Of a stretch of 64,000 bases of DNA, positions 1 to 64,000 are shown piece by piece. The stretch covers positions 1 through 64,000 of the forward strand of contig NZ_SEUI01000010.1 in assembly GCF_008370255.1 (NCBI RefSeq), given 5' to 3'. Position 1 is the stretch's first letter; every line of letters begins with the position of its first letter. A program made the translations under genes and the position numbers. The DNA is from Pseudoalteromonas sp. FUC4. GTDB lineage: Bacteria > Pseudomonadota > Gammaproteobacteria > Enterobacterales > Alteromonadaceae. The notes beneath the pieces were generated by a model. The model was not told the DNA's origin. It worked only from the letters and a program-made list of their open reading frames with translations, and made no database searches.

Positions 1-182
1 AAAAATCCAAAAATCCAAAAATCCAAAAATCCAAAAATCCAAAAATCCAAAAATCCAAAAATCCAAAAATCCAAAAATCCAAAAATCCAAAAATCCAAAA
101 ATCCAAAAATCCAAAAATCCAAAAATCCAAAAATCCAAAAATCCAAAAATCCAAAAATCCAAAAATCCAAAAATCCAAAAAT
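1..182. repeat. 8-bp tandem repeat array (aaaaatcc)n
   Basis: Twenty-two perfect head-to-tail copies of aaaaatcc followed by a partial copy, with no sequence variation between copies. The array runs off the left window edge, so its true length is unknown. It is non-coding and ends 67 bp before the ybiI start codon. Perfect identity suggests slippage or recent expansion. It has no spacers, so it is not a CRISPR. Confidence 0.97.
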
Positions 183-249
183 ATTCAGTACTTATAAAGA
201 TTCGATTTGCTAGCATAAATTTAATCATCCAACTTTATTAGGAGGATTT

Positions 250-516
250 ATGGCAAGTGGATGGGCACGAGACGGTGCAATTCAAGATCAAATTGATGCA
301 AGTGTTAACGACGCCGTACAGTATGCAAGAAGCAATTTAATATCTGGTGCAAGTGCTGAGTTATGTGACGAGTGCGATGAAAAAATCCCACAAGCACGAA
401 GGCTCGCGCTACCAGGAGTTCGCTACTGTGTTGCATGCCAAGCTGCAATAGAAGGTAATGGTGCTGGCGCTAAATCGTTTAATAGGCGTGGTAGTAAAGA
501 TAGTCAGTTGCGTTAA
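250..516 (+). CDS. ybiI: DksA/TraR-type C4 zinc-finger protein, YbiI-like
   Basis: An 88-residue protein with one four-cysteine zinc finger (Cys39, Cys42, Cys60, Cys63), as in the C-terminal part of DksA and TraR. It begins MASGWA and ends NRRGSKDSQLR, matching what I recall of E. coli YbiI, which is also 88 residues. It lacks the long coiled coil of true DksA, so a role in RNA-polymerase secondary-channel binding is not assured and its function is unknown. A strong ribosome-binding site (aggagg) sits just before the ATG, and a hairpin terminator follows directly. It therefore looks like a single-gene transcript. Confidence 0.9.
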   Translation: MASGWARDGAIQDQIDASVNDAVQYARSNLISGASAELCDECDEKIPQARRLALPGVRYCVACQAAIEGNGAGAKSFNRRGSKDSQLR

Positions 517-541
517 AAAGGTGCTCAAAGCACCTTTTTAT
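515..541 (+). terminator. Rho-independent terminator of ybiI
   Basis: Stem aaaggtgc / gcaccttt with a 5-nt loop followed by a T run, beginning at the ybiI stop codon. Confidence 0.9.
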
Positions 542-598
542 TTAATGCTAATCGGCATAACCATTTGAACAATATATAAAATTAAACCCCTCCATAGT

Positions 599-759
599 TA
601 TACCACCAGTATAAATCTTTGATCAATTTAACGAATTAAATTGCACTATAACGTCGTTAAAAATTTTTATTTAGAACAACTAGATACAAAAATTTTTGCC
701 TAGTCCTAGCGTAATTTTCTTAACGTTAAATAGACCCCATATAAGCAGATTGGCATTAA
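599..759. repeat. Degenerate interspersed repeat (MITE-like), copy 1
   Basis: This stretch has an internal block cgttaaaaattttt...tagaacaacta that matches the core of the element at 10005-10166, in the same order and at similar distance from the ends. Its ends (ataccacc... and ...gattggcat) look like decayed versions of the ataccaatt / aattggtat termini of the better copy. It is non-coding and probably a non-autonomous repeat. Confidence 0.55.
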
Positions 760-795
760 GCAAATTGTAATAACTTGAATTAGTTGTTAAGGAAT

Positions 796-1197
796 TTAAA
801 ATTTACTCATGTCTTCTTTTTTCTGAATTAACTCAATTGCATAGCCATCAGGGTCTTTTACAAAAGCAATTTCAGTAGTACCGCCTTTTACAGGCCCTGG
901 TTCACGGCTTACATTGCCACCGGCAGCTTTAATATCTGCACATGCTTTGTAAATATCATCAAACTCAATAGCAATATGACCATATCCATTACCTAGGTCG
1001 TAGCTATCTTCGTCCCAATTATAAGTTAGCTCCAATACTGTGTTATCTGCTTCGTCGCCATATCCAACAAAGGCAAGAGTGTATCTGTATTCACTGTTAT
1101 CAGCTCTGCGTAATTCTTTCATACCTAATATTTCAGTATAAAAAGCAATTGATTTATCCAAATTGGCTACACGCAGCATAGTATGTAATAAACGCAT
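796..1197 (-). CDS. gloA: Lactoylglutathione lyase (glyoxalase I)
   Basis: Converts the methylglyoxal-glutathione hemithioacetal to S-lactoylglutathione in the cytosol. At 133 residues it has the single vicinal-oxygen-chelate fold length of bacterial GloA. The four metal ligands fall at the same positions as in E. coli GloA: His5, Glu56, His74 and Glu122. This points to the nickel-type enzyme. The second glyoxalase enzyme, gloB, is also in this window near 18.2-19.0 kb but is not linked in an operon. It is transcribed alone, with a 625-bp non-coding gap on its upstream side. Confidence 0.96.
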
Positions 1198-1589
1198 TTT
1201 TAGTTCCTTTAGTTATTTATTCAAAGTTAAGGGTATTTTTAACTAAGCGCTATTATTGAGCGCATTTTAGGGGTTTTATATGTATTAGCCATATATGTAG
1301 GCACTACATATAAATCACAACCTTAATATGAGAGTGGGTTTAAAACAGTTTGAGTACGACCTTTATAAATTGACAATCAATGAATCATTTTATCAAATTT
1401 TGCATATTTAAATAACCAGTACTCAATTATTGGTCAACCTATTAGTATAAAAATAGTTACTGATTGTTCAACAAACGTTAACCTTTGCTTAATTGTGTCA
1501 TTGCTATATAACAATTTGTTTTTGTTACCTTTTAAGTTGCTTGCTGTGTAATTTGTAAAAATATGGCATTTGCTTGGTTAACTTATTGG

Positions 1590-1618
1590 TTGACAAAAAA
1601 GGCGTATGGTAATACAGT
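1590..1618 (+). promoter_or_regulatory. Predicted sigma-70 promoter of the alginate operon
   Basis: A perfect -35 hexamer ttgaca (1590-1595), a 17-bp spacer and a -10 hexamer tacagt (1613-1618). The start of transcription would fall near 1625, directly at the palindrome described next. Confidence 0.6.
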
Positions 1619-1625
1619 TTTTACA

Positions 1626-1637
1626 TACCAATTGGTA
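1626..1637. promoter_or_regulatory. Palindromic operator candidate taccaattggta
   Basis: A perfect 12-bp palindrome lying on the predicted transcription start of the alginate operon. A related half-site, tattggtaat, recurs at 1665-1674 and at 13209-13218 before the TonB receptor gene. A GntR- or LacI-type repressor sensing an alginate breakdown product is a reasonable inference, but no such regulator is encoded here. Confidence 0.5.
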
Positions 1638-1822
1638 AGTTGCTTGGTTTGAGTGAATACAATGTATTGGTAATTAATCAGAGTTACGTTTTGCATAGGT
1701 TAATTTATAAATAACTCAAGCTTAAAGTTACTCTACAAATTGAAACAAAAGACACAGCGTATTTATAGAGTAAATTTTACTTGTTCTTATAAAAGTATGC
1801 GCCACATATTTAGGAGTTATTC

Positions 1823-2701
1823 ATGTCAAAACCAGTCATCGGTTTCATCGGCTTAGGCTTAATGGGCGGCAACATGGCCGAAAATTTACAAAACAAAGGC
1901 TATGAGCTAATTGTTATGGACCTTAGCAAAGATGCGGTTGCAGCATGTGTTGCTAGAGGCGCAAAAACAGCAAGCACTGCAAAAGAGCTAGCTGAAGGTT
2001 CAGATATTGTTATGTTTTGTCTTACAACGTCTGCCGTTGTAGAAAAAATTGTTTACGCAGAAGACGGTATCCTAGCGGGTATTAAAGAAGGTGCAGTATT
2101 AGTTGATTTTGGTACTTCTATTCCATCATCTACGAAAAAAATTGGTGCTGATTTAGCAGCTAAAGGCGCAGGCATGATCGACGCGCCACTAGGTCGTACA
2201 CCAGCACATGCTAAAGATGGTCTATTAAACATTATGGCTTCAGGCGATATTGATACATTCAATAAAGTTAAACCAGTACTGGAAGATCAAGGTGAAAACG
2301 TTTTCCATCTTGGCGAGCTAGGTGCAGGTCATACAACTAAGCTTATCAACAACTTCATGGGCATGACAACAGTATGTGCTATGTCACAAGCATTTGCAGT
2401 GGCAGAGCTTGCTGGTGTTGACCGTCAACAACTTTTCGACATTATGTCGACTGGTCCATCTAACTCACCGTTTATGCAATTTTGTAAAAACTATGCAGTT
2501 GATAATGTTAGCGACCTTGGTTTTTCGATTGCTAATGCAAACAAAGATTTAGGCTACTTCCTACAAATGGTAGAAGACCTAGGTACTGAATCAAAAATCG
2601 CTGAAGGTTCATCAGCTAACCTACAAGCAGCGTTTGACGCTGGTATGGGTCAAGGTAACGTTCCTGAAATTTTTGATTACTTCAAAAAGTTAGAAAAGTA
2701 A
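1823..2701 (+). CDS. Beta-hydroxyacid dehydrogenase family oxidoreductase, probable DEH (alginate monomer) reductase
   Basis: A 292-residue NAD(P)-dependent enzyme of the 3-hydroxyisobutyrate / tartronate-semialdehyde reductase family. It has an N-terminal Rossmann motif GFIGLGLMGG (residues 7-16), the substrate loop DAPLGRTPAHAKDG (120-133) and the catalytic-lysine motif KLINN with Lys173. As first gene of an alginate operon, its most likely job is reduction of 4-deoxy-L-erythro-5-hexoseulose uronate (DEH) to 2-keto-3-deoxygluconate. That step is needed here because KDG kinase follows downstream and no other reductase is present. A role on tartronate semialdehyde cannot be excluded from sequence alone. 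It is preceded by an aggag ribosome-binding site. Confidence 0.85.
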   Translation: MSKPVIGFIGLGLMGGNMAENLQNKGYELIVMDLSKDAVAACVARGAKTASTAKELAEGSDIVMFCLTTSAVVEKIVYAEDGILAGIKEGAVLVDFGTSIPSSTKKIGADLAAKGAGMIDAPLGRTPAHAKDGLLNIMASGDIDTFNKVKPVLEDQGENVFHLGELGAGHTTKLINNFMGMTTVCAMSQAFAVAELAGVDRQQLFDIMSTGPSNSPFMQFCKNYAVDNVSDLGFSIANANKDLGYFLQMVEDLGTESKIAEGSSANLQAAFDAGMGQGNVPEIFDYFKKLEK

Positions 2702-2719
2702 TACTTCTCGACCTTATTG

Positions 2720-2747
2720 AGCGCTTTGAGCTTTAACTTAAAGCGCT
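2720..2747 (+). other. Intergenic inverted repeat between dehydrogenase and PL6 lyase
   Basis: agcgcttt / aaagcgct, an 8-bp stem with a 12-nt loop and no following T run. It may be an mRNA-processing or partial-attenuation hairpin within the operon. Confidence 0.4.
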
Positions 2748-2848
2748 TTAACACACATGACACCAATTGACTAAAGTCTTTGTGCAATGTCAGCTTTTTT
2801 TAATTCTGATGAAGCACTACTTTCAGTCACAACGAAAAAGAGTTAACT

Positions 2849-5107
2849 ATGCGTTTGATTAATACAATAAAGCTTAGTCTAGTTCTCATCGGTTGCATAT
2901 CCACACAAGTAGCGGCCAAAGATTATTTTATAGAAAGTAAACAAGCTTTTAATGATATCGCAGCTAATCTAGTTGCTGGCGACAAAGTAGTACTTAAAAA
3001 TGGTACTTGGTCTGACTTCGAAATTCTACTTGAAGGCCAAGGTACAAAAAACTCTCCTATTATATTAACCGCTGAAACTAACGGAAAAGTAATTCTATCA
3101 GGTCAATCTAACCTAAGACTTGCAGGTAAATACCTTGAAGCTTCTGGTTTAGTATTTAAAGACGGCTACACACCGAGCTCAGCTGTAATAGAATTTCGTA
3201 AAAATAAAAATGAATTAGCCTACAATTCACGAGTTACTCAAACAGTAATCGATAATTACAGTAATCCAGACAAACGAGAGTCTGATTATTGGGTTGCCTT
3301 ATATGGACAACATAACCGCTTTGATCATAGCCATTTAGTTGGCAAACGAAATAAAGGTGTGACAGTTGCTGTTCGTTTAAACACTAAAGCAAGCCAGGAA
3401 AACTATCATCGTATAGATAACAACTATTTTGGCTACCGTCCTACTTTTGGTTCTAACGGTGGTGAAACCCTGCGTATTGGCACCAGCCACTACTCACTAA
3501 CTGATTCGCATACATTGGTTGAAAATAATTACTTTGAACGTACCAATGGTGAAGTGGAAATTGTTTCGGTTAAGTCAGGTAAAAACATCCTTCGTAATAA
3601 CGTATTTTATGAAGCGCGCGGTACATTAACGCTGCGCCATGGTAACAGCAATCTGATAGAAGAAAATATTTTTATTGGTAATGGTGTTGATCACACAGGT
3701 GGTATCCGCGTTATCAATAAAGATCAAATTGTAAGAAATAACTACCTACTAGGCCTTACAGGCTATCGTTTTGGCAGTGGCTTTACTGTGATGAACGGCG
3801 TACCGAATTCATCTATTAATCGTTATCACCAAGTAGAAAATGCGACGATTGAAAACAACACATTTATAAATGTGCGTCATATTCAACTTGCTGCAGGTAG
3901 CGATGCTGAGCGTAGCGCAGCCCCAAAAAATAGCGTAATGAAAAACAACTTAATCATAAACCAAGATGGTGAACAGCCATTTACAACATTCGACGATGTA
4001 AGTGGGTTAGTATTAAGTAACAACATTGCAGATACAAAAGTGCTTTCTGAGCTAACGTACGGTGTAAAAAAAGAAAAAATCACGCTTGAAAAAGCAAGTA
4101 ATGGTTTACTTTACCCAACATCTAAAAGTTTAAATGTAGGTGCAAAGCGCGATTTAAAAGTACTTAAAAAAGAAGATACCGGTGTTAGTTGGTATGCAAA
4201 AGTACCTGCTTTAGTTGATTTTGATTCTGGTAAGACGCATTCTGTTAAAGCTGATGTAAGTGCATTACTAGATGCTATTGATAATGCAGAGTCGGGCGAT
4301 GTTCTAGAACTAGCGCCTGGCCAGTATGATGTGTCTAAACTAGTTAAAATTGATAAAACGTTGACAATTAAAGCAAAGCAGAACGCAAAGTCTAAACTTA
4401 CTTTTCAACGCTCTACCTTGTTTGAAATACATGATGGCGGCAGCTTAAAACTAGATGGTTTATCAATTTCAGGTGAAAACGCGCCAGATGCTATAGGTAA
4501 CAGCATTGTTCGTACGCAAAAATGGGGTATGGTTGATAATTACCGCTTTGTAATGACCAACTCAGAGTTAAATGCTTTAGATATTAATCATTCATTCCAT
4601 TTCTTTATCACTGGTAAAGGTGCAATGGCTGACGAAATTATTGTTACAGGTAATACCTTTAATACAGTAACAGGTGACATTTTACGTCTAAATACCGAAA
4701 TTGAAGACCTAGGTGTATACAACGCGGAATACGTTATTGTAAATAATAATACATTTAATGATGTAAAAGGCGGCATAGTTAAGCTTTATCGTGGTGGCAC
4801 TGATGAAAGTACATTTGGTCCTCATTTTGAAATGACAAATAACACACTTAATAATGTCGGCCTTGGTAAGCGTAACAAAGAGCAAGCGAGCATTTATGTT
4901 CACGGTGTTCAGGTAACTAATATCAAAGATAATAAATTTGTTAAATCTGCTCCTATTGTTGTAGAGCACACCGTAGGCGAGCCTAAAACTGAAATCTTAG
5001 GCAATATATTTGATGCAACTAAAGCACCAAGCGTTAAAGAGTTAAGAGTTAAAGGCCCACACACTGCAGTATTAAAAAACAACAACATTTTAAATAAGGC
5101 AGGGTAA
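2849..5107 (+). CDS. PL6-family alginate lyase (chondroitinase-B-like), exported
   Basis: Cleaves alginate by beta-elimination outside the cytoplasm. The 752-residue protein has an N-terminal signal peptide. A possible lipobox LIGC at residues 13-16 makes it ambiguous between a secreted protein and a lipoprotein. The body is a long asparagine-rich, repetitive pattern typical of right-handed parallel beta-helices. The length suggests two helix domains, as in AlyGC-type PL6 enzymes. Candidate catalytic residues are Lys242 (in EIVSVKSG) and Arg263 (in LTLRHGN). Their 21-residue spacing matches the Lys/Arg pair described for AlyGC, with nearby Asn203, Glu235 and Glu237 as calcium-site candidates. 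It is followed 5 bp later by the PL17 gene. Confidence 0.93.
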   Translation: MRLINTIKLSLVLIGCISTQVAAKDYFIESKQAFNDIAANLVAGDKVVLKNGTWSDFEILLEGQGTKNSPIILTAETNGKVILSGQSNLRLAGKYLEASGLVFKDGYTPSSAVIEFRKNKNELAYNSRVTQTVIDNYSNPDKRESDYWVALYGQHNRFDHSHLVGKRNKGVTVAVRLNTKASQENYHRIDNNYFGYRPTFGSNGGETLRIGTSHYSLTDSHTLVENNYFERTNGEVEIVSVKSGKNILRNNVFYEARGTLTLRHGNSNLIEENIFIGNGVDHTGGIRVINKDQIVRNNYLLGLTGYRFGSGFTVMNGVPNSSINRYHQVENATIENNTFINVRHIQLAAGSDAERSAAPKNSVMKNNLIINQDGEQPFTTFDDVSGLVLSNNIADTKVLSELTYGVKKEKITLEKASNGLLYPTSKSLNVGAKRDLKVLKKEDTGVSWYAKVPALVDFDSGKTHSVKADVSALLDAIDNAESGDVLELAPGQYDVSKLVKIDKTLTIKAKQNAKSKLTFQRSTLFEIHDGGSLKLDGLSISGENAPDAIGNSIVRTQKWGMVDNYRFVMTNSELNALDINHSFHFFITGKGAMADEIIVTGNTFNTVTGDILRLNTEIEDLGVYNAEYVIVNNNTFNDVKGGIVKLYRGGTDESTFGPHFEMTNNTLNNVGLGKRNKEQASIYVHGVQVTNIKDNKFVKSAPIVVEHTVGEPKTEILGNIFDATKAPSVKELRVKGPHTAVLKNNNILNKAG

Positions 5108-5112
5108 ATACT

Positions 5113-7338
5113 ATGTACTTATTAAAATGCCAAACACGTTTTAAAATAGCTGCTGTAGCTGCAATTACATTACTTACATCATTGGGTGCGCATGCAGCGC
5201 ACCCAAACTTAGTGATTACTACTGATGATGTTAAGCAAATGCGCCAAGCAATTAGTAGCAACGGTAGCACAAAGTTTGCTACTGCGTTTGAATCGCTAAA
5301 AGCGCAAGTTGATGAACAAATAGCACAGCCTATCACTGTACCTGTACCAAAAGATGGCGGTGGTGGTTATACACATGAACGCCATAAGAAGAATTACCAA
5401 CTTATGTACAACGCGGGCATTATTTATCAATTAAGCCAAGATGATAAATACGCAAACTATGTACGTGATATGTTGCTTGAGTATGCAAAATTATACCCAA
5501 CGCTTGGTCTGCATCCAAAACGTAAAATGGACTCGCAAAATCCAGGTAAGTTTTTTTGGCAAAGCCTAAATGAAGCAATGTGGCTTGTGTACACAATACA
5601 GGCTTACGATCTAATTCATGACTCGTTAAATGCCGATAATATTAAAACAATCGAAAATGACTTACTCCGTCCTGTTTCGTTGTTCACATCAGTAGGCCAA
5701 CCTTCTACATTTAATAAAGTACATAATCATGGAACATGGGCAACAGCAGGTGTTGGCATGGCAGGTTATGTATTAGGCGAACCTGAGTGGGTAGAAAAAT
5801 CATTATACGATTTAGAAAAGTCGGGTAAGGGTGGCTTTATTAAACAGCTAGAGATGCTGTTTTCACCACAAGGTTACTATAACGAAGGTCCTTACTATCA
5901 ACGCTTTGCACTATTACCATTTGTAACGTTTGCTAAAGCGATTGAAAACAACGAACCACAACGAAAAATATTTGAATATCGCGATGGCATATTATTAAAA
6001 GCGATTGATACAACGATTCAACTTAGCTACAACGGTTTGTTTTTTCCAATTAACGATGCAATAAAAAGTAAAGGCATCGATACCATTGAGTTAGTTAATG
6101 GTGTAACTGCAGCGTATGGATTAACTAACGACGCAGGTTATTTAGATATTGCTAAGCAACAAGACCAAATAATTCTCTCTGGTGATGGGCTAAAAGTAGC
6201 TCAAGCACTTGATAACAACATGGCAAAACCTTATTCGTTTAAATCTGTTGCCTTCGGTGATGGGAATGACGGAAAGCAAGGCGCTTTAGTTGTAATGAGA
6301 ACGCAGGTAGGTGGCGATCAAGCGCTACTGTTTAAACCTGCTGCACAAGGTTTAGGCCATGGTCATTTTGATAAATTAACATGGCAGTTTTACGACCACG
6401 GAAATGAAATTGTATCTGATTATGGCGCAGCACGTTTCTTAAATGTAGAAGCTAAATACGGCGGTCGTTATTTACCTGAAAACGAAACTTACGCTAAACA
6501 CACTGTTGCGCACAATACGGTAGTAGTTGACGAAACAACGCATTTTAATGCAAATGTTGAAGTGGGAAATAGTAATTACCCTACACTTAACTTTTTCGAA
6601 ACAAATCAATACGGCACGGTTTCAAGCGGCGAAATAAGCACTGCTTATAAAGGCGTTGATCTTGAACGTACGCTTGCATTAATTAATTTACCAGAGCTTG
6701 AAAGCACCGTTGCACTTGATATATTTGATGTTGCTGCAAATAAAGCGCATCAGCTTGACTTGCCTTTGCATTATAAAGGTCAGCTTATCGATACCAGCTT
6801 TAAGCTAAAAGCAAATGCAACACAACTGTCTGCATTAGGCACTAAAAATGGCTACCAGCATTTATGGCTTAAAGCTCAAGCGCAACCTCAAAGTGGTTTA
6901 GCTAAAGTAACGTGGCTAAACGAAAATGGCCGTTTTTACACGCAGACGAGCTTGGTTAAAGGTGATGAGTCTTTCTTATTTACTCAAATAGGCGCAAACG
7001 ACCCAGATTTTAATTTACGCAACGAAAACGGTTTTATTCGTCGTGTTGAGGGTCAAAAAAATCATAAATTTATATCAGTACTAGAGCCTCACGGTGAATA
7101 CAACCCGAGTAAAGAATATACTTTAGAAGCTGTTAGTAGAGTTACAAAGCTTGAATATAGTCAGCAGGGCGATTTAACACTTGTTGAACTTGATATTAAA
7201 GGCAATTCGTATTTAGTGGCTATTAACAAAGTTGCTGAATCAGCTAAGCCTGGCAAACACACATTCAATTATCAAAATAAAGAGTTCACTTTAAATGGCC
7301 GATTGGGCGTTTATATGATGAACAATAATCAGGAGTAA
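5113..7338 (+). CDS. PL17-family oligoalginate lyase, periplasmic
   Basis: An exolytic lyase that cuts alginate oligomers from the end and releases unsaturated uronate monomers. The 741 residues start with a clear Sec signal peptide (about 1-28, ending GAHA). Next come an alpha/alpha-barrel domain (about 30-370) and a C-terminal beta-sandwich heparinase-II/III-like domain. In the barrel, Asn205-His206 (VHNHGTWA) and the GPYYQRF motif with Tyr262 correspond to the Asn, His and Tyr catalytic residues known for PL17 enzymes such as Alg17C. It is tightly coupled to the PL6 gene upstream and the cupin gene downstream (5-bp gaps), so polymer and oligomer lyases are made together. Confidence 0.94.
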   Translation: MYLLKCQTRFKIAAVAAITLLTSLGAHAAHPNLVITTDDVKQMRQAISSNGSTKFATAFESLKAQVDEQIAQPITVPVPKDGGGGYTHERHKKNYQLMYNAGIIYQLSQDDKYANYVRDMLLEYAKLYPTLGLHPKRKMDSQNPGKFFWQSLNEAMWLVYTIQAYDLIHDSLNADNIKTIENDLLRPVSLFTSVGQPSTFNKVHNHGTWATAGVGMAGYVLGEPEWVEKSLYDLEKSGKGGFIKQLEMLFSPQGYYNEGPYYQRFALLPFVTFAKAIENNEPQRKIFEYRDGILLKAIDTTIQLSYNGLFFPINDAIKSKGIDTIELVNGVTAAYGLTNDAGYLDIAKQQDQIILSGDGLKVAQALDNNMAKPYSFKSVAFGDGNDGKQGALVVMRTQVGGDQALLFKPAAQGLGHGHFDKLTWQFYDHGNEIVSDYGAARFLNVEAKYGGRYLPENETYAKHTVAHNTVVVDETTHFNANVEVGNSNYPTLNFFETNQYGTVSSGEISTAYKGVDLERTLALINLPELESTVALDIFDVAANKAHQLDLPLHYKGQLIDTSFKLKANATQLSALGTKNGYQHLWLKAQAQPQSGLAKVTWLNENGRFYTQTSLVKGDESFLFTQIGANDPDFNLRNENGFIRRVEGQKNHKFISVLEPHGEYNPSKEYTLEAVSRVTKLEYSQQGDLTLVELDIKGNSYLVAINKVAESAKPGKHTFNYQNKEFTLNGRLGVYMMNNNQE

Positions 7339-7343
7339 ACAGG

Positions 7344-7688
7344 ATGCAAAAGCAAAGCGCAAACTTTTCATTTGGCAACGAGACCGAAATTGAAGATTTA
7401 GGAAATGGTCTAAAACGTCAAATGCTAGGTTATAACGAAGAGCTAATGGCCGTTAAAATTTGGTTTGAGAAAGGGGCTATTGGTTATAACCATGCCCACA
7501 GACATTCTCAAGTAACGTATGTTGTTGAAGGTGAGTTTCACTTTAACATTGATGGCGTAACTAAAATCTTAAAACCGGGTGATAGCTGCTTAATCCCTCC
7601 ATTTGCTGATCATGGTGCTACCTGCCCAACAGGCGGAATCCTGATTGATACCTTTAGCCCAGCGCGTGAAGACTTTCTTGAGGATTAA
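7344..7688 (+). CDS. kdgF: KdgF-type cupin, unsaturated uronate linearising protein
   Basis: A 114-residue single-domain cupin. The first cupin motif (residues 48-64) contains His50, His52, His54 and Gln56, and the second motif ends with His90. Together they form the expected metal site. KdgF proteins in pectin and alginate gene clusters speed conversion of the 4,5-unsaturated uronate released by lyases into the open-chain 5-keto form (DEH). Its position between the PL17 lyase and the permease fits exactly. It has a caggag ribosome-binding site. There is no signal peptide, so it acts in the cytoplasm. Confidence 0.88.
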   Translation: MQKQSANFSFGNETEIEDLGNGLKRQMLGYNEELMAVKIWFEKGAIGYNHAHRHSQVTYVVEGEFHFNIDGVTKILKPGDSCLIPPFADHGATCPTGGILIDTFSPAREDFLED

Positions 7689-7690
7689 TT

Positions 7691-8998
7691 ATGCAACTTA
7701 AAGGCTTACGTTGGTGGGTTATAGCGCTAATTGCGCTAGCGACCATTATTAACTATATAGACCGCCAAGCACTTAGTGTGCTTTGGCCGGACATTGTTGA
7801 AGATTTATTTCCTGATGAATCAGCGCTAGAACGCAAACAAATATACGCTAACATTTCAATTGTATTTGTATTTGCTTATGCATTTGGTCAGGCAATCTTT
7901 GGTAAAATATTTGACTGGGTGGGCACACGCTTTGGTTTTGTACTATCAATAGGTGTTTGGTCTATTGCGACCGTTGCGCATGCATTTGCACAAGGTGTAC
8001 TTAGTCTTAGTATTTTTCGCGCAATCTTAGGTATAGCAGAAGCTGGTAACTGGCCTGGTGCAGCTAAAGGTAACGCAGAATGGTTCCCTACCAAGGAACG
8101 TGCTTTAGCACAGGGTATTTTTAACTCTGGCGCCGCAATTGGCGGCATTATTGCTATTCCTTTGATTGCTTATTTAACTATCTACTTTAGCTGGCAAATG
8201 GTGTTTGTTTTTGTTGGTGCATTAGGTTTCCTTTGGTTAGTTCCATGGTTAATTTTAGTTAAAGCACCGCCTAGCTCACATCCTTGGCTGACTGCTGAAG
8301 AACGTGAATATATCTTAACGGGTCAAAGACGTGTTGATGACAACGGTGATGTAACTGGTGAAGATGAAGAAGAATATAACCCTACAACTGCTGAGTTACT
8401 TTCTCGTAAGCAAAGCTGGGGTGTAATCATTGCCTCTGCTGCAATTGACCCTATTTGGTGGTTATTTGTTTTTTGGATTCCTATTTACTTAAATGAAGTA
8501 TATGGCATGGATGTTAAGTCTATTGGTATATACGGTTGGGTACCTTATGTTGGCGCTATGTTTGGTGCTTGGTTTGGTGGCTTATTGGCTCAAAATCGAC
8601 TCAAAGCAGGCTGGAATACAGACAAAACACGTAAGCTAACTATTACGCTGGGTTGTTTAATAATGCTACCTGCGTTACTTGCAATGGCAAATCCAGGTGG
8701 ACCAACAACAGCAGTACTAATTATGGCTGTTATCTTATTTGGTTTTCAAACTGCAATTGGTAACGTGCAAACACTACCAAGTGATTTGTTAGGCAAAAAA
8801 GCTGTAGGTACATTATCAGGTTTTTCTGGTATGGCGGCAAAACTTGGTGCTGTAGGTCTTACATCGCTAGTACCTTTTCTTACTGCTGATGGTAACTACA
8901 CACCAGCATTTGTAATTGGTGCTTCTTTAGCCATCATTGCAATGGCAGCTGTTTGGATTTTAATTCCAAAAATAGAACCTCTTAAAAAGCCTCAATAA
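7691..8998 (+). CDS. MFS permease, hexuronate-transporter-like (anion:cation symporter family)
   Basis: A 435-residue major facilitator superfamily protein with about 12 hydrophobic segments and the early signature NYIDRQALSVLWPDI of the hexuronate/ExuT-like group. A charged central loop (about residues 205-235, rich in Glu and Asp) separates the two halves. It starts 2 bp after kdgF. From its position it most likely imports unsaturated alginate monomer or DEH across the inner membrane. Glucuronate or galacturonate specificity is possible but less likely, as no hexuronate isomerase is nearby. Confidence 0.88.
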   Translation: MQLKGLRWWVIALIALATIINYIDRQALSVLWPDIVEDLFPDESALERKQIYANISIVFVFAYAFGQAIFGKIFDWVGTRFGFVLSIGVWSIATVAHAFAQGVLSLSIFRAILGIAEAGNWPGAAKGNAEWFPTKERALAQGIFNSGAAIGGIIAIPLIAYLTIYFSWQMVFVFVGALGFLWLVPWLILVKAPPSSHPWLTAEEREYILTGQRRVDDNGDVTGEDEEEYNPTTAELLSRKQSWGVIIASAAIDPIWWLFVFWIPIYLNEVYGMDVKSIGIYGWVPYVGAMFGAWFGGLLAQNRLKAGWNTDKTRKLTITLGCLIMLPALLAMANPGGPTTAVLIMAVILFGFQTAIGNVQTLPSDLLGKKAVGTLSGFSGMAAKLGAVGLTSLVPFLTADGNYTPAFVIGASLAIIAMAAVWILIPKIEPLKKPQ

Positions 8999-9007
8999 TC
9001 TAGATAA

Positions 9008-9050
9008 TAACTGCTATGCCAGCATATTTTGTATAAGTGCATAGCAGTTA
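9008..9050 (+). other. Intra-operon hairpin between permease and kdgK
   Basis: A perfect 12-bp inverted repeat taactgctatgc / gcatagcagtta with a 19-nt loop and no T run after it. Such a structure could stabilise the upstream membrane-protein message, or partly end transcription so that the kinase is made at a different level. Confidence 0.55.
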
Positions 9051-9072
9051 ACTACATAGGGTAACTTCCAAG

Positions 9073-10005
9073 ATGAAAAATATTTACTTTATCGGTGAAT
9101 GCATGGTCGAGCTTAGAGCTATGAGCGCGGCAACACTGCACCAATCATTTGCAGGCGATGTTTATAATTCTGCAGTGTATTTAAAACGTTGCTTCCCGCA
9201 GGTTACTACTTCGGTTGTTACGGCTTTAGGTCAAGATAATTTAAGTAAAAAAATGCTAGAACGCTTTGAGAGTGAACAAATAAATACGCAACTTGTATTT
9301 GCTCACGACACCAAAGTACCTGGTATGTACTACATAGAAACTGATGAGCATGGTGAGCGTAGTTTTATTTATTGGCGCAATGATTCTGCAGCTAAAAAGG
9401 TTGTTGATTTTTTAGATGCTGATGCACTCGAGCAGCTTAGCCAAGGTGATATGTTTTTCTTTTCAGGAATTTCATTAGCAATAATTGAAGAAAGTGCACG
9501 TGAGCATTTTTGGAAAGTTGTAAAGCAGCTTAAAGATGCTGGGGTTAAAATAGTTTTTGATCCTAACTATAGAGCGCGTTTGTGGAATAGTGTAGAGGAA
9601 ACTAAAGAGCAATATCATTTAGCCTTTACGCTTGCAGATATTACCCTACCTGGCGTTGAAGATTTAACAACACTTTATGACGTACATAGCGTAGAAGCGG
9701 TTGTTGAATATTTAAAGCCTTACCAAATTGAAGAAATTGTTGTTAAAAATGGCCCTGAATCGGTAGTGACAAAAGAGGGCGATACGCTTCAAAGCCACAC
9801 TATAATACCGGTAACAAATGTTGTAGATACGACATCCGCAGGCGATGCTTTTAACGGTGTTTACTTAGGTGCTCGTTTATCTGATAAACCAATTTCGAGT
9901 GCTGTACAACTTGCTGCAAAAGCAGCAGGTGCTGTTATACAACAGCCAGGCGCTATTGCTCCAAAAGATATATTTCAGCTAGCAATGGTTGAAGCTGGGA
10001 TCTGA
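9073..10005 (+). CDS. kdgK: 2-keto-3-deoxygluconate kinase
   Basis: Phosphorylates KDG with ATP to 2-keto-3-deoxy-6-phosphogluconate (KDPG), the entry into the Entner-Doudoroff pathway. The 310 residues form one PfkB-type ribokinase domain. The second PfkB signature is DTTSAGDAFNG (residues about 254-264), where the AGD aspartate is the catalytic base. An N-terminal GECMVEL motif is typical of KDG kinases. It lies between the permease and KDPG aldolase genes. A 162-bp interspersed repeat begins at its stop codon. Confidence 0.93.
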   Translation: MKNIYFIGECMVELRAMSAATLHQSFAGDVYNSAVYLKRCFPQVTTSVVTALGQDNLSKKMLERFESEQINTQLVFAHDTKVPGMYYIETDEHGERSFIYWRNDSAAKKVVDFLDADALEQLSQGDMFFFSGISLAIIEESAREHFWKVVKQLKDAGVKIVFDPNYRARLWNSVEETKEQYHLAFTLADITLPGVEDLTTLYDVHSVEAVVEYLKPYQIEEIVVKNGPESVVTKEGDTLQSHTIIPVTNVVDTTSAGDAFNGVYLGARLSDKPISSAVQLAAKAAGAVIQQPGAIAPKDIFQLAMVEAGI

Positions 10006-10166
10006 TACCAATTTTATTAAAAACATGATCACCTTAGCGTATTAAATAACTCACTAACTACGTTAAAAATTATTTATATAGAGCAACTATTTATCATAAT
10101 TTTAGCCTTGTTATTGAGCTATTTTCTCGTCGCTATAATAGCTCATTAATTTAATGCAATTGGTAT
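10005..10166. repeat. MITE-like element inside the alginate operon, copy 2
   Basis: A 162-bp non-coding element bounded by inverted termini ataccaatt and aattggtat. Its internal core (cgttaaaaattattta, then gagcaacta) is shared with the degenerate copy at 599-759. It starts at the last base of the kdgK stop codon and separates kdgK from eda in an otherwise tight operon. No transposase is nearby, so any mobility must have been supplied in trans. Confidence 0.75.
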
Positions 10167-10234
10167 AACAAAATAATCAAACATTAAAGGCCGCCATATC
10201 TTGGCCGCATTACTTTTTATAAAGGAACAACGTT

Positions 10235-10852
10235 ATGACTCGCTTTTCTGAACTTATGTCAGGACAAACACTGCTACCTATAATTCAAGCAGATACACCA
10301 GAGCAAGGTGTTCAAATAGCGAAAGCTATGGCCAATGCTGGCCTTACTTTAGTTGAAGTAGTGTTAAGAACAGAGGCATCATTAGAGGCATTAAAAGCTA
10401 TTAAGGCACAAGTGCCAGAGCTAAAAGTCGGTGCGGGTACAGTCATAAATACTGACATTTTAGAGCAAGCACTTGAAGCGGGTTCTGATTTTATTGTAAC
10501 CCCAGCGGTGTCTCCTACGTTACTTGAAGCACTTGCTAAATGTGATGTGCCGGTACTTCCTGGTGTATCAAACACCGGTGATATTTTAATGGCGCTTGAA
10601 TATGGCTTTGAAGAGCAAAAATTATTCCCAGCATCGCTTGCCGGTGGCGCTCCTTTTGTATCAGCTGTGTCGTCAGTATTTAGAGATGTCAGCTTTTGCC
10701 CTACAGGCGGTGTTAGCGAAAGTAACAAAATGGACTATCTTTCTTTAAATAATGTATTCGCCGTTGGCGGTACTTGGATAGCGAAAAAAGAGTGGGTTGA
10801 ACAAGAAAATTGGCAAGCAATTACCGATTCTTGTATCCAAGCTTTAAAGTAA
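10235..10852 (+). CDS. eda: KDPG aldolase (2-dehydro-3-deoxy-6-phosphogluconate aldolase)
   Basis: Splits KDPG into pyruvate and glyceraldehyde-3-phosphate. A 205-residue class I aldolase of the usual Eda length. The Schiff-base lysine is Lys129 in the QKLFPAS motif, the general acid/base is Glu41 in VEVVLRTE, and the phosphate-binding segment CPTGG is present. It is preceded by a taaagga ribosome-binding site. It follows kdgK after the inserted repeat and precedes fba by 14 bp, so the product passes straight to the next enzymes of the operon. Confidence 0.95.
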   Translation: MTRFSELMSGQTLLPIIQADTPEQGVQIAKAMANAGLTLVEVVLRTEASLEALKAIKAQVPELKVGAGTVINTDILEQALEAGSDFIVTPAVSPTLLEALAKCDVPVLPGVSNTGDILMALEYGFEEQKLFPASLAGGAPFVSAVSSVFRDVSFCPTGGVSESNKMDYLSLNNVFAVGGTWIAKKEWVEQENWQAITDSCIQALK

Positions 10853-10866
10853 AAAGGATCTTATAA

Positions 10867-11949
10867 ATGAATTATTTAGCCCCAACAATACTGCCAGGCG
10901 TAATCGTTGGCGATGAAGTAAGTGCTGTATATGAACACGCGCGTACTAATCAATATGCGTTGCCAGCGGTAAATGTTGTTAGTACAACATCTATAAATGC
11001 GACGCTAGAAGCTGCTAAAAAGAAAAACTCGCCCGTTATTATTCAGCTTTCTAACGGTGGAGCGCAGTTCTTTTGTGGTAAAAGCTTATCTTTACCAGAG
11101 CAACAATCAGCGGTGCTTGGGGCGGTAAGTGCTGCAAGGTATGTACATTCGGTTGCAGCACATTATGAAGTAGCAGTGATGCTTCATACTGATCACGCAG
11201 CTAAAAAGCTACTACCTTGGATTGATGGTTTGCTTGATGAAGGTGAAAGACACTTTGAACTGACTGGTAAACCATTGTTTAGCTCACATATGATTGATCT
11301 GTCAGAAGAGCCTTTAGAAGAAAATATCGAAATTTGTGAACGTTATTTAACGCGTATGGCAAAAATAGGTATGACGCTTGAAATTGAGCTTGGCTGCACG
11401 GGCGGCGAGGAAGACGGTGTTGATAACTCACACCTAGATAGTTCTGCTTTATATACTCAACCTGAAGATGTTGCATTTGCTTACGAACGCTTAAGCCGTA
11501 TTAGCCCTAATTTTATAATTGCAGCCTCTTTTGGCAATGTTCATGGTGTATATAAACCGGGTAACGTTGTTCTTACGCCAACTATTTTAAAAGATTCACA
11601 AGCTTACGTATCAGAAAAATTTAATCTACCAAGCAACTCAATTAACTTTGTGTTTCATGGTGGTAGTGGTTCTGAGTACAGTAAAATTGCAGAGTCTTTA
11701 ACATATGGCGTAGTGAAGATGAATATTGATACCGATACGCAGTGGGCGTGTTGGACAGGTATTTTAGATTACTACAAAGACAAGCAAGCATATCTACAAG
11801 GGCAAATTGGTAACCCAGATGGGGATGATAAGCCAAACAAGAAATACTATGACCCTCGTGTATGGCTGCGTCATTCAGAGCAAAGTATGGTTGCAAGGTT
11901 AGAGCAGTGCTTTGACGATCTAAATTGTGTAAACAGGTATAGCGCATGA
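10867..11949 (+). CDS. fbaA: Class II fructose-1,6-bisphosphate aldolase
   Basis: Reversibly joins dihydroxyacetone phosphate and glyceraldehyde-3-phosphate into fructose-1,6-bisphosphate. The 360 residues match the E. coli FbaA subgroup (about 359). Zinc-binding and active-site motifs are visible: LHTDHAAK in the first third, ELGCTGGEEDG in the middle and HGGSGSE near residue 264. It shares a 4-bp ATGA overlap with fbp, so the two are translationally coupled. In this setting it probably runs toward hexose synthesis. A housekeeping copy likely exists elsewhere, which cannot be checked here. Confidence 0.94.
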   Translation: MNYLAPTILPGVIVGDEVSAVYEHARTNQYALPAVNVVSTTSINATLEAAKKKNSPVIIQLSNGGAQFFCGKSLSLPEQQSAVLGAVSAARYVHSVAAHYEVAVMLHTDHAAKKLLPWIDGLLDEGERHFELTGKPLFSSHMIDLSEEPLEENIEICERYLTRMAKIGMTLEIELGCTGGEEDGVDNSHLDSSALYTQPEDVAFAYERLSRISPNFIIAASFGNVHGVYKPGNVVLTPTILKDSQAYVSEKFNLPSNSINFVFHGGSGSEYSKIAESLTYGVVKMNIDTDTQWACWTGILDYYKDKQAYLQGQIGNPDGDDKPNKKYYDPRVWLRHSEQSMVARLEQCFDDLNCVNRYSA

Positions 11950-12908
11950 AAAGATTAAATACAGTATTGAAAGAAGACGGTGTAGATACCGATCTTATTT
12001 TACTTATTCGCACAATTTTAGCGACCAGTAAAGAAATTGCTTTTCGAGTAAGCCAAGGTGAATTAGCCGGTGTTTTAGGCTCAACATTGAATGAAAACGT
12101 TCAAGGTGAAGTTCAGAAAAAGCTAGATGTAATCGCAAACCAACTACTTAAAGACATCCTACTTGACGATAGCAGTGTACGCTCTGTTGCATCAGAGGAA
12201 GAAGATCATGCGGTAGGTGGCCACCCTGAAGGTAAGTTTATTGTTGCTTTTGACCCGCTAGATGGCTCTTCTAATATTGATGTAAATGGCCAAATAGGCA
12301 CTATATTTACTATTTATTTAGCCCGTGACGATGTTGCCTTCGACAGCGACGAGCAATTTAGTCAGCCCGGTGTAAATCAAGTATGTGCAGGCTACGTGTT
12401 ATACGGCCCTTCATCATTACTTGTAATGAGTACTGGCGGTCCTACGCGTTGTTATACATTAGACTCAACACATGGTGGCTATTTGCTGACAAATAAGCAG
12501 TTAAGTGTTCCAGAACAAAGTCGTGAGTTTGCCGTTAATATGGCTAACTACCGTTATTGGGACGAACCGACACAAGTGTATTTTGATAAGTTGCTTTACA
12601 CCTGTGAAACCTTTGAAAAAAGCTCTATGCGCTGGAATGCTGCGATGGTAGGCGACGTTCATCGTATATTATGCCGAGGCGGGTTATTTTTGTATCCACA
12701 AGATAAACGCAGTGGTAACGATAACGGAAAAATAAGACTGCTTTATGAAGCAAACCCGTTAGCACTTTTAGTTGAAAACGCGGGTGGTAAAGCAACCTCT
12801 AGAGGAACGCGAATTTTAGATATTGCGCCAACTAGCTTGCACCAGCGTGTGCCTGTTGCTTTGGGCTCAAATGAGCCCGTAGAGTTTTATAATAACGCTA
12901 TTTTATAA
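11946..12908 (+). CDS. fbp: Fructose-1,6-bisphosphatase class I
   Basis: Hydrolyses fructose-1,6-bisphosphate to fructose-6-phosphate, the committed gluconeogenic step. The 320-residue sequence carries the metal-binding motif FDPLDGSSNID (about residues 101-111), preceded by the acidic EEEDH stretch. It is coupled to fba by a 4-bp overlap and is the last gene before a strong terminator. It completes a route from alginate-derived triose phosphate to hexose phosphate, and so to cell-wall and nucleotide sugars. Confidence 0.95.
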   Translation: MKRLNTVLKEDGVDTDLILLIRTILATSKEIAFRVSQGELAGVLGSTLNENVQGEVQKKLDVIANQLLKDILLDDSSVRSVASEEEDHAVGGHPEGKFIVAFDPLDGSSNIDVNGQIGTIFTIYLARDDVAFDSDEQFSQPGVNQVCAGYVLYGPSSLLVMSTGGPTRCYTLDSTHGGYLLTNKQLSVPEQSREFAVNMANYRYWDEPTQVYFDKLLYTCETFEKSSMRWNAAMVGDVHRILCRGGLFLYPQDKRSGNDNGKIRLLYEANPLALLVENAGGKATSRGTRILDIAPTSLHQRVPVALGSNEPVEFYNNAIL

Positions 12909-12929
12909 AGCATCACTTAGTATATAAAT

Positions 12930-12962
12930 AAAGTAGGGGCAAGATAATAACCCCTACTTTTT
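12930..12962 (+). terminator. Terminator of the alginate operon
   Basis: Perfect 10-bp stem aaagtagggg / cccctacttt with an 11-nt loop and a T run, 21 bp after fbp. Confidence 0.9.
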
Positions 12963-13349
12963 AACAATTTATCTAACGCATTCCTAATATCCACTTCCCT
13001 TACTCAATAGGTATCAGAATCTAATTTCTTAAATACCTATTAAGTAACAGCATTAATTAATCCTTCAAACTTGGGTGTTATTAGCTCCGAGTACCTAGTT
13101 TTATTTGATTGAATTTTACTAATCATTCCTTGTTCTTAATTATTCGTATTCTTCGCTTTAAACCTATCTGACATTGCGGTAATGGCAATAAGTGGCAATT
13201 GGTATACTTATTGGTAATATTTAAATCTAAAATTGGTTGATCATCGTGCTTCGTTTAAGTATATTAATGTTAAAGGTTACATAAAATATACATCAACATA
13301 ACAAGCTAACACACTAAAATCACACAACAACAACCAGCGGAGAATTCAA
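12963..13349 (+). promoter_or_regulatory. Regulatory region of the TonB receptor gene
   Basis: A non-coding stretch of 387 bp. It contains two direct copies of attggta (13198-13204 and 13210-13216) flanking a -10-like tatact (13203-13208). The half-site tattggtaat also occurs in front of the alginate operon, suggesting shared control. No other gene or RNA is evident. Confidence 0.45.
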
Positions 13350-16300
13350 ATGTCGTTGAAGTCACGAGATAACAATAATTCTACAACAGGGCAGTTTGCA
13401 ATGCGCCCAGTTGCAAAATGGGTAAGAACAGCGGTCATCGCAGGTATGGCAAGTTCTTGCGTATTTACAGCAAGCGCAAAGGAAGATCAGGGAAAAGCGA
13501 CAGAAGTTGAAGAAGACGTTGAAATAATTAGTGTTACAGGTACGCGTAGAACGATACAAGATCAAATAGCGATCAAGCGCGAGTCAACAACCGTTGTTGA
13601 TGGCTTATCATCAGAAGACATTGGTGATTTACCAGCACTTTCTATCGGTGAAGCACTTGAATCAATTACAGGTGCTGCATCTCACCGTGAAAACGGTGGT
13701 GCTACAGAAATCACTATCCGTGGTCTTGGTCCATTTTTAAGTGCAACACACATTAATGGTCGTGAAGCGACTAATGGTAGTGGTGACCGCTCAGTTAACT
13801 TTTCGCAGTTTCCGTCTGAACTTGTAAAAAAAGTAGCAATTTATAAAACGCAAGATGCGTCAATGATTGAAGGCGGTGTTGCAGGTGTTATTGCACTTGA
13901 AACTATAACTCCACTTGATTTTGGCAAGCAACGTGTATCAGCTGAAGTTAAACTAAATTACAACCCAGATGAAGGTAATGTAGATAACTCACTTCAAAGT
14001 GACGCGGGTTACCGTGGCACGTTTAGTTATGTTGACCAGTTTGAATTTGATAATGGCCAAGCCATTGGTGTGTCTTTTGGTGTACAGCGCCAAGATATTA
14101 GTCAACCAGAAGCTGAATACAGAAGCTCTAGCCCATCAGGCTCTTCATTATGGGCGTGTATAAACGATCCAAATAATACCAATGAAGGTTTTTATCGTAG
14201 TAAAGCAGGCGACTGTGAAGATCAAGTAAGTGGCGAAAAATTAAAAAACCAAGGCTACCAAACCAAAATTGATCCTGAAACGGGTAAAGCCGAAAGTGAT
14301 GGTACTCCGTATGCTTGGACTGGCAGTAGCCGTAGTTACCGCCAAAACGAAACATCAGATGAGCGTGATGCAATGTTTTTTGCACTGCAGTACCAGCCGT
14401 CAGCTGATTGGGATGTTAACTTTGATGCACAAATATCAGATAGAACACAAAAAGAAGCACGCCACGATTTAATCTTTTTACAAAAACGAGCAACACCTGG
14501 TGTAACCGGTCCAACACTTGTAACTAACGATGTAGGCGGTATTTTACATTGGGAAGGTGAAGAGCGCATTGAATCAGCGGGTGAGCAATTTTCTCGTGAA
14601 GAAAACTACCAAGGTTATGGCATAAATATAGAACATACAGTTACAGATAGATTAACTGTTGATTTAGATTTAGCGTACTCAAAAACAGAACGCGAAGAAC
14701 TTCAAATATCTAACCGTGGTAGAACCTCAAGCCAAACTTTCTTTTCTTGGGATATGGGCGATGAAATCCCTCATTTCACATTAACAGACTTTGACGTAAC
14801 AGATATTTCAAACTTTACAGATAGCCTAAGAACACGACTTGATCGTGAAAATGTTCGTGAAAACGAAGTTATTTCAGCGCGACTAGATTTTGACTATGCG
14901 CTAGATGGCAATGTTTTTACCAGTGTTCAAGGTGGTATAAGAACATCTGAAATGACCTTCCTACAGTATGGTGGTGGCCAAGGTAACGGTTCAAGAAATG
15001 AATTTACACTAGACTCTGGTACTGAAGCGCTTGACGTATTACAAGGTTGTCAAATCGATTTCCCTGAATCAGGCTTTTTATCGAGTGTATCTGATGGCGA
15101 TATCGTAACAAATGTTGATAGCGATGGTAACGTTGTAGCTAGCGGTACAGGTTCATCATGGGCTACATACGACAACGTATGTTTCTCAAAAGCTGTAGCT
15201 GGTTCTAACGTTGATGGTGTGTTTGCTTACCCAGAAGTTGAATATGAAAATACGGGTACAATTGATGTAACAGAAAAAACAACATCAGTGTACTTAATGG
15301 CGAATTACGATACTGAAATGTTTGGCAAATTCATTCGCGGTAACTTTGGTCTTCGTATTGTAGACACAGAAGTAACTTCGATTGGTTTTAGAAATAGCTT
15401 TGACGTAGTAACAAGCGACACAGGTGTACTTTCTCTGCGTGAGTCTGATAACGGTTCACTGGATAAAATAAAAAGCGGTGGTGACTACACTAAGTATTTA
15501 CCAAGTTTTAATCTAGTTATTGATTACAGCGAAGATATTTTATTCCGTGCAGGTATATACCGTGGTATGTCGCGTGCAGATCCATCTGATTTAGGATACA
15601 GCCGTACGTTCGAAGAAGATAAAGATGGTACAGCAACTTCAATCAGCGATTTATTAGTCGGTGTAAACGGTTCTGGTAACCCAGACACTCAACCGCTTAT
15701 GTCGTGGAACTATGATGCTGCGTTTGAATGGTACCCTAACGAAGATTCAATCTTAGCGTTAAGCTTATACTACAAACAGTTCAACGGCGGCTTTCAACAG
15801 CAAACAGTAATTGAAGATTTTACTGTTGGTGGTGAAACAGTTTCGTTACCAATTACTAACTCTGTTACGTCAGACGATGACAGTGAAATATTAGGTCTTG
15901 AAGCTTCATTTTCTTATCGCTGGGATAACGGCATCGGTATGAAGTTTGGTTACAACTATGCAGACACTGATTTTGAGTTCCAAGATAGCTTATACGGCGA
16001 TACGTTTGTTACTGATGTAGATGGTAATACTACACAATTAACTGACGGTATTGTTGAATCGGCTTCAGTACCTGGTTTCTCAAAGCATGTATTTAGCAGC
16101 CAGCTGTACTACCAAATTGGTGGATTTGATACTGCCGTTATTTACAAATATCGTAGTGAGTATTTCCAACCATATACTACAAATGGTACTCGACTTCGTT
16201 ATGTTGATGGCGTAGGCGTATGGGAAATGCGTGCATCATACAAAATCGATGAGCACTTCAGAGTTAAAGCAGAAGCAATTAACTTGTTCAGCGCACCTAA

Positions 16301-16388
16301 ATCACAAGATTTCTTTGTTGAAGGTAACCTTGGTGAGGTGAATGACTACGGCCCACGCTTATTCTTAGGTTTAAGCTACAAGCTGTGA
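13350..16388 (+). CDS. TonB-dependent outer-membrane receptor, probable alginate-oligosaccharide importer
   Basis: The 1012-residue protein belongs to the large Xanthomonas/Caulobacter-type TonB-dependent receptors used for carbohydrates. It has an N-terminal signal region (about 1-43, unusually long n-region), a TonB-box-like segment IISVTGTR near residue 60, a plug domain (about 75-190, with ITIRGLGPFL) and a 22-strand barrel ending in an aromatic C-terminus (LGLSYKL). It follows the alginate operon in the same direction and has its own upstream region sharing a half-site with the operon promoter. Alginate as ligand is inferred from context only. Confidence 0.88.
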   Translation: MSLKSRDNNNSTTGQFAMRPVAKWVRTAVIAGMASSCVFTASAKEDQGKATEVEEDVEIISVTGTRRTIQDQIAIKRESTTVVDGLSSEDIGDLPALSIGEALESITGAASHRENGGATEITIRGLGPFLSATHINGREATNGSGDRSVNFSQFPSELVKKVAIYKTQDASMIEGGVAGVIALETITPLDFGKQRVSAEVKLNYNPDEGNVDNSLQSDAGYRGTFSYVDQFEFDNGQAIGVSFGVQRQDISQPEAEYRSSSPSGSSLWACINDPNNTNEGFYRSKAGDCEDQVSGEKLKNQGYQTKIDPETGKAESDGTPYAWTGSSRSYRQNETSDERDAMFFALQYQPSADWDVNFDAQISDRTQKEARHDLIFLQKRATPGVTGPTLVTNDVGGILHWEGEERIESAGEQFSREENYQGYGINIEHTVTDRLTVDLDLAYSKTEREELQISNRGRTSSQTFFSWDMGDEIPHFTLTDFDVTDISNFTDSLRTRLDRENVRENEVISARLDFDYALDGNVFTSVQGGIRTSEMTFLQYGGGQGNGSRNEFTLDSGTEALDVLQGCQIDFPESGFLSSVSDGDIVTNVDSDGNVVASGTGSSWATYDNVCFSKAVAGSNVDGVFAYPEVEYENTGTIDVTEKTTSVYLMANYDTEMFGKFIRGNFGLRIVDTEVTSIGFRNSFDVVTSDTGVLSLRESDNGSLDKIKSGGDYTKYLPSFNLVIDYSEDILFRAGIYRGMSRADPSDLGYSRTFEEDKDGTATSISDLLVGVNGSGNPDTQPLMSWNYDAAFEWYPNEDSILALSLYYKQFNGGFQQQTVIEDFTVGGETVSLPITNSVTSDDDSEILGLEASFSYRWDNGIGMKFGYNYADTDFEFQDSLYGDTFVTDVDGNTTQLTDGIVESASVPGFSKHVFSSQLYYQIGGFDTAVIYKYRSEYFQPYTTNGTRLRYVDGVGVWEMRASYKIDEHFRVKAEAINLFSAPKSQDFFVEGNLGEVNDYGPRLFLGLSYKL

Positions 16389-16413
16389 CTGTTGTTTTAG
16401 CTTAATACCCACT

Positions 16414-16439
16414 AAAAAGGAGCGCATGCGCTCCTTTTT
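16414..16439. terminator. Bidirectional terminator between the TonB receptor and mltD
   Basis: Self-complementary aaaaaggagcgca / tgcgctccttttt hairpin with runs on both sides, serving two convergent genes. Confidence 0.88.
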
Positions 16440-16461
16440 ACTTTTAATATAGTTTTATAAA

Positions 16462-18030
16462 TTAACTACTTCTGACATCTACTTTAAGTTTTAGCTTTTG
16501 GCCAGGTTGTAAGTATTTTTGACCAGCTAAGTTATTCCACTTAATAATTTCGTTAACGCTTAGGTTAAACTTAGACGCAATACGTGCAAGTGAGTCACCA
16601 CGGCGTACTTTGTATGTAATGGTACGGTTGGTACTTGCCGTTGCTTGTGGTTTATTAGCTGACTTATACACAGTAAGTTTTTGATTTAGGCGCAGTACAG
16701 AGTTTTTCTTTAGCTTATTCCATTTAGCCAACTCATCCATAGTTACGTCATATTCGCGGCTAATGTCCCATAAAGTGTCGCCACTTTTAACTGTGTGCGA
16801 AAGCTTTGTGCGTGTTGCTTTATTAGCAGCTAAACGCATCTGCTTTGGTAAATGTTCGCTATTTATAGCGCCATCAGTAAGCGGGACTAGTAACTCTTGG
16901 CCTACTTTAATCGTATTTGATTTGAGTTTATTAAGCGATCGGATTGCGCTTGAGCTTGTTGTAAACTTTTTGGCAATTACTGATAAGCTGTCGCCTCGAG
17001 CCACAATATAACGTTGCCAGCGTAATCTGTTTTTAACATCAGTGTTTGCTAGTTTTTGGCTAAATTGCTCTGCTTTATCTACTGGCAGTAATAAAGAATG
17101 CGGGCCATTAGGATCAGTTGCCCAGCGATTAAAACCGGGGTTTAATCTGTATAGCTCAGTAAGCGTCATATCGGCCATATCAGCAGCAAGTGCTAAATCT
17201 ATTTGCGAGCCAACATCAACCACTTCAACCACTTGTGCATTAATTACTGGTTGCCATGTAACGTTAAAATCATCTGAGCGTTTTAATAAGTCGGCAAGTG
17301 CTAATAACTTTGGTACGTAGGCTGTTGTTTCGCTTGGTAAATCAAGAGACCAAAAATCGGTAGGTAAATGCTTTTTACGATTCTTTTTAATAGCGCGCAT
17401 CAAGCGCCCTTCACCCGAGTTGTAAGCAGCAATCGCATTTAGCCAATCACCTTCAAGTGTTTTATGTAAATACGATAAGTAGTCAAGTGCTGCGCGAGTC
17501 GACTGCACTATGTCGCGACGACCGTCGTACCACCAGTTTTGTTTTAAATCGAATCGCTCACCGGTTGCAGGCATAAACTGCCAAATGCCCGATGCACTGC
17601 GATTAGAATAACCAAATGGGTCAAATGCGCTTTCTACAATAGGCAGTAGTGCAATTTCGATTGGCATTTCGCGCTTTTCTACTTCTTCAACTATAAAGTG
17701 TAAGTAAGGTTCTGCACGTTTAGAAATACGATCTAAATAGGCTTGGTGGCGAGCGTAATAATTACGCTCAGTAACAACAGGGCGGTTTTGCGGTATTTCG
17801 ATAGAAAGTTGGTAGCGAATTCGCTCCCATACATCATCAAACACGGGAGCTTCTTGCTCATCAGGGTCAACTTGCTGATATTGTGCGTTTACCATCAATG
17901 CATTGTTAATGTCGTTAGGACTTGCGCCTTCGAGTTGTTGGTCTGCTTGAGAGTCTGAGTCTAAAGTTGTCACAGTTTGACAACCACTTAGCGCTAACGC
18001 CAAGGCTACTAATAGGGGAGATTTATTCAT
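16462..18030 (-). CDS. mltD: Membrane-bound lytic murein transglycosylase D with three LysM domains
   Basis: Cleaves peptidoglycan glycan strands with formation of 1,6-anhydro-muramyl ends. A lipoprotein signal (LALSGC) implies outer-membrane anchoring. Next come an SLT catalytic domain with the glutamate motif PIVESAFDP and the segment SASGIWQFMP, and then three LysM peptidoglycan-binding repeats in about the last 190 residues. I place the start at the ATG at 18030 (522 residues). A TTG three codons upstream would add only MVF. A convergent terminator is shared with the TonB receptor gene. Confidence 0.93.
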   Translation of the reverse strand: MNKSPLLVALALALSGCQTVTTLDSDSQADQQLEGASPNDINNALMVNAQYQQVDPDEQEAPVFDDVWERIRYQLSIEIPQNRPVVTERNYYARHQAYLDRISKRAEPYLHFIVEEVEKREMPIEIALLPIVESAFDPFGYSNRSASGIWQFMPATGERFDLKQNWWYDGRRDIVQSTRAALDYLSYLHKTLEGDWLNAIAAYNSGEGRLMRAIKKNRKKHLPTDFWSLDLPSETTAYVPKLLALADLLKRSDDFNVTWQPVINAQVVEVVDVGSQIDLALAADMADMTLTELYRLNPGFNRWATDPNGPHSLLLPVDKAEQFSQKLANTDVKNRLRWQRYIVARGDSLSVIAKKFTTSSSAIRSLNKLKSNTIKVGQELLVPLTDGAINSEHLPKQMRLAANKATRTKLSHTVKSGDTLWDISREYDVTMDELAKWNKLKKNSVLRLNQKLTVYKSANKPQATASTNRTITYKVRRGDSLARIASKFNLSVNEIIKWNNLAGQKYLQPGQKLKLKVDVRSS

Positions 18031-18185
18031 AAATACCAATACATCGGGTAAAAAACTCGGCGAATACTACCTGTTATGAGTTAACATTGCCACTTAATGA
18101 CTTTTTAAAACGCAGAAATAGAATCATCACTATATGTTAAGTTAATGATTCTAATAAAATAAATATTAAAGTATTAGTTTGTGCA

Positions 18186-18959
18186 TTAAAAATTGTCTTT
18201 GAACTGTCTCAGACTCGCAAAGTTTCCCCAAGGTTCATTGTTTTTTGTAACCGAGATAAATTTCTCCGGTACTAACTCTGTAATGGTTGGCAAATCGCTA
18301 CGCATAAATGGATTTATTTTTAGCTCTTGTCCAATAGAAGTAGGTAATGAGATTTGATTATTACTGCGTAATTCATCTACTTTTTTACTGTACGCGAGTA
18401 ACTCAGGGTTACGTGGTTCAACTGCTTTGGCAAAGGCAAGATTAGCTTGTGTGTATTCGTGCGTGCAATATACAACACAGCTTGTAGGCAGCTCTCTTAG
18501 TTTATTAAAAGATTTCCACATTTGCTCCGGCGTGCCTTCAAATAAGCGCCCACATCCACCGCTAAACAATGTATCGCCTGTAAAAGCAAGTTCATCATTT
18601 GTATAACAAATATGATCAAGCGTGTGCCCAGGAGTTGCTAAAATAGTAAAGTTAACATTAAGTACGTTAATGCTCTGGCCATCAGTAAGTGAATGAGTGA
18701 TACCTTTAAATGGGCTATTAGCAGGACCATAAACCGATATATTTGGATAGGCGTCAACTAATTCAGCTACGCCATCGGTATGATCGTAGTGATGATGCGT
18801 AATTAAAATACCACCAAGCGTTAGTTTGTGCTCAGCTAAATGCGCTAATACGTTCTGTGCTTGGCCAGGATCGACTACCCATGCTTGGGTACTGTTATCG
18901 GTAGTTAAACACCAAATGTAATTATCAGAAAAGGCTTTAATTGCTTTGACTTGCACCAT
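18186..18959 (-). CDS. gloB: Hydroxyacylglutathione hydrolase (glyoxalase II)
   Basis: Hydrolyses S-lactoylglutathione to lactate and glutathione, completing methylglyoxal detoxification started by GloA. The 257-residue metallo-beta-lactamase-fold protein carries the binuclear metal motif THHHYDHTDG. Further ligands are in GHTLDH and FTGDTLF, and the C-terminal substrate domain contains CTHEYT. It is transcribed divergently from the methyltransferase gene 53 bp away, an arrangement also found around E. coli gloB. Confidence 0.95.
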   Translation of the reverse strand: MVQVKAIKAFSDNYIWCLTTDNSTQAWVVDPGQAQNVLAHLAEHKLTLGGILITHHHYDHTDGVAELVDAYPNISVYGPANSPFKGITHSLTDGQSINVLNVNFTILATPGHTLDHICYTNDELAFTGDTLFSGGCGRLFEGTPEQMWKSFNKLRELPTSCVVYCTHEYTQANLAFAKAVEPRNPELLAYSKKVDELRSNNQISLPTSIGQELKINPFMRSDLPTITELVPEKFISVTKNNEPWGNFASLRQFKDNF

Positions 18960-19012
18960 GGTAAATTGCTCTATAAAGTGACACTTATCGCATAGTATAA
19001 CGAGCTCAAAAA

Positions 19013-19786
19013 ATGAAACCAGCCCTTAGTTTTCAAGAAGGACCCAAACCACTGTCGTGGCAGCAGTTTCCTCATGGGGATTATTTGCGCACAGACATCG
19101 AACGAAAGATGGAGCAATGGCTGCCGCGTATGTTTGGCTATCATATGCTTAAGTTGGGTAATTTAAGTGGCGAATTAAACACAAGTATAAGTACGATTAA
19201 ACACCAAGTGTGTGTTGCTGAGCCTGGGCCTTACACTGGGGTCGTCGCTGACATAGATGAATTGCCATTTTACGAGCACAGTATTGATGCTTGTATACTA
19301 AGCCACTGCTTAGAGTATCATTCAGACCCACATCACATTTTACGAGAAGCACATCGCACGCTTATTCCGGGCGGTTATATACTAGTGACCGGTTTTAATC
19401 CATTTAGTTTGTGCGGATTTGCACAAATGTTGCCTTTTAGCGGTCAAAAATTACCATGGACTGGGCGCTTTTTTACCCCTGCGAGGGTTAAAGATTGGCT
19501 AAATTTATTAGGTTTTGAAATTGTAAGTGACGAACGTTTTATTTATTCATCACTGGCAAGAGGTAACAGGTTATCAAGATTTGAGTTTTGGCGGACTTTT
19601 GCAAAACAGTATTTAAAACCGATGGGTAGTGTGTATATGCTGGTGGCGAGAAAACGAGTAGCCCCGCTTACACCTATCAAACCTAAATGGCATGCAAGGC
19701 CGCAGTTTGCGCCAGTAAAAGGGGCAGGGCTTAGGCAAACCTCAAAGCAGCACTTTAAGCGCTGCGATGAAAAAAATAACAATTAA
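19013..19786 (+). CDS. SAM-dependent methyltransferase, YafS-like
   Basis: A 257-residue class I methyltransferase-like protein. The central segment around [20 protein letters not shown] and the later [16 protein letters not shown] match SAM-binding and post-motif regions of the Methyltransf_11 group. The usual glycine-rich motif I is weak, so the cofactor site is partly degenerate. It lies between gloB and rnhA, as yafS does in E. coli, so the identity rests largely on synteny. The substrate is unknown. The gene ends with a 4-bp convergent overlap with rnhA. Confidence 0.8.
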
Positions 19787-20247
19787 GGCTGATAGCCTAC
19801 ATCTTCTAGTAAATCTTTGCTGCCAGCGGCATCGCGCGCTAAATCGTCAACTATTTCGTTGTATTTATTGCCGCTATGCCCTTTAACCCATTTCCAAGTT
19901 ACATTGTGCTCGTTACAGGCTTTATCTAAGCGTTTCCATAAATCGACGTTTTTAACCGGCTTTTTAGCTGATGTTAACCAACCACGTTTTTTCCAGTTAG
20001 TGATCCACGATTCAATGCCTTGCTTAACATATTGGCTATCGGTTGTTAGGTTTACTTCGCATTCTCGAGTGAGTGATTCTAGGGCTACAATAGCCGCGAG
20101 CATTTCCATTCGGTTATTAGTTGTGAGTTTATAACCTTGGCTCATTTCTTTTTCGTGACCGTTATAAATCATAAAAATACCATAACCGCCGGGGCCTGGA
20201 TTGCCTAAACATGAGCCATCGGTGTAAATCTCTACGGTTTTTTGCAC
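19783..20247 (-). CDS. rnhA: Ribonuclease HI
   Basis: Degrades the RNA strand of RNA:DNA hybrids, including R-loops and primers. At 154 residues it is the E. coli length. The four carboxylates are visible in [28 protein letters not shown] and [11 protein letters not shown]. It is divergent from dnaQ, with the two start codons 68 bp apart and a shared promoter region, as in many gammaproteobacteria. Confidence 0.97.
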
Positions 20248-20315
20248 TGTTTTACCTTGTTCTTATGTACAATAAAGTGATTATAGAAAGATACCAGAAT
20301 CAGGCTAAATTCGAT

Positions 20316-21029
20316 ATGGCACGTAGACAAATAGTTTTAGATACAGAAACCACCGGCATCGACCCTAAACAAGGGCACCGTATTATAGAAATTGGGTGTG
20401 TGGAGTTAGTAAATCGCCGTTTAACAGGCAATAACTTTCACGTTTATATAAACCCACAACGCCCAAGCGAAGAAGAAGCAATCGACGTTCACGGTATCAC
20501 TAATGAATTTTTACGTGATAAACCGTTGTTTCATCAAATTGCCCAAGAGTTTTTCGACTATATTGAAGGGGCAGAGTTAGTTATTCATAACGCGCCGTTC
20601 GATATTGGCCACATGGATAACGAATTTGCGCTGCTTAATCAGGGTTTCCCTAAAACAGATACTTTTTGTCAAGTTCTCGACACGCTTAAAATGGCGCGTG
20701 ACTTGCATCCAGGTCAAAAGAACAACCTTGATGCTTTATGTCGTCGTTATGATGTAGATAACGGTAAACGAACGCTTCACGGCGCGCTACTGGATTCTGA
20801 GATTTTAGCCGATGTTTACCTTGCCATGACGGGCGGTCAAACAAAGCTAAACTTGAATCAAAACAAAGATGAGGGCAGCGAGCAACAGAAGGGCGGTATA
20901 AAGCGTTTAAATAGTGATAGAGCCCCATTAGTTGTTCTGCGAGCAAGCGACGCTGAGCAAAGCGCACACGAAGCACGATTGGATCTTGTAAATAAAGAAG
21001 GCGGCCAATGTATATGGCGCGCTGAATAA
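20316..21029 (+). CDS. dnaQ: DNA polymerase III epsilon subunit (3'-5' proofreading exonuclease)
   Basis: The replicative proofreading subunit. The 237-residue protein starts MARRQIVLDTETTGID; this ATG at 20316 fits the family start. A reading frame extending 35 codons upstream would overlap rnhA and adds unconserved residues. Exonuclease motifs are DTETTG, HNAPFDIGHMDNE and HGALLDSEILADVY. A QTKLNL segment just after the exonuclease domain looks like the beta-clamp-binding peptide. The C-terminal tail would bind the alpha subunit. The next gene follows 9 bp downstream. Confidence 0.95.
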   Translation: MARRQIVLDTETTGIDPKQGHRIIEIGCVELVNRRLTGNNFHVYINPQRPSEEEAIDVHGITNEFLRDKPLFHQIAQEFFDYIEGAELVIHNAPFDIGHMDNEFALLNQGFPKTDTFCQVLDTLKMARDLHPGQKNNLDALCRRYDVDNGKRTLHGALLDSEILADVYLAMTGGQTKLNLNQNKDEGSEQQKGGIKRLNSDRAPLVVLRASDAEQSAHEARLDLVNKEGGQCIWRAE

Positions 21030-21038
21030 GGCGATTTA

Positions 21039-22409
21039 ATGAAAACGATGTATTTTGTGACAGCGTTATGTGCCGCTAGTTTATTTACTGGCAATGCGTA
21101 TGGCGTAAAACAAGTAGAAGTGCTCAAGCGCGATGGGCATCAAAATGAGATCCCTTTACTTGATAATCGTTTTCGCATAGATAGCAAAATAGATGAAATA
21201 ACACTGCTGTTTTTTAGAAAATCAGGTGCACCTGCTGTTATTTTAGTGCGGCCCGATGGCAGTAAGTACTTTGCTACTGACTCAGTTAAAAACCCTAACT
21301 TAGATTGGTTTGACGAACTCAGCTACGATTTAGTTACCATAAAAAAACCTATGGCAGGTCCTTGGCAAGTAATAGGCAGCATTTTGCCCGATAGCAGAAT
21401 AGTTGTATTAGGCGAAATATCTCTTGAGGCAGAGCCTCTTCCTTCAATGCTGTTTAGGGGGGAGACAATAAAAATCACCGGGAAAATACTAAACGACGGT
21501 GAGCCAATTAACACAAACCTATTTAGAGATGTTGTTAGCCTTAATGTTGACTTTGTAAGTACCAACAATGAAAACTTTGCTAACTTTGGCGCAGGCATTC
21601 AAGAAGTAGCGGAATTTAAAGACGATGGACGAGGATTTGATGAGCGCCCTAAAGATGGTGTGTTTACCGGCGAGTTTACTTTAGATTTTCCCGCGGGTGA
21701 ATGGACACCAGAGCTTTACGTGGCAACACCTCTGCTGCAGCGTCGCATTGTGCAAAATACAATAGAAGTGCACGAGCCGCCTTTTGTAACCGAAGTCGCG
21801 TTAGCAGAGCAAGACACAGACGAGCATCTGTTAACTATAAATATAGACCCAAGTATTGTTAAGCCAGAAACAGTCATCATCCAGGGAAAAATCTACTATC
21901 CCAATAACGAAGAGCAAATGTTTACCATAGATGCTGCTGCTAAAGACTCACGTCAGCTTAGTGTTAAAAATTATGATTGGGGTAGATATAGTGTTGAACT
22001 GTCTGTTTTTGGTACTAATATTAATGGTCGTGAATTTATGGCAACGCTGCCAACGTACAAATTTGAGGTAGAGCGACCTATAGAAGCGGTGCCCGAAATT
22101 GATCCTGCAACGATTATTACCCCAGATAAAATGATTGAGAGTGAGCCTGTTGAAGAAAAAATGGCCATATCGACAATTATTAGTTTAATTGTAGGCTGCA
22201 ATACGCTCATTTTATTACTCGGTTGGTTGTTAATTCGTATATTTGTTCAGAAAAAACCGATTAAATTTAAAGTGAAGCTGCCTTTTTTAAAGAAAAAGAA
22301 AACAAGTGAAGGTGAGGTTGCCGACACTGAAAAAAATCAAGTCGGTAAAAATGGCTCAAAAAATGACAGATCAGGTGAAATTTTAAACCTTTCAATGACA
22401 GATGACTAA
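21039..22409 (+). CDS. TIGR03503-like conserved membrane-anchored protein of unknown function
   Basis: A 456-residue protein with a signal peptide (about 1-22), a large extracytoplasmic region rich in beta strands (about 25-380), one transmembrane helix (about 383-406) and a lysine-rich cytoplasmic tail (KKPIKFKVKLPFLKKKK). It therefore sits in the inner membrane facing the periplasm. The layout and location after dnaQ resemble the TIGR03503 family of marine gammaproteobacteria. That assignment is from memory and no function is known. It probably shares a transcript with dnaQ. Confidence 0.75.
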   Translation: MKTMYFVTALCAASLFTGNAYGVKQVEVLKRDGHQNEIPLLDNRFRIDSKIDEITLLFFRKSGAPAVILVRPDGSKYFATDSVKNPNLDWFDELSYDLVTIKKPMAGPWQVIGSILPDSRIVVLGEISLEAEPLPSMLFRGETIKITGKILNDGEPINTNLFRDVVSLNVDFVSTNNENFANFGAGIQEVAEFKDDGRGFDERPKDGVFTGEFTLDFPAGEWTPELYVATPLLQRRIVQNTIEVHEPPFVTEVALAEQDTDEHLLTINIDPSIVKPETVIIQGKIYYPNNEEQMFTIDAAAKDSRQLSVKNYDWGRYSVELSVFGTNINGREFMATLPTYKFEVERPIEAVPEIDPATIITPDKMIESEPVEEKMAISTIISLIVGCNTLILLLGWLLIRIFVQKKPIKFKVKLPFLKKKKTSEGEVADTEKNQVGKNGSKNDRSGEILNLSMTDD

Positions 22410-22436
22410 AAAACCTATAAAAAAACAAAAAAGCCC

Positions 22437-22465
22437 TTGACGAAATAGGGGTTGGTTCGTATTAT
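22437..22465 (+). promoter_or_regulatory. Strong promoter of the tRNA-Asp array
   Basis: -35 ttgacg (22437-22442), an exact 17-bp spacer, and -10 tattat (22460-22465), followed by a GC-rich discriminator (cacgccgc). This is the pattern of stringently controlled stable-RNA promoters. The 5' leader would be about 35 nt before the first tRNA. Confidence 0.75.
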
Positions 22466-22506
22466 TCACGCCGCTGTCAGGGAGACCTAAACAGCAACGA
22501 AAATAT

Positions 22507-22583
22507 GGAGTGGTAGTTCAGTTGGTTAGAATACCGGCCTGTCACGCCGGGGGTCGCGGGTTCGAGTCCCGTCCACTCCGCCA
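22507..22583 (+). tRNA. tRNA-Asp (GTC), copy 1 of 7
   Basis: A 77-nt cloverleaf. Acceptor stem ggagtgg / ccactcc, anticodon loop ctgtcac with anticodon GTC, T-loop ggttcgagtccc, and an encoded 3' CCA. This is the first gene of a seven-member array and lies about 42 nt after the -10 box. Confidence 0.98.
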
Positions 22584-22610
22584 TTTTCGTAAAACTTGTA
22601 AGTAAAAGCT

Positions 22611-22687
22611 GGAGTGGTAGTTCAGTTGGTTAGAATACCGGCCTGTCACGCCGGGGGTCGCGGGTTCGAGTCCCGTCCACTCCGCCA
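22611..22687 (+). tRNA. tRNA-Asp (GTC), copy 2 of 7
   Basis: Identical over 77 nt to copy 1, including encoded CCA. The spacer from copy 1 is 27 nt and unrelated to the other spacers. Confidence 0.98.
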
Positions 22688-22728
22688 ACACTTACACAAC
22701 GTATTGTTGTAAAACATATTCTTATTAT

Positions 22729-22805
22729 GGAGTGGTAGTTCAGTTGGTTAGAATACCGGCCTGTCACGCCGGGGGTCGCGGGTTCGAGTCCCGTCCACTC
22801 CGCCA
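22729..22805 (+). tRNA. tRNA-Asp (GTC), copy 3 of 7
   Basis: Identical 77-nt gene with anticodon GTC and encoded CCA. The preceding spacer is 41 nt and contains a short hairpin (acaacgtattgttgt). Confidence 0.98.
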
Positions 22806-22836
22806 ATAAGAAAAAATAACAGTTTAAATATGCGCT

Positions 22837-22913
22837 GGAGTGGTAGTTCAGTTGGTTAGAATACCGGCCTGTCACGCCGGGGGTCGCGGGTTCGAGTCCC
22901 GTCCACTCCGCCA
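22837..22913 (+). tRNA. tRNA-Asp (GTC), copy 4 of 7
   Basis: Identical 77-nt gene with anticodon GTC and encoded CCA. The preceding spacer is 31 nt and A-rich. Confidence 0.98.
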
Positions 22914-22951
22914 ACTATTTAAACAATGTTATATTACAAAATTTGTATGCT

Positions 22952-23028
22952 GGAGTGGTAGTTCAGTTGGTTAGAATACCGGCCTGTCACGCCGGGGGTC
23001 GCGGGTTCGAGTCCCGTCCACTCCGCCA
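22952..23028 (+). tRNA. tRNA-Asp (GTC), copy 5 of 7
   Basis: Identical 77-nt gene with anticodon GTC and encoded CCA. The preceding spacer is 38 nt. Confidence 0.98.
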
Positions 23029-23065
23029 ACAAATTAAGTAATAACAAGTATAATGATATCTCTGC

Positions 23066-23142
23066 GGAGTGGTAGTTCAGTTGGTTAGAATACCGGCCTG
23101 TCACGCCGGGGGTCGCGGGTTCGAGTCCCGTCCACTCCGCCA
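23066..23142 (+). tRNA. tRNA-Asp (GTC), copy 6 of 7
   Basis: Identical 77-nt gene with anticodon GTC and encoded CCA. The preceding spacer is 37 nt. Confidence 0.98.
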
Positions 23143-23196
23143 TTTGATATCATGATTAAAATTAGTAAGTGCATTACCCCATGCACATACCACTGC

Positions 23197-23273
23197 GGAG
23201 TGGTAGTTCAGTTGGTTAGAATACCGGCCTGTCACGCCGGGGGTCGCGGGTTCGAGTCCCGTCCACTCCGCCA
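23197..23273 (+). tRNA. tRNA-Asp (GTC), copy 7 of 7
   Basis: Identical 77-nt gene with anticodon GTC and encoded CCA. The preceding spacer is 54 nt, the longest in the array. A 9-bp hairpin follows immediately. Confidence 0.98.
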
Positions 23274-23304
23274 CTTGTTATTTCCTCAATAACAAGCTTA
23301 TATT
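23274..23304 (+). terminator. Probable terminator of the tRNA-Asp array
   Basis: Perfect 9-bp stem cttgttatt / aataacaag with a 5-nt loop, followed by cttatattt. The stem is AT-rich and the T run imperfect, so strength is uncertain. Confidence 0.6.
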
Positions 23305-23307
23305 TGA

Positions 23308-23460
23308 AAAACACTCAAAACACTCAAAACACTCAAAACACTCAAAACACTCAAAACACTCAAAACACTCAAAACACTCAAAACACTCAAAACACTCAAA
23401 ACACTCAAAACACTCAAAACACTCAAAACACTCAAAACACTCAAAACACTCAAAACACTC
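23308..23460. repeat. 9-bp tandem repeat array (aaaacactc), 17 copies
   Basis: Seventeen perfect copies of aaaacactc (153 bp), without spacers. The array ends 38 bp before the start codon of a response-regulator gene and begins just after the tRNA terminator. It therefore occupies most of that gene's upstream region. Perfect identity between copies points to a slippage-prone microsatellite. Confidence 0.98.
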
Positions 23461-23498
23461 AAAAATTTGTTTTAATACTATAAAAATTATGGCTTTCT

Positions 23499-24212
23499 AT
23501 GTCTGCACCACAGGCCTATCAACGCAACAAATCTGATTTTGATATTTTAGTTGTTGAAGACGATACATTACTTAATGATCAAATTACTGAATTACTAGCC
23601 AACCAAGGATACTCTGTTACACAGTGTTTTGATGGTAATCAAGCGCTTGATTTAGCGGTTGCTCAACGCTTTAGTCTTATTTTATTAGATGTTATGTTGC
23701 CGGGCAAAGACGGCTTAGCAGTGCTTAATATTTTACGTAGTTGTAATAACACCCCTGTAATAATTGTATCGGCAAAACATGCTGAAGAAGAGCGCATTTT
23801 AGGTTTATCAGCTGGTGCAGATGATTACTTAGCAAAACCGTTTAATAGCCAAGAATTATTACTACGCGTAGATTCAGTACTAAGGCGCGTTTTTAAACAA
23901 AACACAAATACTCCCTACATTGCTAATATTGATGGACTTGAAATAGATAGCCTACACCAGCAGGTTTTTCTGCATTGTGAGCTATTAGCTTTTACGCCTA
24001 TTGAGTTTGCCTTGCTGCAAATTTTAATAAAAAACCAAGAACAAATACTGTTAAAACCTTTTTTATATCAAGTGGCGCTTAACAAGCGTTTCAGTCAGTA
24101 CGATCGTAGTTTAGATATGCATATGAGTCGTATACGAAAAAAATTAAATAACGCCGGCTGGGATGGCAGCCGTTTACACACTGTGCATGGGCAAGGGTAC
24201 TGTATTAAATGA
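23499..24212 (+). CDS. OmpR/PhoB-family response regulator
   Basis: A 237-residue transcription factor. The receiver domain (about 15-130) has the acidic pocket VVEDD (18-22), phospho-acceptor Asp64 in ILLDVMLPG and the conserved lysine in YLAKPF. A winged-helix DNA-binding domain (about 140-237) ends in a HTVHGQGYCIK segment typical of OmpR-type regulators. It overlaps the histidine-kinase gene by 4 bp (ATGA). Downstream lie a TonB receptor and a PepSY protein, so metal or siderophore uptake is the likely target, comparable with the PfeR/PfeS type of system. That is inference. No good ribosome-binding site is seen at this ATG. Confidence 0.93.
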   Translation: MSAPQAYQRNKSDFDILVVEDDTLLNDQITELLANQGYSVTQCFDGNQALDLAVAQRFSLILLDVMLPGKDGLAVLNILRSCNNTPVIIVSAKHAEEERILGLSAGADDYLAKPFNSQELLLRVDSVLRRVFKQNTNTPYIANIDGLEIDSLHQQVFLHCELLAFTPIEFALLQILIKNQEQILLKPFLYQVALNKRFSQYDRSLDMHMSRIRKKLNNAGWDGSRLHTVHGQGYCIK

Positions 24213-25567
24213 CACGACGTTTATTTTGGAAGCTGTGCTTAATTATTGGTACTGGTGTTGTTGCGATGTTTTATTTAATTAATGTCGCGGTTAATCATTT
24301 TGAAAATGATATGAGCATGCTAAGTGACTCAAGCCGAGAAGAGTTAATTAATTGGCAAAAAAATGCTGAGGTTGTATTTGATCAAGGTGATATGAGCGAA
24401 CTTGAGCGTTGGGTTGATGATTTACAACAACAAGAAAATATTTGGGCTGTAATTGCTAAAGCCAATGTGGTTGAGTTAGCAGGTAATCGCTCTCATCGTT
24501 ATGAGTATACAGGGTATAACTTGGGGCGAAGTATTGATTGGAAAATACATCTGTATTTTGAGCATGCACCCGTTATGCAATTACCTTTTAAAGATGGTGC
24601 AACTAGCCTTGTTGTGCAGTTGCCGCAAAGAATGCGCCCAGGATCACTTTGGAATTTAACACGTTTGTCGTTACAAGTTTTATTACCAATGCTGATATTG
24701 GTGTATTTATCGATTGTGTTATATCGCCATATTATGCATCCCATTAAAGAACTCGACTTAGCAAGTAGGGCATTTAGCAAAGGAGACTTTAGTGTCAGAG
24801 TCCGAGAGCAATTGGGCTCACGCAATGATGAACTATCTCAGTTAGCTGAAACATTTGATTTAATGGCAGAGCGGATCAGTGATCAGATTATGCATCAACG
24901 AGTATTATTAACTGATCTTTCTCACGAGTTAAGAACACCTTTAACACGTTTAGATATAGCAACTGACAATTTACTCACTCACAGAGAAAAGGGTGTAGAA
25001 GACACGCAAATCAAATTAGAGCGTATTCACAAAGAGTCACAGCACATCCGTAAGTTAGTGGATGACACGCTTACTTTATCTTGGTTAGATAACGAGTCAC
25101 CTCAGTTGCGCATCGAATCTTTGGATTTAGTCGATTTACTCGAAATTCTCATTGAAGATGGACGTTTTGAGTACCCAGATAAACTTATTTTTGCTGACTT
25201 ACCTGATCAAGCCCATATTGAAAACAGTAATCACAGAGCATTAGGTCAAGCACTTGAGAATATACTTAGAAATGCGCTACGTTATACACCCATTAATAAA
25301 AAAGTACAGATTAGCCTCATTAATTATGAACATGAATATCAAATTATTATTGCAGATCAAGGTCCAGGGGTACCTAAAGAGCATTTAAATACTATTTTTA
25401 GGCCTTTTTTCCGGATTGATTCAGCTCGCTCATGCAACAGTGATAGCTTTGGTTTAGGGCTTGCTTTAGCACAAAGGCAATTACATGCGATTGCGGCAAC
25501 AGTATTTGCTAAAAATGATACTGCAGGTGGCTTGGTAATGACTGTAACGGTTCCTAAAGGTGTATAA
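24209..25567 (+). CDS. Sensor histidine kinase, two-component partner of the response regulator
   Basis: The 452-residue inner-membrane kinase has transmembrane segment 1 (about 8-28), a periplasmic sensor of about 125 residues, transmembrane segment 2 (about 155-175) and a HAMP linker. The phospho-acceptor box is LSHELRTPLTRL, the N-box LENILRNALRY, and the ATP-binding boxes DQGPGVP and FGLGLALAQ. It is translationally coupled to the regulator gene. The signal is unknown; the downstream iron-uptake-like genes suggest a metal or chelate. The 207-bp gap after it holds the next gene's Fur-like box and promoter. Confidence 0.94.
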   Translation: MTRRLFWKLCLIIGTGVVAMFYLINVAVNHFENDMSMLSDSSREELINWQKNAEVVFDQGDMSELERWVDDLQQQENIWAVIAKANVVELAGNRSHRYEYTGYNLGRSIDWKIHLYFEHAPVMQLPFKDGATSLVVQLPQRMRPGSLWNLTRLSLQVLLPMLILVYLSIVLYRHIMHPIKELDLASRAFSKGDFSVRVREQLGSRNDELSQLAETFDLMAERISDQIMHQRVLLTDLSHELRTPLTRLDIATDNLLTHREKGVEDTQIKLERIHKESQHIRKLVDDTLTLSWLDNESPQLRIESLDLVDLLEILIEDGRFEYPDKLIFADLPDQAHIENSNHRALGQALENILRNALRYTPINKKVQISLINYEHEYQIIIADQGPGVPKEHLNTIFRPFFRIDSARSCNSDSFGLGLALAQRQLHAIAATVFAKNDTAGGLVMTVTVPKGV

Positions 25568-25728
25568 ATTACATTTCATATTGTGCTTGTAAAAACTGAG
25601 CAACGCTTTCTCGTCCTGTTCACGCCCTTACTTACATGTTTTTAGGCAACTAAAGTAGATTGCTCCTAACACGTCTTGTATATGTCCTAAATGTAACAAA
25701 TGTAAAGTTGCTATGCTTTTAATTAAAA

Positions 25729-25747
25729 GAAAATGATAATTCTTCTT
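25729..25747. promoter_or_regulatory. Fur-box-like operator
   Basis: gaaaatgataattcttctt matches the 19-bp Fur consensus at about 14 positions, with the left half almost perfect. It lies 28 bp before the TTG start of the TonB receptor gene. Iron repression is the expected effect. Confidence 0.6.
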
Positions 25748-25774
25748 ATTTGCAATTTAGAAGGAGCGTACCCC

Positions 25775-27811
25775 TTGAAAAAATTAGCCTTAATGAGTGC
25801 CATTTGTGCATCATTTAGTTCACCGATATGCGCGCAAGAACTTGCTAAAAGTACAGCGTCTGTTGAAAAAATATCTGTAGTTGGTTCTGCAACTAATTTG
25901 AGTATTACAGCTGAAGAAATAGAACAATATCAAGCAAGTGATCTGGCTGATATTTTTCGACATTCACCTTCTGTTAGCGTGGGTGGCTCGGTAGGCGTTG
26001 CACAAAAGATCTATATTCGTGGTGTTGAAGATTCTTTGTTAAATATAACGGTTGATGGTGCACAGCAAACATCAACGTTATTTCATCATATTGGTCGTGT
26101 AACAATAGATCCTGACCTATTACAGCAAATAGATGTGCAAGCAGGTGCCGGCGAAGCAACAAGTGGTCCTGGTGCTATTGGCGGCTCTATCCGCTTTAAA
26201 ACTAAAGACGCGCAAGACCTACTTAATCAAGGTGAACAATTTGGTGGACGTGTTAAAGCAAGTTACTTTTCAAATGACGGTACGCGTTTAAGCACTAGTG
26301 TATATGGTAAATTAAGTGATACATGGGGTGTACTAGGGTATTTCAGTACTGTGGATCGCGAGAACATGGAAGATGGTGATGGCGATACTATTTATGGTAC
26401 GGCTGCCGATCAAGATATGATGTTTATTAAAGCCAGTGGTGAGTTAGCAGATAATCATCATTTGTCGGTAAGTATTGAAAAACGCGACGAAGAAGGGGAT
26501 TTTTCAGCACGGCCTAACTGGGCGGTACAAGAAGGCGATGCTTTGTACCCAAGTGAAGCAGAGCGAGAGACTTACGTTGCTAATTATATATTTTCTCACA
26601 ATAACTTATTGTATTTAGAGGCGACAGCATACAAAACCGAATCATCTTTTAATGGCGGCCGATTTGCTTGGCTTGCTGACATTGACACATATGGCTTAGA
26701 TATTCGTAATACAAGTATTATTGATGAACATAAATTTGTTTATGGCGTTGATTATAGAAATGATGAAGTATCGAGTGGGTCTGCAGCAGGTGCAAAAGAA
26801 AATTCAGAACAAGGCAGTGTACTGGGTGTTTATGCACAAGGTTATAGTGATATTACTCCACAACTTTTACTGAGTTATGGAGTGCGTTTTGATAGTTATA
26901 AGTTTAAACAAGACATCCTATTAGATGAATATTATGGCACTGCAATTACAGAAAGTGCATCGAGTTTAGACGACAATGAAGTGAGCTTTAATATCGGTTT
27001 AGCATACGATATTAATGATGCTTGGACAGTCGGGCTTGGGTATGCTGAAGCCGCGCGTGGTAAACAAATAGGGGATGGCTTTACCATTGATGGATATTTA
27101 TATGACGGTTTAGATATTCCAGTAGCGGATGAAAGTTTAGTACCTGAGACCGTAGCTAATATTGAAGCATCCATAACGTACACTAACGAAAATTTATCCG
27201 CTAAGGCCAGTATTTATAATTCGTCTTTAGATAATGTGATATTTGAAGGGTATGAAGGAAACTCGGTTTATAACAATATAGGCACGTTAGAGACTAAAGG
27301 GTTTGAGTTTGACCTAGCATATCGCTTAAATTCATTTGATTTCTTTATTGGATTTTCAACTACTGATACAGAGCTTGACCCACGTGATGGGTTGTACAGT
27401 GTAAGTTATGATGCAATTGATATTAATGGCTATGAGTTTGTCGGTTTAGGTAACAGCAGAGGCAATACATGGGTTGCTGGCGTTGATTACGACATTAACA
27501 TCGATGCAAAGGTTGGTTTTAGTGTAACTAAAGTCGATTCACTCGATATTGACACTCTTCATCAAGCTGTTGACCTTGGTTGGACCGATTCTTTATATAC
27601 CTTAAATAAACCAAGCTACACCACTGTTGATTTATATGGGCAGTGGAATGTGACGAATGCATTATTATTTAATGTTGCTGTTACTAACTTATTTAATGAG
27701 TTATATATCGATCATTCAAGTGTGGCTGATTACAGTGAAGTATTTGACACTGTTGTTGGTCCATACGAATCTGGGCGTGATATTCGCTTATCGATTTCTT
27801 ATCAGTTTTAA
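25775..27811 (+). CDS. TonB-dependent receptor, probable iron-chelate or heme uptake
   Basis: The 678-residue outer-membrane receptor has a signal peptide (MKKLALMSAIC...ICA), a plug domain (about 30-145, with IYIRGVEDSLLNITVDG) and a barrel ending in LSISYQF. I place the start at TTG 25775, which has an aaggag ribosome-binding site 8 bp upstream and gives a clean signal peptide. An ATG at 25733 in the same frame lies inside the Fur-like box and would add unlikely residues. The companion PepSY membrane gene lies 18 bp downstream. The heme-receptor FRAP motif was not found, so a siderophore is as likely as heme. Confidence 0.88.
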   Translation: MKKLALMSAICASFSSPICAQELAKSTASVEKISVVGSATNLSITAEEIEQYQASDLADIFRHSPSVSVGGSVGVAQKIYIRGVEDSLLNITVDGAQQTSTLFHHIGRVTIDPDLLQQIDVQAGAGEATSGPGAIGGSIRFKTKDAQDLLNQGEQFGGRVKASYFSNDGTRLSTSVYGKLSDTWGVLGYFSTVDRENMEDGDGDTIYGTAADQDMMFIKASGELADNHHLSVSIEKRDEEGDFSARPNWAVQEGDALYPSEAERETYVANYIFSHNNLLYLEATAYKTESSFNGGRFAWLADIDTYGLDIRNTSIIDEHKFVYGVDYRNDEVSSGSAAGAKENSEQGSVLGVYAQGYSDITPQLLLSYGVRFDSYKFKQDILLDEYYGTAITESASSLDDNEVSFNIGLAYDINDAWTVGLGYAEAARGKQIGDGFTIDGYLYDGLDIPVADESLVPETVANIEASITYTNENLSAKASIYNSSLDNVIFEGYEGNSVYNNIGTLETKGFEFDLAYRLNSFDFFIGFSTTDTELDPRDGLYSVSYDAIDINGYEFVGLGNSRGNTWVAGVDYDINIDAKVGFSVTKVDSLDIDTLHQAVDLGWTDSLYTLNKPSYTTVDLYGQWNVTNALLFNVAVTNLFNELYIDHSSVADYSEVFDTVVGPYESGRDIRLSISYQF

Positions 27812-27829
27812 GAATAAGTAACTTATTTT

Positions 27830-28951
27830 ATGTTCTTAAAATTTTTTAAAAAGTGGGTCTTTTGGGCTCACTTAATTATAGGTTTAATCGCCGGTTTATT
27901 TATTTTTAGCATGTCGTTCACGGGTTTTTTATTAACCTATGAACGACAAATTGTTGAGCTAGATGAAATGCGATTTACCGTAAAAAACACCTATGCTCAA
28001 CAGCGGCTATCGACTGATGCTGTTGTAGATATTTTGCAAAAATCGCATCCGAGTCAATCACATATTTATATTCGTTGGGTAAATCGAGAAGGGGCTGCTA
28101 TTCCTGCCTGGGCGGGAAAACATAGCTACTTATTACACCCTTATACAGGAGATGTTATTCGTGAAGGAGAGGGGCTAGCGGCTGGTTTTTTTCACGTTGT
28201 AACTGATATACATCGTTATTTATTACTGCATGGCGCTTCGCAAGTGATTGGCAAAAATATAAATGGCTACGCTAATCTATTTTTTATCTTTTTATTACTA
28301 TCGGGTGCTTACCTGTGGTTACCAAAGCGATTTAATCGCTCTGCATTAAAAGGATATTTATTACTAGCAAAGAGTTATAAATCATCACATCATCGAAATA
28401 GGCAGTGGCATTTAGTTTTTGGGATTTGGTGTTTGCCGGTTTTACTCGTTTTGTCATTAACGGCTACTTTGTTTCATTTTGATTGGGCAAATAAAGCGTT
28501 ATATGGCGCCTTTGGGCAAAACGTACCCGAGCGAGAAAAGCATCTACCAGTATTAAATTTATCGGCTGATAAAGTACCTTACGATGCTTTATTCCAACGA
28601 GCTAAAGTACATGCAGCTAATAATGGTGCCGCTGATTGGTATTCAATGTGGTTAGAATTAGGTGAAAAAAAACACGAAGCACGTTTTTATATTGATACCA
28701 GTATTGGGAATCGTCAAGAATATGCGTATTCATTATTTTTAGATACTCGCACTGGTGATGCAATTAAAACGTTAAAAAAATCGGATTGGACGCGAGGCGA
28801 TCAAGCATGGGGAACATCTCGATTTTTACATACTGGAGAATACTTTGGTTTTTTAGGGCAAACATTAGCTGGTTTGGCATCATTGCTCGCATGTTTTTTA
28901 GTGTATACAGGCATAGCTTTAGCATGGAAGCGATTGATAACTAATCGCTAA
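27830..28951 (+). CDS. PepSY-associated transmembrane protein (putative iron-chelate reductase partner)
   Basis: The 373-residue inner-membrane protein has four to five predicted transmembrane helices (first at about 12-35, a second group about 140-165 and 195-220, the last about 345-370) and PepSY-type periplasmic parts. Conserved histidines lie in the helices (for example HLIIGLIAG and HRNRQWHLVFG). Proteins of this family are often encoded next to TonB-dependent siderophore receptors and are thought to help reduce or release iron in the periplasm. Here it forms a two-gene unit with the receptor and ends in a bidirectional terminator. Confidence 0.85.
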   Translation: MFLKFFKKWVFWAHLIIGLIAGLFIFSMSFTGFLLTYERQIVELDEMRFTVKNTYAQQRLSTDAVVDILQKSHPSQSHIYIRWVNREGAAIPAWAGKHSYLLHPYTGDVIREGEGLAAGFFHVVTDIHRYLLLHGASQVIGKNINGYANLFFIFLLLSGAYLWLPKRFNRSALKGYLLLAKSYKSSHHRNRQWHLVFGIWCLPVLLVLSLTATLFHFDWANKALYGAFGQNVPEREKHLPVLNLSADKVPYDALFQRAKVHAANNGAADWYSMWLELGEKKHEARFYIDTSIGNRQEYAYSLFLDTRTGDAIKTLKKSDWTRGDQAWGTSRFLHTGEYFGFLGQTLAGLASLLACFLVYTGIALAWKRLITNR

Positions 28952-29022
28952 TTTACACTTATCATCGAGTATTTGATTGCTTGAGATGTACGATTTTATA
29001 TAAGAATTTATTTTACACAAAA

Positions 29023-29055
29023 AAACCAGCGCATTATGCGCTGGTTTGGATTTTT
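29023..29055. terminator. Bidirectional terminator between the PepSY gene and fadE
   Basis: 11-bp stem aaaccagcgca / tgcgctggttt with a 3-nt loop, flanked by A and T runs. Confidence 0.85.
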
Positions 29056-29087
29056 TTACAGCTGGACTGCTTGCTTTACTAAATTAA

Positions 29088-31544
29088 TTAAGCAGCATCA
29101 GCTTCTTTTTTAACGTTATTACGCGCGGCTTTGCCTGCAAGTAAGTCAGCAGGGTCAAAGTCATCAACGTTAATAACATCTAAACGAGATTGCTCAACAG
29201 CAGCTAGTTTATCAGCTTCTGCTTGGCTTAATATGCCTGCTTCAAGCCCCATTTGCGCTACCTTATCGAGCTGAAAGAATGGCAGTTTAAGACCTTTCTC
29301 TTTACATACTCTTTCAAATAATGGCTCAACGTCTAGGATGTCTTTAAGCGTTTGCTCTTGACGACCCACAAGGTTTAGCGGCTCATTTTTTAAGTATACG
29401 TAGCTTGCTAAACGGTTACGCGTTTCGCTAGGTACTTGTAGTAGTTGCGCAAGTTTATGCTCAAGTTGGTCAGTTGGTTTACGAACCGGGCGACCAAACG
29501 GGAATAACAATACTTTTAAAACACCACGTAGTGGAGCCGAAGGCATGTTATTAATTAAATCAGCAAGTGCACGTTGACAATGGTAAAGGTGATCTTGGCA
29601 GCTCCATTTTACTAGAGCAAAATCTTCTTTTTTACGGCCTTCGTCGTTGTAACGCTTAAGCGTTGCAGACACTAAGTATAAGTAACTAAGTAAGTCACCT
29701 AAACGTGCTGAAATACGTTCTTTACGTTTTAGTGAACCACCAAATACTGCCATGCTAATGTCAGACATAAGAGCAAGTGATGCACTAAAGCGTGACGCTA
29801 TACGGTAAAATTCAGCAGTTTCGTCGTTGTACGGCACACTTGTAAAACGAGCGCCGGTAAGTGCAAGCCACATAGTACGTACAAGATTCGACATAGTAAA
29901 ACCAATGTGACCCATTAGCGCTTTGTCAAATACGTTAAGCGCTTCTTCGCGGTCTTCAATTTCGCACGCACCAAGCTCGGTAAGTACAAATGGATGACAG
30001 CGAATTGCACCTTGACCATAAATAATCATATTACGGGTCAAGATGTTTGCACCTTCAACGGTAATGGCAATAGGTGCACCTTGGTAGCCACGACCTAAAT
30101 AGTTATTTGGCCCAAGCATGATGCCCTTACCGCCAAGTACATCCATTGCATGAATAGTTGCATCACGCATTTGCTCTGTAAGGTGGTATTTAATAATGGC
30201 AGAAACAACCGATGGCTTTTCGCCTAAGTCAACTGCCCCCGTAGACATACTAACCGCAGCATCAGAGCTATAAGCGTAACCAGCAAGTTTTGCTAGTGAC
30301 TCTTCAACACCTTCCATTTTACCAATAGGTAAACGGAACTGACGACGAATGCGGCTATACGCACCCGTTGCAACGGCAATCATTTTAATGCCACCGGCAG
30401 AGTTTGACGGCAATGTAATTGCACGACCAACCGATAAACACTCAACCAGCATGCGCCAGCCTTGACCAGCCATATCTGGGCCACCAATAATGTAATCAAG
30501 TGGTACGAAAATATCTTTACCGCGAGTAGGACCATTTTGAAATGGAACGTTTAGCGGGAAATGTCTGCGGCCAATTTCAACTCCAGGAGTGTCCGTTGGA
30601 ATAAGTGCACAGGTGATGCCCGGCTCTTTATTGTCGCCAATTAGGCCATCTGGATCTTGTAACTTAAACGCAAGACCAAGTACAGTAGCTACTGGGGCAA
30701 GTGTAATGTAACGCTTATTCCACGTTAAACTAACACCCACAACTTCCTCACCATTCCATTGCCCTTTACATACCACACCGTAGTCTGGAATTGAGCTTGC
30801 ATCAGAACCCGCTTCTGGCGAAGTTAACGCAAAACATGGAATTTCTTGACCGCTCGCTAGGCGCGGTAAGTAATGATCTTTTTGCTCTTTTGTACCATAG
30901 TGTTGTAATAATTCACCTGGCCCTAAAGAGTTTGGTACACCAACAATTGACGAAAGTAATGTTGATTTACTTGTTAGTTTCTGAAGTACACAAGACTGTG
31001 CAAATGCAGAAAACTCTAAACCGCCGTATTCTTTTTTGATGATCATGGCAAAGAATTTATTATCTTTTAGATATTGCCATACATCTTGAGGAAGGTCAGT
31101 TAGTTCGTGCGTTGCTTCCCAATCGTCCAACATGCTACATACTACTTCAACAGGGCCATCAACAAAGGCTTGCTCTTCAATAGTAAGTTTAGGAACTGGG
31201 TATTGGTGAAGCTTTTGCCAATCTGGGTTACCGCAAAATAAGTCAGCTTCCCACCACGTCGTACCGGCATCAATAGCTGATTTTTCAGTATCAGACATGT
31301 TTGGCGTTACTTTTTTAAACGTAGCAAAAATAGGCTTGATGATATATTGCTGACGAAGGCCAGTAACAGAAAGAGGAACCGCGATGATCAAAAAGATCAA
31401 CCAGCTAATTAAACCAAAAGCACCCGCAAAGGTACCAATTAATAAAGTTATAGCCGAAACACCAAGTGCTGTGTTCCAACTTGCTCTGTGGTAAACCGCA
31501 GTGCAAAGCAACGCGATTAGAACCAGTGTAAATATGAGTGTCAT
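29088..31544 (-). CDS. fadE: Acyl-CoA dehydrogenase FadE (first copy)
   Basis: Catalyses the first, FAD-dependent oxidation step of fatty-acid beta-oxidation. At 818 residues it has the E. coli FadE length (814). Two or three N-terminal hydrophobic segments (about 1-65) suggest membrane association. The acyl-CoA dehydrogenase core follows, with [12 protein letters not shown] and [12 protein letters not shown] motifs, then a FadE-specific C-terminal domain. A FadR-like palindrome sits 18 bp before the start codon. A shorter paralogue lies at 59461-61737, so the strain has at least two FadE enzymes in this window alone. Confidence 0.96.
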
Positions 31545-31867
31545 TTTTATTCCTTAATAGAGGTCAGACCACCTCACTTAGAGTAGCGCTAGTAACAGTA
31601 ATTTTCAAGTACATAACGATGTTAAATTGTAGTAGAAAGTAACTTTAATACGATATTTAATTACCCGACAGAGGAACGCGCCATAACTATCGTTTAGTCA
31701 AAGCATTAGCTGTAAGTAGTGTTAACGTAAAAATAAATAAATCTAATAGCAAAATGACACTTTTTAAGTAAGTATAGCCGTTATAGCAGGCTGCAATTTA
31801 GTGTACGCTTAATACATAAATATTCGCTATTTATTTTAATGTATGGTTTTTAAGGGTTATTTTATTA
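31545..31867. other. Divergent intergenic region fadE / yafJ
   Basis: 323 bp without a gene. It contains the FadR-like site close to fadE and the upstream region of yafJ. Nothing else is recognisable. Confidence 0.6.
31558..31576. promoter_or_regulatory. FadR-like operator upstream of fadE
   Basis: Centre ggtcagacc (31562-31570) matches the conserved core of FadR sites (GGTCnGACC), and outer gaggt / acctc arms extend the symmetry. It lies just before the fadE ATG, where FadR repression would be effective. FadR itself is not in the window. Confidence 0.5.
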
Positions 31868-32632
31868 ATGTGTGAATTACTTGGCATGTCAGCCAATGTG
31901 CCTACCGATATTTGTTTTAGTTTTTCAGGCCTTTTAGAGCGCGGTGGAAATACCGGCCCGCATAAAGATGGGTGGGGTATTACATTTTACGAAGGTAAAG
32001 GCTGCAGAACCTTTAAAGATCCTGAGCCGAGTTATCAATCTGAAATAGCAAAACTCGTTAAAGCATACCCCATTAAAAGTGTCTCGGTTATTAGCCATAT
32101 TCGACAAGGTAACCGTGGGCGAGTGTGCCTTGAGAACACCCATCCGTTTACACGAGAATTGTGGGGGCGCGAGCTCACCTATGCACATAACGGGCAATTA
32201 TCTAATTATCATGATTTAAAACCGCAGTATTATCGGCCAGTAGGTAACACCGATAGCGAACTCGCTTTTTGTTGGTTGCTTGATAAAATTCGCGAAAAAT
32301 ACCCAAAGCGTCCAAGTAATATGGCGTCGGTTTTTAGATACGCCGCTAAGCTTTCGCATACGCTGCGCGAAAAAGGGGTGTTCAATATGTTATTGACCGA
32401 TGGGGTGTTTGTTTTAGCGTATTGCACTAATAATTTACATTATATAACGCGCCGTGCGCCATTTGGTAAAGCAACGTTGATTGATGCCGACATGGTGGTT
32501 GATTTTCAACAAGAGACCACACCAAACGATGTTGTAACGGTTATAGCTACAAGGCCTTTGACGAATGATGAGCGCTGGCAAAAAATGGAGCCTGGGGAAT
32601 TTGCGTTATTTAAAATGGGTGAGCTAATTTAG
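31868..32632 (+). CDS. yafJ: Class II glutamine amidotransferase, YafJ-like
   Basis: A 254-residue stand-alone Ntn-type glutaminase domain. The sequence starts MCELLGM, so Cys2 becomes the N-terminal nucleophile after methionine removal. Conserved segments HKDGWG, SHIRQGNRG and YAHNGQL build the glutamine site. It carries no synthase domain, so the ammonia acceptor is unknown, as for E. coli YafJ. It is monocistronic with a bidirectional terminator following. Confidence 0.92.
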   Translation: MCELLGMSANVPTDICFSFSGLLERGGNTGPHKDGWGITFYEGKGCRTFKDPEPSYQSEIAKLVKAYPIKSVSVISHIRQGNRGRVCLENTHPFTRELWGRELTYAHNGQLSNYHDLKPQYYRPVGNTDSELAFCWLLDKIREKYPKRPSNMASVFRYAAKLSHTLREKGVFNMLLTDGVFVLAYCTNNLHYITRRAPFGKATLIDADMVVDFQQETTPNDVVTVIATRPLTNDERWQKMEPGEFALFKMGELI

Positions 32633-32650
32633 CGCTAAAGCTAAAAACAT

Positions 32651-32681
32651 AAAAAAACGCGATTTAAAATCGCGTTTTTTT
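32651..32681. terminator. Bidirectional terminator yafJ / DUF3108 gene
   Basis: Stem aaaaaacgcgatt / aatcgcgtttttt with A and T runs on either side. Confidence 0.9.
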
Positions 32682-32732
32682 ATTTAATATACATTTTTAT
32701 CAGCTTGCATAATTAGTTATTGCAAATAGATG

Positions 32733-33557
32733 TTATGGCGTCTCTACGCTAGCATCGCTGTTGTCTGCCACAGCTGCAGGAGCTGCAGGAGCTGCGACAG
32801 GTTGAGTAACCGTAAACGAGTTCATTTGCACTTCAAACTGTTCCATCCCTTTCTCGCCTTTCCACATACGTACCAGCATGTAATCCATTTCTGGCGCAAA
32901 CCATGCAATTGCTTGGCGTTTATCGTTATCGTATAAACGCTTTACTTTAATAGCTTCTACATTACCGATAGGCAATGAAATCATCTCGGTGCCAGATACT
33001 TCAAAGTTGTAGTCGCGGCGGTTACCTTTTTTGTCTATAAGGGGGAATGAAAAGCTTGTTTCGCCTTTTTTCAATCCTTCGCGCACTTGCACTTGGTACG
33101 AAATAGCATCCTGAAATTCATCAGTCCATTCGCATTTAAGTGGGTATTCGCTAGCGCTGCTAGTCACTACTTTGTTTGTTGTATCAAAATCAATTTTGTA
33201 ATCTTTATCTGGGCCTGTACCGGTGCGGATCATATTGTAATGATGCGGGGTAACCTTGCCATCTTTGTACGTAAACTTTGAGGTTTCTTCGCGAGAGTCA
33301 GAAAAAATCATCCACTCAATATTACTGTGATAAGTAAGTTCGTAGTTGTCTTCGCTTAATTTTTTAAGCTCACGTACGGCCTCACCATGATTTTTACCTT
33401 TGCGTAAAATATCATAGCTTGCTTGATACTGAGTCAATTCGCCTGCAATTAGGCTAGTTGGAAGTAAAGCGCCCGCACATAACAACAGGGCACTTATTTT
33501 TTTATTGTGAGTAGTGCGCGCCGTGTGCAGGAAGTTGTTTTTTGTCAAGAACTGCAT
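32733..33557 (-). CDS. DUF3108 family periplasmic protein
   Basis: The family is usually predicted to be a periplasmic beta-structured protein of unknown function. After an unusually long basic N-region, a hydrophobic signal segment (SALLLCAGALLPTSLIAG) precedes the DUF3108 domain, and an alanine-proline-rich tail (VAAPAAPAA) ends it. No start codon lies directly before the signal segment. I choose the ATG at 33557 (274 residues), though the ATG at 33587 is possible. Either start overlaps the 3' end of purN, so it is probably co-transcribed with purM-purN. Confidence 0.75.
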   Translation of the reverse strand: MQFLTKNNFLHTARTTHNKKISALLLCAGALLPTSLIAGELTQYQASYDILRKGKNHGEAVRELKKLSEDNYELTYHSNIEWMIFSDSREETSKFTYKDGKVTPHHYNMIRTGTGPDKDYKIDFDTTNKVVTSSASEYPLKCEWTDEFQDAISYQVQVREGLKKGETSFSFPLIDKKGNRRDYNFEVSGTEMISLPIGNVEAIKVKRLYDNDKRQAIAWFAPEMDYMLVRMWKGEKGMEQFEVQMNSFTVTQPVAAPAAPAAVADNSDASVETP

Positions 33558-34149
33558 AATCTGCTTCCATAGTAAGTCTGTGTTCACTGAACCACTTGAC
33601 CACCAAAGGATAAATTATATGCTCTTGCTCATGCACGCGTTTTGCTAATGTTTCTGCTGTATCATCCTTGAGTACAGGTATTTGCGCCTGAAGAATAACG
33701 GGACCGCCGTCTAATTCTTCAGTAACAAAGTGAACACTTACGCCATGAACATCATCTTTTGCATCAATTGCTCTTTGGTGGGTATTCAGCCCCTGATACT
33801 TAGGCAACAAAGATGGATGAATGTTCAACATTTTTCCAACATATTTTTGCACTAAGTCAGGAGTAAGAATACGCATAAACCCAGCTAATACAACTAGATT
33901 TGGCATAAAAGAGTCGATAACGTTCATTAATTGCGCATCGTACGCTTCGCGCGAGTCAAAATCTTTATGACTGAGCACTTTTGTAGCAATACCTGCTTGT
34001 TTTGCACGCTCTAGGCCATAAGCGTCTGCTTTATTACTAATAACAGCCGCTATGTGTCCGTTTATCTCGCCACGTTCGCAGGCATCTATGATGGCTTGTA
34101 AATTAGAGCCACTACCCGAGATTAAAACTACCAGACGAGTCGGTGCCAT
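33502..34149 (-). CDS. purN: Phosphoribosylglycinamide formyltransferase 1
   Basis: Transfers a formyl group from 10-formyl-tetrahydrofolate to GAR, the third step of purine synthesis. The 215-residue protein has the phosphate-binding loop ISGSGSNLQA (residues 10-19), the catalytic-site segments NIHPSLLPKYQG and GVSVHFVTEELDGGP, and the usual length. It overlaps the purM stop by one base (TAATG), the common purM-purN coupling. Confidence 0.97.
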   Translation of the reverse strand: MAPTRLVVLISGSGSNLQAIIDACERGEINGHIAAVISNKADAYGLERAKQAGIATKVLSHKDFDSREAYDAQLMNVIDSFMPNLVVLAGFMRILTPDLVQKYVGKMLNIHPSLLPKYQGLNTHQRAIDAKDDVHGVSVHFVTEELDGGPVILQAQIPVLKDDTAETLAKRVHEQEHIIYPLVVKWFSEHRLTMEADYAVLDKKQLPAHGAHYSQ

Positions 34150-35201
34150 TACTTAGCACCACCTACAATTTCAACTTGCTCTTCGCCGGCTGCTGCATCT
34201 TGAATTTCACCAAGGTGCCATGCATTTTCGCCCAAGTCTTTTAGCATTGTTAAACTTTGCTCAAGTTTGTCTGCAGGAACGACTAAAACCATACCTACAC
34301 CACAGTTAAATGTGCGGTACATTTCGTGTGTAGTAATATTACCGTTTTCTTGTAGCCAGTTAAAAATAGATGGCCACTGCCAGCTATCACCTTTAACTAC
34401 AGCTTTTGCTGAAGCGGGTAATACGCGTGGAATATTTTCCCAAAAACCGCCGCCAGTAATATGCGAAAGCGCATGTACGTCAACGTTTTTGAATAACTCA
34501 AGTAAAGGTTTTACGTAAATACGCGTAGGCTCAAGTAGAGTTTCGCCTAATGTTTTACCTTCAAAGTCAGCGCTGGTATCAGCTTTTGACACTTCAAGTA
34601 CTTTACGAATTAAAGAGAAGCCATTTGAATGAGGACCGCTTGAAGCAAGTGCAATAAGCTGATCGCCTGCTGCTACTTTTGTGCCATCAATAATTTTTGA
34701 TTTTTCTACAACGCCTGTACAAAAGCCTGCCATGTCGTAGTCTTCACCATCATACATACCTGGCATTTCAGCTGTTTCGCCACCAATTAGGGCACAACCT
34801 GAAATTTCACAACCTTTGCCAATACCTGTAACTACGTCAGCTGCTGTGTCTACATCTAGTTTACCAGTTGCATAGTAATCTAGGAAAAACAGGGGTTCAG
34901 CACCTTGAACAATTAAGTCGTTTACACACATTGCAACTAAATCAATACCAACCGTATCGTGTTTTTTTAAGTCGATTGCTAAACGAAGTTTAGTACCAAC
35001 GCCATCTGTGCCTGCAACTAATACTGGTTGCTTGTAGCCTTCAGGAATTTCGCAAAGTGCGCCAAAACCACCAATTCCGCCCATTACTTCAGGACGACGA
35101 GTTTTTTTAACTACGCCTTTAATACGCTCAACAAGTGCATTACCAGCGTCGATATCTACGCCCGCGTCTTTATAGCTTAGAGACTGTTTTTGTTCGCTCA
35201 C
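34149..35201 (-). CDS. purM: Phosphoribosylformylglycinamidine cyclo-ligase (AIR synthetase)
   Basis: Closes the imidazole ring of AIR with ATP, step five of purine synthesis. The 350 residues begin with the [15 protein letters not shown] motif of the family. They contain GTDGVGTKL (ATP-site) and [11 protein letters not shown]. It is the first gene of the purM-purN (-DUF3108) unit. No PurR-box-like sequence could be recognised upstream. Confidence 0.97.
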
Positions 35202-35339
35202 AGGTTTTCCTCAAAATAGTTGTTTTGGGTTGCTTAGAAACGCGCGTATTTTACAACAATTGCAAGGTCGCGGCTAGCGTAAATGTAATTTTGAAATAAT
35301 TAACAAGGACACTTGTCCGCTGTTTGTTGTTTAAATAAA

Positions 35340-35366
35340 CAAAAAAACGCCCGTAGGCGTTTTTTT
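35340..35366 (-). terminator. Terminator downstream of cmoB
   Basis: Stem aaaaaacgcc / ggcgtttttt with a 4-nt loop. It lies 26 bp beyond the cmoB stop on the minus strand. Confidence 0.85.
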
Positions 35367-35391
35367 AGTATTAAAGGCGTTAGATTAACAG

Positions 35392-36360
35392 CTATGCTTT
35401 TGCGGTTAATATGGCTCGAAGTGGAGCGGGGTAGCCTTCAATTGTTTTACTTGTATCGTTTGGATCTAAAAAGTCGATTAACGATTCGTTTTCCATCCAA
35501 TTGGTTTTGCGTTGTTCTTCAAGCGTGGTAATAGCGCAATCTTTTATTTGCACATCTTTAAAGCCGACGCGTTCCATCCAGAGTTTTAAAGCGGCAGTAC
35601 TTGGAATAAACCACACGTTGCGCATTTTGGCGTAGCGATCAGTAGGCACGAGTACTGTGTTTTCATCGCCTTCAATTACTAGGGTTTCAAGCACTAACTC
35701 GCCGCCTGGGCGAAGCTGCGCTTTTAATTGCGCTAAAAAGTCGATAGGTGAGCGACGATGATAAAGTACGCCCATCGAAAAAACCGTATCAAACGCTTTA
35801 AGCTCGGGTAATGCTTCAACGCCTAGTGGCAGTAAATGTACGTTTTCGTCTGGGTTGTAGTGTTTAATTGCCTGAAACTGACATAAAAATAAATCAGACG
35901 GATCAATACCCACTACAAACTCTGCGCCTTCACCACGCATACGCCATAAATGATAACCAGAACCACAACCAATATCTAAAACAGTGCGGCCTTTTAATGG
36001 CTCAATATGAGGAAGCAGGCGGTCCCACTTCCAATCACTGCGCCACTCTGTATCTATTTCAATACCGTGCACATTAAATGGACCTTTGCGCCATGGCATC
36101 ATGCGTTTTAATAAATGCACGGTTTGCTTTTGCTCGCCATCACTCATCTCCTCTGGCGCGCCAATTTCCACCTTAGTAGAAATATCAACATGCGAAGTTG
36201 CTACCTCAGGCAAGTTTTTAAGTACTTTTTGCCATTTAGGCAAGTCACCATGGCTAGCCTCGTTTTGCCAATGTTTTAATTGAGCAGGGAGGGTTTCTAG
36301 CCAGTGACTAAGTGGGCTTTGTGCGATAGATGCGTAAAATTGGTTAAACCATTGAGACAT
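35392..36360 (-). CDS. cmoB: tRNA U34 carboxymethyltransferase
   Basis: Uses carboxy-SAM made by CmoA to convert 5-hydroxyuridine at tRNA position 34 to 5-oxyacetyl-uridine (cmo5U), widening wobble decoding. The 322-residue class I methyltransferase carries motif [16 protein letters not shown] and the family segment [20 protein letters not shown]. It lies 12 bp after cmoA, on the same strand. With yecE and aspS nearby, it reproduces the gene neighbourhood of E. coli. Confidence 0.97.
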
Positions 36361-36372
36361 GGATGACTCTCT

Positions 36373-37098
36373 TTATTTAATTGCTACCATTGAGCAAAAA
36401 TTAAAACATTGATACCACACTTGAGTTTGGCTAAAACCAATATCTTGTAAGCGAGTAAAGTGGGTGCTCAGTGTATCTGGGCGCATAACGTTTTCGATGG
36501 CGGTACGCTTTTGGCTTATTTCAAGCTCAGAGTAACCATTGTGTCGTTTAAAGTCGTGGTGCAAATCAATCAATAAATTGTCGCATTGCTCGTTTTCAGC
36601 TTTAATTTTTTCGCTTAGCAGCAATACACCACCAGGTTTTAAATTAGCGTATATTTTTTCAAGCACGGCTTGGCGCTGTGCGTGTGGAATAAACTGCAGC
36701 GTAAAGTTCATTGCCACAACCGATGCGTTTTGAATTTCAAGCTCGTTAATATCGCCCAAAGTAACAGTAACCGGCACGTCCGATTTAAAACCTTGTAAAT
36801 GCATTTTACAACGCTCAACCATGGCTTGTGAGTTATCTACTGCAATAATGTGGCAATTATCAGTGCGAATATTACGACGCATGCTAAGTGTTACTGCGCC
36901 AAGTGAGCAGCCTAAATCGTAAAGATTAGAGTTACTTTGCGCATATTCACCGGCAAGTTTACCCATTGTACTGACAATAGTTGCGTAGCCAGGCACAGAG
37001 CGCTGGATCATATCTGGAAAAACTTCGACTACATTTTGGTCAAAGCTAAAATCTTTTACTTGTTGCTCAGAGGCATAAATACTGTCTTTTATGGTCAC
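36373..37098 (-). CDS. cmoA: Carboxy-S-adenosyl-L-methionine synthase
   Basis: Converts SAM and prephenate to carboxy-SAM, the cofactor for CmoB. The 241-residue protein has motif I YDLGCSLGAVTLSM and the following IIAVDNSQAMVERC typical of CmoA, as well as an F-x-F-D-Q-N-V-V-E-V-F-P start region. It is the promoter-proximal gene of the cmoA-cmoB pair. Confidence 0.97.
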   Translation of the reverse strand: MTIKDSIYASEQQVKDFSFDQNVVEVFPDMIQRSVPGYATIVSTMGKLAGEYAQSNSNLYDLGCSLGAVTLSMRRNIRTDNCHIIAVDNSQAMVERCKMHLQGFKSDVPVTVTLGDINELEIQNASVVAMNFTLQFIPHAQRQAVLEKIYANLKPGGVLLLSEKIKAENEQCDNLLIDLHHDFKRHNGYSELEISQKRTAIENVMRPDTLSTHFTRLQDIGFSQTQVWYQCFNFCSMVAIK

Positions 37099-37214
37099 GA
37101 AGGCAGTCTCTTTGTAAATAATAGAGTTATTTTAACATTTTATACTGGATAGTCAGTGATAAATTCAGTAGCTTGACTAGAATTATGAATAATAAGTATA
37201 AAAGAGAAGATTAA

Positions 37215-37904
37215 ATGAGCAAAAGTAAGGTCATCAACACAGACGATATATTAGCAACCCTTTGTCATTCGGTTACAGGTGTACTTACATCAGCCAGCGG
37301 TAACGGTATTAGTTACTCTGCCATGGTGCAAAAAATAACACGTACATGTATGCGACCAGATATTGGTTGCTTTGTTTTATTTGACGGTGGTTTTACAGGG
37401 CTCGTAATTACCAACTTTACTTCGCAAGCAGCGATGGAAATTTATGGCGATTACATGCGCAATATGGGAATGCCAGAAGATGAAATAGCGCATAGCCATT
37501 TATCAGACGACGTATCAAACGTACTAGGCGAGTTGATGAATCAAATTGTTGGCGACTTTACGTCTAAAGTGCGTGAGCAATTACATACGTCTATTACGCA
37601 AAACCAGCCAAAAATGATGGCAATAAATAAGCAAGTGCAAATATCGGTAGATACCACAATGGATCGCCCGCAAGCCCGCCGCGTAACATTCACCACAAGT
37701 AAACAAAATATTTTTTACTTGGAATTAGCGATGGATAAAACAGAGTTCATTAAATTACATGACTTTGATATTGCAGAAGCACTAGACCCAGATGACATAA
37801 TTGAAAACGAAGCTAAAAAGAAAGCTGAAAAAGAAAACGCAAAGGCTAAAGACATTGTGCAAGACGACGCAGATGACGACTTTATGGCAGGCTTAGGGCT
37901 TTAA
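37215..37904 (+). CDS. DUF3334-like protein with CheC/CheX-type signature
   Basis: A 229-residue cytoplasmic protein. The segment DVSNVLGELMNQIVGDF (about residues 98-114) contains the E-x2-N pattern seen in CheC/CheX/FliY phosphatase folds. The tail is acidic and lysine-rich. This suggests a CheX-like domain that could act on a phosphorylated response regulator, but no chemotaxis genes are adjacent. The DUF3334 name is from recollection of marine gammaproteobacterial annotations. It is transcribed alone, diverging from cmoA. Confidence 0.7.
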   Translation: MSKSKVINTDDILATLCHSVTGVLTSASGNGISYSAMVQKITRTCMRPDIGCFVLFDGGFTGLVITNFTSQAAMEIYGDYMRNMGMPEDEIAHSHLSDDVSNVLGELMNQIVGDFTSKVREQLHTSITQNQPKMMAINKQVQISVDTTMDRPQARRVTFTTSKQNIFYLELAMDKTEFIKLHDFDIAEALDPDDIIENEAKKKAEKENAKAKDIVQDDADDDFMAGLGL

Positions 37905-37909
37905 CCTTA

Positions 37910-37938
37910 TGTTGGGTTGAGGGAAACGAAACCCAACA
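37910..37938. repeat. REP-like hairpin tgttgggtt / aacccaaca
   Basis: A 9-bp perfect inverted repeat with an 11-nt loop just after the stop codon of the DUF3334-like gene. The gttgggtt / aacccaac motif resembles the short palindromic repeats scattered in Alteromonadales genomes. Only one copy was seen here. Confidence 0.45.
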
Positions 37939-37969
37939 CGCTTTTTAGCTGTCAGTTGAAAAGTTACTT

Positions 37970-37999
37970 AAAAACGCGGTATAAAATCGCGTTTTTTAA
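37970..37999. terminator. Bidirectional terminator between convergent genes
   Basis: Stem aaaaacgcg / cgcgttttt with a 9-nt loop, then more T. It serves the DUF3334-like gene and the membrane coiled-coil gene. Confidence 0.75.
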
Positions 38000-38012
38000 T
38001 TTAAATAACTAG

Positions 38013-38576
38013 TTAGTTGTGAAAGTCACATCGATTTCTGAAACGTTTACTTTTATTATCAGAAAGTGATTTTTCTAAATGTTCAATACTTTGTAACATA
38101 CCATCAAAATACTTTTCCGTGGATATATTATTCCTAGGAGAAACGAAGCAGCTGCTTTGAAGCTGTAAAAGAAACTTGATTGAGTCCTCGAGAACAATCG
38201 AACGTTCAATATTTTCGATATAGTTTCTGTACGTTTCCTCTATCTCTTTTTTTTGTACTTTTGATTCTTCAAGCATTTCTTTATGTTTATCTATGTATAA
38301 AGATGCATAGTTAGGAAAAGAGGTTTCTAATTTCGTAAAAATTAAGCTGTGTTGGTCGTATGCATCAGTAAGGTTATCAATCGATTTAGCAAATAAAGCT
38401 CTGATATTCATTTTTACTTCAGCTAACTTCATTCTTTCCCCATGTGCTCTAGATGCTTTTGCATTTGAAAGCATTTTAAAACTTAGATAGACAGCGAAGA
38501 CACTGATGATTAAAAATATTAGTGGTTGTATTTTAATCATAAACTCTAAGAAAAGACCGAAATCTCTTAAATCCAT
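38013..38576 (-). CDS. Hypothetical membrane-anchored protein
   Basis: I do not recognise this 187-residue protein. It has one N-terminal transmembrane helix (about 14-34, PLIFLIISVFAVYLSF), followed by a charged, mostly helical region with coiled-coil character (about 45-150) and a basic C-terminus. The ATG at 38576 has an aagga ribosome-binding site. A reading frame extending 46 codons further would run into the neighbouring metallopeptidase gene and shows no domain. It lies 44 bp downstream of that gene, so the two may be co-transcribed. Confidence 0.6.
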   Translation of the reverse strand: MDLRDFGLFLEFMIKIQPLIFLIISVFAVYLSFKMLSNAKASRAHGERMKLAEVKMNIRALFAKSIDNLTDAYDQHSLIFTKLETSFPNYASLYIDKHKEMLEESKVQKKEIEETYRNYIENIERSIVLEDSIKFLLQLQSSCFVSPRNNISTEKYFDGMLQSIEHLEKSLSDNKSKRFRNRCDFHN

Positions 38577-38620
38577 TTTTAAATCCTTAAGCTGTTGATA
38601 ACGTTGTATTTTACATCTCT

Positions 38621-39118
38621 TTATCCATACGGGTTTTCTCCCATCGCTACTACCACACAAAAAATTCTTAAATCTAACTCTAGCTGGTGGTAACTCGGCT
38701 CCATATGGCAGCAAAGTTGATAAAAGCCTTTGTTATGGTCTTTTTCTTTAAAGTGGGCGAGCTCATGTACCACTAACGCTTTTAATAACGGCTCGGGAGC
38801 GCGGAGCAAGTCGCTGTTTATCGCTAAATCGTGTTTACGGGTTTTACCTTGCATTCGATACGTATGTGTACCGAGTGCATTGGTCACCATGTCGCCTTGC
38901 TTTTTAAACGCCGCGCGCCCAAACGGCGGTGCGTTTTTTAAATACTGTTTTTTAAGCTCGGTTGCGTAGCTATAAAGTAGTTTATCGCTAGTAATGGTAT
39001 GTGCTTGCGGATACTTTTTAAGTAAGTAGTCACATACCTTGTTGTTATCTATAAGGCTTAATACTTGCTCAACAATGTTAGCTGGGTAGCCGGTAAAGTA
39101 ATGTGTGTATTCACTCAT
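38621..39118 (-). CDS. YgjP-like (DUF45) metallopeptidase-domain protein
   Basis: A 165-residue protein with the zinc-binding motif HELAHFKEKDHNKGF (about residues 122-136), followed by a conserved CCHMEPSYHQLE segment. This matches the WLM/YgjP group of SprT-like minimal metallopeptidases. It is shorter than canonical YgjP (about 240), lacking much of the N-terminal part. The substrate is unknown. It lies downstream of yecE on the same strand, 24 bp away. Confidence 0.85.
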   Translation of the reverse strand: MSEYTHYFTGYPANIVEQVLSLIDNNKVCDYLLKKYPQAHTITSDKLLYSYATELKKQYLKNAPPFGRAAFKKQGDMVTNALGTHTYRMQGKTRKHDLAINSDLLRAPEPLLKALVVHELAHFKEKDHNKGFYQLCCHMEPSYHQLELDLRIFCVVVAMGENPYG

Positions 39119-39142
39119 TATAATTTCTCTGTCGTTTTACTT

Positions 39143-39991
39143 TTAAAAAAGTGCTTGCTGGTGGGCTTCTTTTTCACCGCTGAATAGATTTAATACTGAG
39201 TGATTGTACCCTAGGTCTTCACAAAATTGACGTGCAAGTAGTGGCGATTCGCGATTATCGGCAGTATGAAAAAACACATATGGTGTTTTTCCTTCATCAA
39301 GCCATTGTTTTACTTTGCTTAGCCACGGTTTATAAAAGGATTTATAGTCATTTTGTAAGTTAGCTATCACAAAGCGCGCCATAGGCTGGGAGCCTGTAGC
39401 AATAGCGTGCACTGGTAAATGAGGCTTTTTTTGCTGTGCATCTATTAGCGCTTCGGTTGTTGGTTTTACCGCAAATAGGGCGCGAGTATCCATCGATATG
39501 CGATTTATGTTATTTGCCATTAATAACTGATTAAGCGCTATTTCGGCTTCACCCTTTTGAAAAAACGCAGTATGGCGTACTTCTACACCGTAATTAATCT
39601 CTTTTGGTAATAGGCTAATAAATTGGGCTAGCTTGGATAAGTCACCAGGGCCAAATGCTTTAGGTAATTGCAGCATGATTTGCCCGGTTTTTTCTAAAAT
39701 AGGGGAGAACAAGTTAAGCCAATCAGTAAGCTCGGTTTGAATATTAGTTAGGTGCAGCTCGTGGCTAAAGCGACGATTAAACTTAAACGTAAATTTAAAA
39801 TCGTCGGGTACGCTGTTTGCCCAGCGCAATACGGTGCTTGGCGATGGGTCGGCGTAAAAACTGGTATTGCCTTCCACAGAATTAAAGTGTTGTGCGTATT
39901 GGCTAAGCATATCGGCGTTTTTACATTGGCTTGAAAATAAATTGCCTTTCCATGCGTTGCTCGACCACTGAGGGCATCCAATATATAACAT
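39143..39991 (-). CDS. yecE: DUF72 protein YecE
   Basis: A TIM-barrel-like DUF72 protein of unknown biochemical role. I set the start at the ATG at 39991 (282 residues) because the protein then begins MLYIGCPQWS, like MIYIGLPQWS of E. coli YecE. A TTG 21 codons upstream gives unconserved residues. Conserved segments are FNSVEGNTSFYA, FKFTFKFNR and YGVEVRH. It is divergent from aspS, as in the aspS-yecE-cmoAB neighbourhood of E. coli. Confidence 0.9.
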   Translation of the reverse strand: MLYIGCPQWSSNAWKGNLFSSQCKNADMLSQYAQHFNSVEGNTSFYADPSPSTVLRWANSVPDDFKFTFKFNRRFSHELHLTNIQTELTDWLNLFSPILEKTGQIMLQLPKAFGPGDLSKLAQFISLLPKEINYGVEVRHTAFFQKGEAEIALNQLLMANNINRISMDTRALFAVKPTTEALIDAQQKKPHLPVHAIATGSQPMARFVIANLQNDYKSFYKPWLSKVKQWLDEGKTPYVFFHTADNRESPLLARQFCEDLGYNHSVLNLFSGEKEAHQQALF

Positions 39992-40105
39992 ATAAATAGC
40001 TGATAAATTACTTCGTGGCGCAAGTGTACCAAATACATGCGGTGGTTGCTGCAAATTAACATTACAAAGCTAAACACACGCCCTAGCATCTTGATACTAC
40101 TTGGG

Positions 40106-40111
40106 TATAAT
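40106..40111 (+). promoter_or_regulatory. -10 element candidate for aspS
   Basis: A perfect tataat, 130 bp before the aspS start. No good -35 is seen at 16-18 bp, so this is a partial promoter call. Confidence 0.35.
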
Positions 40112-40240
40112 GCAGGGCTTAATTTGATTATTTTTAGATTGCTAGCGGCTTTATTTGTATTGTGGTGACCTGTTTTTTAAATCACACGCCTTAAAACAAA
40201 TGAATATAACCGTTTAAGCCTTTTATCTGACAGGAAAACT

Positions 40241-42019
40241 ATGCGCTCTATATATTGCGGACAGCTAAATAAAACTCACGTAGATCAAGAAGTTGAACTA
40301 TGTGGCTGGATCAACAAACGACGTGACCTTGGTGGACTTATCTTTGTCGATTTACGCGATAGAGAAGGTTTAGTACAAGTTGTATTCGACTCTGACATTG
40401 AAGAGTTAATGAGTTCAGCTAACACACTTCGCCAAGAATTTTGTGTTCAGCTAAAAGGTACTGTACGTGCACGCCCTGATAGCCAAGTAAATAAAGACAT
40501 GGCAACAGGTGAAATTGAAGTTTTAGGTACTGAGCTTACAATTATTAACCGCTCTGAACCGCTTCCACTTGATTTTAACCAAGTAAACTCTGAAGAGCGT
40601 CGTTTAAAATACCGCTACCTAGACTTACGTCGTCTTGAAATGAGTGACCGTATTAAATTACGTGCTAAAGCAAGCAGTTTTGTTCGTCGCTTTCTAGATG
40701 AAAACGGCTTTTTAGACATCGAAACACCAGTACTTACTAAAGCAACGCCAGAAGGCGCACGCGATTATTTAGTACCGAGCCGTGTTCACAAAGGTAGTTT
40801 TTATGCGTTACCGCAGTCTCCACAGTTGTTTAAGCAATTGTTGATGATGTCGGGTTTTGACCGTTACTACCAAATTGTTAAATGTTTCCGTGATGAAGAT
40901 TTACGTGCCGATCGCCAACCAGAATTTACCCAAATAGATATAGAGACCTCGTTCATGAGCTCTGATCAAGTACGTGGTATGACTGAAAAAATGATCCGCG
41001 AGATGTGGCAGTCATTACTAAACGTTGATTTAGGCGATTTTCCAATCATGCCTTACAGCGAGGCAATGAGCCTTTACGGTTCTGATAAGCCAGATTTACG
41101 TAACCCAATGAAATTAATTGATGTTGCCGATTTAGTTAAAGACGTCGAGTTTAATGTTTTTTCAGGTCCGGCTAACGACGAAAAAGGCCGTGTTGCTGTA
41201 TTAACAGTACCAGGTGGCGCTAAGCTTTCTCGTAAACAACTTGACGATTACACTAAGTTTATTGGTATTTACGGTGCTAAAGGTATGGCGTGGATGAAAG
41301 TAAACGACCACACTGCCGGCGCTGAAGGCGTTCAATCACCAGTGGCTAAGTTTTTAAGTGAAGACGTAATTACTAAATTGCTTGAACGTACTAATGCACA
41401 AACTGGCGATATTATTTTATTTGGTGCCGATAAGCGCAACACAGTAAACGAAGCTATGGGCGCACTGCGCGTTAAGATTGGTGTTGATTTAGAAATCACT
41501 AACCTTGATAGCTGGGCACCACTTTGGGTTGTAGACTTCCCAATGTTTGAAGAAGATGACGAAGGCACATTACATGCTGTGCATCATCCATTCACTGCAC
41601 CAAAAGATATTACTGCAAGTGAGCTTGAAGCAAACCCTGCTGCGGCTATTTCAGATGCCTACGATATGGTATTAAACGGCTACGAAGTGGGTGGCGGTTC
41701 GGTACGTATTCATAATGCAGATATGCAAGAAACTGCATTTAGAATTTTAGGTATTAACGAGCAAGAGCAACAAGATAAGTTTGGCTTTTTACTTGATGCA
41801 CTTAAATACGGTACACCACCACATGCTGGTTTAGCATTTGGTCTTGACCGTTTAGCAATGCTTTTATGTGGTACCGATAACATTCGTGACGTTATTGCTT
41901 TCCCTAAAACAACACAAGCGTCGTGTTTATTAACTAACGCGCCTAGTAAGCCTAATATGGATTCGTTAGCTGAGCTTGCAATTAGTGTTGTTGAAAAAGC
42001 GATACCTAGCGAAGAGTAA
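40241..42019 (+). CDS. aspS: Aspartyl-tRNA synthetase
   Basis: Charges tRNA-Asp with aspartate. The 592-residue bacterial-type enzyme (E. coli 590) has an N-terminal OB-fold anticodon-binding domain (about 1-105), a class II catalytic core with motif 2 [20 protein letters not shown], an inserted GAD domain (about 285-420) and motif 3 [12 protein letters not shown]. Its substrate tRNA is encoded seven times in the same window at 22.5-23.3 kb, which is probably coincidental. Confidence 0.98.
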
Positions 42020-42047
42020 TTTTTGTTTAGCTTATTGAGCTAAATTT

Positions 42048-42082
42048 AAAAACCCTTAAGTTATATGCTTAAGGGTTTTTTT
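42048..42082 (+). terminator. Terminator of aspS
   Basis: Stem aaaacccttaag / cttaagggtttt, 7-nt loop, T run. Confidence 0.92.
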
Positions 42083-42138
42083 GTGGTTAAATTTACAGCA
42101 GAGTGTATTTTAACCGAATAGACGAAAAAGGAATTATT

Positions 42139-42369
42139 ATGTCGATCAACGCAACCTTATTTGGTGAGTTCTTAGTTTTTTTTATTGTGCTGAGTATTCC
42201 TATTTTTGCTGTAATTAGCTATAAAATAGGTAAGCGTAAAAGTACTATGCCTGGAGTTTTAGCTTTTGTAGGTGGTTGTTTAGCGCTATTTCCACTATTT
42301 GCTTTGATTTTTATTGCAGTGCTTGCGCTTAAAAAAGATTTACCTAAAAATAACGTCTACGCCCATTAA
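42139..42369 (+). CDS. Small two-helix membrane protein, unknown
   Basis: A 76-residue protein with two predicted transmembrane helices (about 8-28 and 40-62) joined by a basic turn (KIGKRKS). I chose the ATG at 42139, which has an aaagga ribosome-binding site 6 bp upstream. A GTG 12 codons earlier lacks one. It lies 14 bp before the pentapeptide-repeat gene, so it is probably co-transcribed with it. I do not recognise the family. Confidence 0.65.
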   Translation: MSINATLFGEFLVFFIVLSIPIFAVISYKIGKRKSTMPGVLAFVGGCLALFPLFALIFIAVLALKKDLPKNNVYAH

Positions 42370-42383
42370 AAACTAGGTTAATA

Positions 42384-42980
42384 GTGTCAATTTCAAATAA
42401 TAATCACTACTTCGACGAGCAATTTAATGTTTTGCAGCACGAAGAGCAACTAACTGAAAATTCTGAGTTTGAAGAGTGCACATTTACCGATTGCGACTTT
42501 TCAGGCGGGCAGTTTAAAAATTGCCGATTTATACAGTGCAACTTTAAAAATTGTAATTTATCGTCACTTAAATGGAACTACAGCTCGCTTGAAGATGTAA
42601 GTTTTAGCCACTGTAAATTAAATAGTCTGCAATGGACTGACGTGGATTGGCCAGCGCTTAGTATTAACGCACCGGTGAGTTTTAATTATTGCGATCTCAG
42701 TAATAGTTCTTTTTTTGAATTAACCCTCAAAGCCCTCAAACTAACACACTGCTTTGCCAAAAATGTTGATTTTAGACATGCTGATTTAAGCGGTAGTGAA
42801 TTTACAGGAACAGATTTTCGCGATAGTGAGTTTTTTCAAACTAACCTAACAAAATGTGATTTTGTAGGTGCGACAGCATTTAATATAGATTTGAATAATA
42901 ATATGTTAGCGAATGCTAAGTTTGATCGCTTCGAAGCACTTAATTTGCTTACCAGTCTTAATATAGAGCTTTGTGATTAA
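42384..42980 (+). CDS. Pentapeptide-repeat protein
   Basis: The 198-residue protein is built largely of pentapeptide repeats. Examples are CTFTDCDFSGGQFKNCRF near residues 32-49 and DFRHADLSGSEFTGTDF near 131-147, which should form a right-handed quadrilateral beta-helix. A less regular break (about 85-105) divides two repeat blocks, and the tail is non-repeat. This layout recalls Qnr-type DNA-gyrase-protecting proteins, but I cannot claim that function. The start codon is GTG. Confidence 0.8.
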   Translation: MSISNNNHYFDEQFNVLQHEEQLTENSEFEECTFTDCDFSGGQFKNCRFIQCNFKNCNLSSLKWNYSSLEDVSFSHCKLNSLQWTDVDWPALSINAPVSFNYCDLSNSSFFELTLKALKLTHCFAKNVDFRHADLSGSEFTGTDFRDSEFFQTNLTKCDFVGATAFNIDLNNNMLANAKFDRFEALNLLTSLNIELCD

Positions 42981-43000
42981 TTTAGTTTAATATGATTACT

Positions 43001-43034
43001 ATCTAGAAGCGACAGCTTAGCTGGGCTTCTAGAT
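43001..43034. other. Long hairpin between convergent genes
   Basis: Outer 10-bp stem atctagaagc / gcttctagat with an inner cagc / gctg stem and a 3-nt apex. There is no T run. It may end transcription from one side or be a small structured repeat. Confidence 0.55.
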
Positions 43035-43051
43035 ACTGCGTGACTTCGTAA

Positions 43052-43375
43052 TTAACGGCTAGGGCCATTTTTATTACGTGCACTGGCAAGTTGTCTCGCG
43101 ATTGCTAATAACGCGGGTGAAATATCTTCAGCGCCGTCTTTAATTAGTTTTGTAACGTCACCTGATGAAAACAAACCGTCACGTGGTGATTTAATACCTA
43201 ACTCACGAACAAAATCCTTCGTTTTACCTGTGCTGCCTGTTTCGATGAACTTAAAAATAATACGTTCATTGTTGTTTTTAGCAGGGGTTTTTAGTGTTTC
43301 GATTTCGTCATGTATTGCCGTTAGTTTGTCTTCTAAAATTTCTATACGTTCTTGAATGCTATTGTATGATTTCAT
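43052..43375 (-). CDS. Hypothetical protein with N-terminal coiled coil
   Basis: A 107-residue soluble protein I do not recognise. Residues 1-32 form a likely coiled coil (IQERIEILEDKLTAIHDEIETL). The rest contains a segment FVRELGIKSPRDGLFSSGDVTKLI that may fold as a small helical, helix-turn-helix-like domain, and a basic tail. It stands alone between the pentapeptide-repeat gene (convergent) and a hydrolase gene (divergent). A nucleic-acid-binding role is possible but unproven. Confidence 0.6.
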   Translation of the reverse strand: MKSYNSIQERIEILEDKLTAIHDEIETLKTPAKNNNERIIFKFIETGSTGKTKDFVRELGIKSPRDGLFSSGDVTKLIKDGAEDISPALLAIARQLASARNKNGPSR

Positions 43376-43504
43376 TTATTGGATCTTTTACTAAATATAT
43401 TTAAACAATGGCGGCTATTATCGCATAGTTTGACAATAGAGAATGCAAACCTATAGAGTAAAAGTTATTTTTAATTAAAAACAATAATTTATATAAGTTT
43501 AAAT

Positions 43505-44272
43505 ATGCAAAAAACACTTAAAAAGCTTTTTATATTAAGTGCACTAGCTCTAAGTACACCAGTAATAAGTAAATCAGTAATCGGCGCAACAGGCTATGCA
43601 AACGATGGCCTTATAACTGATCAAAGCCGTAATCGCACTATTCCTATAAATATCACACTACCAAGTAACAATGCTAAGTGCACTGAAAAAGTAAAATGCC
43701 CTGTAGCGTTTATTAATGCGGGCTACGGTATTAGCCATAACGAATATACGTTTGCTAGTAATGCGTTTAATCAGCGTGGATATTTAACATTAGCCGTTGC
43801 ACATGAGCTAAAAAGCGACCCTGGTCTTAATCGTGAGCAGCCTTACTTAACTACTCGCATGGAAAACTGGCATCGTGGCGTAGTAACGCTTAAGTTTTTA
43901 GTTAATGAGATATCGAGTAAATACCCAGCGTATGATTTTACAAAGCTCACCTTATTTGGGCATTCTAATGGCGGTGATATTTCCGCATTATATGGCTCTA
44001 TTTATCCCAATGAAGTAAGCCAAATTATTACGCTCGATCATCGTCGTATGTTGATCCCACGTAATAAAAACATTCGCGTACTTACTCTACGCGGTAGTGA
44101 TTACCCAGCTGATGCGAATGTGTTGTTAAATGATTTAGAGCTGGATAAGTTTCCTGTTACACAAACTCTAATAGAAAAATCGTGCCATAACGATATGTAC
44201 GATGGCGGGCCAAAATGGCTGGTGGATAGAATGAGTAAAGAGGTAGAGGGATTTTTAGATAGTAAAAATTAG
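43505..44272 (+). CDS. Exported alpha/beta-hydrolase
   Basis: A 255-residue alpha/beta-hydrolase-fold protein with a signal peptide (about 1-22). The nucleophile elbow is GHSNGG, with a serine at about residue 153. A late His in CHNDMYDGG probably completes the triad. It is therefore periplasmic or secreted. The substrate is unknown. It faces a bidirectional terminator shared with the OsmC-fusion gene. Confidence 0.8.
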   Translation: MQKTLKKLFILSALALSTPVISKSVIGATGYANDGLITDQSRNRTIPINITLPSNNAKCTEKVKCPVAFINAGYGISHNEYTFASNAFNQRGYLTLAVAHELKSDPGLNREQPYLTTRMENWHRGVVTLKFLVNEISSKYPAYDFTKLTLFGHSNGGDISALYGSIYPNEVSQIITLDHRRMLIPRNKNIRVLTLRGSDYPADANVLLNDLELDKFPVTQTLIEKSCHNDMYDGGPKWLVDRMSKEVEGFLDSKN

Positions 44273-44290
44273 GTCTATAAAAGTTAAACC

Positions 44291-44324
44291 ATAGCGCAGT
44301 GTTACCTGCGCTATATTAATTTTA
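44291..44324. terminator. Bidirectional terminator
   Basis: 9-bp stem atagcgcag / ctgcgctat with a 6-nt loop followed by an AT-rich tail (attaatttt), between convergent genes. Confidence 0.65.
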
Positions 44325-44330
44325 CGGCAG

Positions 44331-45533
44331 TTATTCTACCAGTTCACTTACAATAACTGGGTTATTATGTAGTGTTTTATGCACTGGGCATTTGTCGGCT
44401 ATTTCGAGTAAACGCTGGCGTTGTGGCTCTGTTAAGTCGCCACGTAAGGTGATTTTACGGGTAATGGCTTCAAGGTTACCTGTTTGCTCACAATCGTCGC
44501 AATCTTTGTTGTAATCGCGAGTGTGATCAAGCTCTACTTTTACATGCTCCAGTGGTAAGTTTTTACGTGTAGCGTACATGCGTAGTGTCATGGCCGTACA
44601 GGCACCAAGCCCCGCTAATAAGTGATGATACGGATCAGGACCTAAGTTTTTACCGCCTACTTTTATTGGCTCATCTGCAAGCCAAGTATGATCTTTAGTG
44701 CTCACGTGCTGAGTAAATACATGGTCTTTTTCTTCAACGAGTACATTGCCACCCGTTAAACTTGCTGTGTATTTAGTTTTGTCGTACTTAACATAACGGT
44801 TTGCCCACGTTGCAATTATTTGTGCAGCGTAGTCGGCATCGTTTTTATTTGTTAAAAGGTGATCGGCGTTATCTAGACTAATAAAGCTTTTAGGGTGTTT
44901 AGCTGATGCATAAATTTTTTCAGCTTCACTAATATTTACCGTTGCATCAATAGGGGAGTGCATTACTAATAATGCGCGCTTAAGCTTACTAATGTGGCTT
45001 TTATCGTACTTGGCTATATCGTCAATAAATTGCTTTTTAATGGTAAATTCACGACCAGCTAAGTTAACTTTTGCTTCACCTGCTGCGTTAATTTCATCAA
45101 GGTGTGCTTCAAAGTTATGCGCTACGTGCTGCGCATCTGACGGTGCACCAATGGTTGTAATAGCCGATACTTCAGGAATATGCTCAGCAGCAGCAAGAAC
45201 GGCTGCCCCGCCTAAACTGTGGCCAATGAGTAGTTGTGGCGCCGCAAAATGCTCACGTAAATGATTTGCCGCTGATACTAAATCTTGAATGTTTGATGAA
45301 AAGTTACTGTTAGCAAAATCACCATCACTATTACCTAAACCAGTAAAGTCAAAACGCAGTACGGCAATCCCTTGTTGTGTTAATGCACGGCTGATCCGTG
45401 TAGCTGCTGCAATGTCTTTACCGCATGTAAAGCAGTGTGCAAATAGCGCGTAAAACTTAACGTCACCAGAGGGAAGTTCAAGTTGGCCGGCAAGTTCTAA
45501 ATCGCCGCTTTTAAAAGATACTTTTTGTCGCAT
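44331..45533 (-). CDS. Bifunctional alpha/beta-hydrolase / OsmC-family protein
   Basis: A natural fusion of 400 residues. Residues 1-250 form an alpha/beta-hydrolase with nucleophile Ser106 (GHSLGG), Asp196 and His225 as the probable triad. Residues 265-400 form an OsmC/Ohr-like domain with redox cysteines Cys312 (GLGACTAMT) and Cys382 (DKCPVHKTL). OsmC-type domains reduce organic hydroperoxides, so the fusion may hydrolyse an ester and detoxify a peroxide. Such fusions are known as a protein class. An FNR-like box lies in the divergent upstream region. Confidence 0.92.
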
Positions 45534-45622
45534 GGGGAGCCTTATTTACACAAATAAAATACATTACAATAGTAGACCAGATATAAGTACTAAACCTTGC
45601 AAATTCAACGTTTTTTTATAAG

Positions 45623-45636
45623 TTGATCTTGATCAA
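45623..45636. promoter_or_regulatory. FNR/Anr-type box ttgatcttgatcaa
   Basis: A perfect match to TTGAT-N4-ATCAA. It lies 90 bp before the hydrolase-OsmC start on the minus strand and 165 bp before the oxygenase start on the plus strand. Oxygen-responsive control of one or both is suggested. Confidence 0.6.
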
Positions 45637-45662
45637 GCCAAGTGGCGGTGACTATGCTTTGC

Positions 45663-45674
45663 GGACATATGTCC
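45663..45674. promoter_or_regulatory. Palindrome ggacatatgtcc, operator candidate
   Basis: A perfect 12-bp palindrome 27 bp to the right of the FNR-like box, in the same divergent promoter region. A weaker related ggtcatttgtc follows at 45688. The regulator is unknown. Confidence 0.4.
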
Positions 45675-45800
45675 TTATGTTTTTGAGGTCATTTGTCTAT
45701 CCTCGCATAGCGCTATAATGAAGGCTTTGCTACTTTATATAAGTAATTTAGCACTATTAAAAGCAACTCACTTCACACAACCTATTCACTGGAACGTACA

Positions 45801-46640
45801 ATGCAATTACCCACTGTTGATTATAAAGCTCCCGATGCGGCTGCACAATTTGTTGAATCGTTAAGAAATACTGGATTTGGCGTTTTAAAAAACCACCCAA
45901 TCCCACAGTCTTTAGTTGAGTCTATTTACAAAAATTGGCAAGACTTTTTTAACTCAGAGCAAAAGCACGACTTTTTATTCTCTAAAGAAACTCAAGACGG
46001 TTATTTTCCGCCTTCAGTATCAGAAGTAGCGAAAGGCTTTACAATAAAAGACATTAAAGAGTACTTCCATGTGTATCCTAAAGGTCGAGTTCCTGCCCAG
46101 CTTGAAGCTGACGTACGTGAATACTACCGTTTAGCAAGTGAATTTGCTGGTACATTGTTGAGCTGGGTTCAGGCTGAAGCACCAGCTGATGTGCGTGCTA
46201 AGTTTTCAATTGATTTAAAAGACATGATTGCCGATTCTGAGCAAACATTGTTACGTATCCTACATTACCCACCAATGACGGGTGATGAAGAGCCAGGTGC
46301 TATTCGCGCAGCAGCCCATGGCGATATTAATTTATTGACTGTATTACCGGCTTCTAATGAGCCTGGTTTACAAGTTCAAAAAACAGATGGCGGTTGGTTA
46401 GACGTGCCATGTGATTTTGGCAGCTTAATTATTAATATCGGCGACATGCTACAAGAAGCGTCGGGCGGGTATTTTCCATCGACAATTCACCGTGTAATTA
46501 ACCCAACGGGTAAAGCATCTACTAAATCGCGTATTTCACTACCGTTATTTTTACACCCGCATCCAGATGTTGTGCTTTCTGAGCGCTACACGGCAGATAG
46601 CTACTTGCAAGAACGTTTGCGTGAGTTAGGTGTTAAGTAA
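45801..46640 (+). CDS. 2-oxoglutarate/Fe(II)-dependent oxygenase, isopenicillin-N-synthase-like
   Basis: A 279-residue non-heme iron oxygenase. The facial triad is visible as His173 and Asp175 (AAHGDINL) and His230 (TIHRVINP). Arg244 of the KSRIS motif probably binds the 2-oxoglutarate carboxylate. Bacterial relatives act on many small molecules, and the substrate cannot be told from sequence. It is transcribed alone, diverging from the OsmC fusion, and followed by a strong terminator. Confidence 0.88.
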   Translation: MQLPTVDYKAPDAAAQFVESLRNTGFGVLKNHPIPQSLVESIYKNWQDFFNSEQKHDFLFSKETQDGYFPPSVSEVAKGFTIKDIKEYFHVYPKGRVPAQLEADVREYYRLASEFAGTLLSWVQAEAPADVRAKFSIDLKDMIADSEQTLLRILHYPPMTGDEEPGAIRAAAHGDINLLTVLPASNEPGLQVQKTDGGWLDVPCDFGSLIINIGDMLQEASGGYFPSTIHRVINPTGKASTKSRISLPLFLHPHPDVVLSERYTADSYLQERLRELGVK

Positions 46641-46670
46641 CTCTAATACTTAGAGTAATTAAGTATAAAC

Positions 46671-46696
46671 AAAAAACGGCTTATGGCCGTTTTTTG
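46671..46696 (+). terminator. Terminator of the oxygenase gene
   Basis: Stem aaaaaacggc / gccgtttttt with a 5-nt loop. Confidence 0.9.
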
Positions 46697-46791
46697 CATT
46701 TTTAAGCAACTTGAGTACCGGTTTTATTTTATTGAACGGTGCTCAATTGCCAGCAACGCAAATAATGGCATGCATTCTTAGCTACTACAGG

Positions 46792-46797
46792 TATAAT
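46792..46797 (+). promoter_or_regulatory. -10 element candidate for the rhlE-like gene
   Basis: A tataat 43 bp before the start codon, with no convincing -35. Confidence 0.35.
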
Positions 46798-46840
46798 GCG
46801 CGCAACTGGCTAAAGTAGCCTTATTTAAAAGAGAGTTTAT

Positions 46841-48235
46841 ATGAGTTTTGAAGGTTTAGGTTTATCACAGTCTTTGGTTAATGCGGTTTTAGAAAAGGGC
46901 TATGAAACGCCAACGCCGATTCAGGCTCAAGCAATTCCTGCAATTATTGAACGCCGTGATGTTATGGCAGCAGCGCAAACAGGTACAGGTAAAACAGCGG
47001 GTTTTACGTTACCACTTATTGAGCGCTTGTCGTCGGGCCCTAAAGCTAAAAGTAACCACGTACGTGCACTTATTTTAACGCCTACGCGTGAACTTGCTTT
47101 GCAAGTAAGCGAAAACGTTGAAGAGTACGCTAAGCATTCGGATGTGAGCTCATTTGTAGTTTACGGTGGCGTTAAAATTAACCCACAAATGCAGCGTCTT
47201 CGTAAAGGTGTTGATATTTTAGTAGCAACGCCGGGTCGTTTAATCGACTTACATAATCAAAATGCAGTTAAATTTGATAGTGTTGAAGTGCTTGTACTCG
47301 ATGAAGCTGACCGCATGTTAGACATGGGCTTTATTCACGACATTAAACGCTTAATTGCTAAAATGCCTGCTAAACGTCAAAACTTGATGTTTTCGGCTAC
47401 ATTTTCTGACGAAATTCGAGCATTAGCAAAAGGGTTAATTAATGACCCTGTTGAAATTTCAGTTGCTGCAAAAAATACTACAGCTAAAAGTGTTACTCAG
47501 TGCGTTTACGCGGTAGATAAAACACGTAAAACAGCATTGCTAAGCCATTTGATTCGCACTAACGATTGGCAACAAGTGTTAGTGTTTAGCCGTACAAAGC
47601 ACGGTGCTAACCGTTTGGTTAAGCAACTAGAGCGTGATGATATTACAGGCGCTGCTATTCATGGTAATAAGTCACAAGGTGCTCGCGTTAAAGCACTTGA
47701 TGGTTTTAAAAGTGGTGAAGTACGCGTATTGGTAGCAACAGACATTGTTGCACGTGGTTTAGACATTGTTGAATTACCGCATGTTGTTAACTACGATTTG
47801 CCAAATGTATATGAAGATTACGTTCACCGAATTGGTCGTACAGGCCGTGCTGGTGCGTCGGGTCATGCGATTTCATTTGTAACGGTTGATGATGCTGTTG
47901 ATTTATACGGTATTGAACGCTTTATTGGTGAGCTTATCCCACGTGCTGAAGAAGATGGTTTTGAGCCTATAAATCCAGTAGCAGAGCGCGCATTAGATGC
48001 TCGTCCGTTACCGGCTAAAAAGCCTAAGAAAAAGCAGCCTTTTAATAAGCCTAAATCTGATAGCAGTAAGCCTAACAGCAAAAAGCCAAATAATGGTGGT
48101 AATGGTACCGGCCCACGCCGTGGTGGTTCTAAAAAGCCAGCTGCTAAAACAGGTGATAACGCGCAAAACCCATGGGCAAAGCGTGAATCTGTCGGCGGTA
48201 ATGGCCAACGCCGTCGTCGCACAAATAACGATTAA
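46841..48235 (+). CDS. rhlE: DEAD-box ATP-dependent RNA helicase, RhlE-like
   Basis: Unwinds RNA during ribosome assembly or mRNA decay. The 464 residues contain the Q motif, Walker [27 protein letters not shown] (MFSATFS), ARGLDI and [10 protein letters not shown], in order within the first 350 residues. The C-terminal 80 residues are a lysine-, asparagine- and glycine-rich basic tail suited to RNA binding. RhlE-type assignment rests on size and tail style; other RhlE/SrmB-like subfamilies are possible. Confidence 0.9.
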
Positions 48236-48294
48236 TCATCATTAATGATTGTATTGACGTTTGATTAATTTAGAACTTGGTTAAAGGTTGATAC

Positions 48295-48343
48295 AAAAAA
48301 CGCGCTCCCTTCTTTTTAATTGATAGAAGTAGCGCGTTTTTTA
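48295..48343. terminator. Terminator of the rhlE-like gene, possibly bidirectional
   Basis: Outer stem aaaaaacgcgct / agcgcgtttttt plus an inner ttct / agaa pairing, followed by T and preceded by A runs. Confidence 0.8.
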
Positions 48344-48372
48344 TTGTCTGTAATTTGTACTTACTGTATTGC

Positions 48373-49116
48373 CTACCTGATTAAATAGTTAATACCCAAG
48401 CCTACAAATAAAGTCACACTTACGCTAAGTAATGTGCCGAGCATAACGTACTCGGTAAGTTTTTTATCTTTACTAGCACTTAAATCGCCAAACCTAAATA
48501 CCGACTTTGCAGCAAGTAAAAAACCAAGCCCTGCGAATTGGTCAAGCAATATAAAGCTCAGCATAAGTACGCGCTCAAGCATACCTATGCTTTGCCCTGC
48601 AAGCACTAAGCTACCAGTACTTGAAAAGTTACTTGTTAAACGCTCTAACATCATTCTTATAAATACGGCGCTGGGACTTAAAATAATTAAATAACCGCAT
48701 ACCACCCACAGTATTTTGGGATCAGTGAGCATATTATTAATTGCAGCCATAAAGCTACTGTTATCAGTTAGCCAAATACTGAGCGCAATAATAACGAGTA
48801 TGTGCGCTATTTGATCTAGTAAAAAAGGCACCACGCCTTTATTAGAATACGATTTTGCTATATCAATAAAGTAATGGCTCAACATAATGCTTGCTGTGGC
48901 AATTAAAACACTGCTTAGTTGCTGCCACCCAAAGGTGTATTCCCATACGGTAATAATGAGTGCACTTGTTACACCATGCACGAGTACATGAAAATAAAGC
49001 TTACTGGCTTTAAAGTGACGGGTGTTTCGCTCGTTTACCCAACTCATAGGTTGCCAGTAAAAATCAGCGAGTAAGTGGCCAATAATAAGCGCGACCAGTA
49101 AAAGTGAAAATTCCAT
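48373..49116 (-). CDS. DUF3307 family integral membrane protein
   Basis: A 247-residue protein with about seven hydrophobic segments. The N-terminal GHLLADFYWQP motif is typical of DUF3307 proteins. Function is unknown. Its ATG overlaps the satD stop codon by one base (TAATG), and the gene follows satD. This pairing of a DUF3307 membrane protein with a SatD-like protein recurs in other bacteria, by my recollection. It points to a membrane component controlled by the SatD partner. Confidence 0.85.
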   Translation of the reverse strand: MEFSLLLVALIIGHLLADFYWQPMSWVNERNTRHFKASKLYFHVLVHGVTSALIITVWEYTFGWQQLSSVLIATASIMLSHYFIDIAKSYSNKGVVPFLLDQIAHILVIIALSIWLTDNSSFMAAINNMLTDPKILWVVCGYLIILSPSAVFIRMMLERLTSNFSSTGSLVLAGQSIGMLERVLMLSFILLDQFAGLGFLLAAKSVFRFGDLSASKDKKLTEYVMLGTLLSVSVTLFVGLGINYLIR

Positions 49117-49739
49117 TATTCACCTCCTTTAATTATATTTTTTATAACGTGTTGTGAGTGCTTAATAAAGCGTTCTATAAGTTGGTAGTGCGCTAAATTT
49201 AGTAGTTTGGTTACGTTTTCGCGACTTGTTTTAAGCTCTTTAGCCAGTGCCGCGTGGCTGTTGTCTGATGATGTTAAATAGACATACAGGGCATTTGCTT
49301 GTTTTTGTGTGATTTTAGTGAGCAATACGTCGGCAAAGGCTAAATTAAGGTTTAAGCTTTCATCGAGCTGCTGCTCGTTAATATTAAAAACAAAGCGTTG
49401 ATTACCTATTTTATCAAGGCCTTGCCCTGAAAGGGTAAAAGCAGAACCGGTTGCCGTTTTTATATCGCTGCGTGGGTTATCTATTTGCCCAAGTGCCAAG
49501 CTTTGCCGTAGCTCATAACCTGACGATTTAAGGTGTAAATATACAAGTATGGCATTTTTAAAAAGGAGCTCAGGATTATTAACTTGTAACTGAAAGGCAT
49601 CGCCTCGGTATATATTCCAAAGGGTTTGCTCACCCGAAATATTTCGCAAACTTTGCTCTAGTTGATAAAGCATGGCATCGTATTGCTGCTTAGGGATTGT
49701 TTGCGATTTAATAATATCGCCGCTGATCACACCAATCAT
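49116..49739 (-). CDS. SatD family protein with C-terminal helix-turn-helix-like segment
   Basis: The 207-residue protein starts MIGVISGDIIKSQ, the N-terminal signature of SatD-like proteins. The C-terminal third (about 140-200) contains HAALAKELKTSRENVTKLLNLA, a good helix-turn-helix pattern. It may therefore bind DNA, most plausibly the inverted repeats just upstream of its own gene. It is coupled to the DUF3307 gene. The function of the family is not established. Confidence 0.82.
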   Translation of the reverse strand: MIGVISGDIIKSQTIPKQQYDAMLYQLEQSLRNISGEQTLWNIYRGDAFQLQVNNPELLFKNAILVYLHLKSSGYELRQSLALGQIDNPRSDIKTATGSAFTLSGQGLDKIGNQRFVFNINEQQLDESLNLNLAFADVLLTKITQKQANALYVYLTSSDNSHAALAKELKTSRENVTKLLNLAHYQLIERFIKHSQHVIKNIIKGGE

Positions 49740-49753
49740 AAAAATCTCAAAAT

Positions 49754-49815
49754 GGTTACTTTTTAATATGTAACCAATATTAGTTACATAGGGGTATGTA
49801 ACTAATTTAGGTTAC
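49754..49815. promoter_or_regulatory. Clustered GTTAC inverted repeats in the satD / NYN divergent region
   Basis: Three elements lie in about 62 bp: ggttac (49754-49759) facing gtaacc (49770-49775); a perfect 11-bp inverted repeat ttagttacata / tatgtaactaa around gggg (49780-49805); and a further ggttac (49810-49815). They lie directly upstream of satD. The arrangement looks like a multi-site operator. Confidence 0.65.
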
Positions 49816-49876
49816 TTAAATATAAATTGCAAGGTACACTTATTTTAATTGCTATTAATCCTCATTAGGACACTAA

Positions 49877-50380
49877 ATGACTTTACAAAACGAGCAGCAA
49901 AGCACAAAACCACGGGTCGGTATTTTTGTCGATGTACAAAATATTTATTACACGTGCCGTGAGAGTTACGGGAAAAATTTTGACTACAATGCGTTTTGGC
50001 GAATGATGGAGACGCAATACAATATTGAGTGTGCTTTTGCGTATGCTATTTATCGAGGAGATGAAAAGCAAAATCAGTTTCAAAATATTTTGCGTGCGAT
50101 TGGTTTTGAGGTAAAGCTAAAGCCCTTTATTCAACGTCGTGACGGAAGTGCAAAAGGTGACTGGGATGTAGGCATAACAATAGACATGTTAGAGCAGGGT
50201 AAAAATCTTGATAAGGTTATTTTGCTCTCTGGCGATGGTGACTTTGCTTTGTTACTTGGGCATTTAAAAAATCAATATAATGTACCGTGCGATGTATACG
50301 GTGCTGACCGGTTAACTGCTGAGGTATTAAAACAAAGCGCAGAGCAATTTCATTTAATTGATAATACTTTGCTACTTTAA
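49877..50380 (+). CDS. NYN-domain (LabA/DUF88) protein
   Basis: A 167-residue PIN-like nuclease-fold protein of the NYN/LabA group. Conserved acidic residues lie in GIFVDVQNIYY (about 15-25), KGDWDVGITID and SGDGDFALLL, the usual metal-binding positions. Family members are thought to be RNA-cleaving nucleases. It is divergent from satD and shares the GTTAC-repeat region, so it may be co-regulated, though it could be independent. An agga ribosome-binding site precedes the ATG. Confidence 0.88.
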   Translation: MTLQNEQQSTKPRVGIFVDVQNIYYTCRESYGKNFDYNAFWRMMETQYNIECAFAYAIYRGDEKQNQFQNILRAIGFEVKLKPFIQRRDGSAKGDWDVGITIDMLEQGKNLDKVILLSGDGDFALLLGHLKNQYNVPCDVYGADRLTAEVLKQSAEQFHLIDNTLLL

Positions 50381-50554
50381 CAGTAAAAAATAGTTAAAAA
50401 AGTGCAAGCTAAGTGCCTGCAACATGAGAGATTTTAATACAAAGCCGTAATAGATGAATTAAGCCTTATATAAGCTTTTTTTATTACTGTAATCAATTGG
50501 GTTTGCTAAATGATTATGGTAATTTTAAAGCATAACGAGTTACCAAGGACTTAC

Positions 50555-51475
50555 ATGCTTCATTACAGCAACATGCCACTAGACAGAGGCTCAAATTTTC
50601 GTAAAGACCCATCGTGGCTTAAAGCGCAAATGTCGGCGCAAAGTAAATGGGTTTTAGTTAAAAATAATCAAACCCTATTTATTAAAGATACCCCTAAAGT
50701 AAGCTATTTAACGTATCAACAAGTGGCGCATTTAGATTTAACGAGTGCTATTTTTGTCGGTTTAAACAATGCTAAACATGGTGTGTTTGCATTGGATGTT
50801 TCTGATCTGGATGAAAGCGTACTTTCGCCTTTAATAGAAGGCGCTCAGTTTTTTGATATTCGCCAATATGGGCCTCAAGTAACCATTAAATATGCCTCAA
50901 TAGCCGCCCTTGCGAGAGGGTTATGTTATTGGCATGCTACGCATCGCTTTTGTGGGCGCTGTGGTAGTAAAAACCGTTCAGTGGAAGCCGGGCACTCTAG
51001 AGTGTGTGAAAACGAAAACTGTAAGCATCCTACATTCCCTCGTACCGATCCTGCGGTAATTATGGTTGTTACTAAAGTCTTTGCCGACGGAGTAGAACGC
51101 TGTTTATTAGGTCGCCAAGCTGCGTGGCCCACTGGTATGTATTCGTCGCTTGCTGGATTTGTAGACCCAGGGGAGACACTAGAACAAGCTGTTGCGCGTG
51201 AAGTTAAAGAAGAGGCAGGCATAGAGGTTGATAACGTACGTTATGTTGCATCTCAGCCTTGGCCGTTCCCATCGTCCATTATGCTTGGTTTTTTTGCAGA
51301 GGCGACATCTGAACAAATCAACGTAGATAAAGAAGAGCTAGACGATGCAAAATGGTTTAGTCGTGAAGACTTAGAGCAATTTGGTAATTGGCACGAAGAA
51401 GGCGAGCATTTAAAGCTGCCTAGAACCGATTCTATCTCTCGTTATTTAATTGAGCATTGGCGCACAAACCCTTAA
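50555..51475 (+). CDS. nudC: NADH pyrophosphatase / NAD-cap RNA decapping Nudix hydrolase
   Basis: Hydrolyses NAD(H) to NMN and AMP and can remove the NAD cap from RNA. It has an N-terminal domain, a four-cysteine zinc ribbon (CGRCG ... CENENC) near the middle and the Nudix box GFVDPGETLEQAVAREVKEE. The NudC-specific SQPWPFPSS motif follows. I chose the ATG at 50555 (306 residues) because it has an aagga ribosome-binding site; an ATG at 50510 does not. metC starts 9 bp after it, so the two may be co-transcribed. Confidence 0.94.
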   Translation: MLHYSNMPLDRGSNFRKDPSWLKAQMSAQSKWVLVKNNQTLFIKDTPKVSYLTYQQVAHLDLTSAIFVGLNNAKHGVFALDVSDLDESVLSPLIEGAQFFDIRQYGPQVTIKYASIAALARGLCYWHATHRFCGRCGSKNRSVEAGHSRVCENENCKHPTFPRTDPAVIMVVTKVFADGVERCLLGRQAAWPTGMYSSLAGFVDPGETLEQAVAREVKEEAGIEVDNVRYVASQPWPFPSSIMLGFFAEATSEQINVDKEELDDAKWFSREDLEQFGNWHEEGEHLKLPRTDSISRYLIEHWRTNP

Positions 51476-51484
51476 GGATTAACA

Positions 51485-52666
51485 ATGTCGAGTAAAAGTA
51501 ATAAAAACACTCAGCTAGTATCATCAGGGCGAAAAAAAGCCTATACACATGGCGTAGTAAATCCCGTTGTACAGCGTGCATCTACCATTGTATTTGATAC
51601 TGTAGCCGATTTAAAAGAAGCAGCTAAAACCCGTGGCGATAAAACGTTATTTTATGGGCGCCGAGGAACAACAACACACTTTGCGCTACAAGAAGCGATT
51701 ACAGAACTTGAAGGCGGCGAAGGGTGTGCATTGTACCCTTGTGGCGCTGCGGCGATCAGCCAAGTATTTTTATCGTTTTTAAAAACCGGTGATCATATTT
51801 TAATGGTTGATAACGTGTACGAACCAACTCGCGACTTTTGCGATAAAATTTTAGCGGGACTAGGCATCACAACAACCTATTACCCGCCAACCATTGGCGC
51901 AGGTATTAAAGATTACATTCAGCCAAATACTAAAGTGTTGTTTTTAGAATCCCCAGGTTCTATTACGATGGAAGTGCAAGATGTGCCTGCTATGGTAAAA
52001 GTAGCCAATGAGCACAATGTAATGACCATGCTTGATAATACCTACGGAAACGGCTTGCATTATCGCCCGTTAGAGCACGGTGTTGATATTAGTATTCAAG
52101 CTGCAACTAAGTATATTGTTGGCCATTCAGACGTGATGATGGGGGTGGCTGTTGCTAATAAAAAGTATTGGCCAACCTTGCGCGAAAATTCATACTTACT
52201 AGGGCAATGTACCAGTGCCGATGATGCGTATTTAGCACTTAGAGGCCTGCGTACAATGGGTGTGCGTTTAAATCAACATGAAAAAGCAGCAATAGAAGTA
52301 GCTAAATGGCTTGAGCAACATGAGCTTGTTGATCATATTCGACACCCAGCATTTGAAAGCTGCCCAGGGCATGAATTTTTTAAACGTGACTTTGATGGCA
52401 GTAATGGGTTGTTTTCATTTGTCATGAAAACCGGTAATCAAAAAGCGATTGATGCATTTTTAGATAGCCTTGAGCATATTAAAATGGGCTTTTCGTGGGG
52501 AGGTTTTGAAAGTTTAGTAACCGCTAATTTAACTATGAAAGGGCTGCGTTCAAATACAGGTTGGGATTTAGGCCCGGTTATTCGCCTGCACATAGGCCTT
52601 GAAGATGTTGAAGATTTAATTAGCGATTTAAGCCAAGCACTTGAGGTTTATAAGCAGCATTTATAA
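51485..52666 (+). CDS. metC: Cystathionine beta-lyase
   Basis: A PLP enzyme that splits cystathionine to homocysteine, pyruvate and ammonia for methionine synthesis. The 393 residues belong to the Cys/Met metabolism PLP family. The PLP-binding lysine is in ATKYIVGHSDVMMG (about residue 209), with YGRRGTTTH and LDNTYGNG also present. The wording of the motifs fits the MetC branch rather than MetB or MalY. It ends in a strong hairpin terminator. Confidence 0.93.
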   Translation: MSSKSNKNTQLVSSGRKKAYTHGVVNPVVQRASTIVFDTVADLKEAAKTRGDKTLFYGRRGTTTHFALQEAITELEGGEGCALYPCGAAAISQVFLSFLKTGDHILMVDNVYEPTRDFCDKILAGLGITTTYYPPTIGAGIKDYIQPNTKVLFLESPGSITMEVQDVPAMVKVANEHNVMTMLDNTYGNGLHYRPLEHGVDISIQAATKYIVGHSDVMMGVAVANKKYWPTLRENSYLLGQCTSADDAYLALRGLRTMGVRLNQHEKAAIEVAKWLEQHELVDHIRHPAFESCPGHEFFKRDFDGSNGLFSFVMKTGNQKAIDAFLDSLEHIKMGFSWGGFESLVTANLTMKGLRSNTGWDLGPVIRLHIGLEDVEDLISDLSQALEVYKQHL

Positions 52667-52710
52667 TTTATATCGCAATTTATGCTATTACATTTAAATG
52701 TATTGTTACA

Positions 52711-52738
52711 AAGCTCACCACAGGTGAGCTTTTTTTTG
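52711..52738 (+). terminator. Terminator of metC
   Basis: Stem aagctcacc / ggtgagctt with a 3-nt loop and eight T. Confidence 0.95.
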
Positions 52739-52809
52739 CTGGTAATTCAAGATGTTTACACTTAGTGTGGATAAATACACAGAAAATAAAAAGTCATTAA
52801 GGATAGTCA

Positions 52810-53637
52810 ATGGCAACACCATTACCGATAAACGTAGGGCGATTAACGCAAATAACGGGATTTGAGCTTGTACGTATGTTTTTAACTAAACGTGGACTTA
52901 TTGCATTAGCTGCCTTTGCATTGGTGTGGCTAATAATACTGCGCTACCCAATAGGGCAGGCAGTAGGCATTGTAAGTGCGCCCGATTTTGAGCAAATAGC
53001 CCGTGATATATCAGGTTCTATTGGTTTAAGTAAATTATTGGATTGGCCTGAGGCCGAATTTGCTATGTACTGGTTAATAGCCCTGTATAGCTTTCCCGTT
53101 TTTGGCTTATTTATTTGTAGCGACCAAACGGTAGGCGATAGAGAGCGCGGCACACTAAGGTTTTTATCACTGCGCTCCACTCGCTTTGAAATACTGTTTG
53201 GCCGTTTTTTAGGGCAGCTAGGAGTATTAGCCTGCTTAGTGGGCATTACTCTTGTGGCTACACTCGCGGTACTAGGGTTTAGAGATCCAAGTTTACTGGC
53301 TGGTGGTTTTGCCCGTGCGCTTTCTATATTTTTAATACTAGTGATTACTCTGTGCCCATTTGTAGCACTTATGACGTTAATTAATACCTTTGCCCGCTCA
53401 TCGCGTTTATCTATTGTATTGGCAATCTTATACTTTGCAGCAGGCGGTATTGTAGTTGGTATATTGCAATGGCAAATACCCGCATTAGGCCTGCTTGATT
53501 ATTTATTTCCGGGTGTGCAAATAGAGTTATTAGCCGGGCAAAATTTACCATTATTGAGCGCTGTGGCTATTCCCCTTGTGCAAACTGCGGTGTTACTAAG
53601 CGTTGCTCAACGTATTTTTGCAAGGAGCTCACTATGA
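52810..53637 (+). CDS. ABC-2 type transporter permease
   Basis: A 275-residue inner-membrane permease with six predicted transmembrane segments (first about 30-48, last about 250-268). It resembles NosY-type ABC-2 exporters. The sequence RERGTLRFLSLRSTRFEILFGRFLGQL is the typical cytoplasmic coupling region. It overlaps the ATPase gene by 4 bp (ATGA). The substrate is unknown. The unit continues with a bacterial PH-domain gene. Confidence 0.88.
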   Translation: MATPLPINVGRLTQITGFELVRMFLTKRGLIALAAFALVWLIILRYPIGQAVGIVSAPDFEQIARDISGSIGLSKLLDWPEAEFAMYWLIALYSFPVFGLFICSDQTVGDRERGTLRFLSLRSTRFEILFGRFLGQLGVLACLVGITLVATLAVLGFRDPSLLAGGFARALSIFLILVITLCPFVALMTLINTFARSSRLSIVLAILYFAAGGIVVGILQWQIPALGLLDYLFPGVQIELLAGQNLPLLSAVAIPLVQTAVLLSVAQRIFARSSL

Positions 53638-54542
53638 GACCATTAATTACAGCCAGCGGTTTGAGTAAATCGTATGGTGCAAAACTTGCGCTTAATAATG
53701 TGGACTTTGAAATTAACAAAGGCGCGCCAGTGGCACTTGTTGGGCCAAATGGTGCGGGTAAAACTACCTTATTTAGTTTGTTGTGCGGCTATATAGCGCC
53801 AAGTAAAGGCAGCCTTGAAATATTAGGGTATAAGCCAGGGAGCGCTGCTTTATTTAATAAGGTAAGTGCATTACCGCAAGACGCACAACTTGACCCTCGT
53901 TTTAATATAGATAAGCAACTCGCTTTTTATGCAAAGCTACAAGGTATGGGGGCAAAGCAAAGCCAAACTGAGGCGCTACGTGTACTTGATTTGGTTGGCT
54001 TAAAAGAAATTGCAAAGCAGCGTGCAGGGGACTTATCGCACGGTATGCGCAAGCGCGTTACGATAGCGCAAGCACTTATTGGCGCGCCACAAATTGTAAT
54101 GCTTGATGAAGCAACCGCAGGGCTTGATCCGATTCATGCCAGAGAAGTACGTGAGCTTGTATCTGAATTAAGTGAGCAGGCTACATTTATTTTAAGCTCT
54201 CACGATTTAACAGAGCTTGAGCGACTATGCTCACAGGTACTTCATTTAGATAAAGGCGTACTAAGCGAGCATCAAACAAAAACAAATAATACCGATAAAC
54301 ACTTTTATACATTAATGCTAAGCGAGGCTTATCAAAATGTTGAGCAACAGCTTCAAGCAATTGCAGGTGTGAGCCGGGTGTATATGAGCCAACATAAAGA
54401 ATATGTAATTGAGTATCAGCCAACGAGCGATCCACTTGATATTGCACTACTGAATTTTTGTCATCAACAACACTGGCAGTACAGGCAATTAGTTAATGGT
54501 CACACATTAGAGAATCAAATATTTAAACAGGAGAAAGTATAA
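53634..54542 (+). CDS. ABC transporter ATP-binding protein
   Basis: A 302-residue nucleotide-binding subunit. Walker A is GPNGAGKTT (about 38-46), the signature LSHGMRKR, Walker B IVMLDEATAGLDP and the H-loop SSHD. A C-terminal extension of about 85 residues has no clear motif. It pairs with the overlapping permease gene to form an ABC-2 exporter. The following PH-domain gene overlaps its stop by one base (TAATG). Confidence 0.93.
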   Translation: MRPLITASGLSKSYGAKLALNNVDFEINKGAPVALVGPNGAGKTTLFSLLCGYIAPSKGSLEILGYKPGSAALFNKVSALPQDAQLDPRFNIDKQLAFYAKLQGMGAKQSQTEALRVLDLVGLKEIAKQRAGDLSHGMRKRVTIAQALIGAPQIVMLDEATAGLDPIHAREVRELVSELSEQATFILSSHDLTELERLCSQVLHLDKGVLSEHQTKTNNTDKHFYTLMLSEAYQNVEQQLQAIAGVSRVYMSQHKEYVIEYQPTSDPLDIALLNFCHQQHWQYRQLVNGHTLENQIFKQEKV

Positions 54543-54916
54543 TGGGTTTACTTAGCGGACTTATGGGTAATGCAAGCGAAGTTGACGATTCTGATTTAGA
54601 GAAAATCCTCGCCAATACATTAATTGACGGCGAGCAAGTAGAAAAAGCATATAAAGTAGTACGTGATATGTTTATTTTTACTAATAAGCGCTTAATTTTA
54701 ATTGATAAGCAAGGTATGACAGGCTCTAAAATGGAAATGGTGAGTATTGCTTACTCTAAAATCACCAAGTTTAGTAAAGAAAGTGCAGGCCATTTTGACT
54801 TAGATGCCGAGCTAAAAATATGGGTTGGCTCAGATCCAACACCAATTAGTAAAGAGTTTAAGTCTGGTGATAATATTAACGATGTTTACCGAATTATTAG
54901 CCAACACGCGCTTTAA
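54542..54916 (+). CDS. Bacterial PH-domain (PF08000-type) protein
   Basis: A 124-residue soluble protein consisting of one bacterial pleckstrin-homology domain (FTNKRLILIDKQG is characteristic). Such domains bind ligands or partner proteins, not phosphoinositides as a rule. Overlap with the ABC ATPase gene suggests a helper role for that transporter. The last 25 codons survive as a decayed copy at 56273-56345, part of the duplication that made the second porin gene. Confidence 0.85.
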   Translation: MGLLSGLMGNASEVDDSDLEKILANTLIDGEQVEKAYKVVRDMFIFTNKRLILIDKQGMTGSKMEMVSIAYSKITKFSKESAGHFDLDAELKIWVGSDPTPISKEFKSGDNINDVYRIISQHAL

Positions 54917-55115
54917 TACGGTACATGTTTTAAGTGGTTGTTGACTAGATGTTGCAACTACTTTAATTTTACAGTTTACAACACTTCCTTACAATTAACT
55001 TAATAAATACAACTGGTTAGTTAAGTTTTCATTCAGTTTCCTAACGTTAGCATGTGCCTCGACTTTAGCAATACAGCTAGAGCATAAAAAGCAATGTACA
55101 TAGGGAAGTCTTACA

Positions 55116-55910
55116 ATGAAAAAATTAGCAGTTATTATTTCGAGCATTTTATTATCTAGCACTGCGGCTGCTGCAGACAGCTATAATTCAATTAGTAACC
55201 TAAGCTACAAAAATAGCGATAACAACGACACCGTTGCTGTCGATTCTATTTACTACTTATCTCCTAAAAAAACGTTAGGTCCGTACGATCAGTTTGAATA
55301 CATCAATAAGCAAACTAACGTATATGGTGGCTACGCTGATGACGACTTTGGCGATTTAACATCGGTTGGTGGTGAATACTTCATTAATGAATTTGTTGTT
55401 GGCGCATCTTACGAAAACCTAGACCCAGATTCAGGTTCTAACAGTGAGCTTTATAAACTGACGGGTGGTTACTTTTTCAACCCTGATTTACTTGCAAAAG
55501 TAACACTAGTTGAAAACAAAGACGGCGACGATTACGCATTATTTGATTTAGCTTATAACTACATGCTAAACAGCACAGATTACGTAGGTGTTACACTTAC
55601 ATCAGACGACGATTTTGATTACCGTGCAGTAGCTGCTAAATACTTTATTGATTTACAGCAAGGTAACTACCTAACTTTTGAAGGTAAATACGAAAGCATT
55701 GATGACGCAGAAAACCAATGGGTAGCAGAAACTAACTATTACTTCTCAAAAGCAACATCTGTATTTGCTAACTACAACAAGCAAGACACTTACAGCTTTG
55801 GTGCTCAACACTTTATTAATAAAAATATTGGTGTAAAGGTGGGTTACGAAAACAACGCTGATGATTCTGATAACGATGCGTACTTTGCTAACATGCGTTT
55901 TCAGTTTTAA
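55116..55910 (+). CDS. Putative porin, outer-membrane beta-barrel (copy 1)
   Basis: The 264-residue outer-membrane protein has a signal peptide (about 1-20, ending AAA), alternating aromatic/acidic beta strands and a terminal phenylalanine (ANMRFQF) as in barrel proteins. It is rich in Asp and Asn. It is closely related to the next gene, from shared blocks such as TLGPYDQFEYINKQTNVYG and DFDYRAVAAKYF. It also has a similar 5' leader and a similar downstream terminator. The solute is unknown; no high-confidence porin family can be named. Confidence 0.8.
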   Translation: MKKLAVIISSILLSSTAAAADSYNSISNLSYKNSDNNDTVAVDSIYYLSPKKTLGPYDQFEYINKQTNVYGGYADDDFGDLTSVGGEYFINEFVVGASYENLDPDSGSNSELYKLTGGYFFNPDLLAKVTLVENKDGDDYALFDLAYNYMLNSTDYVGVTLTSDDDFDYRAVAAKYFIDLQQGNYLTFEGKYESIDDAENQWVAETNYYFSKATSVFANYNKQDTYSFGAQHFINKNIGVKVGYENNADDSDNDAYFANMRFQF

Positions 55911-55947
55911 TTAAGTCCCGTACTTAGTTAATACAAAAGTAATATCA

Positions 55948-55974
55948 AAAGCCCGCTAAATTTAGCGGGCTTTG
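55948..55974 (+). terminator. Terminator of porin copy 1
   Basis: Stem aaagcccgctaaa / tttagcgggcttt. It is homologous in core (agcccgct...agcgggct) to the one after porin copy 2. Confidence 0.9.
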
Positions 55975-56008
55975 TTGTTTATAAACGTTTGAGTTTTTAA
56001 CTGTAAAT

Positions 56009-56105
56009 TATTACCAGTCGCAATTACGGCCTTTATTTTGCTCATCTAAATAACCCTTTTAAGTTATAAATAGAGTCGCCATGAATGGCTAAATTGTTAC
56101 TAAAG
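56009..56105 (-). pseudogene. Decayed remnant of M2 peptidase 3' end
   Basis: Reading on the minus strand, 56011-56055 encodes YLDEQNKGRNCDW-stop, nearly the end of the intact peptidase (YLDKQNEGRNCGW-stop). Just beyond, 56056-56105 encodes a garbled version of its GNDKAIHRCSIYN segment. About 130 bp between the two parts have been lost. It lies right after porin copy 1 and its terminator, where the intact gene lies relative to copy 2. It is a remnant of a tandem duplication. Confidence 0.88.
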
Positions 56106-56574
56106 CCATTAAGTGCAGTCGATAATAATAGCTATAAAATAGTAAGTATTGGAGTTGTTTTTGCTAGTAAACAATGGTTATTGGAAAAAAACAGATAAAA
56201 ATATGCACTGATACAAACCTATTTTTCATTATAAATACAGAAATAGTGAATTAAATATAGTCATTATTTTGAGAAATTAGAAAAATTTAGTGAGGGGAGG
56301 TTATATTGATGAGGTTTATCGAATAATTAAGTTGTGCTCAATTTGGCGGCAACTTGTACCTTATTTGTTACTTTTAAAGTTTAAATGATGACAGACTATT
56401 GTTACGCAGATTTTGTTGATACTTATTATTTACATTCACTTGTAATTATTTACATTTTAAGTGGTTTTAATCTGACCTCTCATTCAGTTTTTGTTCATTT
56501 TTTTGGCGTTAGGATGCGCCCCGACTTTGGCTAGACAGCTGAGGCATAAAAGTAATATTTATAGGGAATTTAAA
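56106..56574. other. Non-coding stretch between porin genes with PH-gene remnant and duplicated leader
   Basis: No intact gene. It contains the PH-domain gene remnant (56273-56345, described separately) and, from 56480, a 5' leader similar to that of porin copy 1 (tcattcagtt, then a cgacttt block, a gcataaaa block, then a purine-rich ribosome-binding site). The rest is AT-rich decayed sequence. Confidence 0.7.
56273..56345 (+). pseudogene. Decayed remnant of the PH-domain gene 3' end
   Basis: In frame from 56281 the translation includes IDEVYRII, matching INDVYRII near the end of the PH-domain protein. Upstream attagaaaaattta matches attagtaaagagttta of the intact gene. It sits in front of porin copy 2 as the intact gene sits in front of copy 1. 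Confidence 0.75.
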
Positions 56575-57378
56575 ATGAAAAAATTAGCCGTTATCATTTC
56601 GAGCATTTTATTATCAAGCGCTGCAACCACTGCAATAGCCGCAGATACTTACCAATCAATCAGCCATGTAGGATACGTGGATGTAGATGGTGATGACACA
56701 CTAAGTGTTGACTCAACTTATTATTTTTCTCCAAAAGCGACGTTAGGTCCTTACGATCAATTTGAGTACATCAATAAGCAAACAAATGTTTATGGTGCAT
56801 ACAGTGATAATGATTTTGCAGATGTTACTAGCATTGGCGGTGAGTATTTTGTAGAAGATTTTGTATTAGGTGCACAGTACAATAATCTCGATAGTGATTT
56901 TGGCTCAAGCACGGATGTAATTGAACTTTCTGCAGGTTACTTCTTTAATCCAAACCTTTTATTAAAAGCAACGTTTGTTGATGTAGAAGATGCTGAGAAT
57001 CAGTTTGTGTTTGACCTAGCATATAACCACGAATTAAATAGCACTGATTATATCGGTTTCACAGTAACAGCAGATGATGAGTTTGATTACCGTGCAGTAG
57101 CAGCTAAGTACTTTGCTGATTTACAGCAAGGTAACTACTTGACTGTTGAAGGTAAATTTGAAGATGTTGATGGTGGTTCAAGTAACTGGGAATTAGCATC
57201 TAACTACTATTTCAGCAAAGCAACATCGGTTTTTGTTACAGTTAATAAAAATGATGATTACACTCTTGGTGCTCAACACTTCTTCAACAACAATGTTGGT
57301 TTAGAAGCAGGTTACGGCAATAACTGGGATGATTCTGATTATGATGCTTACTTTGCAAATGTAAGCTTACAGTTCTAA
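56575..57378 (+). CDS. Putative porin, outer-membrane beta-barrel (copy 2)
   Basis: The 267-residue paralogue of the preceding porin has a signal peptide (about 1-23, MKKLAVIISSILLSS...) and ends in ANVSLQF. I use the ATG at 56575, which has a tagggaa ribosome-binding site and the same start as copy 1. A 28-codon upstream extension in frame falls in the duplicated leader. Divergence from copy 1 lies mostly in loop-like segments, suggesting altered surface or pore properties. It converges with the M2 peptidase gene. Confidence 0.8.
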   Translation: MKKLAVIISSILLSSAATTAIAADTYQSISHVGYVDVDGDDTLSVDSTYYFSPKATLGPYDQFEYINKQTNVYGAYSDNDFADVTSIGGEYFVEDFVLGAQYNNLDSDFGSSTDVIELSAGYFFNPNLLLKATFVDVEDAENQFVFDLAYNHELNSTDYIGFTVTADDEFDYRAVAAKYFADLQQGNYLTVEGKFEDVDGGSSNWELASNYYFSKATSVFVTVNKNDDYTLGAQHFFNNNVGLEAGYGNNWDDSDYDAYFANVSLQF

Positions 57379-57399
57379 TTTAACTAAAAATTAGAATAT

Positions 57400-57437
57400 G
57401 AACAAAAAGCCCGCTCAAATGAGCGGGCTTTTTGTTC
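57400..57437. terminator. Bidirectional terminator porin copy 2 / M2 peptidase
   Basis: A perfect 18-bp inverted repeat gaacaaaaagcccgctca / tgagcgggctttttgttc with a 2-nt centre. Confidence 0.93.
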
Positions 57438-57445
57438 AGCGCTAT

Positions 57446-59293
57446 TTACCAGCCGCAGTTGCGGCCTTCGTTTTGTTTATCTAAATATGTTTGTAATGGT
57501 GCAAAGTAATCGAGCATTGCTGTTGCATCCATTTGCGGCTTACCTGTCACAGTTTCAAGCGCCTCTTGCCAAGGGCGAGACGAACCCATTTCAAGCATAG
57601 CGTTTAGCTTATCCCCTGCTTCTTTTGAATTATAAATAGAGCAGCGATGAATGGCTTTATCGTTACCGGCAATTTCACATAAGCTACGATGAAATTCAAA
57701 TTGTAAAATATGCGCTAAAAAGTAACGTGTATAAGGCGTGTTACCCGGAACATGGTACTTAGCACCCGGATCAAAATCACTTTCGCTACGTGCGATAGGC
57801 GCTTGCACTCCTTGGTATTTTTCACGTAGTTCCCACCATGCTTTATTGTAATTTTCTGGTGCTACTTGACCTGAAAATACCTGCCAGCGCCACTGATCAA
57901 CCATTAAGCTAAACGGTACAAAGGCAACTTTATCAAGTGCCATTTTCATCAACAAACCGATATCTTTAGATTCATCAGGTACTTGTTCAAGTAAGCCGAT
58001 TTGTTTTAAGTAACCCGGTGTAACCGATAAGGCAATGGTGTCTCCAATGGCTTCATGAAAACCATCGTTTGCACTTTCTTGATAAAATAAAGGTTGTTTA
58101 TTATAAGCGCGTTGATAAAAGTTATGACCTAATTCATGGTGAATAACTGAAAACTCTTCGCCTGTGCGCTGAATACACATTTTAATGCGTAAATCGTCTT
58201 TACTATCGATATTCCATGCTGATGCATGACACTGCACATCTCTGTCTTTTGGTTTTACAAACAATGAACGCTCGTAAAATGTCTCTGGTAGTGCGTCAAA
58301 ACCCATTGAGGTAAAAAAGTTTTCTGCCCCTTTGACCATTTTAAGTTCGTCGTAATTATTTTGAGCTAATAACTCGGTTACGTCGTAACCCGGATCGGCG
58401 TTATCTGGTGCAACTACATCGTAAATATTACCCCATGCTTGCGCCCACATATTACCAAGTAAGTGCGCTGGAATAGGTTGATCTTGCGGTACTTTGTCGG
58501 TGCCGTACTTTTCACCTAACTTTGCGCGAACATGGCAATGTAGCGAGTTATAAAGTGGTTTGACTTGGCCCCAAATACGGTCAAGCTCGGTGGTAAAGTC
58601 ATCAGCAGGCATATCGTATTTACTGCGCCACATAGCGCCCGTATCGGCATAACCAAGCTCCTTTGCACCTTCGTTGGTCAGTACTACTTGTTGCTCGTAA
58701 AGTGAGCGCATTGGTTTTGATATTTGACGCCAACCTTGCCATAAATCAAGTAGTTCGTTGTAATCTCGGCTGGTGGCCATTTTTGAGGTCATGTCGCCAA
58801 GGCTTAAACAGCTGCCATCTTCTTTACAGTATTTACCTTTACCATATAGCCCGCCAAGCTCTGCGACAATTTGTGAAAGTTGCGCTGTTTTATCAGCGTC
58901 TTGTGGGGCAGGAAGTGTAAGTGCTAGTTTTAGTTTATCAAGCTTACGGCGAGCATCGTAATCAAGCTCTAGTTCGTCGTATTTTGCAGCTTCATTTGCT
59001 AAACGCACGACTGTTTCGGTCATTTTACGGTTAACTTCAGCCGATAGAGCAGATGTATCGTGAGTAATAAAGTTTGCGTAAATCCACTCTGCACGGCTCG
59101 ATTCTAAATAAAGTGCACTTAGTTCTTTTTCTGTGTTTGTTATAAATGTATTTGCATCTTTAGCTGTTACAGCTTTTTTAGTGTGTTTTGAATCGGTAGT
59201 GTCGATAGATACTTGCGCATCGCAGGCCGTTAAAGCAAGAGTACTTGCTACCATTAAGGCGCTCATACTTAGTTTAAATCGAAAGGGGGTCAT
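57446..59293 (-). CDS. M2-family peptidyl-dipeptidase (ACE-like), lipoprotein
   Basis: A zinc dipeptidyl carboxypeptidase related to angiotensin-converting enzyme. The 615 residues start with a lipoprotein signal (LTAC, lipid on Cys24). The zinc motif HHELGH has His386, Glu387 and His390, and the third ligand is Glu414 in HEAIGDT. It probably trims peptides in the periplasm for uptake. Its last codons exist as a decayed second copy at 56009-56105. Confidence 0.95.
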   Translation of the reverse strand: MTPFRFKLSMSALMVASTLALTACDAQVSIDTTDSKHTKKAVTAKDANTFITNTEKELSALYLESSRAEWIYANFITHDTSALSAEVNRKMTETVVRLANEAAKYDELELDYDARRKLDKLKLALTLPAPQDADKTAQLSQIVAELGGLYGKGKYCKEDGSCLSLGDMTSKMATSRDYNELLDLWQGWRQISKPMRSLYEQQVVLTNEGAKELGYADTGAMWRSKYDMPADDFTTELDRIWGQVKPLYNSLHCHVRAKLGEKYGTDKVPQDQPIPAHLLGNMWAQAWGNIYDVVAPDNADPGYDVTELLAQNNYDELKMVKGAENFFTSMGFDALPETFYERSLFVKPKDRDVQCHASAWNIDSKDDLRIKMCIQRTGEEFSVIHHELGHNFYQRAYNKQPLFYQESANDGFHEAIGDTIALSVTPGYLKQIGLLEQVPDESKDIGLLMKMALDKVAFVPFSLMVDQWRWQVFSGQVAPENYNKAWWELREKYQGVQAPIARSESDFDPGAKYHVPGNTPYTRYFLAHILQFEFHRSLCEIAGNDKAIHRCSIYNSKEAGDKLNAMLEMGSSRPWQEALETVTGKPQMDATAMLDYFAPLQTYLDKQNEGRNCGW

Positions 59294-59460
59294 GCTATTC
59301 CTTTAATTTATTGTTATTAAAACGTTGATAATAGCAGTGATATTTAAAACAATAAAATGAATGCGTTAAGGCTCACGACTCGTCGTGCAATGATTGTATT
59401 TAAATTAAGATGGGTCATAATTAAGTTACTATTTTCATTCAATGTGTAAGGAATGTGCGC

Positions 59461-61737
59461 ATGTTAATATTTATAATATTGCTGGTCGTGGTGGTGGTTA
59501 TTTTTGCGGTTAAAGATATTCGCCTAAACTTGATTAGTCGTCCTACGTTTAAAATGTTCAAAAAGGTGCTTCCGCCATTATCGCAAACAGAGCGAGAGGC
59601 GATGGAAGCAGGTGATGTTTGGTGGGATGGTGAGTTATTTAGTGGTAACCCAGACTGGCAAAAACTGCACCGCTTTCCTAAACCAGAGCTTAGCGATAAA
59701 GAAAACGCATTTATGGCTAACCAAGTAGAAACCTTATTGGCGATGCTTGATGATTATCAAATTGTACAAAAAGACAAAGACTTACCAAAAGAAGTGTGGG
59801 ATTACCTAAAAACAGAAGGTTTTTTTGCGCTGATCATTCCTGAAAAATTTGGCGGTCGTGAGTTCTCCGCAATTGCTAATTCAACGATAGTGTCAAAAAT
59901 TTCGACTAAAAGCTTAACAGCCGCAGTCACTGTTATGGTGCCTAATAGCTTAGGTCCGGGCGAGTTACTTCTTCACTATGGTACTAAAGAGCAGCAAGAT
60001 CGTTGGCTGCCAAGTTTAGCTAATGGTACAGATGTTCCTTGTTTTGCATTAACGGGCCCAGAGGCGGGCTCTGATGCTGGCAGCATTCCGGATTCTGGTG
60101 TGGTGTGTATGGGTGAGCACAATGGCGAGCAAGTAATGGGCCTGCGTTTAAATTGGTCAAAGCGTTACATTACACTTGCACCAGTGGCTACTGTACTCGG
60201 CTTAGCATTTAAAATGTATGACCCTGATGCTTTATTAAGTGATAAGAAAGAGCTAGGCATTACATGTGCTCTAATACCAACCGATCATCCGGGTGTTGAA
60301 ACGGGTGAGCGTCATTATCCGCTTAACATGGCCTTCATGAATGGCACAACTTACGGTAAAGATGTATTTATACCACTGAATTGGATCATTGGTGGACAAG
60401 AGTGTGCAGGGCGTGGCTGGAGAATGCTTGTTGAGTGTTTAAGTGCAGGGCGTGGTATATCACTACCAGCGTTAAGTGCAGCAACTGGGCATTTAGCTTC
60501 AAAAATGACATCGGCATATGCCATGGTACGCCAGCAGTTTGGTGTATCAATTGGGCAATTTGAAGGCGTGCAGGAGGCACTTGCACGTATTGGTGGTTTA
60601 ACTTACACACTTGAGTCGTGCAGATTAATGACCGCAGGTGCGATTGATTTAAAATTAAGCCCATCGGTTGTAACAGCGATTGCTAAATACCATATGACAG
60701 AAATGGGTCGTACGGTAATGAATGATGCAATGGATATTCATTCAGGTAAAGGAATTCAAGTAGGGCCTAATAACTATTTGGCGCATGGCTACATGGGGAT
60801 TCCAGTATCAATTACGGTAGAAGGGGCGAATATTCTAACGCGTAATTTAATGATATTTGGCCAAGGCGCAACGCGCTGCCACCCATTTGTTTTAAAAGAA
60901 ATGGAAGCCGCTGCAATGGAAGATGACGACGCAGCACTTGAACAATTTGATGGTTTATTAATGAACCATATATTATTTGCAGCAAGTAATGCAGGCATGG
61001 CATTTGTGCATGGCTTAACACGTAGCTACTTTGCTAAAGCGCCTGTAGGTGGTGAAACGGCTATTTATTATAAGCAACTGAGCCGAATGAGCCGAGGCTT
61101 AGCTATTTGCACAGACGTGGCTATGTTAATGCTTGGCGGTGAGCTTAAACGTAAAGAAATGATATCAGCGCGTTTGGGTGATGTATTAAGTCATTTGTAC
61201 TTAGCATCAACTGTTTTAAAACGTTATGAAGATGAAGGGCGCCAACAAGCTGATTTACCATTTGTGAAATATGCAATTGAGAACTCATTATTTGAAATAG
61301 GCCAAGCGTTTAATGGTTTCTTTAAAAACTTTTCAAATCCGGTTGTTAATTTTATCCTTAAACGTATCGTGTTCCCGCTTGGAAACCATTACCACAGACC
61401 AAGTGATGAAATAGCACAAAGTATTTGCGAGCGTATGACTCAACCTGGTGTATTTAGAAACCGTTTAACGCATTTATGTTATGTAGATGAAAATGCAGGT
61501 ACAGGGGTCATGGAAAGCGCATTTTTAGCTATGCATGATATGCAAGCGCAGTTTAAAGACTTAAAACAATGGCAGCGTAAGGGCAGTGTGCCTGCAACGC
61601 TTGATATTGAAGGTGCTATAAATTATGCGCTTGAAAATAAATTATTAGAGCAAACTGATGCAGATGCAATGCATCATGCTAATAAGCTACGTAAGAAAGC
61701 CATTGCAGTTGATAACTTTCAACCTGGTGAGCTTTAG
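59461..61737 (+). CDS. fadE: Acyl-CoA dehydrogenase FadE (second copy)
   Basis: A 758-residue paralogue of the fadE at 29088-31544, clearly related throughout (for example [20 protein letters not shown] and [19 protein letters not shown]). It has one N-terminal hydrophobic helix (about 1-20) instead of the longer N-terminus of the other copy. I chose the ATG at 59461, with taagga 8 bp upstream; a GTG two codons earlier is too close. No FadR-like site was seen upstream, so the two copies may be regulated differently. Confidence 0.95.
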   Translation: MLIFIILLVVVVVIFAVKDIRLNLISRPTFKMFKKVLPPLSQTEREAMEAGDVWWDGELFSGNPDWQKLHRFPKPELSDKENAFMANQVETLLAMLDDYQIVQKDKDLPKEVWDYLKTEGFFALIIPEKFGGREFSAIANSTIVSKISTKSLTAAVTVMVPNSLGPGELLLHYGTKEQQDRWLPSLANGTDVPCFALTGPEAGSDAGSIPDSGVVCMGEHNGEQVMGLRLNWSKRYITLAPVATVLGLAFKMYDPDALLSDKKELGITCALIPTDHPGVETGERHYPLNMAFMNGTTYGKDVFIPLNWIIGGQECAGRGWRMLVECLSAGRGISLPALSAATGHLASKMTSAYAMVRQQFGVSIGQFEGVQEALARIGGLTYTLESCRLMTAGAIDLKLSPSVVTAIAKYHMTEMGRTVMNDAMDIHSGKGIQVGPNNYLAHGYMGIPVSITVEGANILTRNLMIFGQGATRCHPFVLKEMEAAAMEDDDAALEQFDGLLMNHILFAASNAGMAFVHGLTRSYFAKAPVGGETAIYYKQLSRMSRGLAICTDVAMLMLGGELKRKEMISARLGDVLSHLYLASTVLKRYEDEGRQQADLPFVKYAIENSLFEIGQAFNGFFKNFSNPVVNFILKRIVFPLGNHYHRPSDEIAQSICERMTQPGVFRNRLTHLCYVDENAGTGVMESAFLAMHDMQAQFKDLKQWQRKGSVPATLDIEGAINYALENKLLEQTDADAMHHANKLRKKAIAVDNFQPGEL

Positions 61738-61740
61738 TTA

Positions 61741-61760
61741 ATGTTAGCTACTGCTAACAT
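61741..61760 (+). other. Small hairpin after fadE copy 2
   Basis: Perfect 8-bp stem atgttagc / gctaacat with a 4-nt loop, directly before the main terminator. Confidence 0.55.
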
Positions 61761-61761
61761 T

Positions 61762-61792
61762 AAAAAGGCCTTACATATGTAAGGCCTTTTTA
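61762..61792. terminator. Bidirectional terminator fadE copy 2 / lipoprotein gene
   Basis: Stem aaaaaggccttac / gtaaggccttttt with a 4-nt loop. Confidence 0.92.
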
Positions 61793-61814
61793 TTTAAGTT
61801 TAGATTTATTTTAT

Positions 61815-62249
61815 CTAACGAGCGTAAGGGTCTGCAATTATTTTATCTATGTACCATTTGCCCTTTTTGCGAAGCATTTTAACACTTCGAAAATCATCAA
61901 TTTTATCGCCATTTAAGTAACCGGTAAAAATAAGATTTATTTTAGTCTTATCACCGTATTGTTCACGTACGCTCATATTGGTCATATCAACTTCAATGGT
62001 TACTTCATCGTACTGCATATTTACTAAGTTGCGTGAAAATTGTTTAGCCGTCCCGTATGACTTCATTATGCGGGTAAGATTTGGTGTTGCCATAGTGCTG
62101 GCTTTTTGAAGGTCTTGTTGATTATAAAGTGCATCAAAGTAAGCGGTGGCAGTATCTCCAGGGTTATCGCCAAGTGTTTTTAGGTCATCTCCACAGCCTG
62201 CTAAAAACAGTAAAATGACAAAACTTAATAAACTCGTAATTTTTTTCAT
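61815..62249 (-). CDS. Small lipoprotein with NTF2-like/DUF4878-type domain
   Basis: A 144-residue lipoprotein (LAGC at about 16-19). The mature part has the pattern of a cone-shaped NTF2-like fold: a helix pair (DTATAYFDALYNQQDLQKA), then beta strands ending in KWYIDKI. This resembles DUF4878-type proteins of unknown function. It may bind a ligand or partner at the membrane. It is transcribed alone. Confidence 0.72.
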   Translation of the reverse strand: MKKITSLLSFVILLFLAGCGDDLKTLGDNPGDTATAYFDALYNQQDLQKASTMATPNLTRIMKSYGTAKQFSRNLVNMQYDEVTIEVDMTNMSVREQYGDKTKINLIFTGYLNGDKIDDFRSVKMLRKKGKWYIDKIIADPYAR

Positions 62250-62348
62250 GTTAATTATTATTAATTAATTTTTTAAAGTGTGTGGTTTATCAATGAAGAT
62301 GTAAAGGTATGGCGGGTAATAAATAGATAATTGAAGAATAAATAATAA

Positions 62349-62375
62349 AAAAGGATGCCTAAAGCATCCTTTTAA
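62349..62375 (-). terminator. Terminator of cysK
   Basis: Stem aaaaggatgc / gcatcctttt with a 5-nt loop, 17 bp beyond the cysK stop on the minus strand; an A run on the plus strand gives the U tract. Confidence 0.85.
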
Positions 62376-62391
62376 AACGTAATAAAATTCA

Positions 62392-63360
62392 TTATTGTAC
62401 TAGTTCTTGCTCACTAAATTCTTCATCAAACATTGGGCTTGATAAGTAACGTTCAGTGGCACTAGGTAGGATAACAACAATGTTTTTATCAGCATTTTCA
62501 GGCTTTTCAGCAATTCGCTTAGCGGCAACAACCGCTGCACCAGATGAAATACCGACTAAAATACCTTCTTTTTTCATTAACTGATGCGCCATTGCAATTG
62601 CATCTTCGTTAGATACAAGCTCAGCTGCATCAATTAAATCCATATCTAGGTTACCAGGAATGAAGCCTGCACCAATACCTTGGATTTTATGAGGACCTGG
62701 TTTAATTTCTTCACCAGCAAGCGTTTGGCTAATAACTGGAGAGTTAGTTGGCTCTACAGCGATAGATTTAACGTTTAAACCTTTTTCTGTTTTAAGGTAA
62801 CGACTAACACCTGTAATAGTACCACCAGTGCCAACACCCGCTACAAAAAAGTCTACTTTGCCGTCAAGCGCATGGTAAATTTCTGGGCCTGTTGTTTCAA
62901 AGTGAATTTTAGGATTTGCAGGATTTTCAAATTGTTGTAATAAAATATACTTATCAGGTGCGGTTGCTTGAATTTCTTTTGCTTTTTCAATTGCGCCATT
63001 CATACCTTTAGCACCGTCGGTAAGTACTAGGTTTGCACCTAGTGCTTTTAATAGCTTGCGACGTTCTAGGCTCATAGTATTAGGCATAGTAAGCGTTAAC
63101 TTGTAACCACGTGCAGCTGCAACAAATGCAAGTGCAATACCCGTGTTACCTGATGTTGGTTCAATAAGTTCTTTACCTTCAACAAGCTGACCTGATTTTT
63201 CAGCTTCCCAAATCATTGATGCACCAATACGGCATTTGATACTAAAGCTTGGATTACGAGATTCAACTTTAGCGTATACATTCCCACCCGTAACACGGTT
63301 AAGTTTTACTAGCGGTGTATTACCAATAGTTAGTGAGTTATCTTCAAAAATAGTAGACAT
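62392..63360 (-). CDS. cysK: Cysteine synthase A (O-acetylserine sulfhydrylase)
   Basis: Forms cysteine from O-acetylserine and sulfide with PLP. The 322 residues carry the PLP lysine Lys42 in [11 protein letters not shown], the substrate loop TSGNTGIA and the phosphate-binding GTGGTITG. The NPSFSIK wording is that of CysK, not CysM. The C-terminal acidic tail is extended slightly. An inverted repeat lies 60-100 bp before the start codon. Confidence 0.96.
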
Positions 63361-63722
63361 AATGTTCCTTTGGATACAATCTGATCAACGTGCTAATAGC
63401 CTTTGCTACTAACTATACATACACTTTACTGTGAGTTTAAAAAAACTAAAGTAAAGTTTGGCTATAACATATATCTATTGGGCTTATAACCTGGTGAAAT
63501 AAAAATCAATTATTTACAGTGCTTTAGTTATTAAAGATGCGGGCTAAATTCAAAAATTAAAGAGCAAGAATTCAGCTAAATTATAAAACATGCAAAAGAG
63601 AGGTTAAATTGAGCCACTTTTGTGTGTTATTTGTGCATATAAATGTAACTTGAATAGTTTTATCACACAATGTGCCTAAAACATGATAAAAACACGTATC
63701 TATATTCAATTAAGCAATCAAA
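63361..63722. other. Divergent intergenic region cysK / symporter
   Basis: 362 bp with no gene. It contains a nested inverted repeat at 63423-63457 (actttac / gtaaagt outside, agttt / aaact inside), which could be an operator or a leader hairpin of cysK. The rest shows only AT-rich sequence with no motif I can assign. Confidence 0.5.
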
Positions 63723-64000
63723 ATGAAGTTAATCTTAAAATTAATTGCCGGTATTGTGGCCGGTATTTTGGTCGGACTCTACGTACCTATCACTGGTGTT
63801 GAACTTTTATTCACAGTAAAAGAGCTAATTGGTCAAATTATCTCATTTACCATTCCTCTTATTATTTTATTTTTTATTGCATCAGGTATTGCTGGCCTTC
63901 CAAAAGGGTCTGGGCATTTACTTGGTAAAACAGTTGGCTTTGCTTACAGCTCTACCATTATTGCCGGTACACTTGCATTTTTATTAGTGAGTGCCGTAAT
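63723..64000 (+). CDS. Dicarboxylate/amino-acid:cation symporter (DAACS), partial
   Basis: Only the first 92 codons are in the window. The translation starts MKLILKLIAGIVAGILVGLYVP, then FTVKELIGQIISFTIPLIILFFIASGIAGLP in overlapping pieces, the N-terminal pattern of glutamate/C4-dicarboxylate symporters of the GltP/DctA group. The reading frame is open to the window edge. Substrate cannot be assigned from this fragment. Confidence 0.85.
   Translation, partial: MKLILKLIAGIVAGILVGLYVPITGVELLFTVKELIGQIISFTIPLIILFFIASGIAGLPKGSGHLLGKTVGFAYSSTIIAGTLAFLLVSAV

Follow-up and report, generated by a model that had tools for sequence, protein, structure and literature searches.

Polysaccharide utilization loci (PULs) are usually described in terms of polymer uptake and breakdown to KDPG or triose phosphate. 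Extra aldolase or bisphosphatase copies dedicated to one carbon source are a feature of cbb operons, and extra copies of glpX and fba that serve one carbon source are carried on a plasmid in Bacillus methanolicus (PMC11005471). A fructose-1,6-bisphosphatase (FBPase) gene lies within a triose-phosphate-yielding catabolic operon in glpFKX, where the enzyme is the class II protein GlpX (PMC5892879). The alginate-related PUL 1 of Pseudoalteromonas carrageenovora 9T has been described by Gobet et al. 2018 (PMC6262041); eda, fba and fbp appear by name in the legend of their Figure 4, with synteny of the locus reported as conserved in 19 Pseudoalteromonas genomes. In the main text of that paper 'fba' and 'fbp' occur once each, both in the legend, and their function, second copies and recurrence are not discussed there. 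For the ulvan locus of Pseudoalteromonas marina, rhamnose is reported to yield DHAP and the uronates GAP, and the words 'aldolase', 'bisphosphatase' and 'fructose' have no occurrences in the main text of that report (PMC13050008). No discussion of the role of the operon fba-fbp pair was found in the open-access literature searched.

Organization of the alginate operon

The window, a stretch of 64,000 nucleotides, derives from a Pseudoalteromonas genome of 4.33 Mb in 16 contigs. Near its left end a single rightwards-transcribed cluster of the P. carrageenovora PUL 1 type contains genes for PL6 and PL17 lyases, KdgF, an MFS transporter, KdgK and a reductase together with eda, fba, fbp and a TonB receptor gene. 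The leftmost gene (1823-2701) codes for an NAD_binding_2 protein (Pfam PF03446, 149 bits), presumed to be the DEH reductase, for which no NCBIfam equivalog scores above its cut-off. It is followed by a PL6-type lyase gene (2849-5107; PF14592, 385 bits), so labelled through its counterpart in PMC6262041, a PL17-type oligoalginate lyase gene (5113-7338; PF05426 and PF07940; NF042990 821 bits, cut-off 1400), a cupin gene (7344-7688; PF07883) presumed to be kdgF from its position as in PMC6262041, an MFS transporter gene (7691-8998; PF07690, 177 bits) and the KDG kinase gene kdgK (9073-10005; PF00294; NF052444 303 bits, cut-off 400); the PL17 and KdgK products are above the Pfam cut-offs and below the equivalog ones. 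The three genes that follow are a second copy of the KDPG aldolase gene eda (10235-10852; TIGR01182 211 bits, cut-off 156), the class IIA fructose-bisphosphate aldolase gene fba (10867-11949; NF006628 583 bits, cut-off 297; TIGR01520 560 bits, cut-off 347.7) and the class 1 FBPase gene fbp (11946-12908; NF006779 402 bits, cut-off 349). A putative TonB-dependent receptor gene (13350-16388) is recognized as an open reading frame with homologues 3' of fbp in nine of the named loci. No regulator gene adjoining the operon was recognized on reading the open reading frames.

The genes from the reductase to fba are separated by 147, 5, 5, 2, 74, 229 and 14 bp; the last pair, fba and fbp, shares the ATGA at 11946-11949. 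The sequence-only reading had described fba and fbp as built into an alginate operon directly after eda and coupled by an ATGA overlap, and this is borne out by the open reading frames, the family assignments, the 14-bp eda-fba gap and the overlap itself.

The 229-bp gap between kdgK and eda consists mostly of an inserted repeat, present in four of the 13 loci compared; the gap is 56-145 bp in the other nine. This repeat (10004-10176) is 173 bp long with inverted ends, and has a 93% copy in another stretch of the same genome (L119) and a weak match at 620-701 of the window; one further locus (L036) has an additional insert at the same site. A strong hairpin is predicted in this gap in one locus (L043; z -2.5) and could reduce downstream expression there; the other seven of the eight folded gaps have z > -1.2. 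The gap between fbp and the receptor gene (12909-13349) is 441 bp in the window, and is occupied in L034 and L288 by an open reading frame of 916 aa (912 aa in L289), the start of which resembles that of a lipoprotein. Pfam does not identify the 916-aa product, and so lends no support to its being a second PL6. At the very start of the contig the 8-base unit AAAAATCC is repeated perfectly 22.8 times (window 1-182), which may mark an assembly edge or a repeat of variable length.

The aldolase and FBPase have second copies in the genome

By score and motifs the predicted product of the operon fba is a class IIA fructose-bisphosphate aldolase. The segments TDH, EIELGCTGGEEDG, NVHGVYKPGN, FHGGSGS and KMNIDTDTQ align to 5gk3, and include what we take to be the catalytic Asp and metal-binding motifs, positioned as in Escherichia coli FbaA. 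Score and motif likewise identify the predicted fbp product as a class 1 FBPase, not a member of the class II GlpX family; its DPLDGSSNID motif aligns to 7k74 and 2gq1, the alignment to 2gq1 beginning at residue 17, past the N-terminal segment relevant to the AMP inhibition site.

A genome search for further fba and fbp genes, proposed in the sequence-only reading, shows that the operon genes are not sole copies. The other class II aldolase (C11:473922) is class IIB (TIGR01521 638 bits, cut-off 496), is 25-32% identical to the operon Fba, and sits in an epd-pgk-fba cluster, pgk being named by similarity at a score under its cut-off. The other class 1 FBPase (C11:227835) is 57% identical to the operon Fbp. 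The genome also has four Eda-family genes, one of which adjoins edd (edd-eda at C1:1104672-1107143), and no match to the phosphofructokinase (PFK) family PF00365. With edd-eda present and no PF00365 match, a gluconeogenic direction is plausible and a glycolytic role unlikely.

Distribution in Pseudoalteromonas

An FBPase occurs in all 108 Pseudoalteromonas genomes searched, PFK in 76, a class IIA aldolase (E 1e-40) in 24 and a PL17 match in 23. The eda-fba-fbp order occurs in 20 of these 23 PL17-bearing genomes, in 18 on the PL17 contig and in two (G070 and G030) broken by contig ends, which speaks against a chance arrangement. The remaining three include G140 and G143, with PL6-PL17-eda and no fba-fbp at the locus, and G152, whose PL17 gene has no other operon genes within the 14.5 kb examined; their PL17 proteins are 43-60% identical. 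Outside the genus, an Aestuariibacter MAG (L047) has the same operon, and at least three alginate operons from other genera of the same family (G267, G341 and G301) reach eda-fba and have no fbp, each of these genomes having one FBPase at E 1e-85, located elsewhere; no PL17 was seen in G301. As such, the fba-fbp pair is not obligatory in alginate operons. A 119-aa FBPase piece at a contig edge in a genome with 9% contamination (G066:C105:2-358) is 99% identical to the window Fbp; it is probably foreign, and was left out of the FBPase count.

PFK is absent from 18 of the 20 operon carriers versus 14 of the 88 non-carriers (Fisher 4.7e-10), with two of the 20 operons in PFK-bearing genomes. A kinship-aware comparison, on a tree of housekeeping fbp DNA from 49 of the 108 genomes, yields only four supported independent pairs with a difference in the operon, and PFK differs in the same way in 1.0 and in the opposite way in 1.0 of these on average (sign test p 1); the test has little power. 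PFK loss as the reason for the operon pair is not claimed, the association being confounded by kinship.

FBPase and aldolase genes recur with other catabolic pathways

Six complete extra FBPase genes outside alginate operons are present among the 108 genomes. Two lie in tetronate clusters, one (G021) adjoining genes for L-threonate dehydrogenase, OtnK, OtnC and an fba, again with an overlap of ATGA length, and the other (G069) adjoining OtnK, OtnC and fba genes. The expected product of OtnC is DHAP. In the G021 cluster (L114 7506-14421) two OtnK/OtnC pairs flank fba-fbp, and the OtnK reading frames start identically. Two further FBPase genes (G029:C37:38445 and G143:C6) both have a KDG-kinase-type gene nearby (NF052444 346 and 334 bits respectively, cut-off 400), and the first is also near a sulfatase and a TRAP transporter in a domain scan. 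In both of these genomes a class IIA fba adjoins a rhamnulose-1-phosphate aldolase gene, 36 kb from the FBPase gene on the same contig in G143 and on a different contig in G029. The FBPase gene of G020 adjoins genes for glycerol kinase, GlpR, a major-intrinsic protein, a GlpD-type protein (254 bits, cut-off 360) and a class I aldolase (NF003784). The sixth (G029:C37:12181) is accompanied by fba and by genes for a TonB-type receptor and a pectate-lyase-like protein, with a weak GH88 match in the same cluster. Judged by neighbouring gene families, on which these pathway assignments rest, five of the six should serve pathways with a triose-phosphate end product (tetronate 2, rhamnose/ulvan 2, glycerol 1), no end product being assigned to G029:C37:12181. 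What the present analysis adds is this recurrence of the combination within the genus, in clusters for chemically unlike foods that share a triose-phosphate product.

A class IIA aldolase gene also occurs alone in G016, a PFK-bearing genome, near genes for an aldo-keto reductase and a fructuronate-reductase-like protein (under cut-off). Beyond the genus, Alteromonas aestuariivivens has genes for rhamnulose-1-phosphate aldolase and rhamnose isomerase together with fba and a convergent fbp, after which comes a LUD-domain gene. Cellvibrio mixtus has tpiA-fba-fbp (L052 9140-12119), the whole route from triose phosphate to fructose-6-phosphate together, with no catabolic gene recognized nearby. In a sample of the order comprising 345 genomes, three of which are Pseudoalteromonas, a second FBPase at E 1e-85 or better was seen solely in the genome studied here, at a threshold that misses distant FBPases; this sample gives no sign that possession of two FBPases is common outside the genus.

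Phylogeny and selection

A single FBPase clade (99/92) contains the alginate (21), rhamnose (3) and tetronate (2) enzymes together with those of the G029:C37:12181 cluster and Cellvibrio. All six extra FBPases save the glycerol one thus group with those of the alginate operons and separately from the housekeeping enzyme; the glycerol-cluster FBPase of G020 is placed with the housekeeping sequences, at the end of a very long branch. The alginate and rhamnose FBPases are sisters (100/99). Placements of the long branches (L116, L117, L052 and L182) are unsure, and on their removal the housekeeping and catabolic FBPases are still apart (100/99). The tree includes 56 of 57 Fbp rows, L209 having no extractable open reading frame. 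Recent duplication of the housekeeping gene was considered as the source of the alginate FBPases and dismissed, a clade of these with the housekeeping copies of the genus being rejected (AU p 5e-6); with the rhamnose, tetronate and G029 FBPases added to that clade, the result is marginal only (AU p 0.045).

The Fba tree includes 53 of 56 rows, with L048, L214 and L051 left out for the same reason. A joint origin of aldolase and FBPase was also discarded, in that the alginate and rhamnose aldolases are rejected as one clade (AU p 0.003) and the corresponding FBPases are sisters, and the two histories differ in part. A wider aldolase group (alginate, remnant, rhamnose, tetronate, G029 and G378) is allowed (p 0.31) and not demonstrated, as is a group of the alginate aldolases with those of the fbp-less alginate operons (p 0.26). 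Most simply, fba would have entered the alginate operon before fbp, although the aldolase tree does not establish orthology of the fba genes in fbp-less operons.

Selection is purifying, with dN/dS values of 0.02-0.09 where dS is computable, many pairs being saturated. Two genomes without a PL17 match (G020 and G021) have lost the operon and retain a decayed eda beside an intact fba (L132 8198-8960 and L133 8054-8815), and the two fba genes differ by dN 0.002 and dS 0.129. The aldolase is useful in these two species without the operon, which argues against a strictly alginate-bound role. Of the alginate-specific gluconeogenic arm envisaged in the sequence-only reading, the direction is made plausible by edd-eda and the lack of a PF00365 match, and an fba that has outlived its operon speaks against a restriction to alginate.

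Promoter-like elements

A promoter-like element, ATTGGTTGACAA (1585-1618, + strand), which in the window contains a TTGACA-17-TACAGT-like promoter, precedes the reductase gene in all 13 loci compared, and none of the 13 has an exact copy on the same strand from the start of the reductase gene to the end of fbp. A related element, ATTGGTTGATCA (13232-13265, + strand), precedes the TonB receptor gene in seven of the ten loci that have the receptor. These shared elements fit a single transcript with co-regulation of the receptor gene, which probably belongs to the same regulon; they do not amount to evidence for induction by alginate, on which they and the short intergenic gaps bear only indirectly. 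Allowing one mismatch, the pattern has nine matches in the window versus 1.65 expected, and some are elsewhere, so that the matches are no proof of a regulon. Scans for consensus promoters and terminators give totals at chance level, and Rfam gives nothing at the gathering threshold within 1-20000. An operator of the form ATTGGTATACCAAT, presumably that of UxuR/FadR-type regulators, was sought and dropped, with weak matches only.

A probable lower-to-upper link for growth on alginate

We think it likely that the alginate operon carries its own link from lower to upper metabolism, returning triose phosphate to fructose-6-phosphate. This reading draws together the second copies, edd-eda elsewhere in the genome, the lack of a PF00365 match, the conservation in 20 of 23 genomes, the promoter-like element in 13 of 13 loci, the recurrence with triose-phosphate pathways and the dN/dS values. 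Counting against it are the three PL17-bearing genomes that have no fba-fbp at the locus, the fbp-less operons of related genera, the surviving fba of G020 and G021, the hairpin of L043 and the two operons found in PFK-bearing genomes. Cleavage of alginate would give monomers, and their reduction and phosphorylation KDPG, from which the operon Eda would release pyruvate and glyceraldehyde-3-phosphate, with DHAP presumably formed by the housekeeping triose-phosphate isomerase. Fructose-1,6-bisphosphate would form from these two triose phosphates by the action of the predicted class IIA aldolase, to be converted irreversibly to fructose-6-phosphate by the predicted class 1 FBPase. In the absence of PFK the expected flux would be one-way, and if the genes are co-induced the supply of hexose and pentose phosphates, the presumed physiological need, would be matched to that of alginate.

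The same genes could be put to other uses. Fructose-6-phosphate formed from triose phosphate might pass through glucose-6-phosphate and 6-phosphogluconate and go round again by the Entner-Doudoroff route, as in the EDEMP cycle of Pseudomonas putida, mainly to supply NADPH/NADH for the DEH reductase and for biosynthesis. The genome would permit this, having edd-eda and no PF00365 match, and in the established pathway one reductant is spent per uronate at the reductase; but the reductase has an Asp after the second strand (VMDLSKD), which usually denotes a preference for NADH, and we consider such cycling improbable as the main purpose. Less probable still is that the enzymes act chiefly on sedoheptulose-1,7-bisphosphate, supplying the pentose phosphate pool instead of fructose-6-phosphate. 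Although the Brucella Fbp is reported to act on both bisphosphates, with Fba required (PMC11005471), the sequence offers nothing in favor of sedoheptulose-1,7-bisphosphate, and on this substrate erythrose-4-phosphate itself requires fructose-6-phosphate, as argued in that report.

A dosage explanation, in which fba and fbp are extra copies carried along by the operon without any alginate-related role, would account for the intact fba of G020 and G021 and for the lack of fbp in at least three alginate operons of related genera. It is at odds with the presence of eda-fba-fbp in most PL17-bearing genomes, with purifying selection and with the reappearance of the combination beside other triose-phosphate pathways, and it seems unlikely. 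We thus favor the lower-to-upper link, and more tentatively suggest, at somewhat less than even chances, that Pseudoalteromonas and some relatives possess a portable module for converting triose phosphate to fructose-6-phosphate. This would combine an FBPase from a distinct catabolic clade with aldolases of varied origin (class IIA, and once class I with a divergent FBPase), and would have been recruited repeatedly for alginate, tetronates, rhamnose/ulvan and glycerol. If so, hexose-phosphate supply would be a selectable limit in Entner-Doudoroff-type marine bacteria on foods that enter as triose phosphate.

Comparison with known systems

The alginate locus holds, in addition to the steps usually ascribed to such loci, a predicted step that returns part of the carbon to hexose phosphate. 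The same addition in clusters for unrelated foods suggests a rule for their interpretation that can be put to the test, and its recurrence hints at what may limit growth on seaweed polymers. The description of this arrangement in the sequence-only reading as unusual for a catabolic cluster was overstated, in that it is the usual end of this operon type in the genus, the PUL 1 synteny was already published, and glpFKX follows the same logic.

PUL 1 of P. carrageenovora 9T is the same operon as that in the window. The closest precedent is glpFKX, which resembles the alginate operon in FBPase placement only, and differs in having the other FBPase class, no aldolase judging by name, and glycerol rather than alginate as its substrate. 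The glycerol cluster of G020 (L182) is similar in having a class 1 FBPase gene beside an aldolase gene, although the aldolase is class I and not homologous to class IIA, and the FBPase is only ~50% identical. The B. methanolicus plasmid genes and the cbb operons differ in serving one-carbon assimilation cycles, not polysaccharide catabolism. The alginate case is set apart from glpFKX, a known instance of an FBPase gene in an operon that yields triose phosphate, by the enzyme class, the inclusion of an aldolase and the polysaccharide context.
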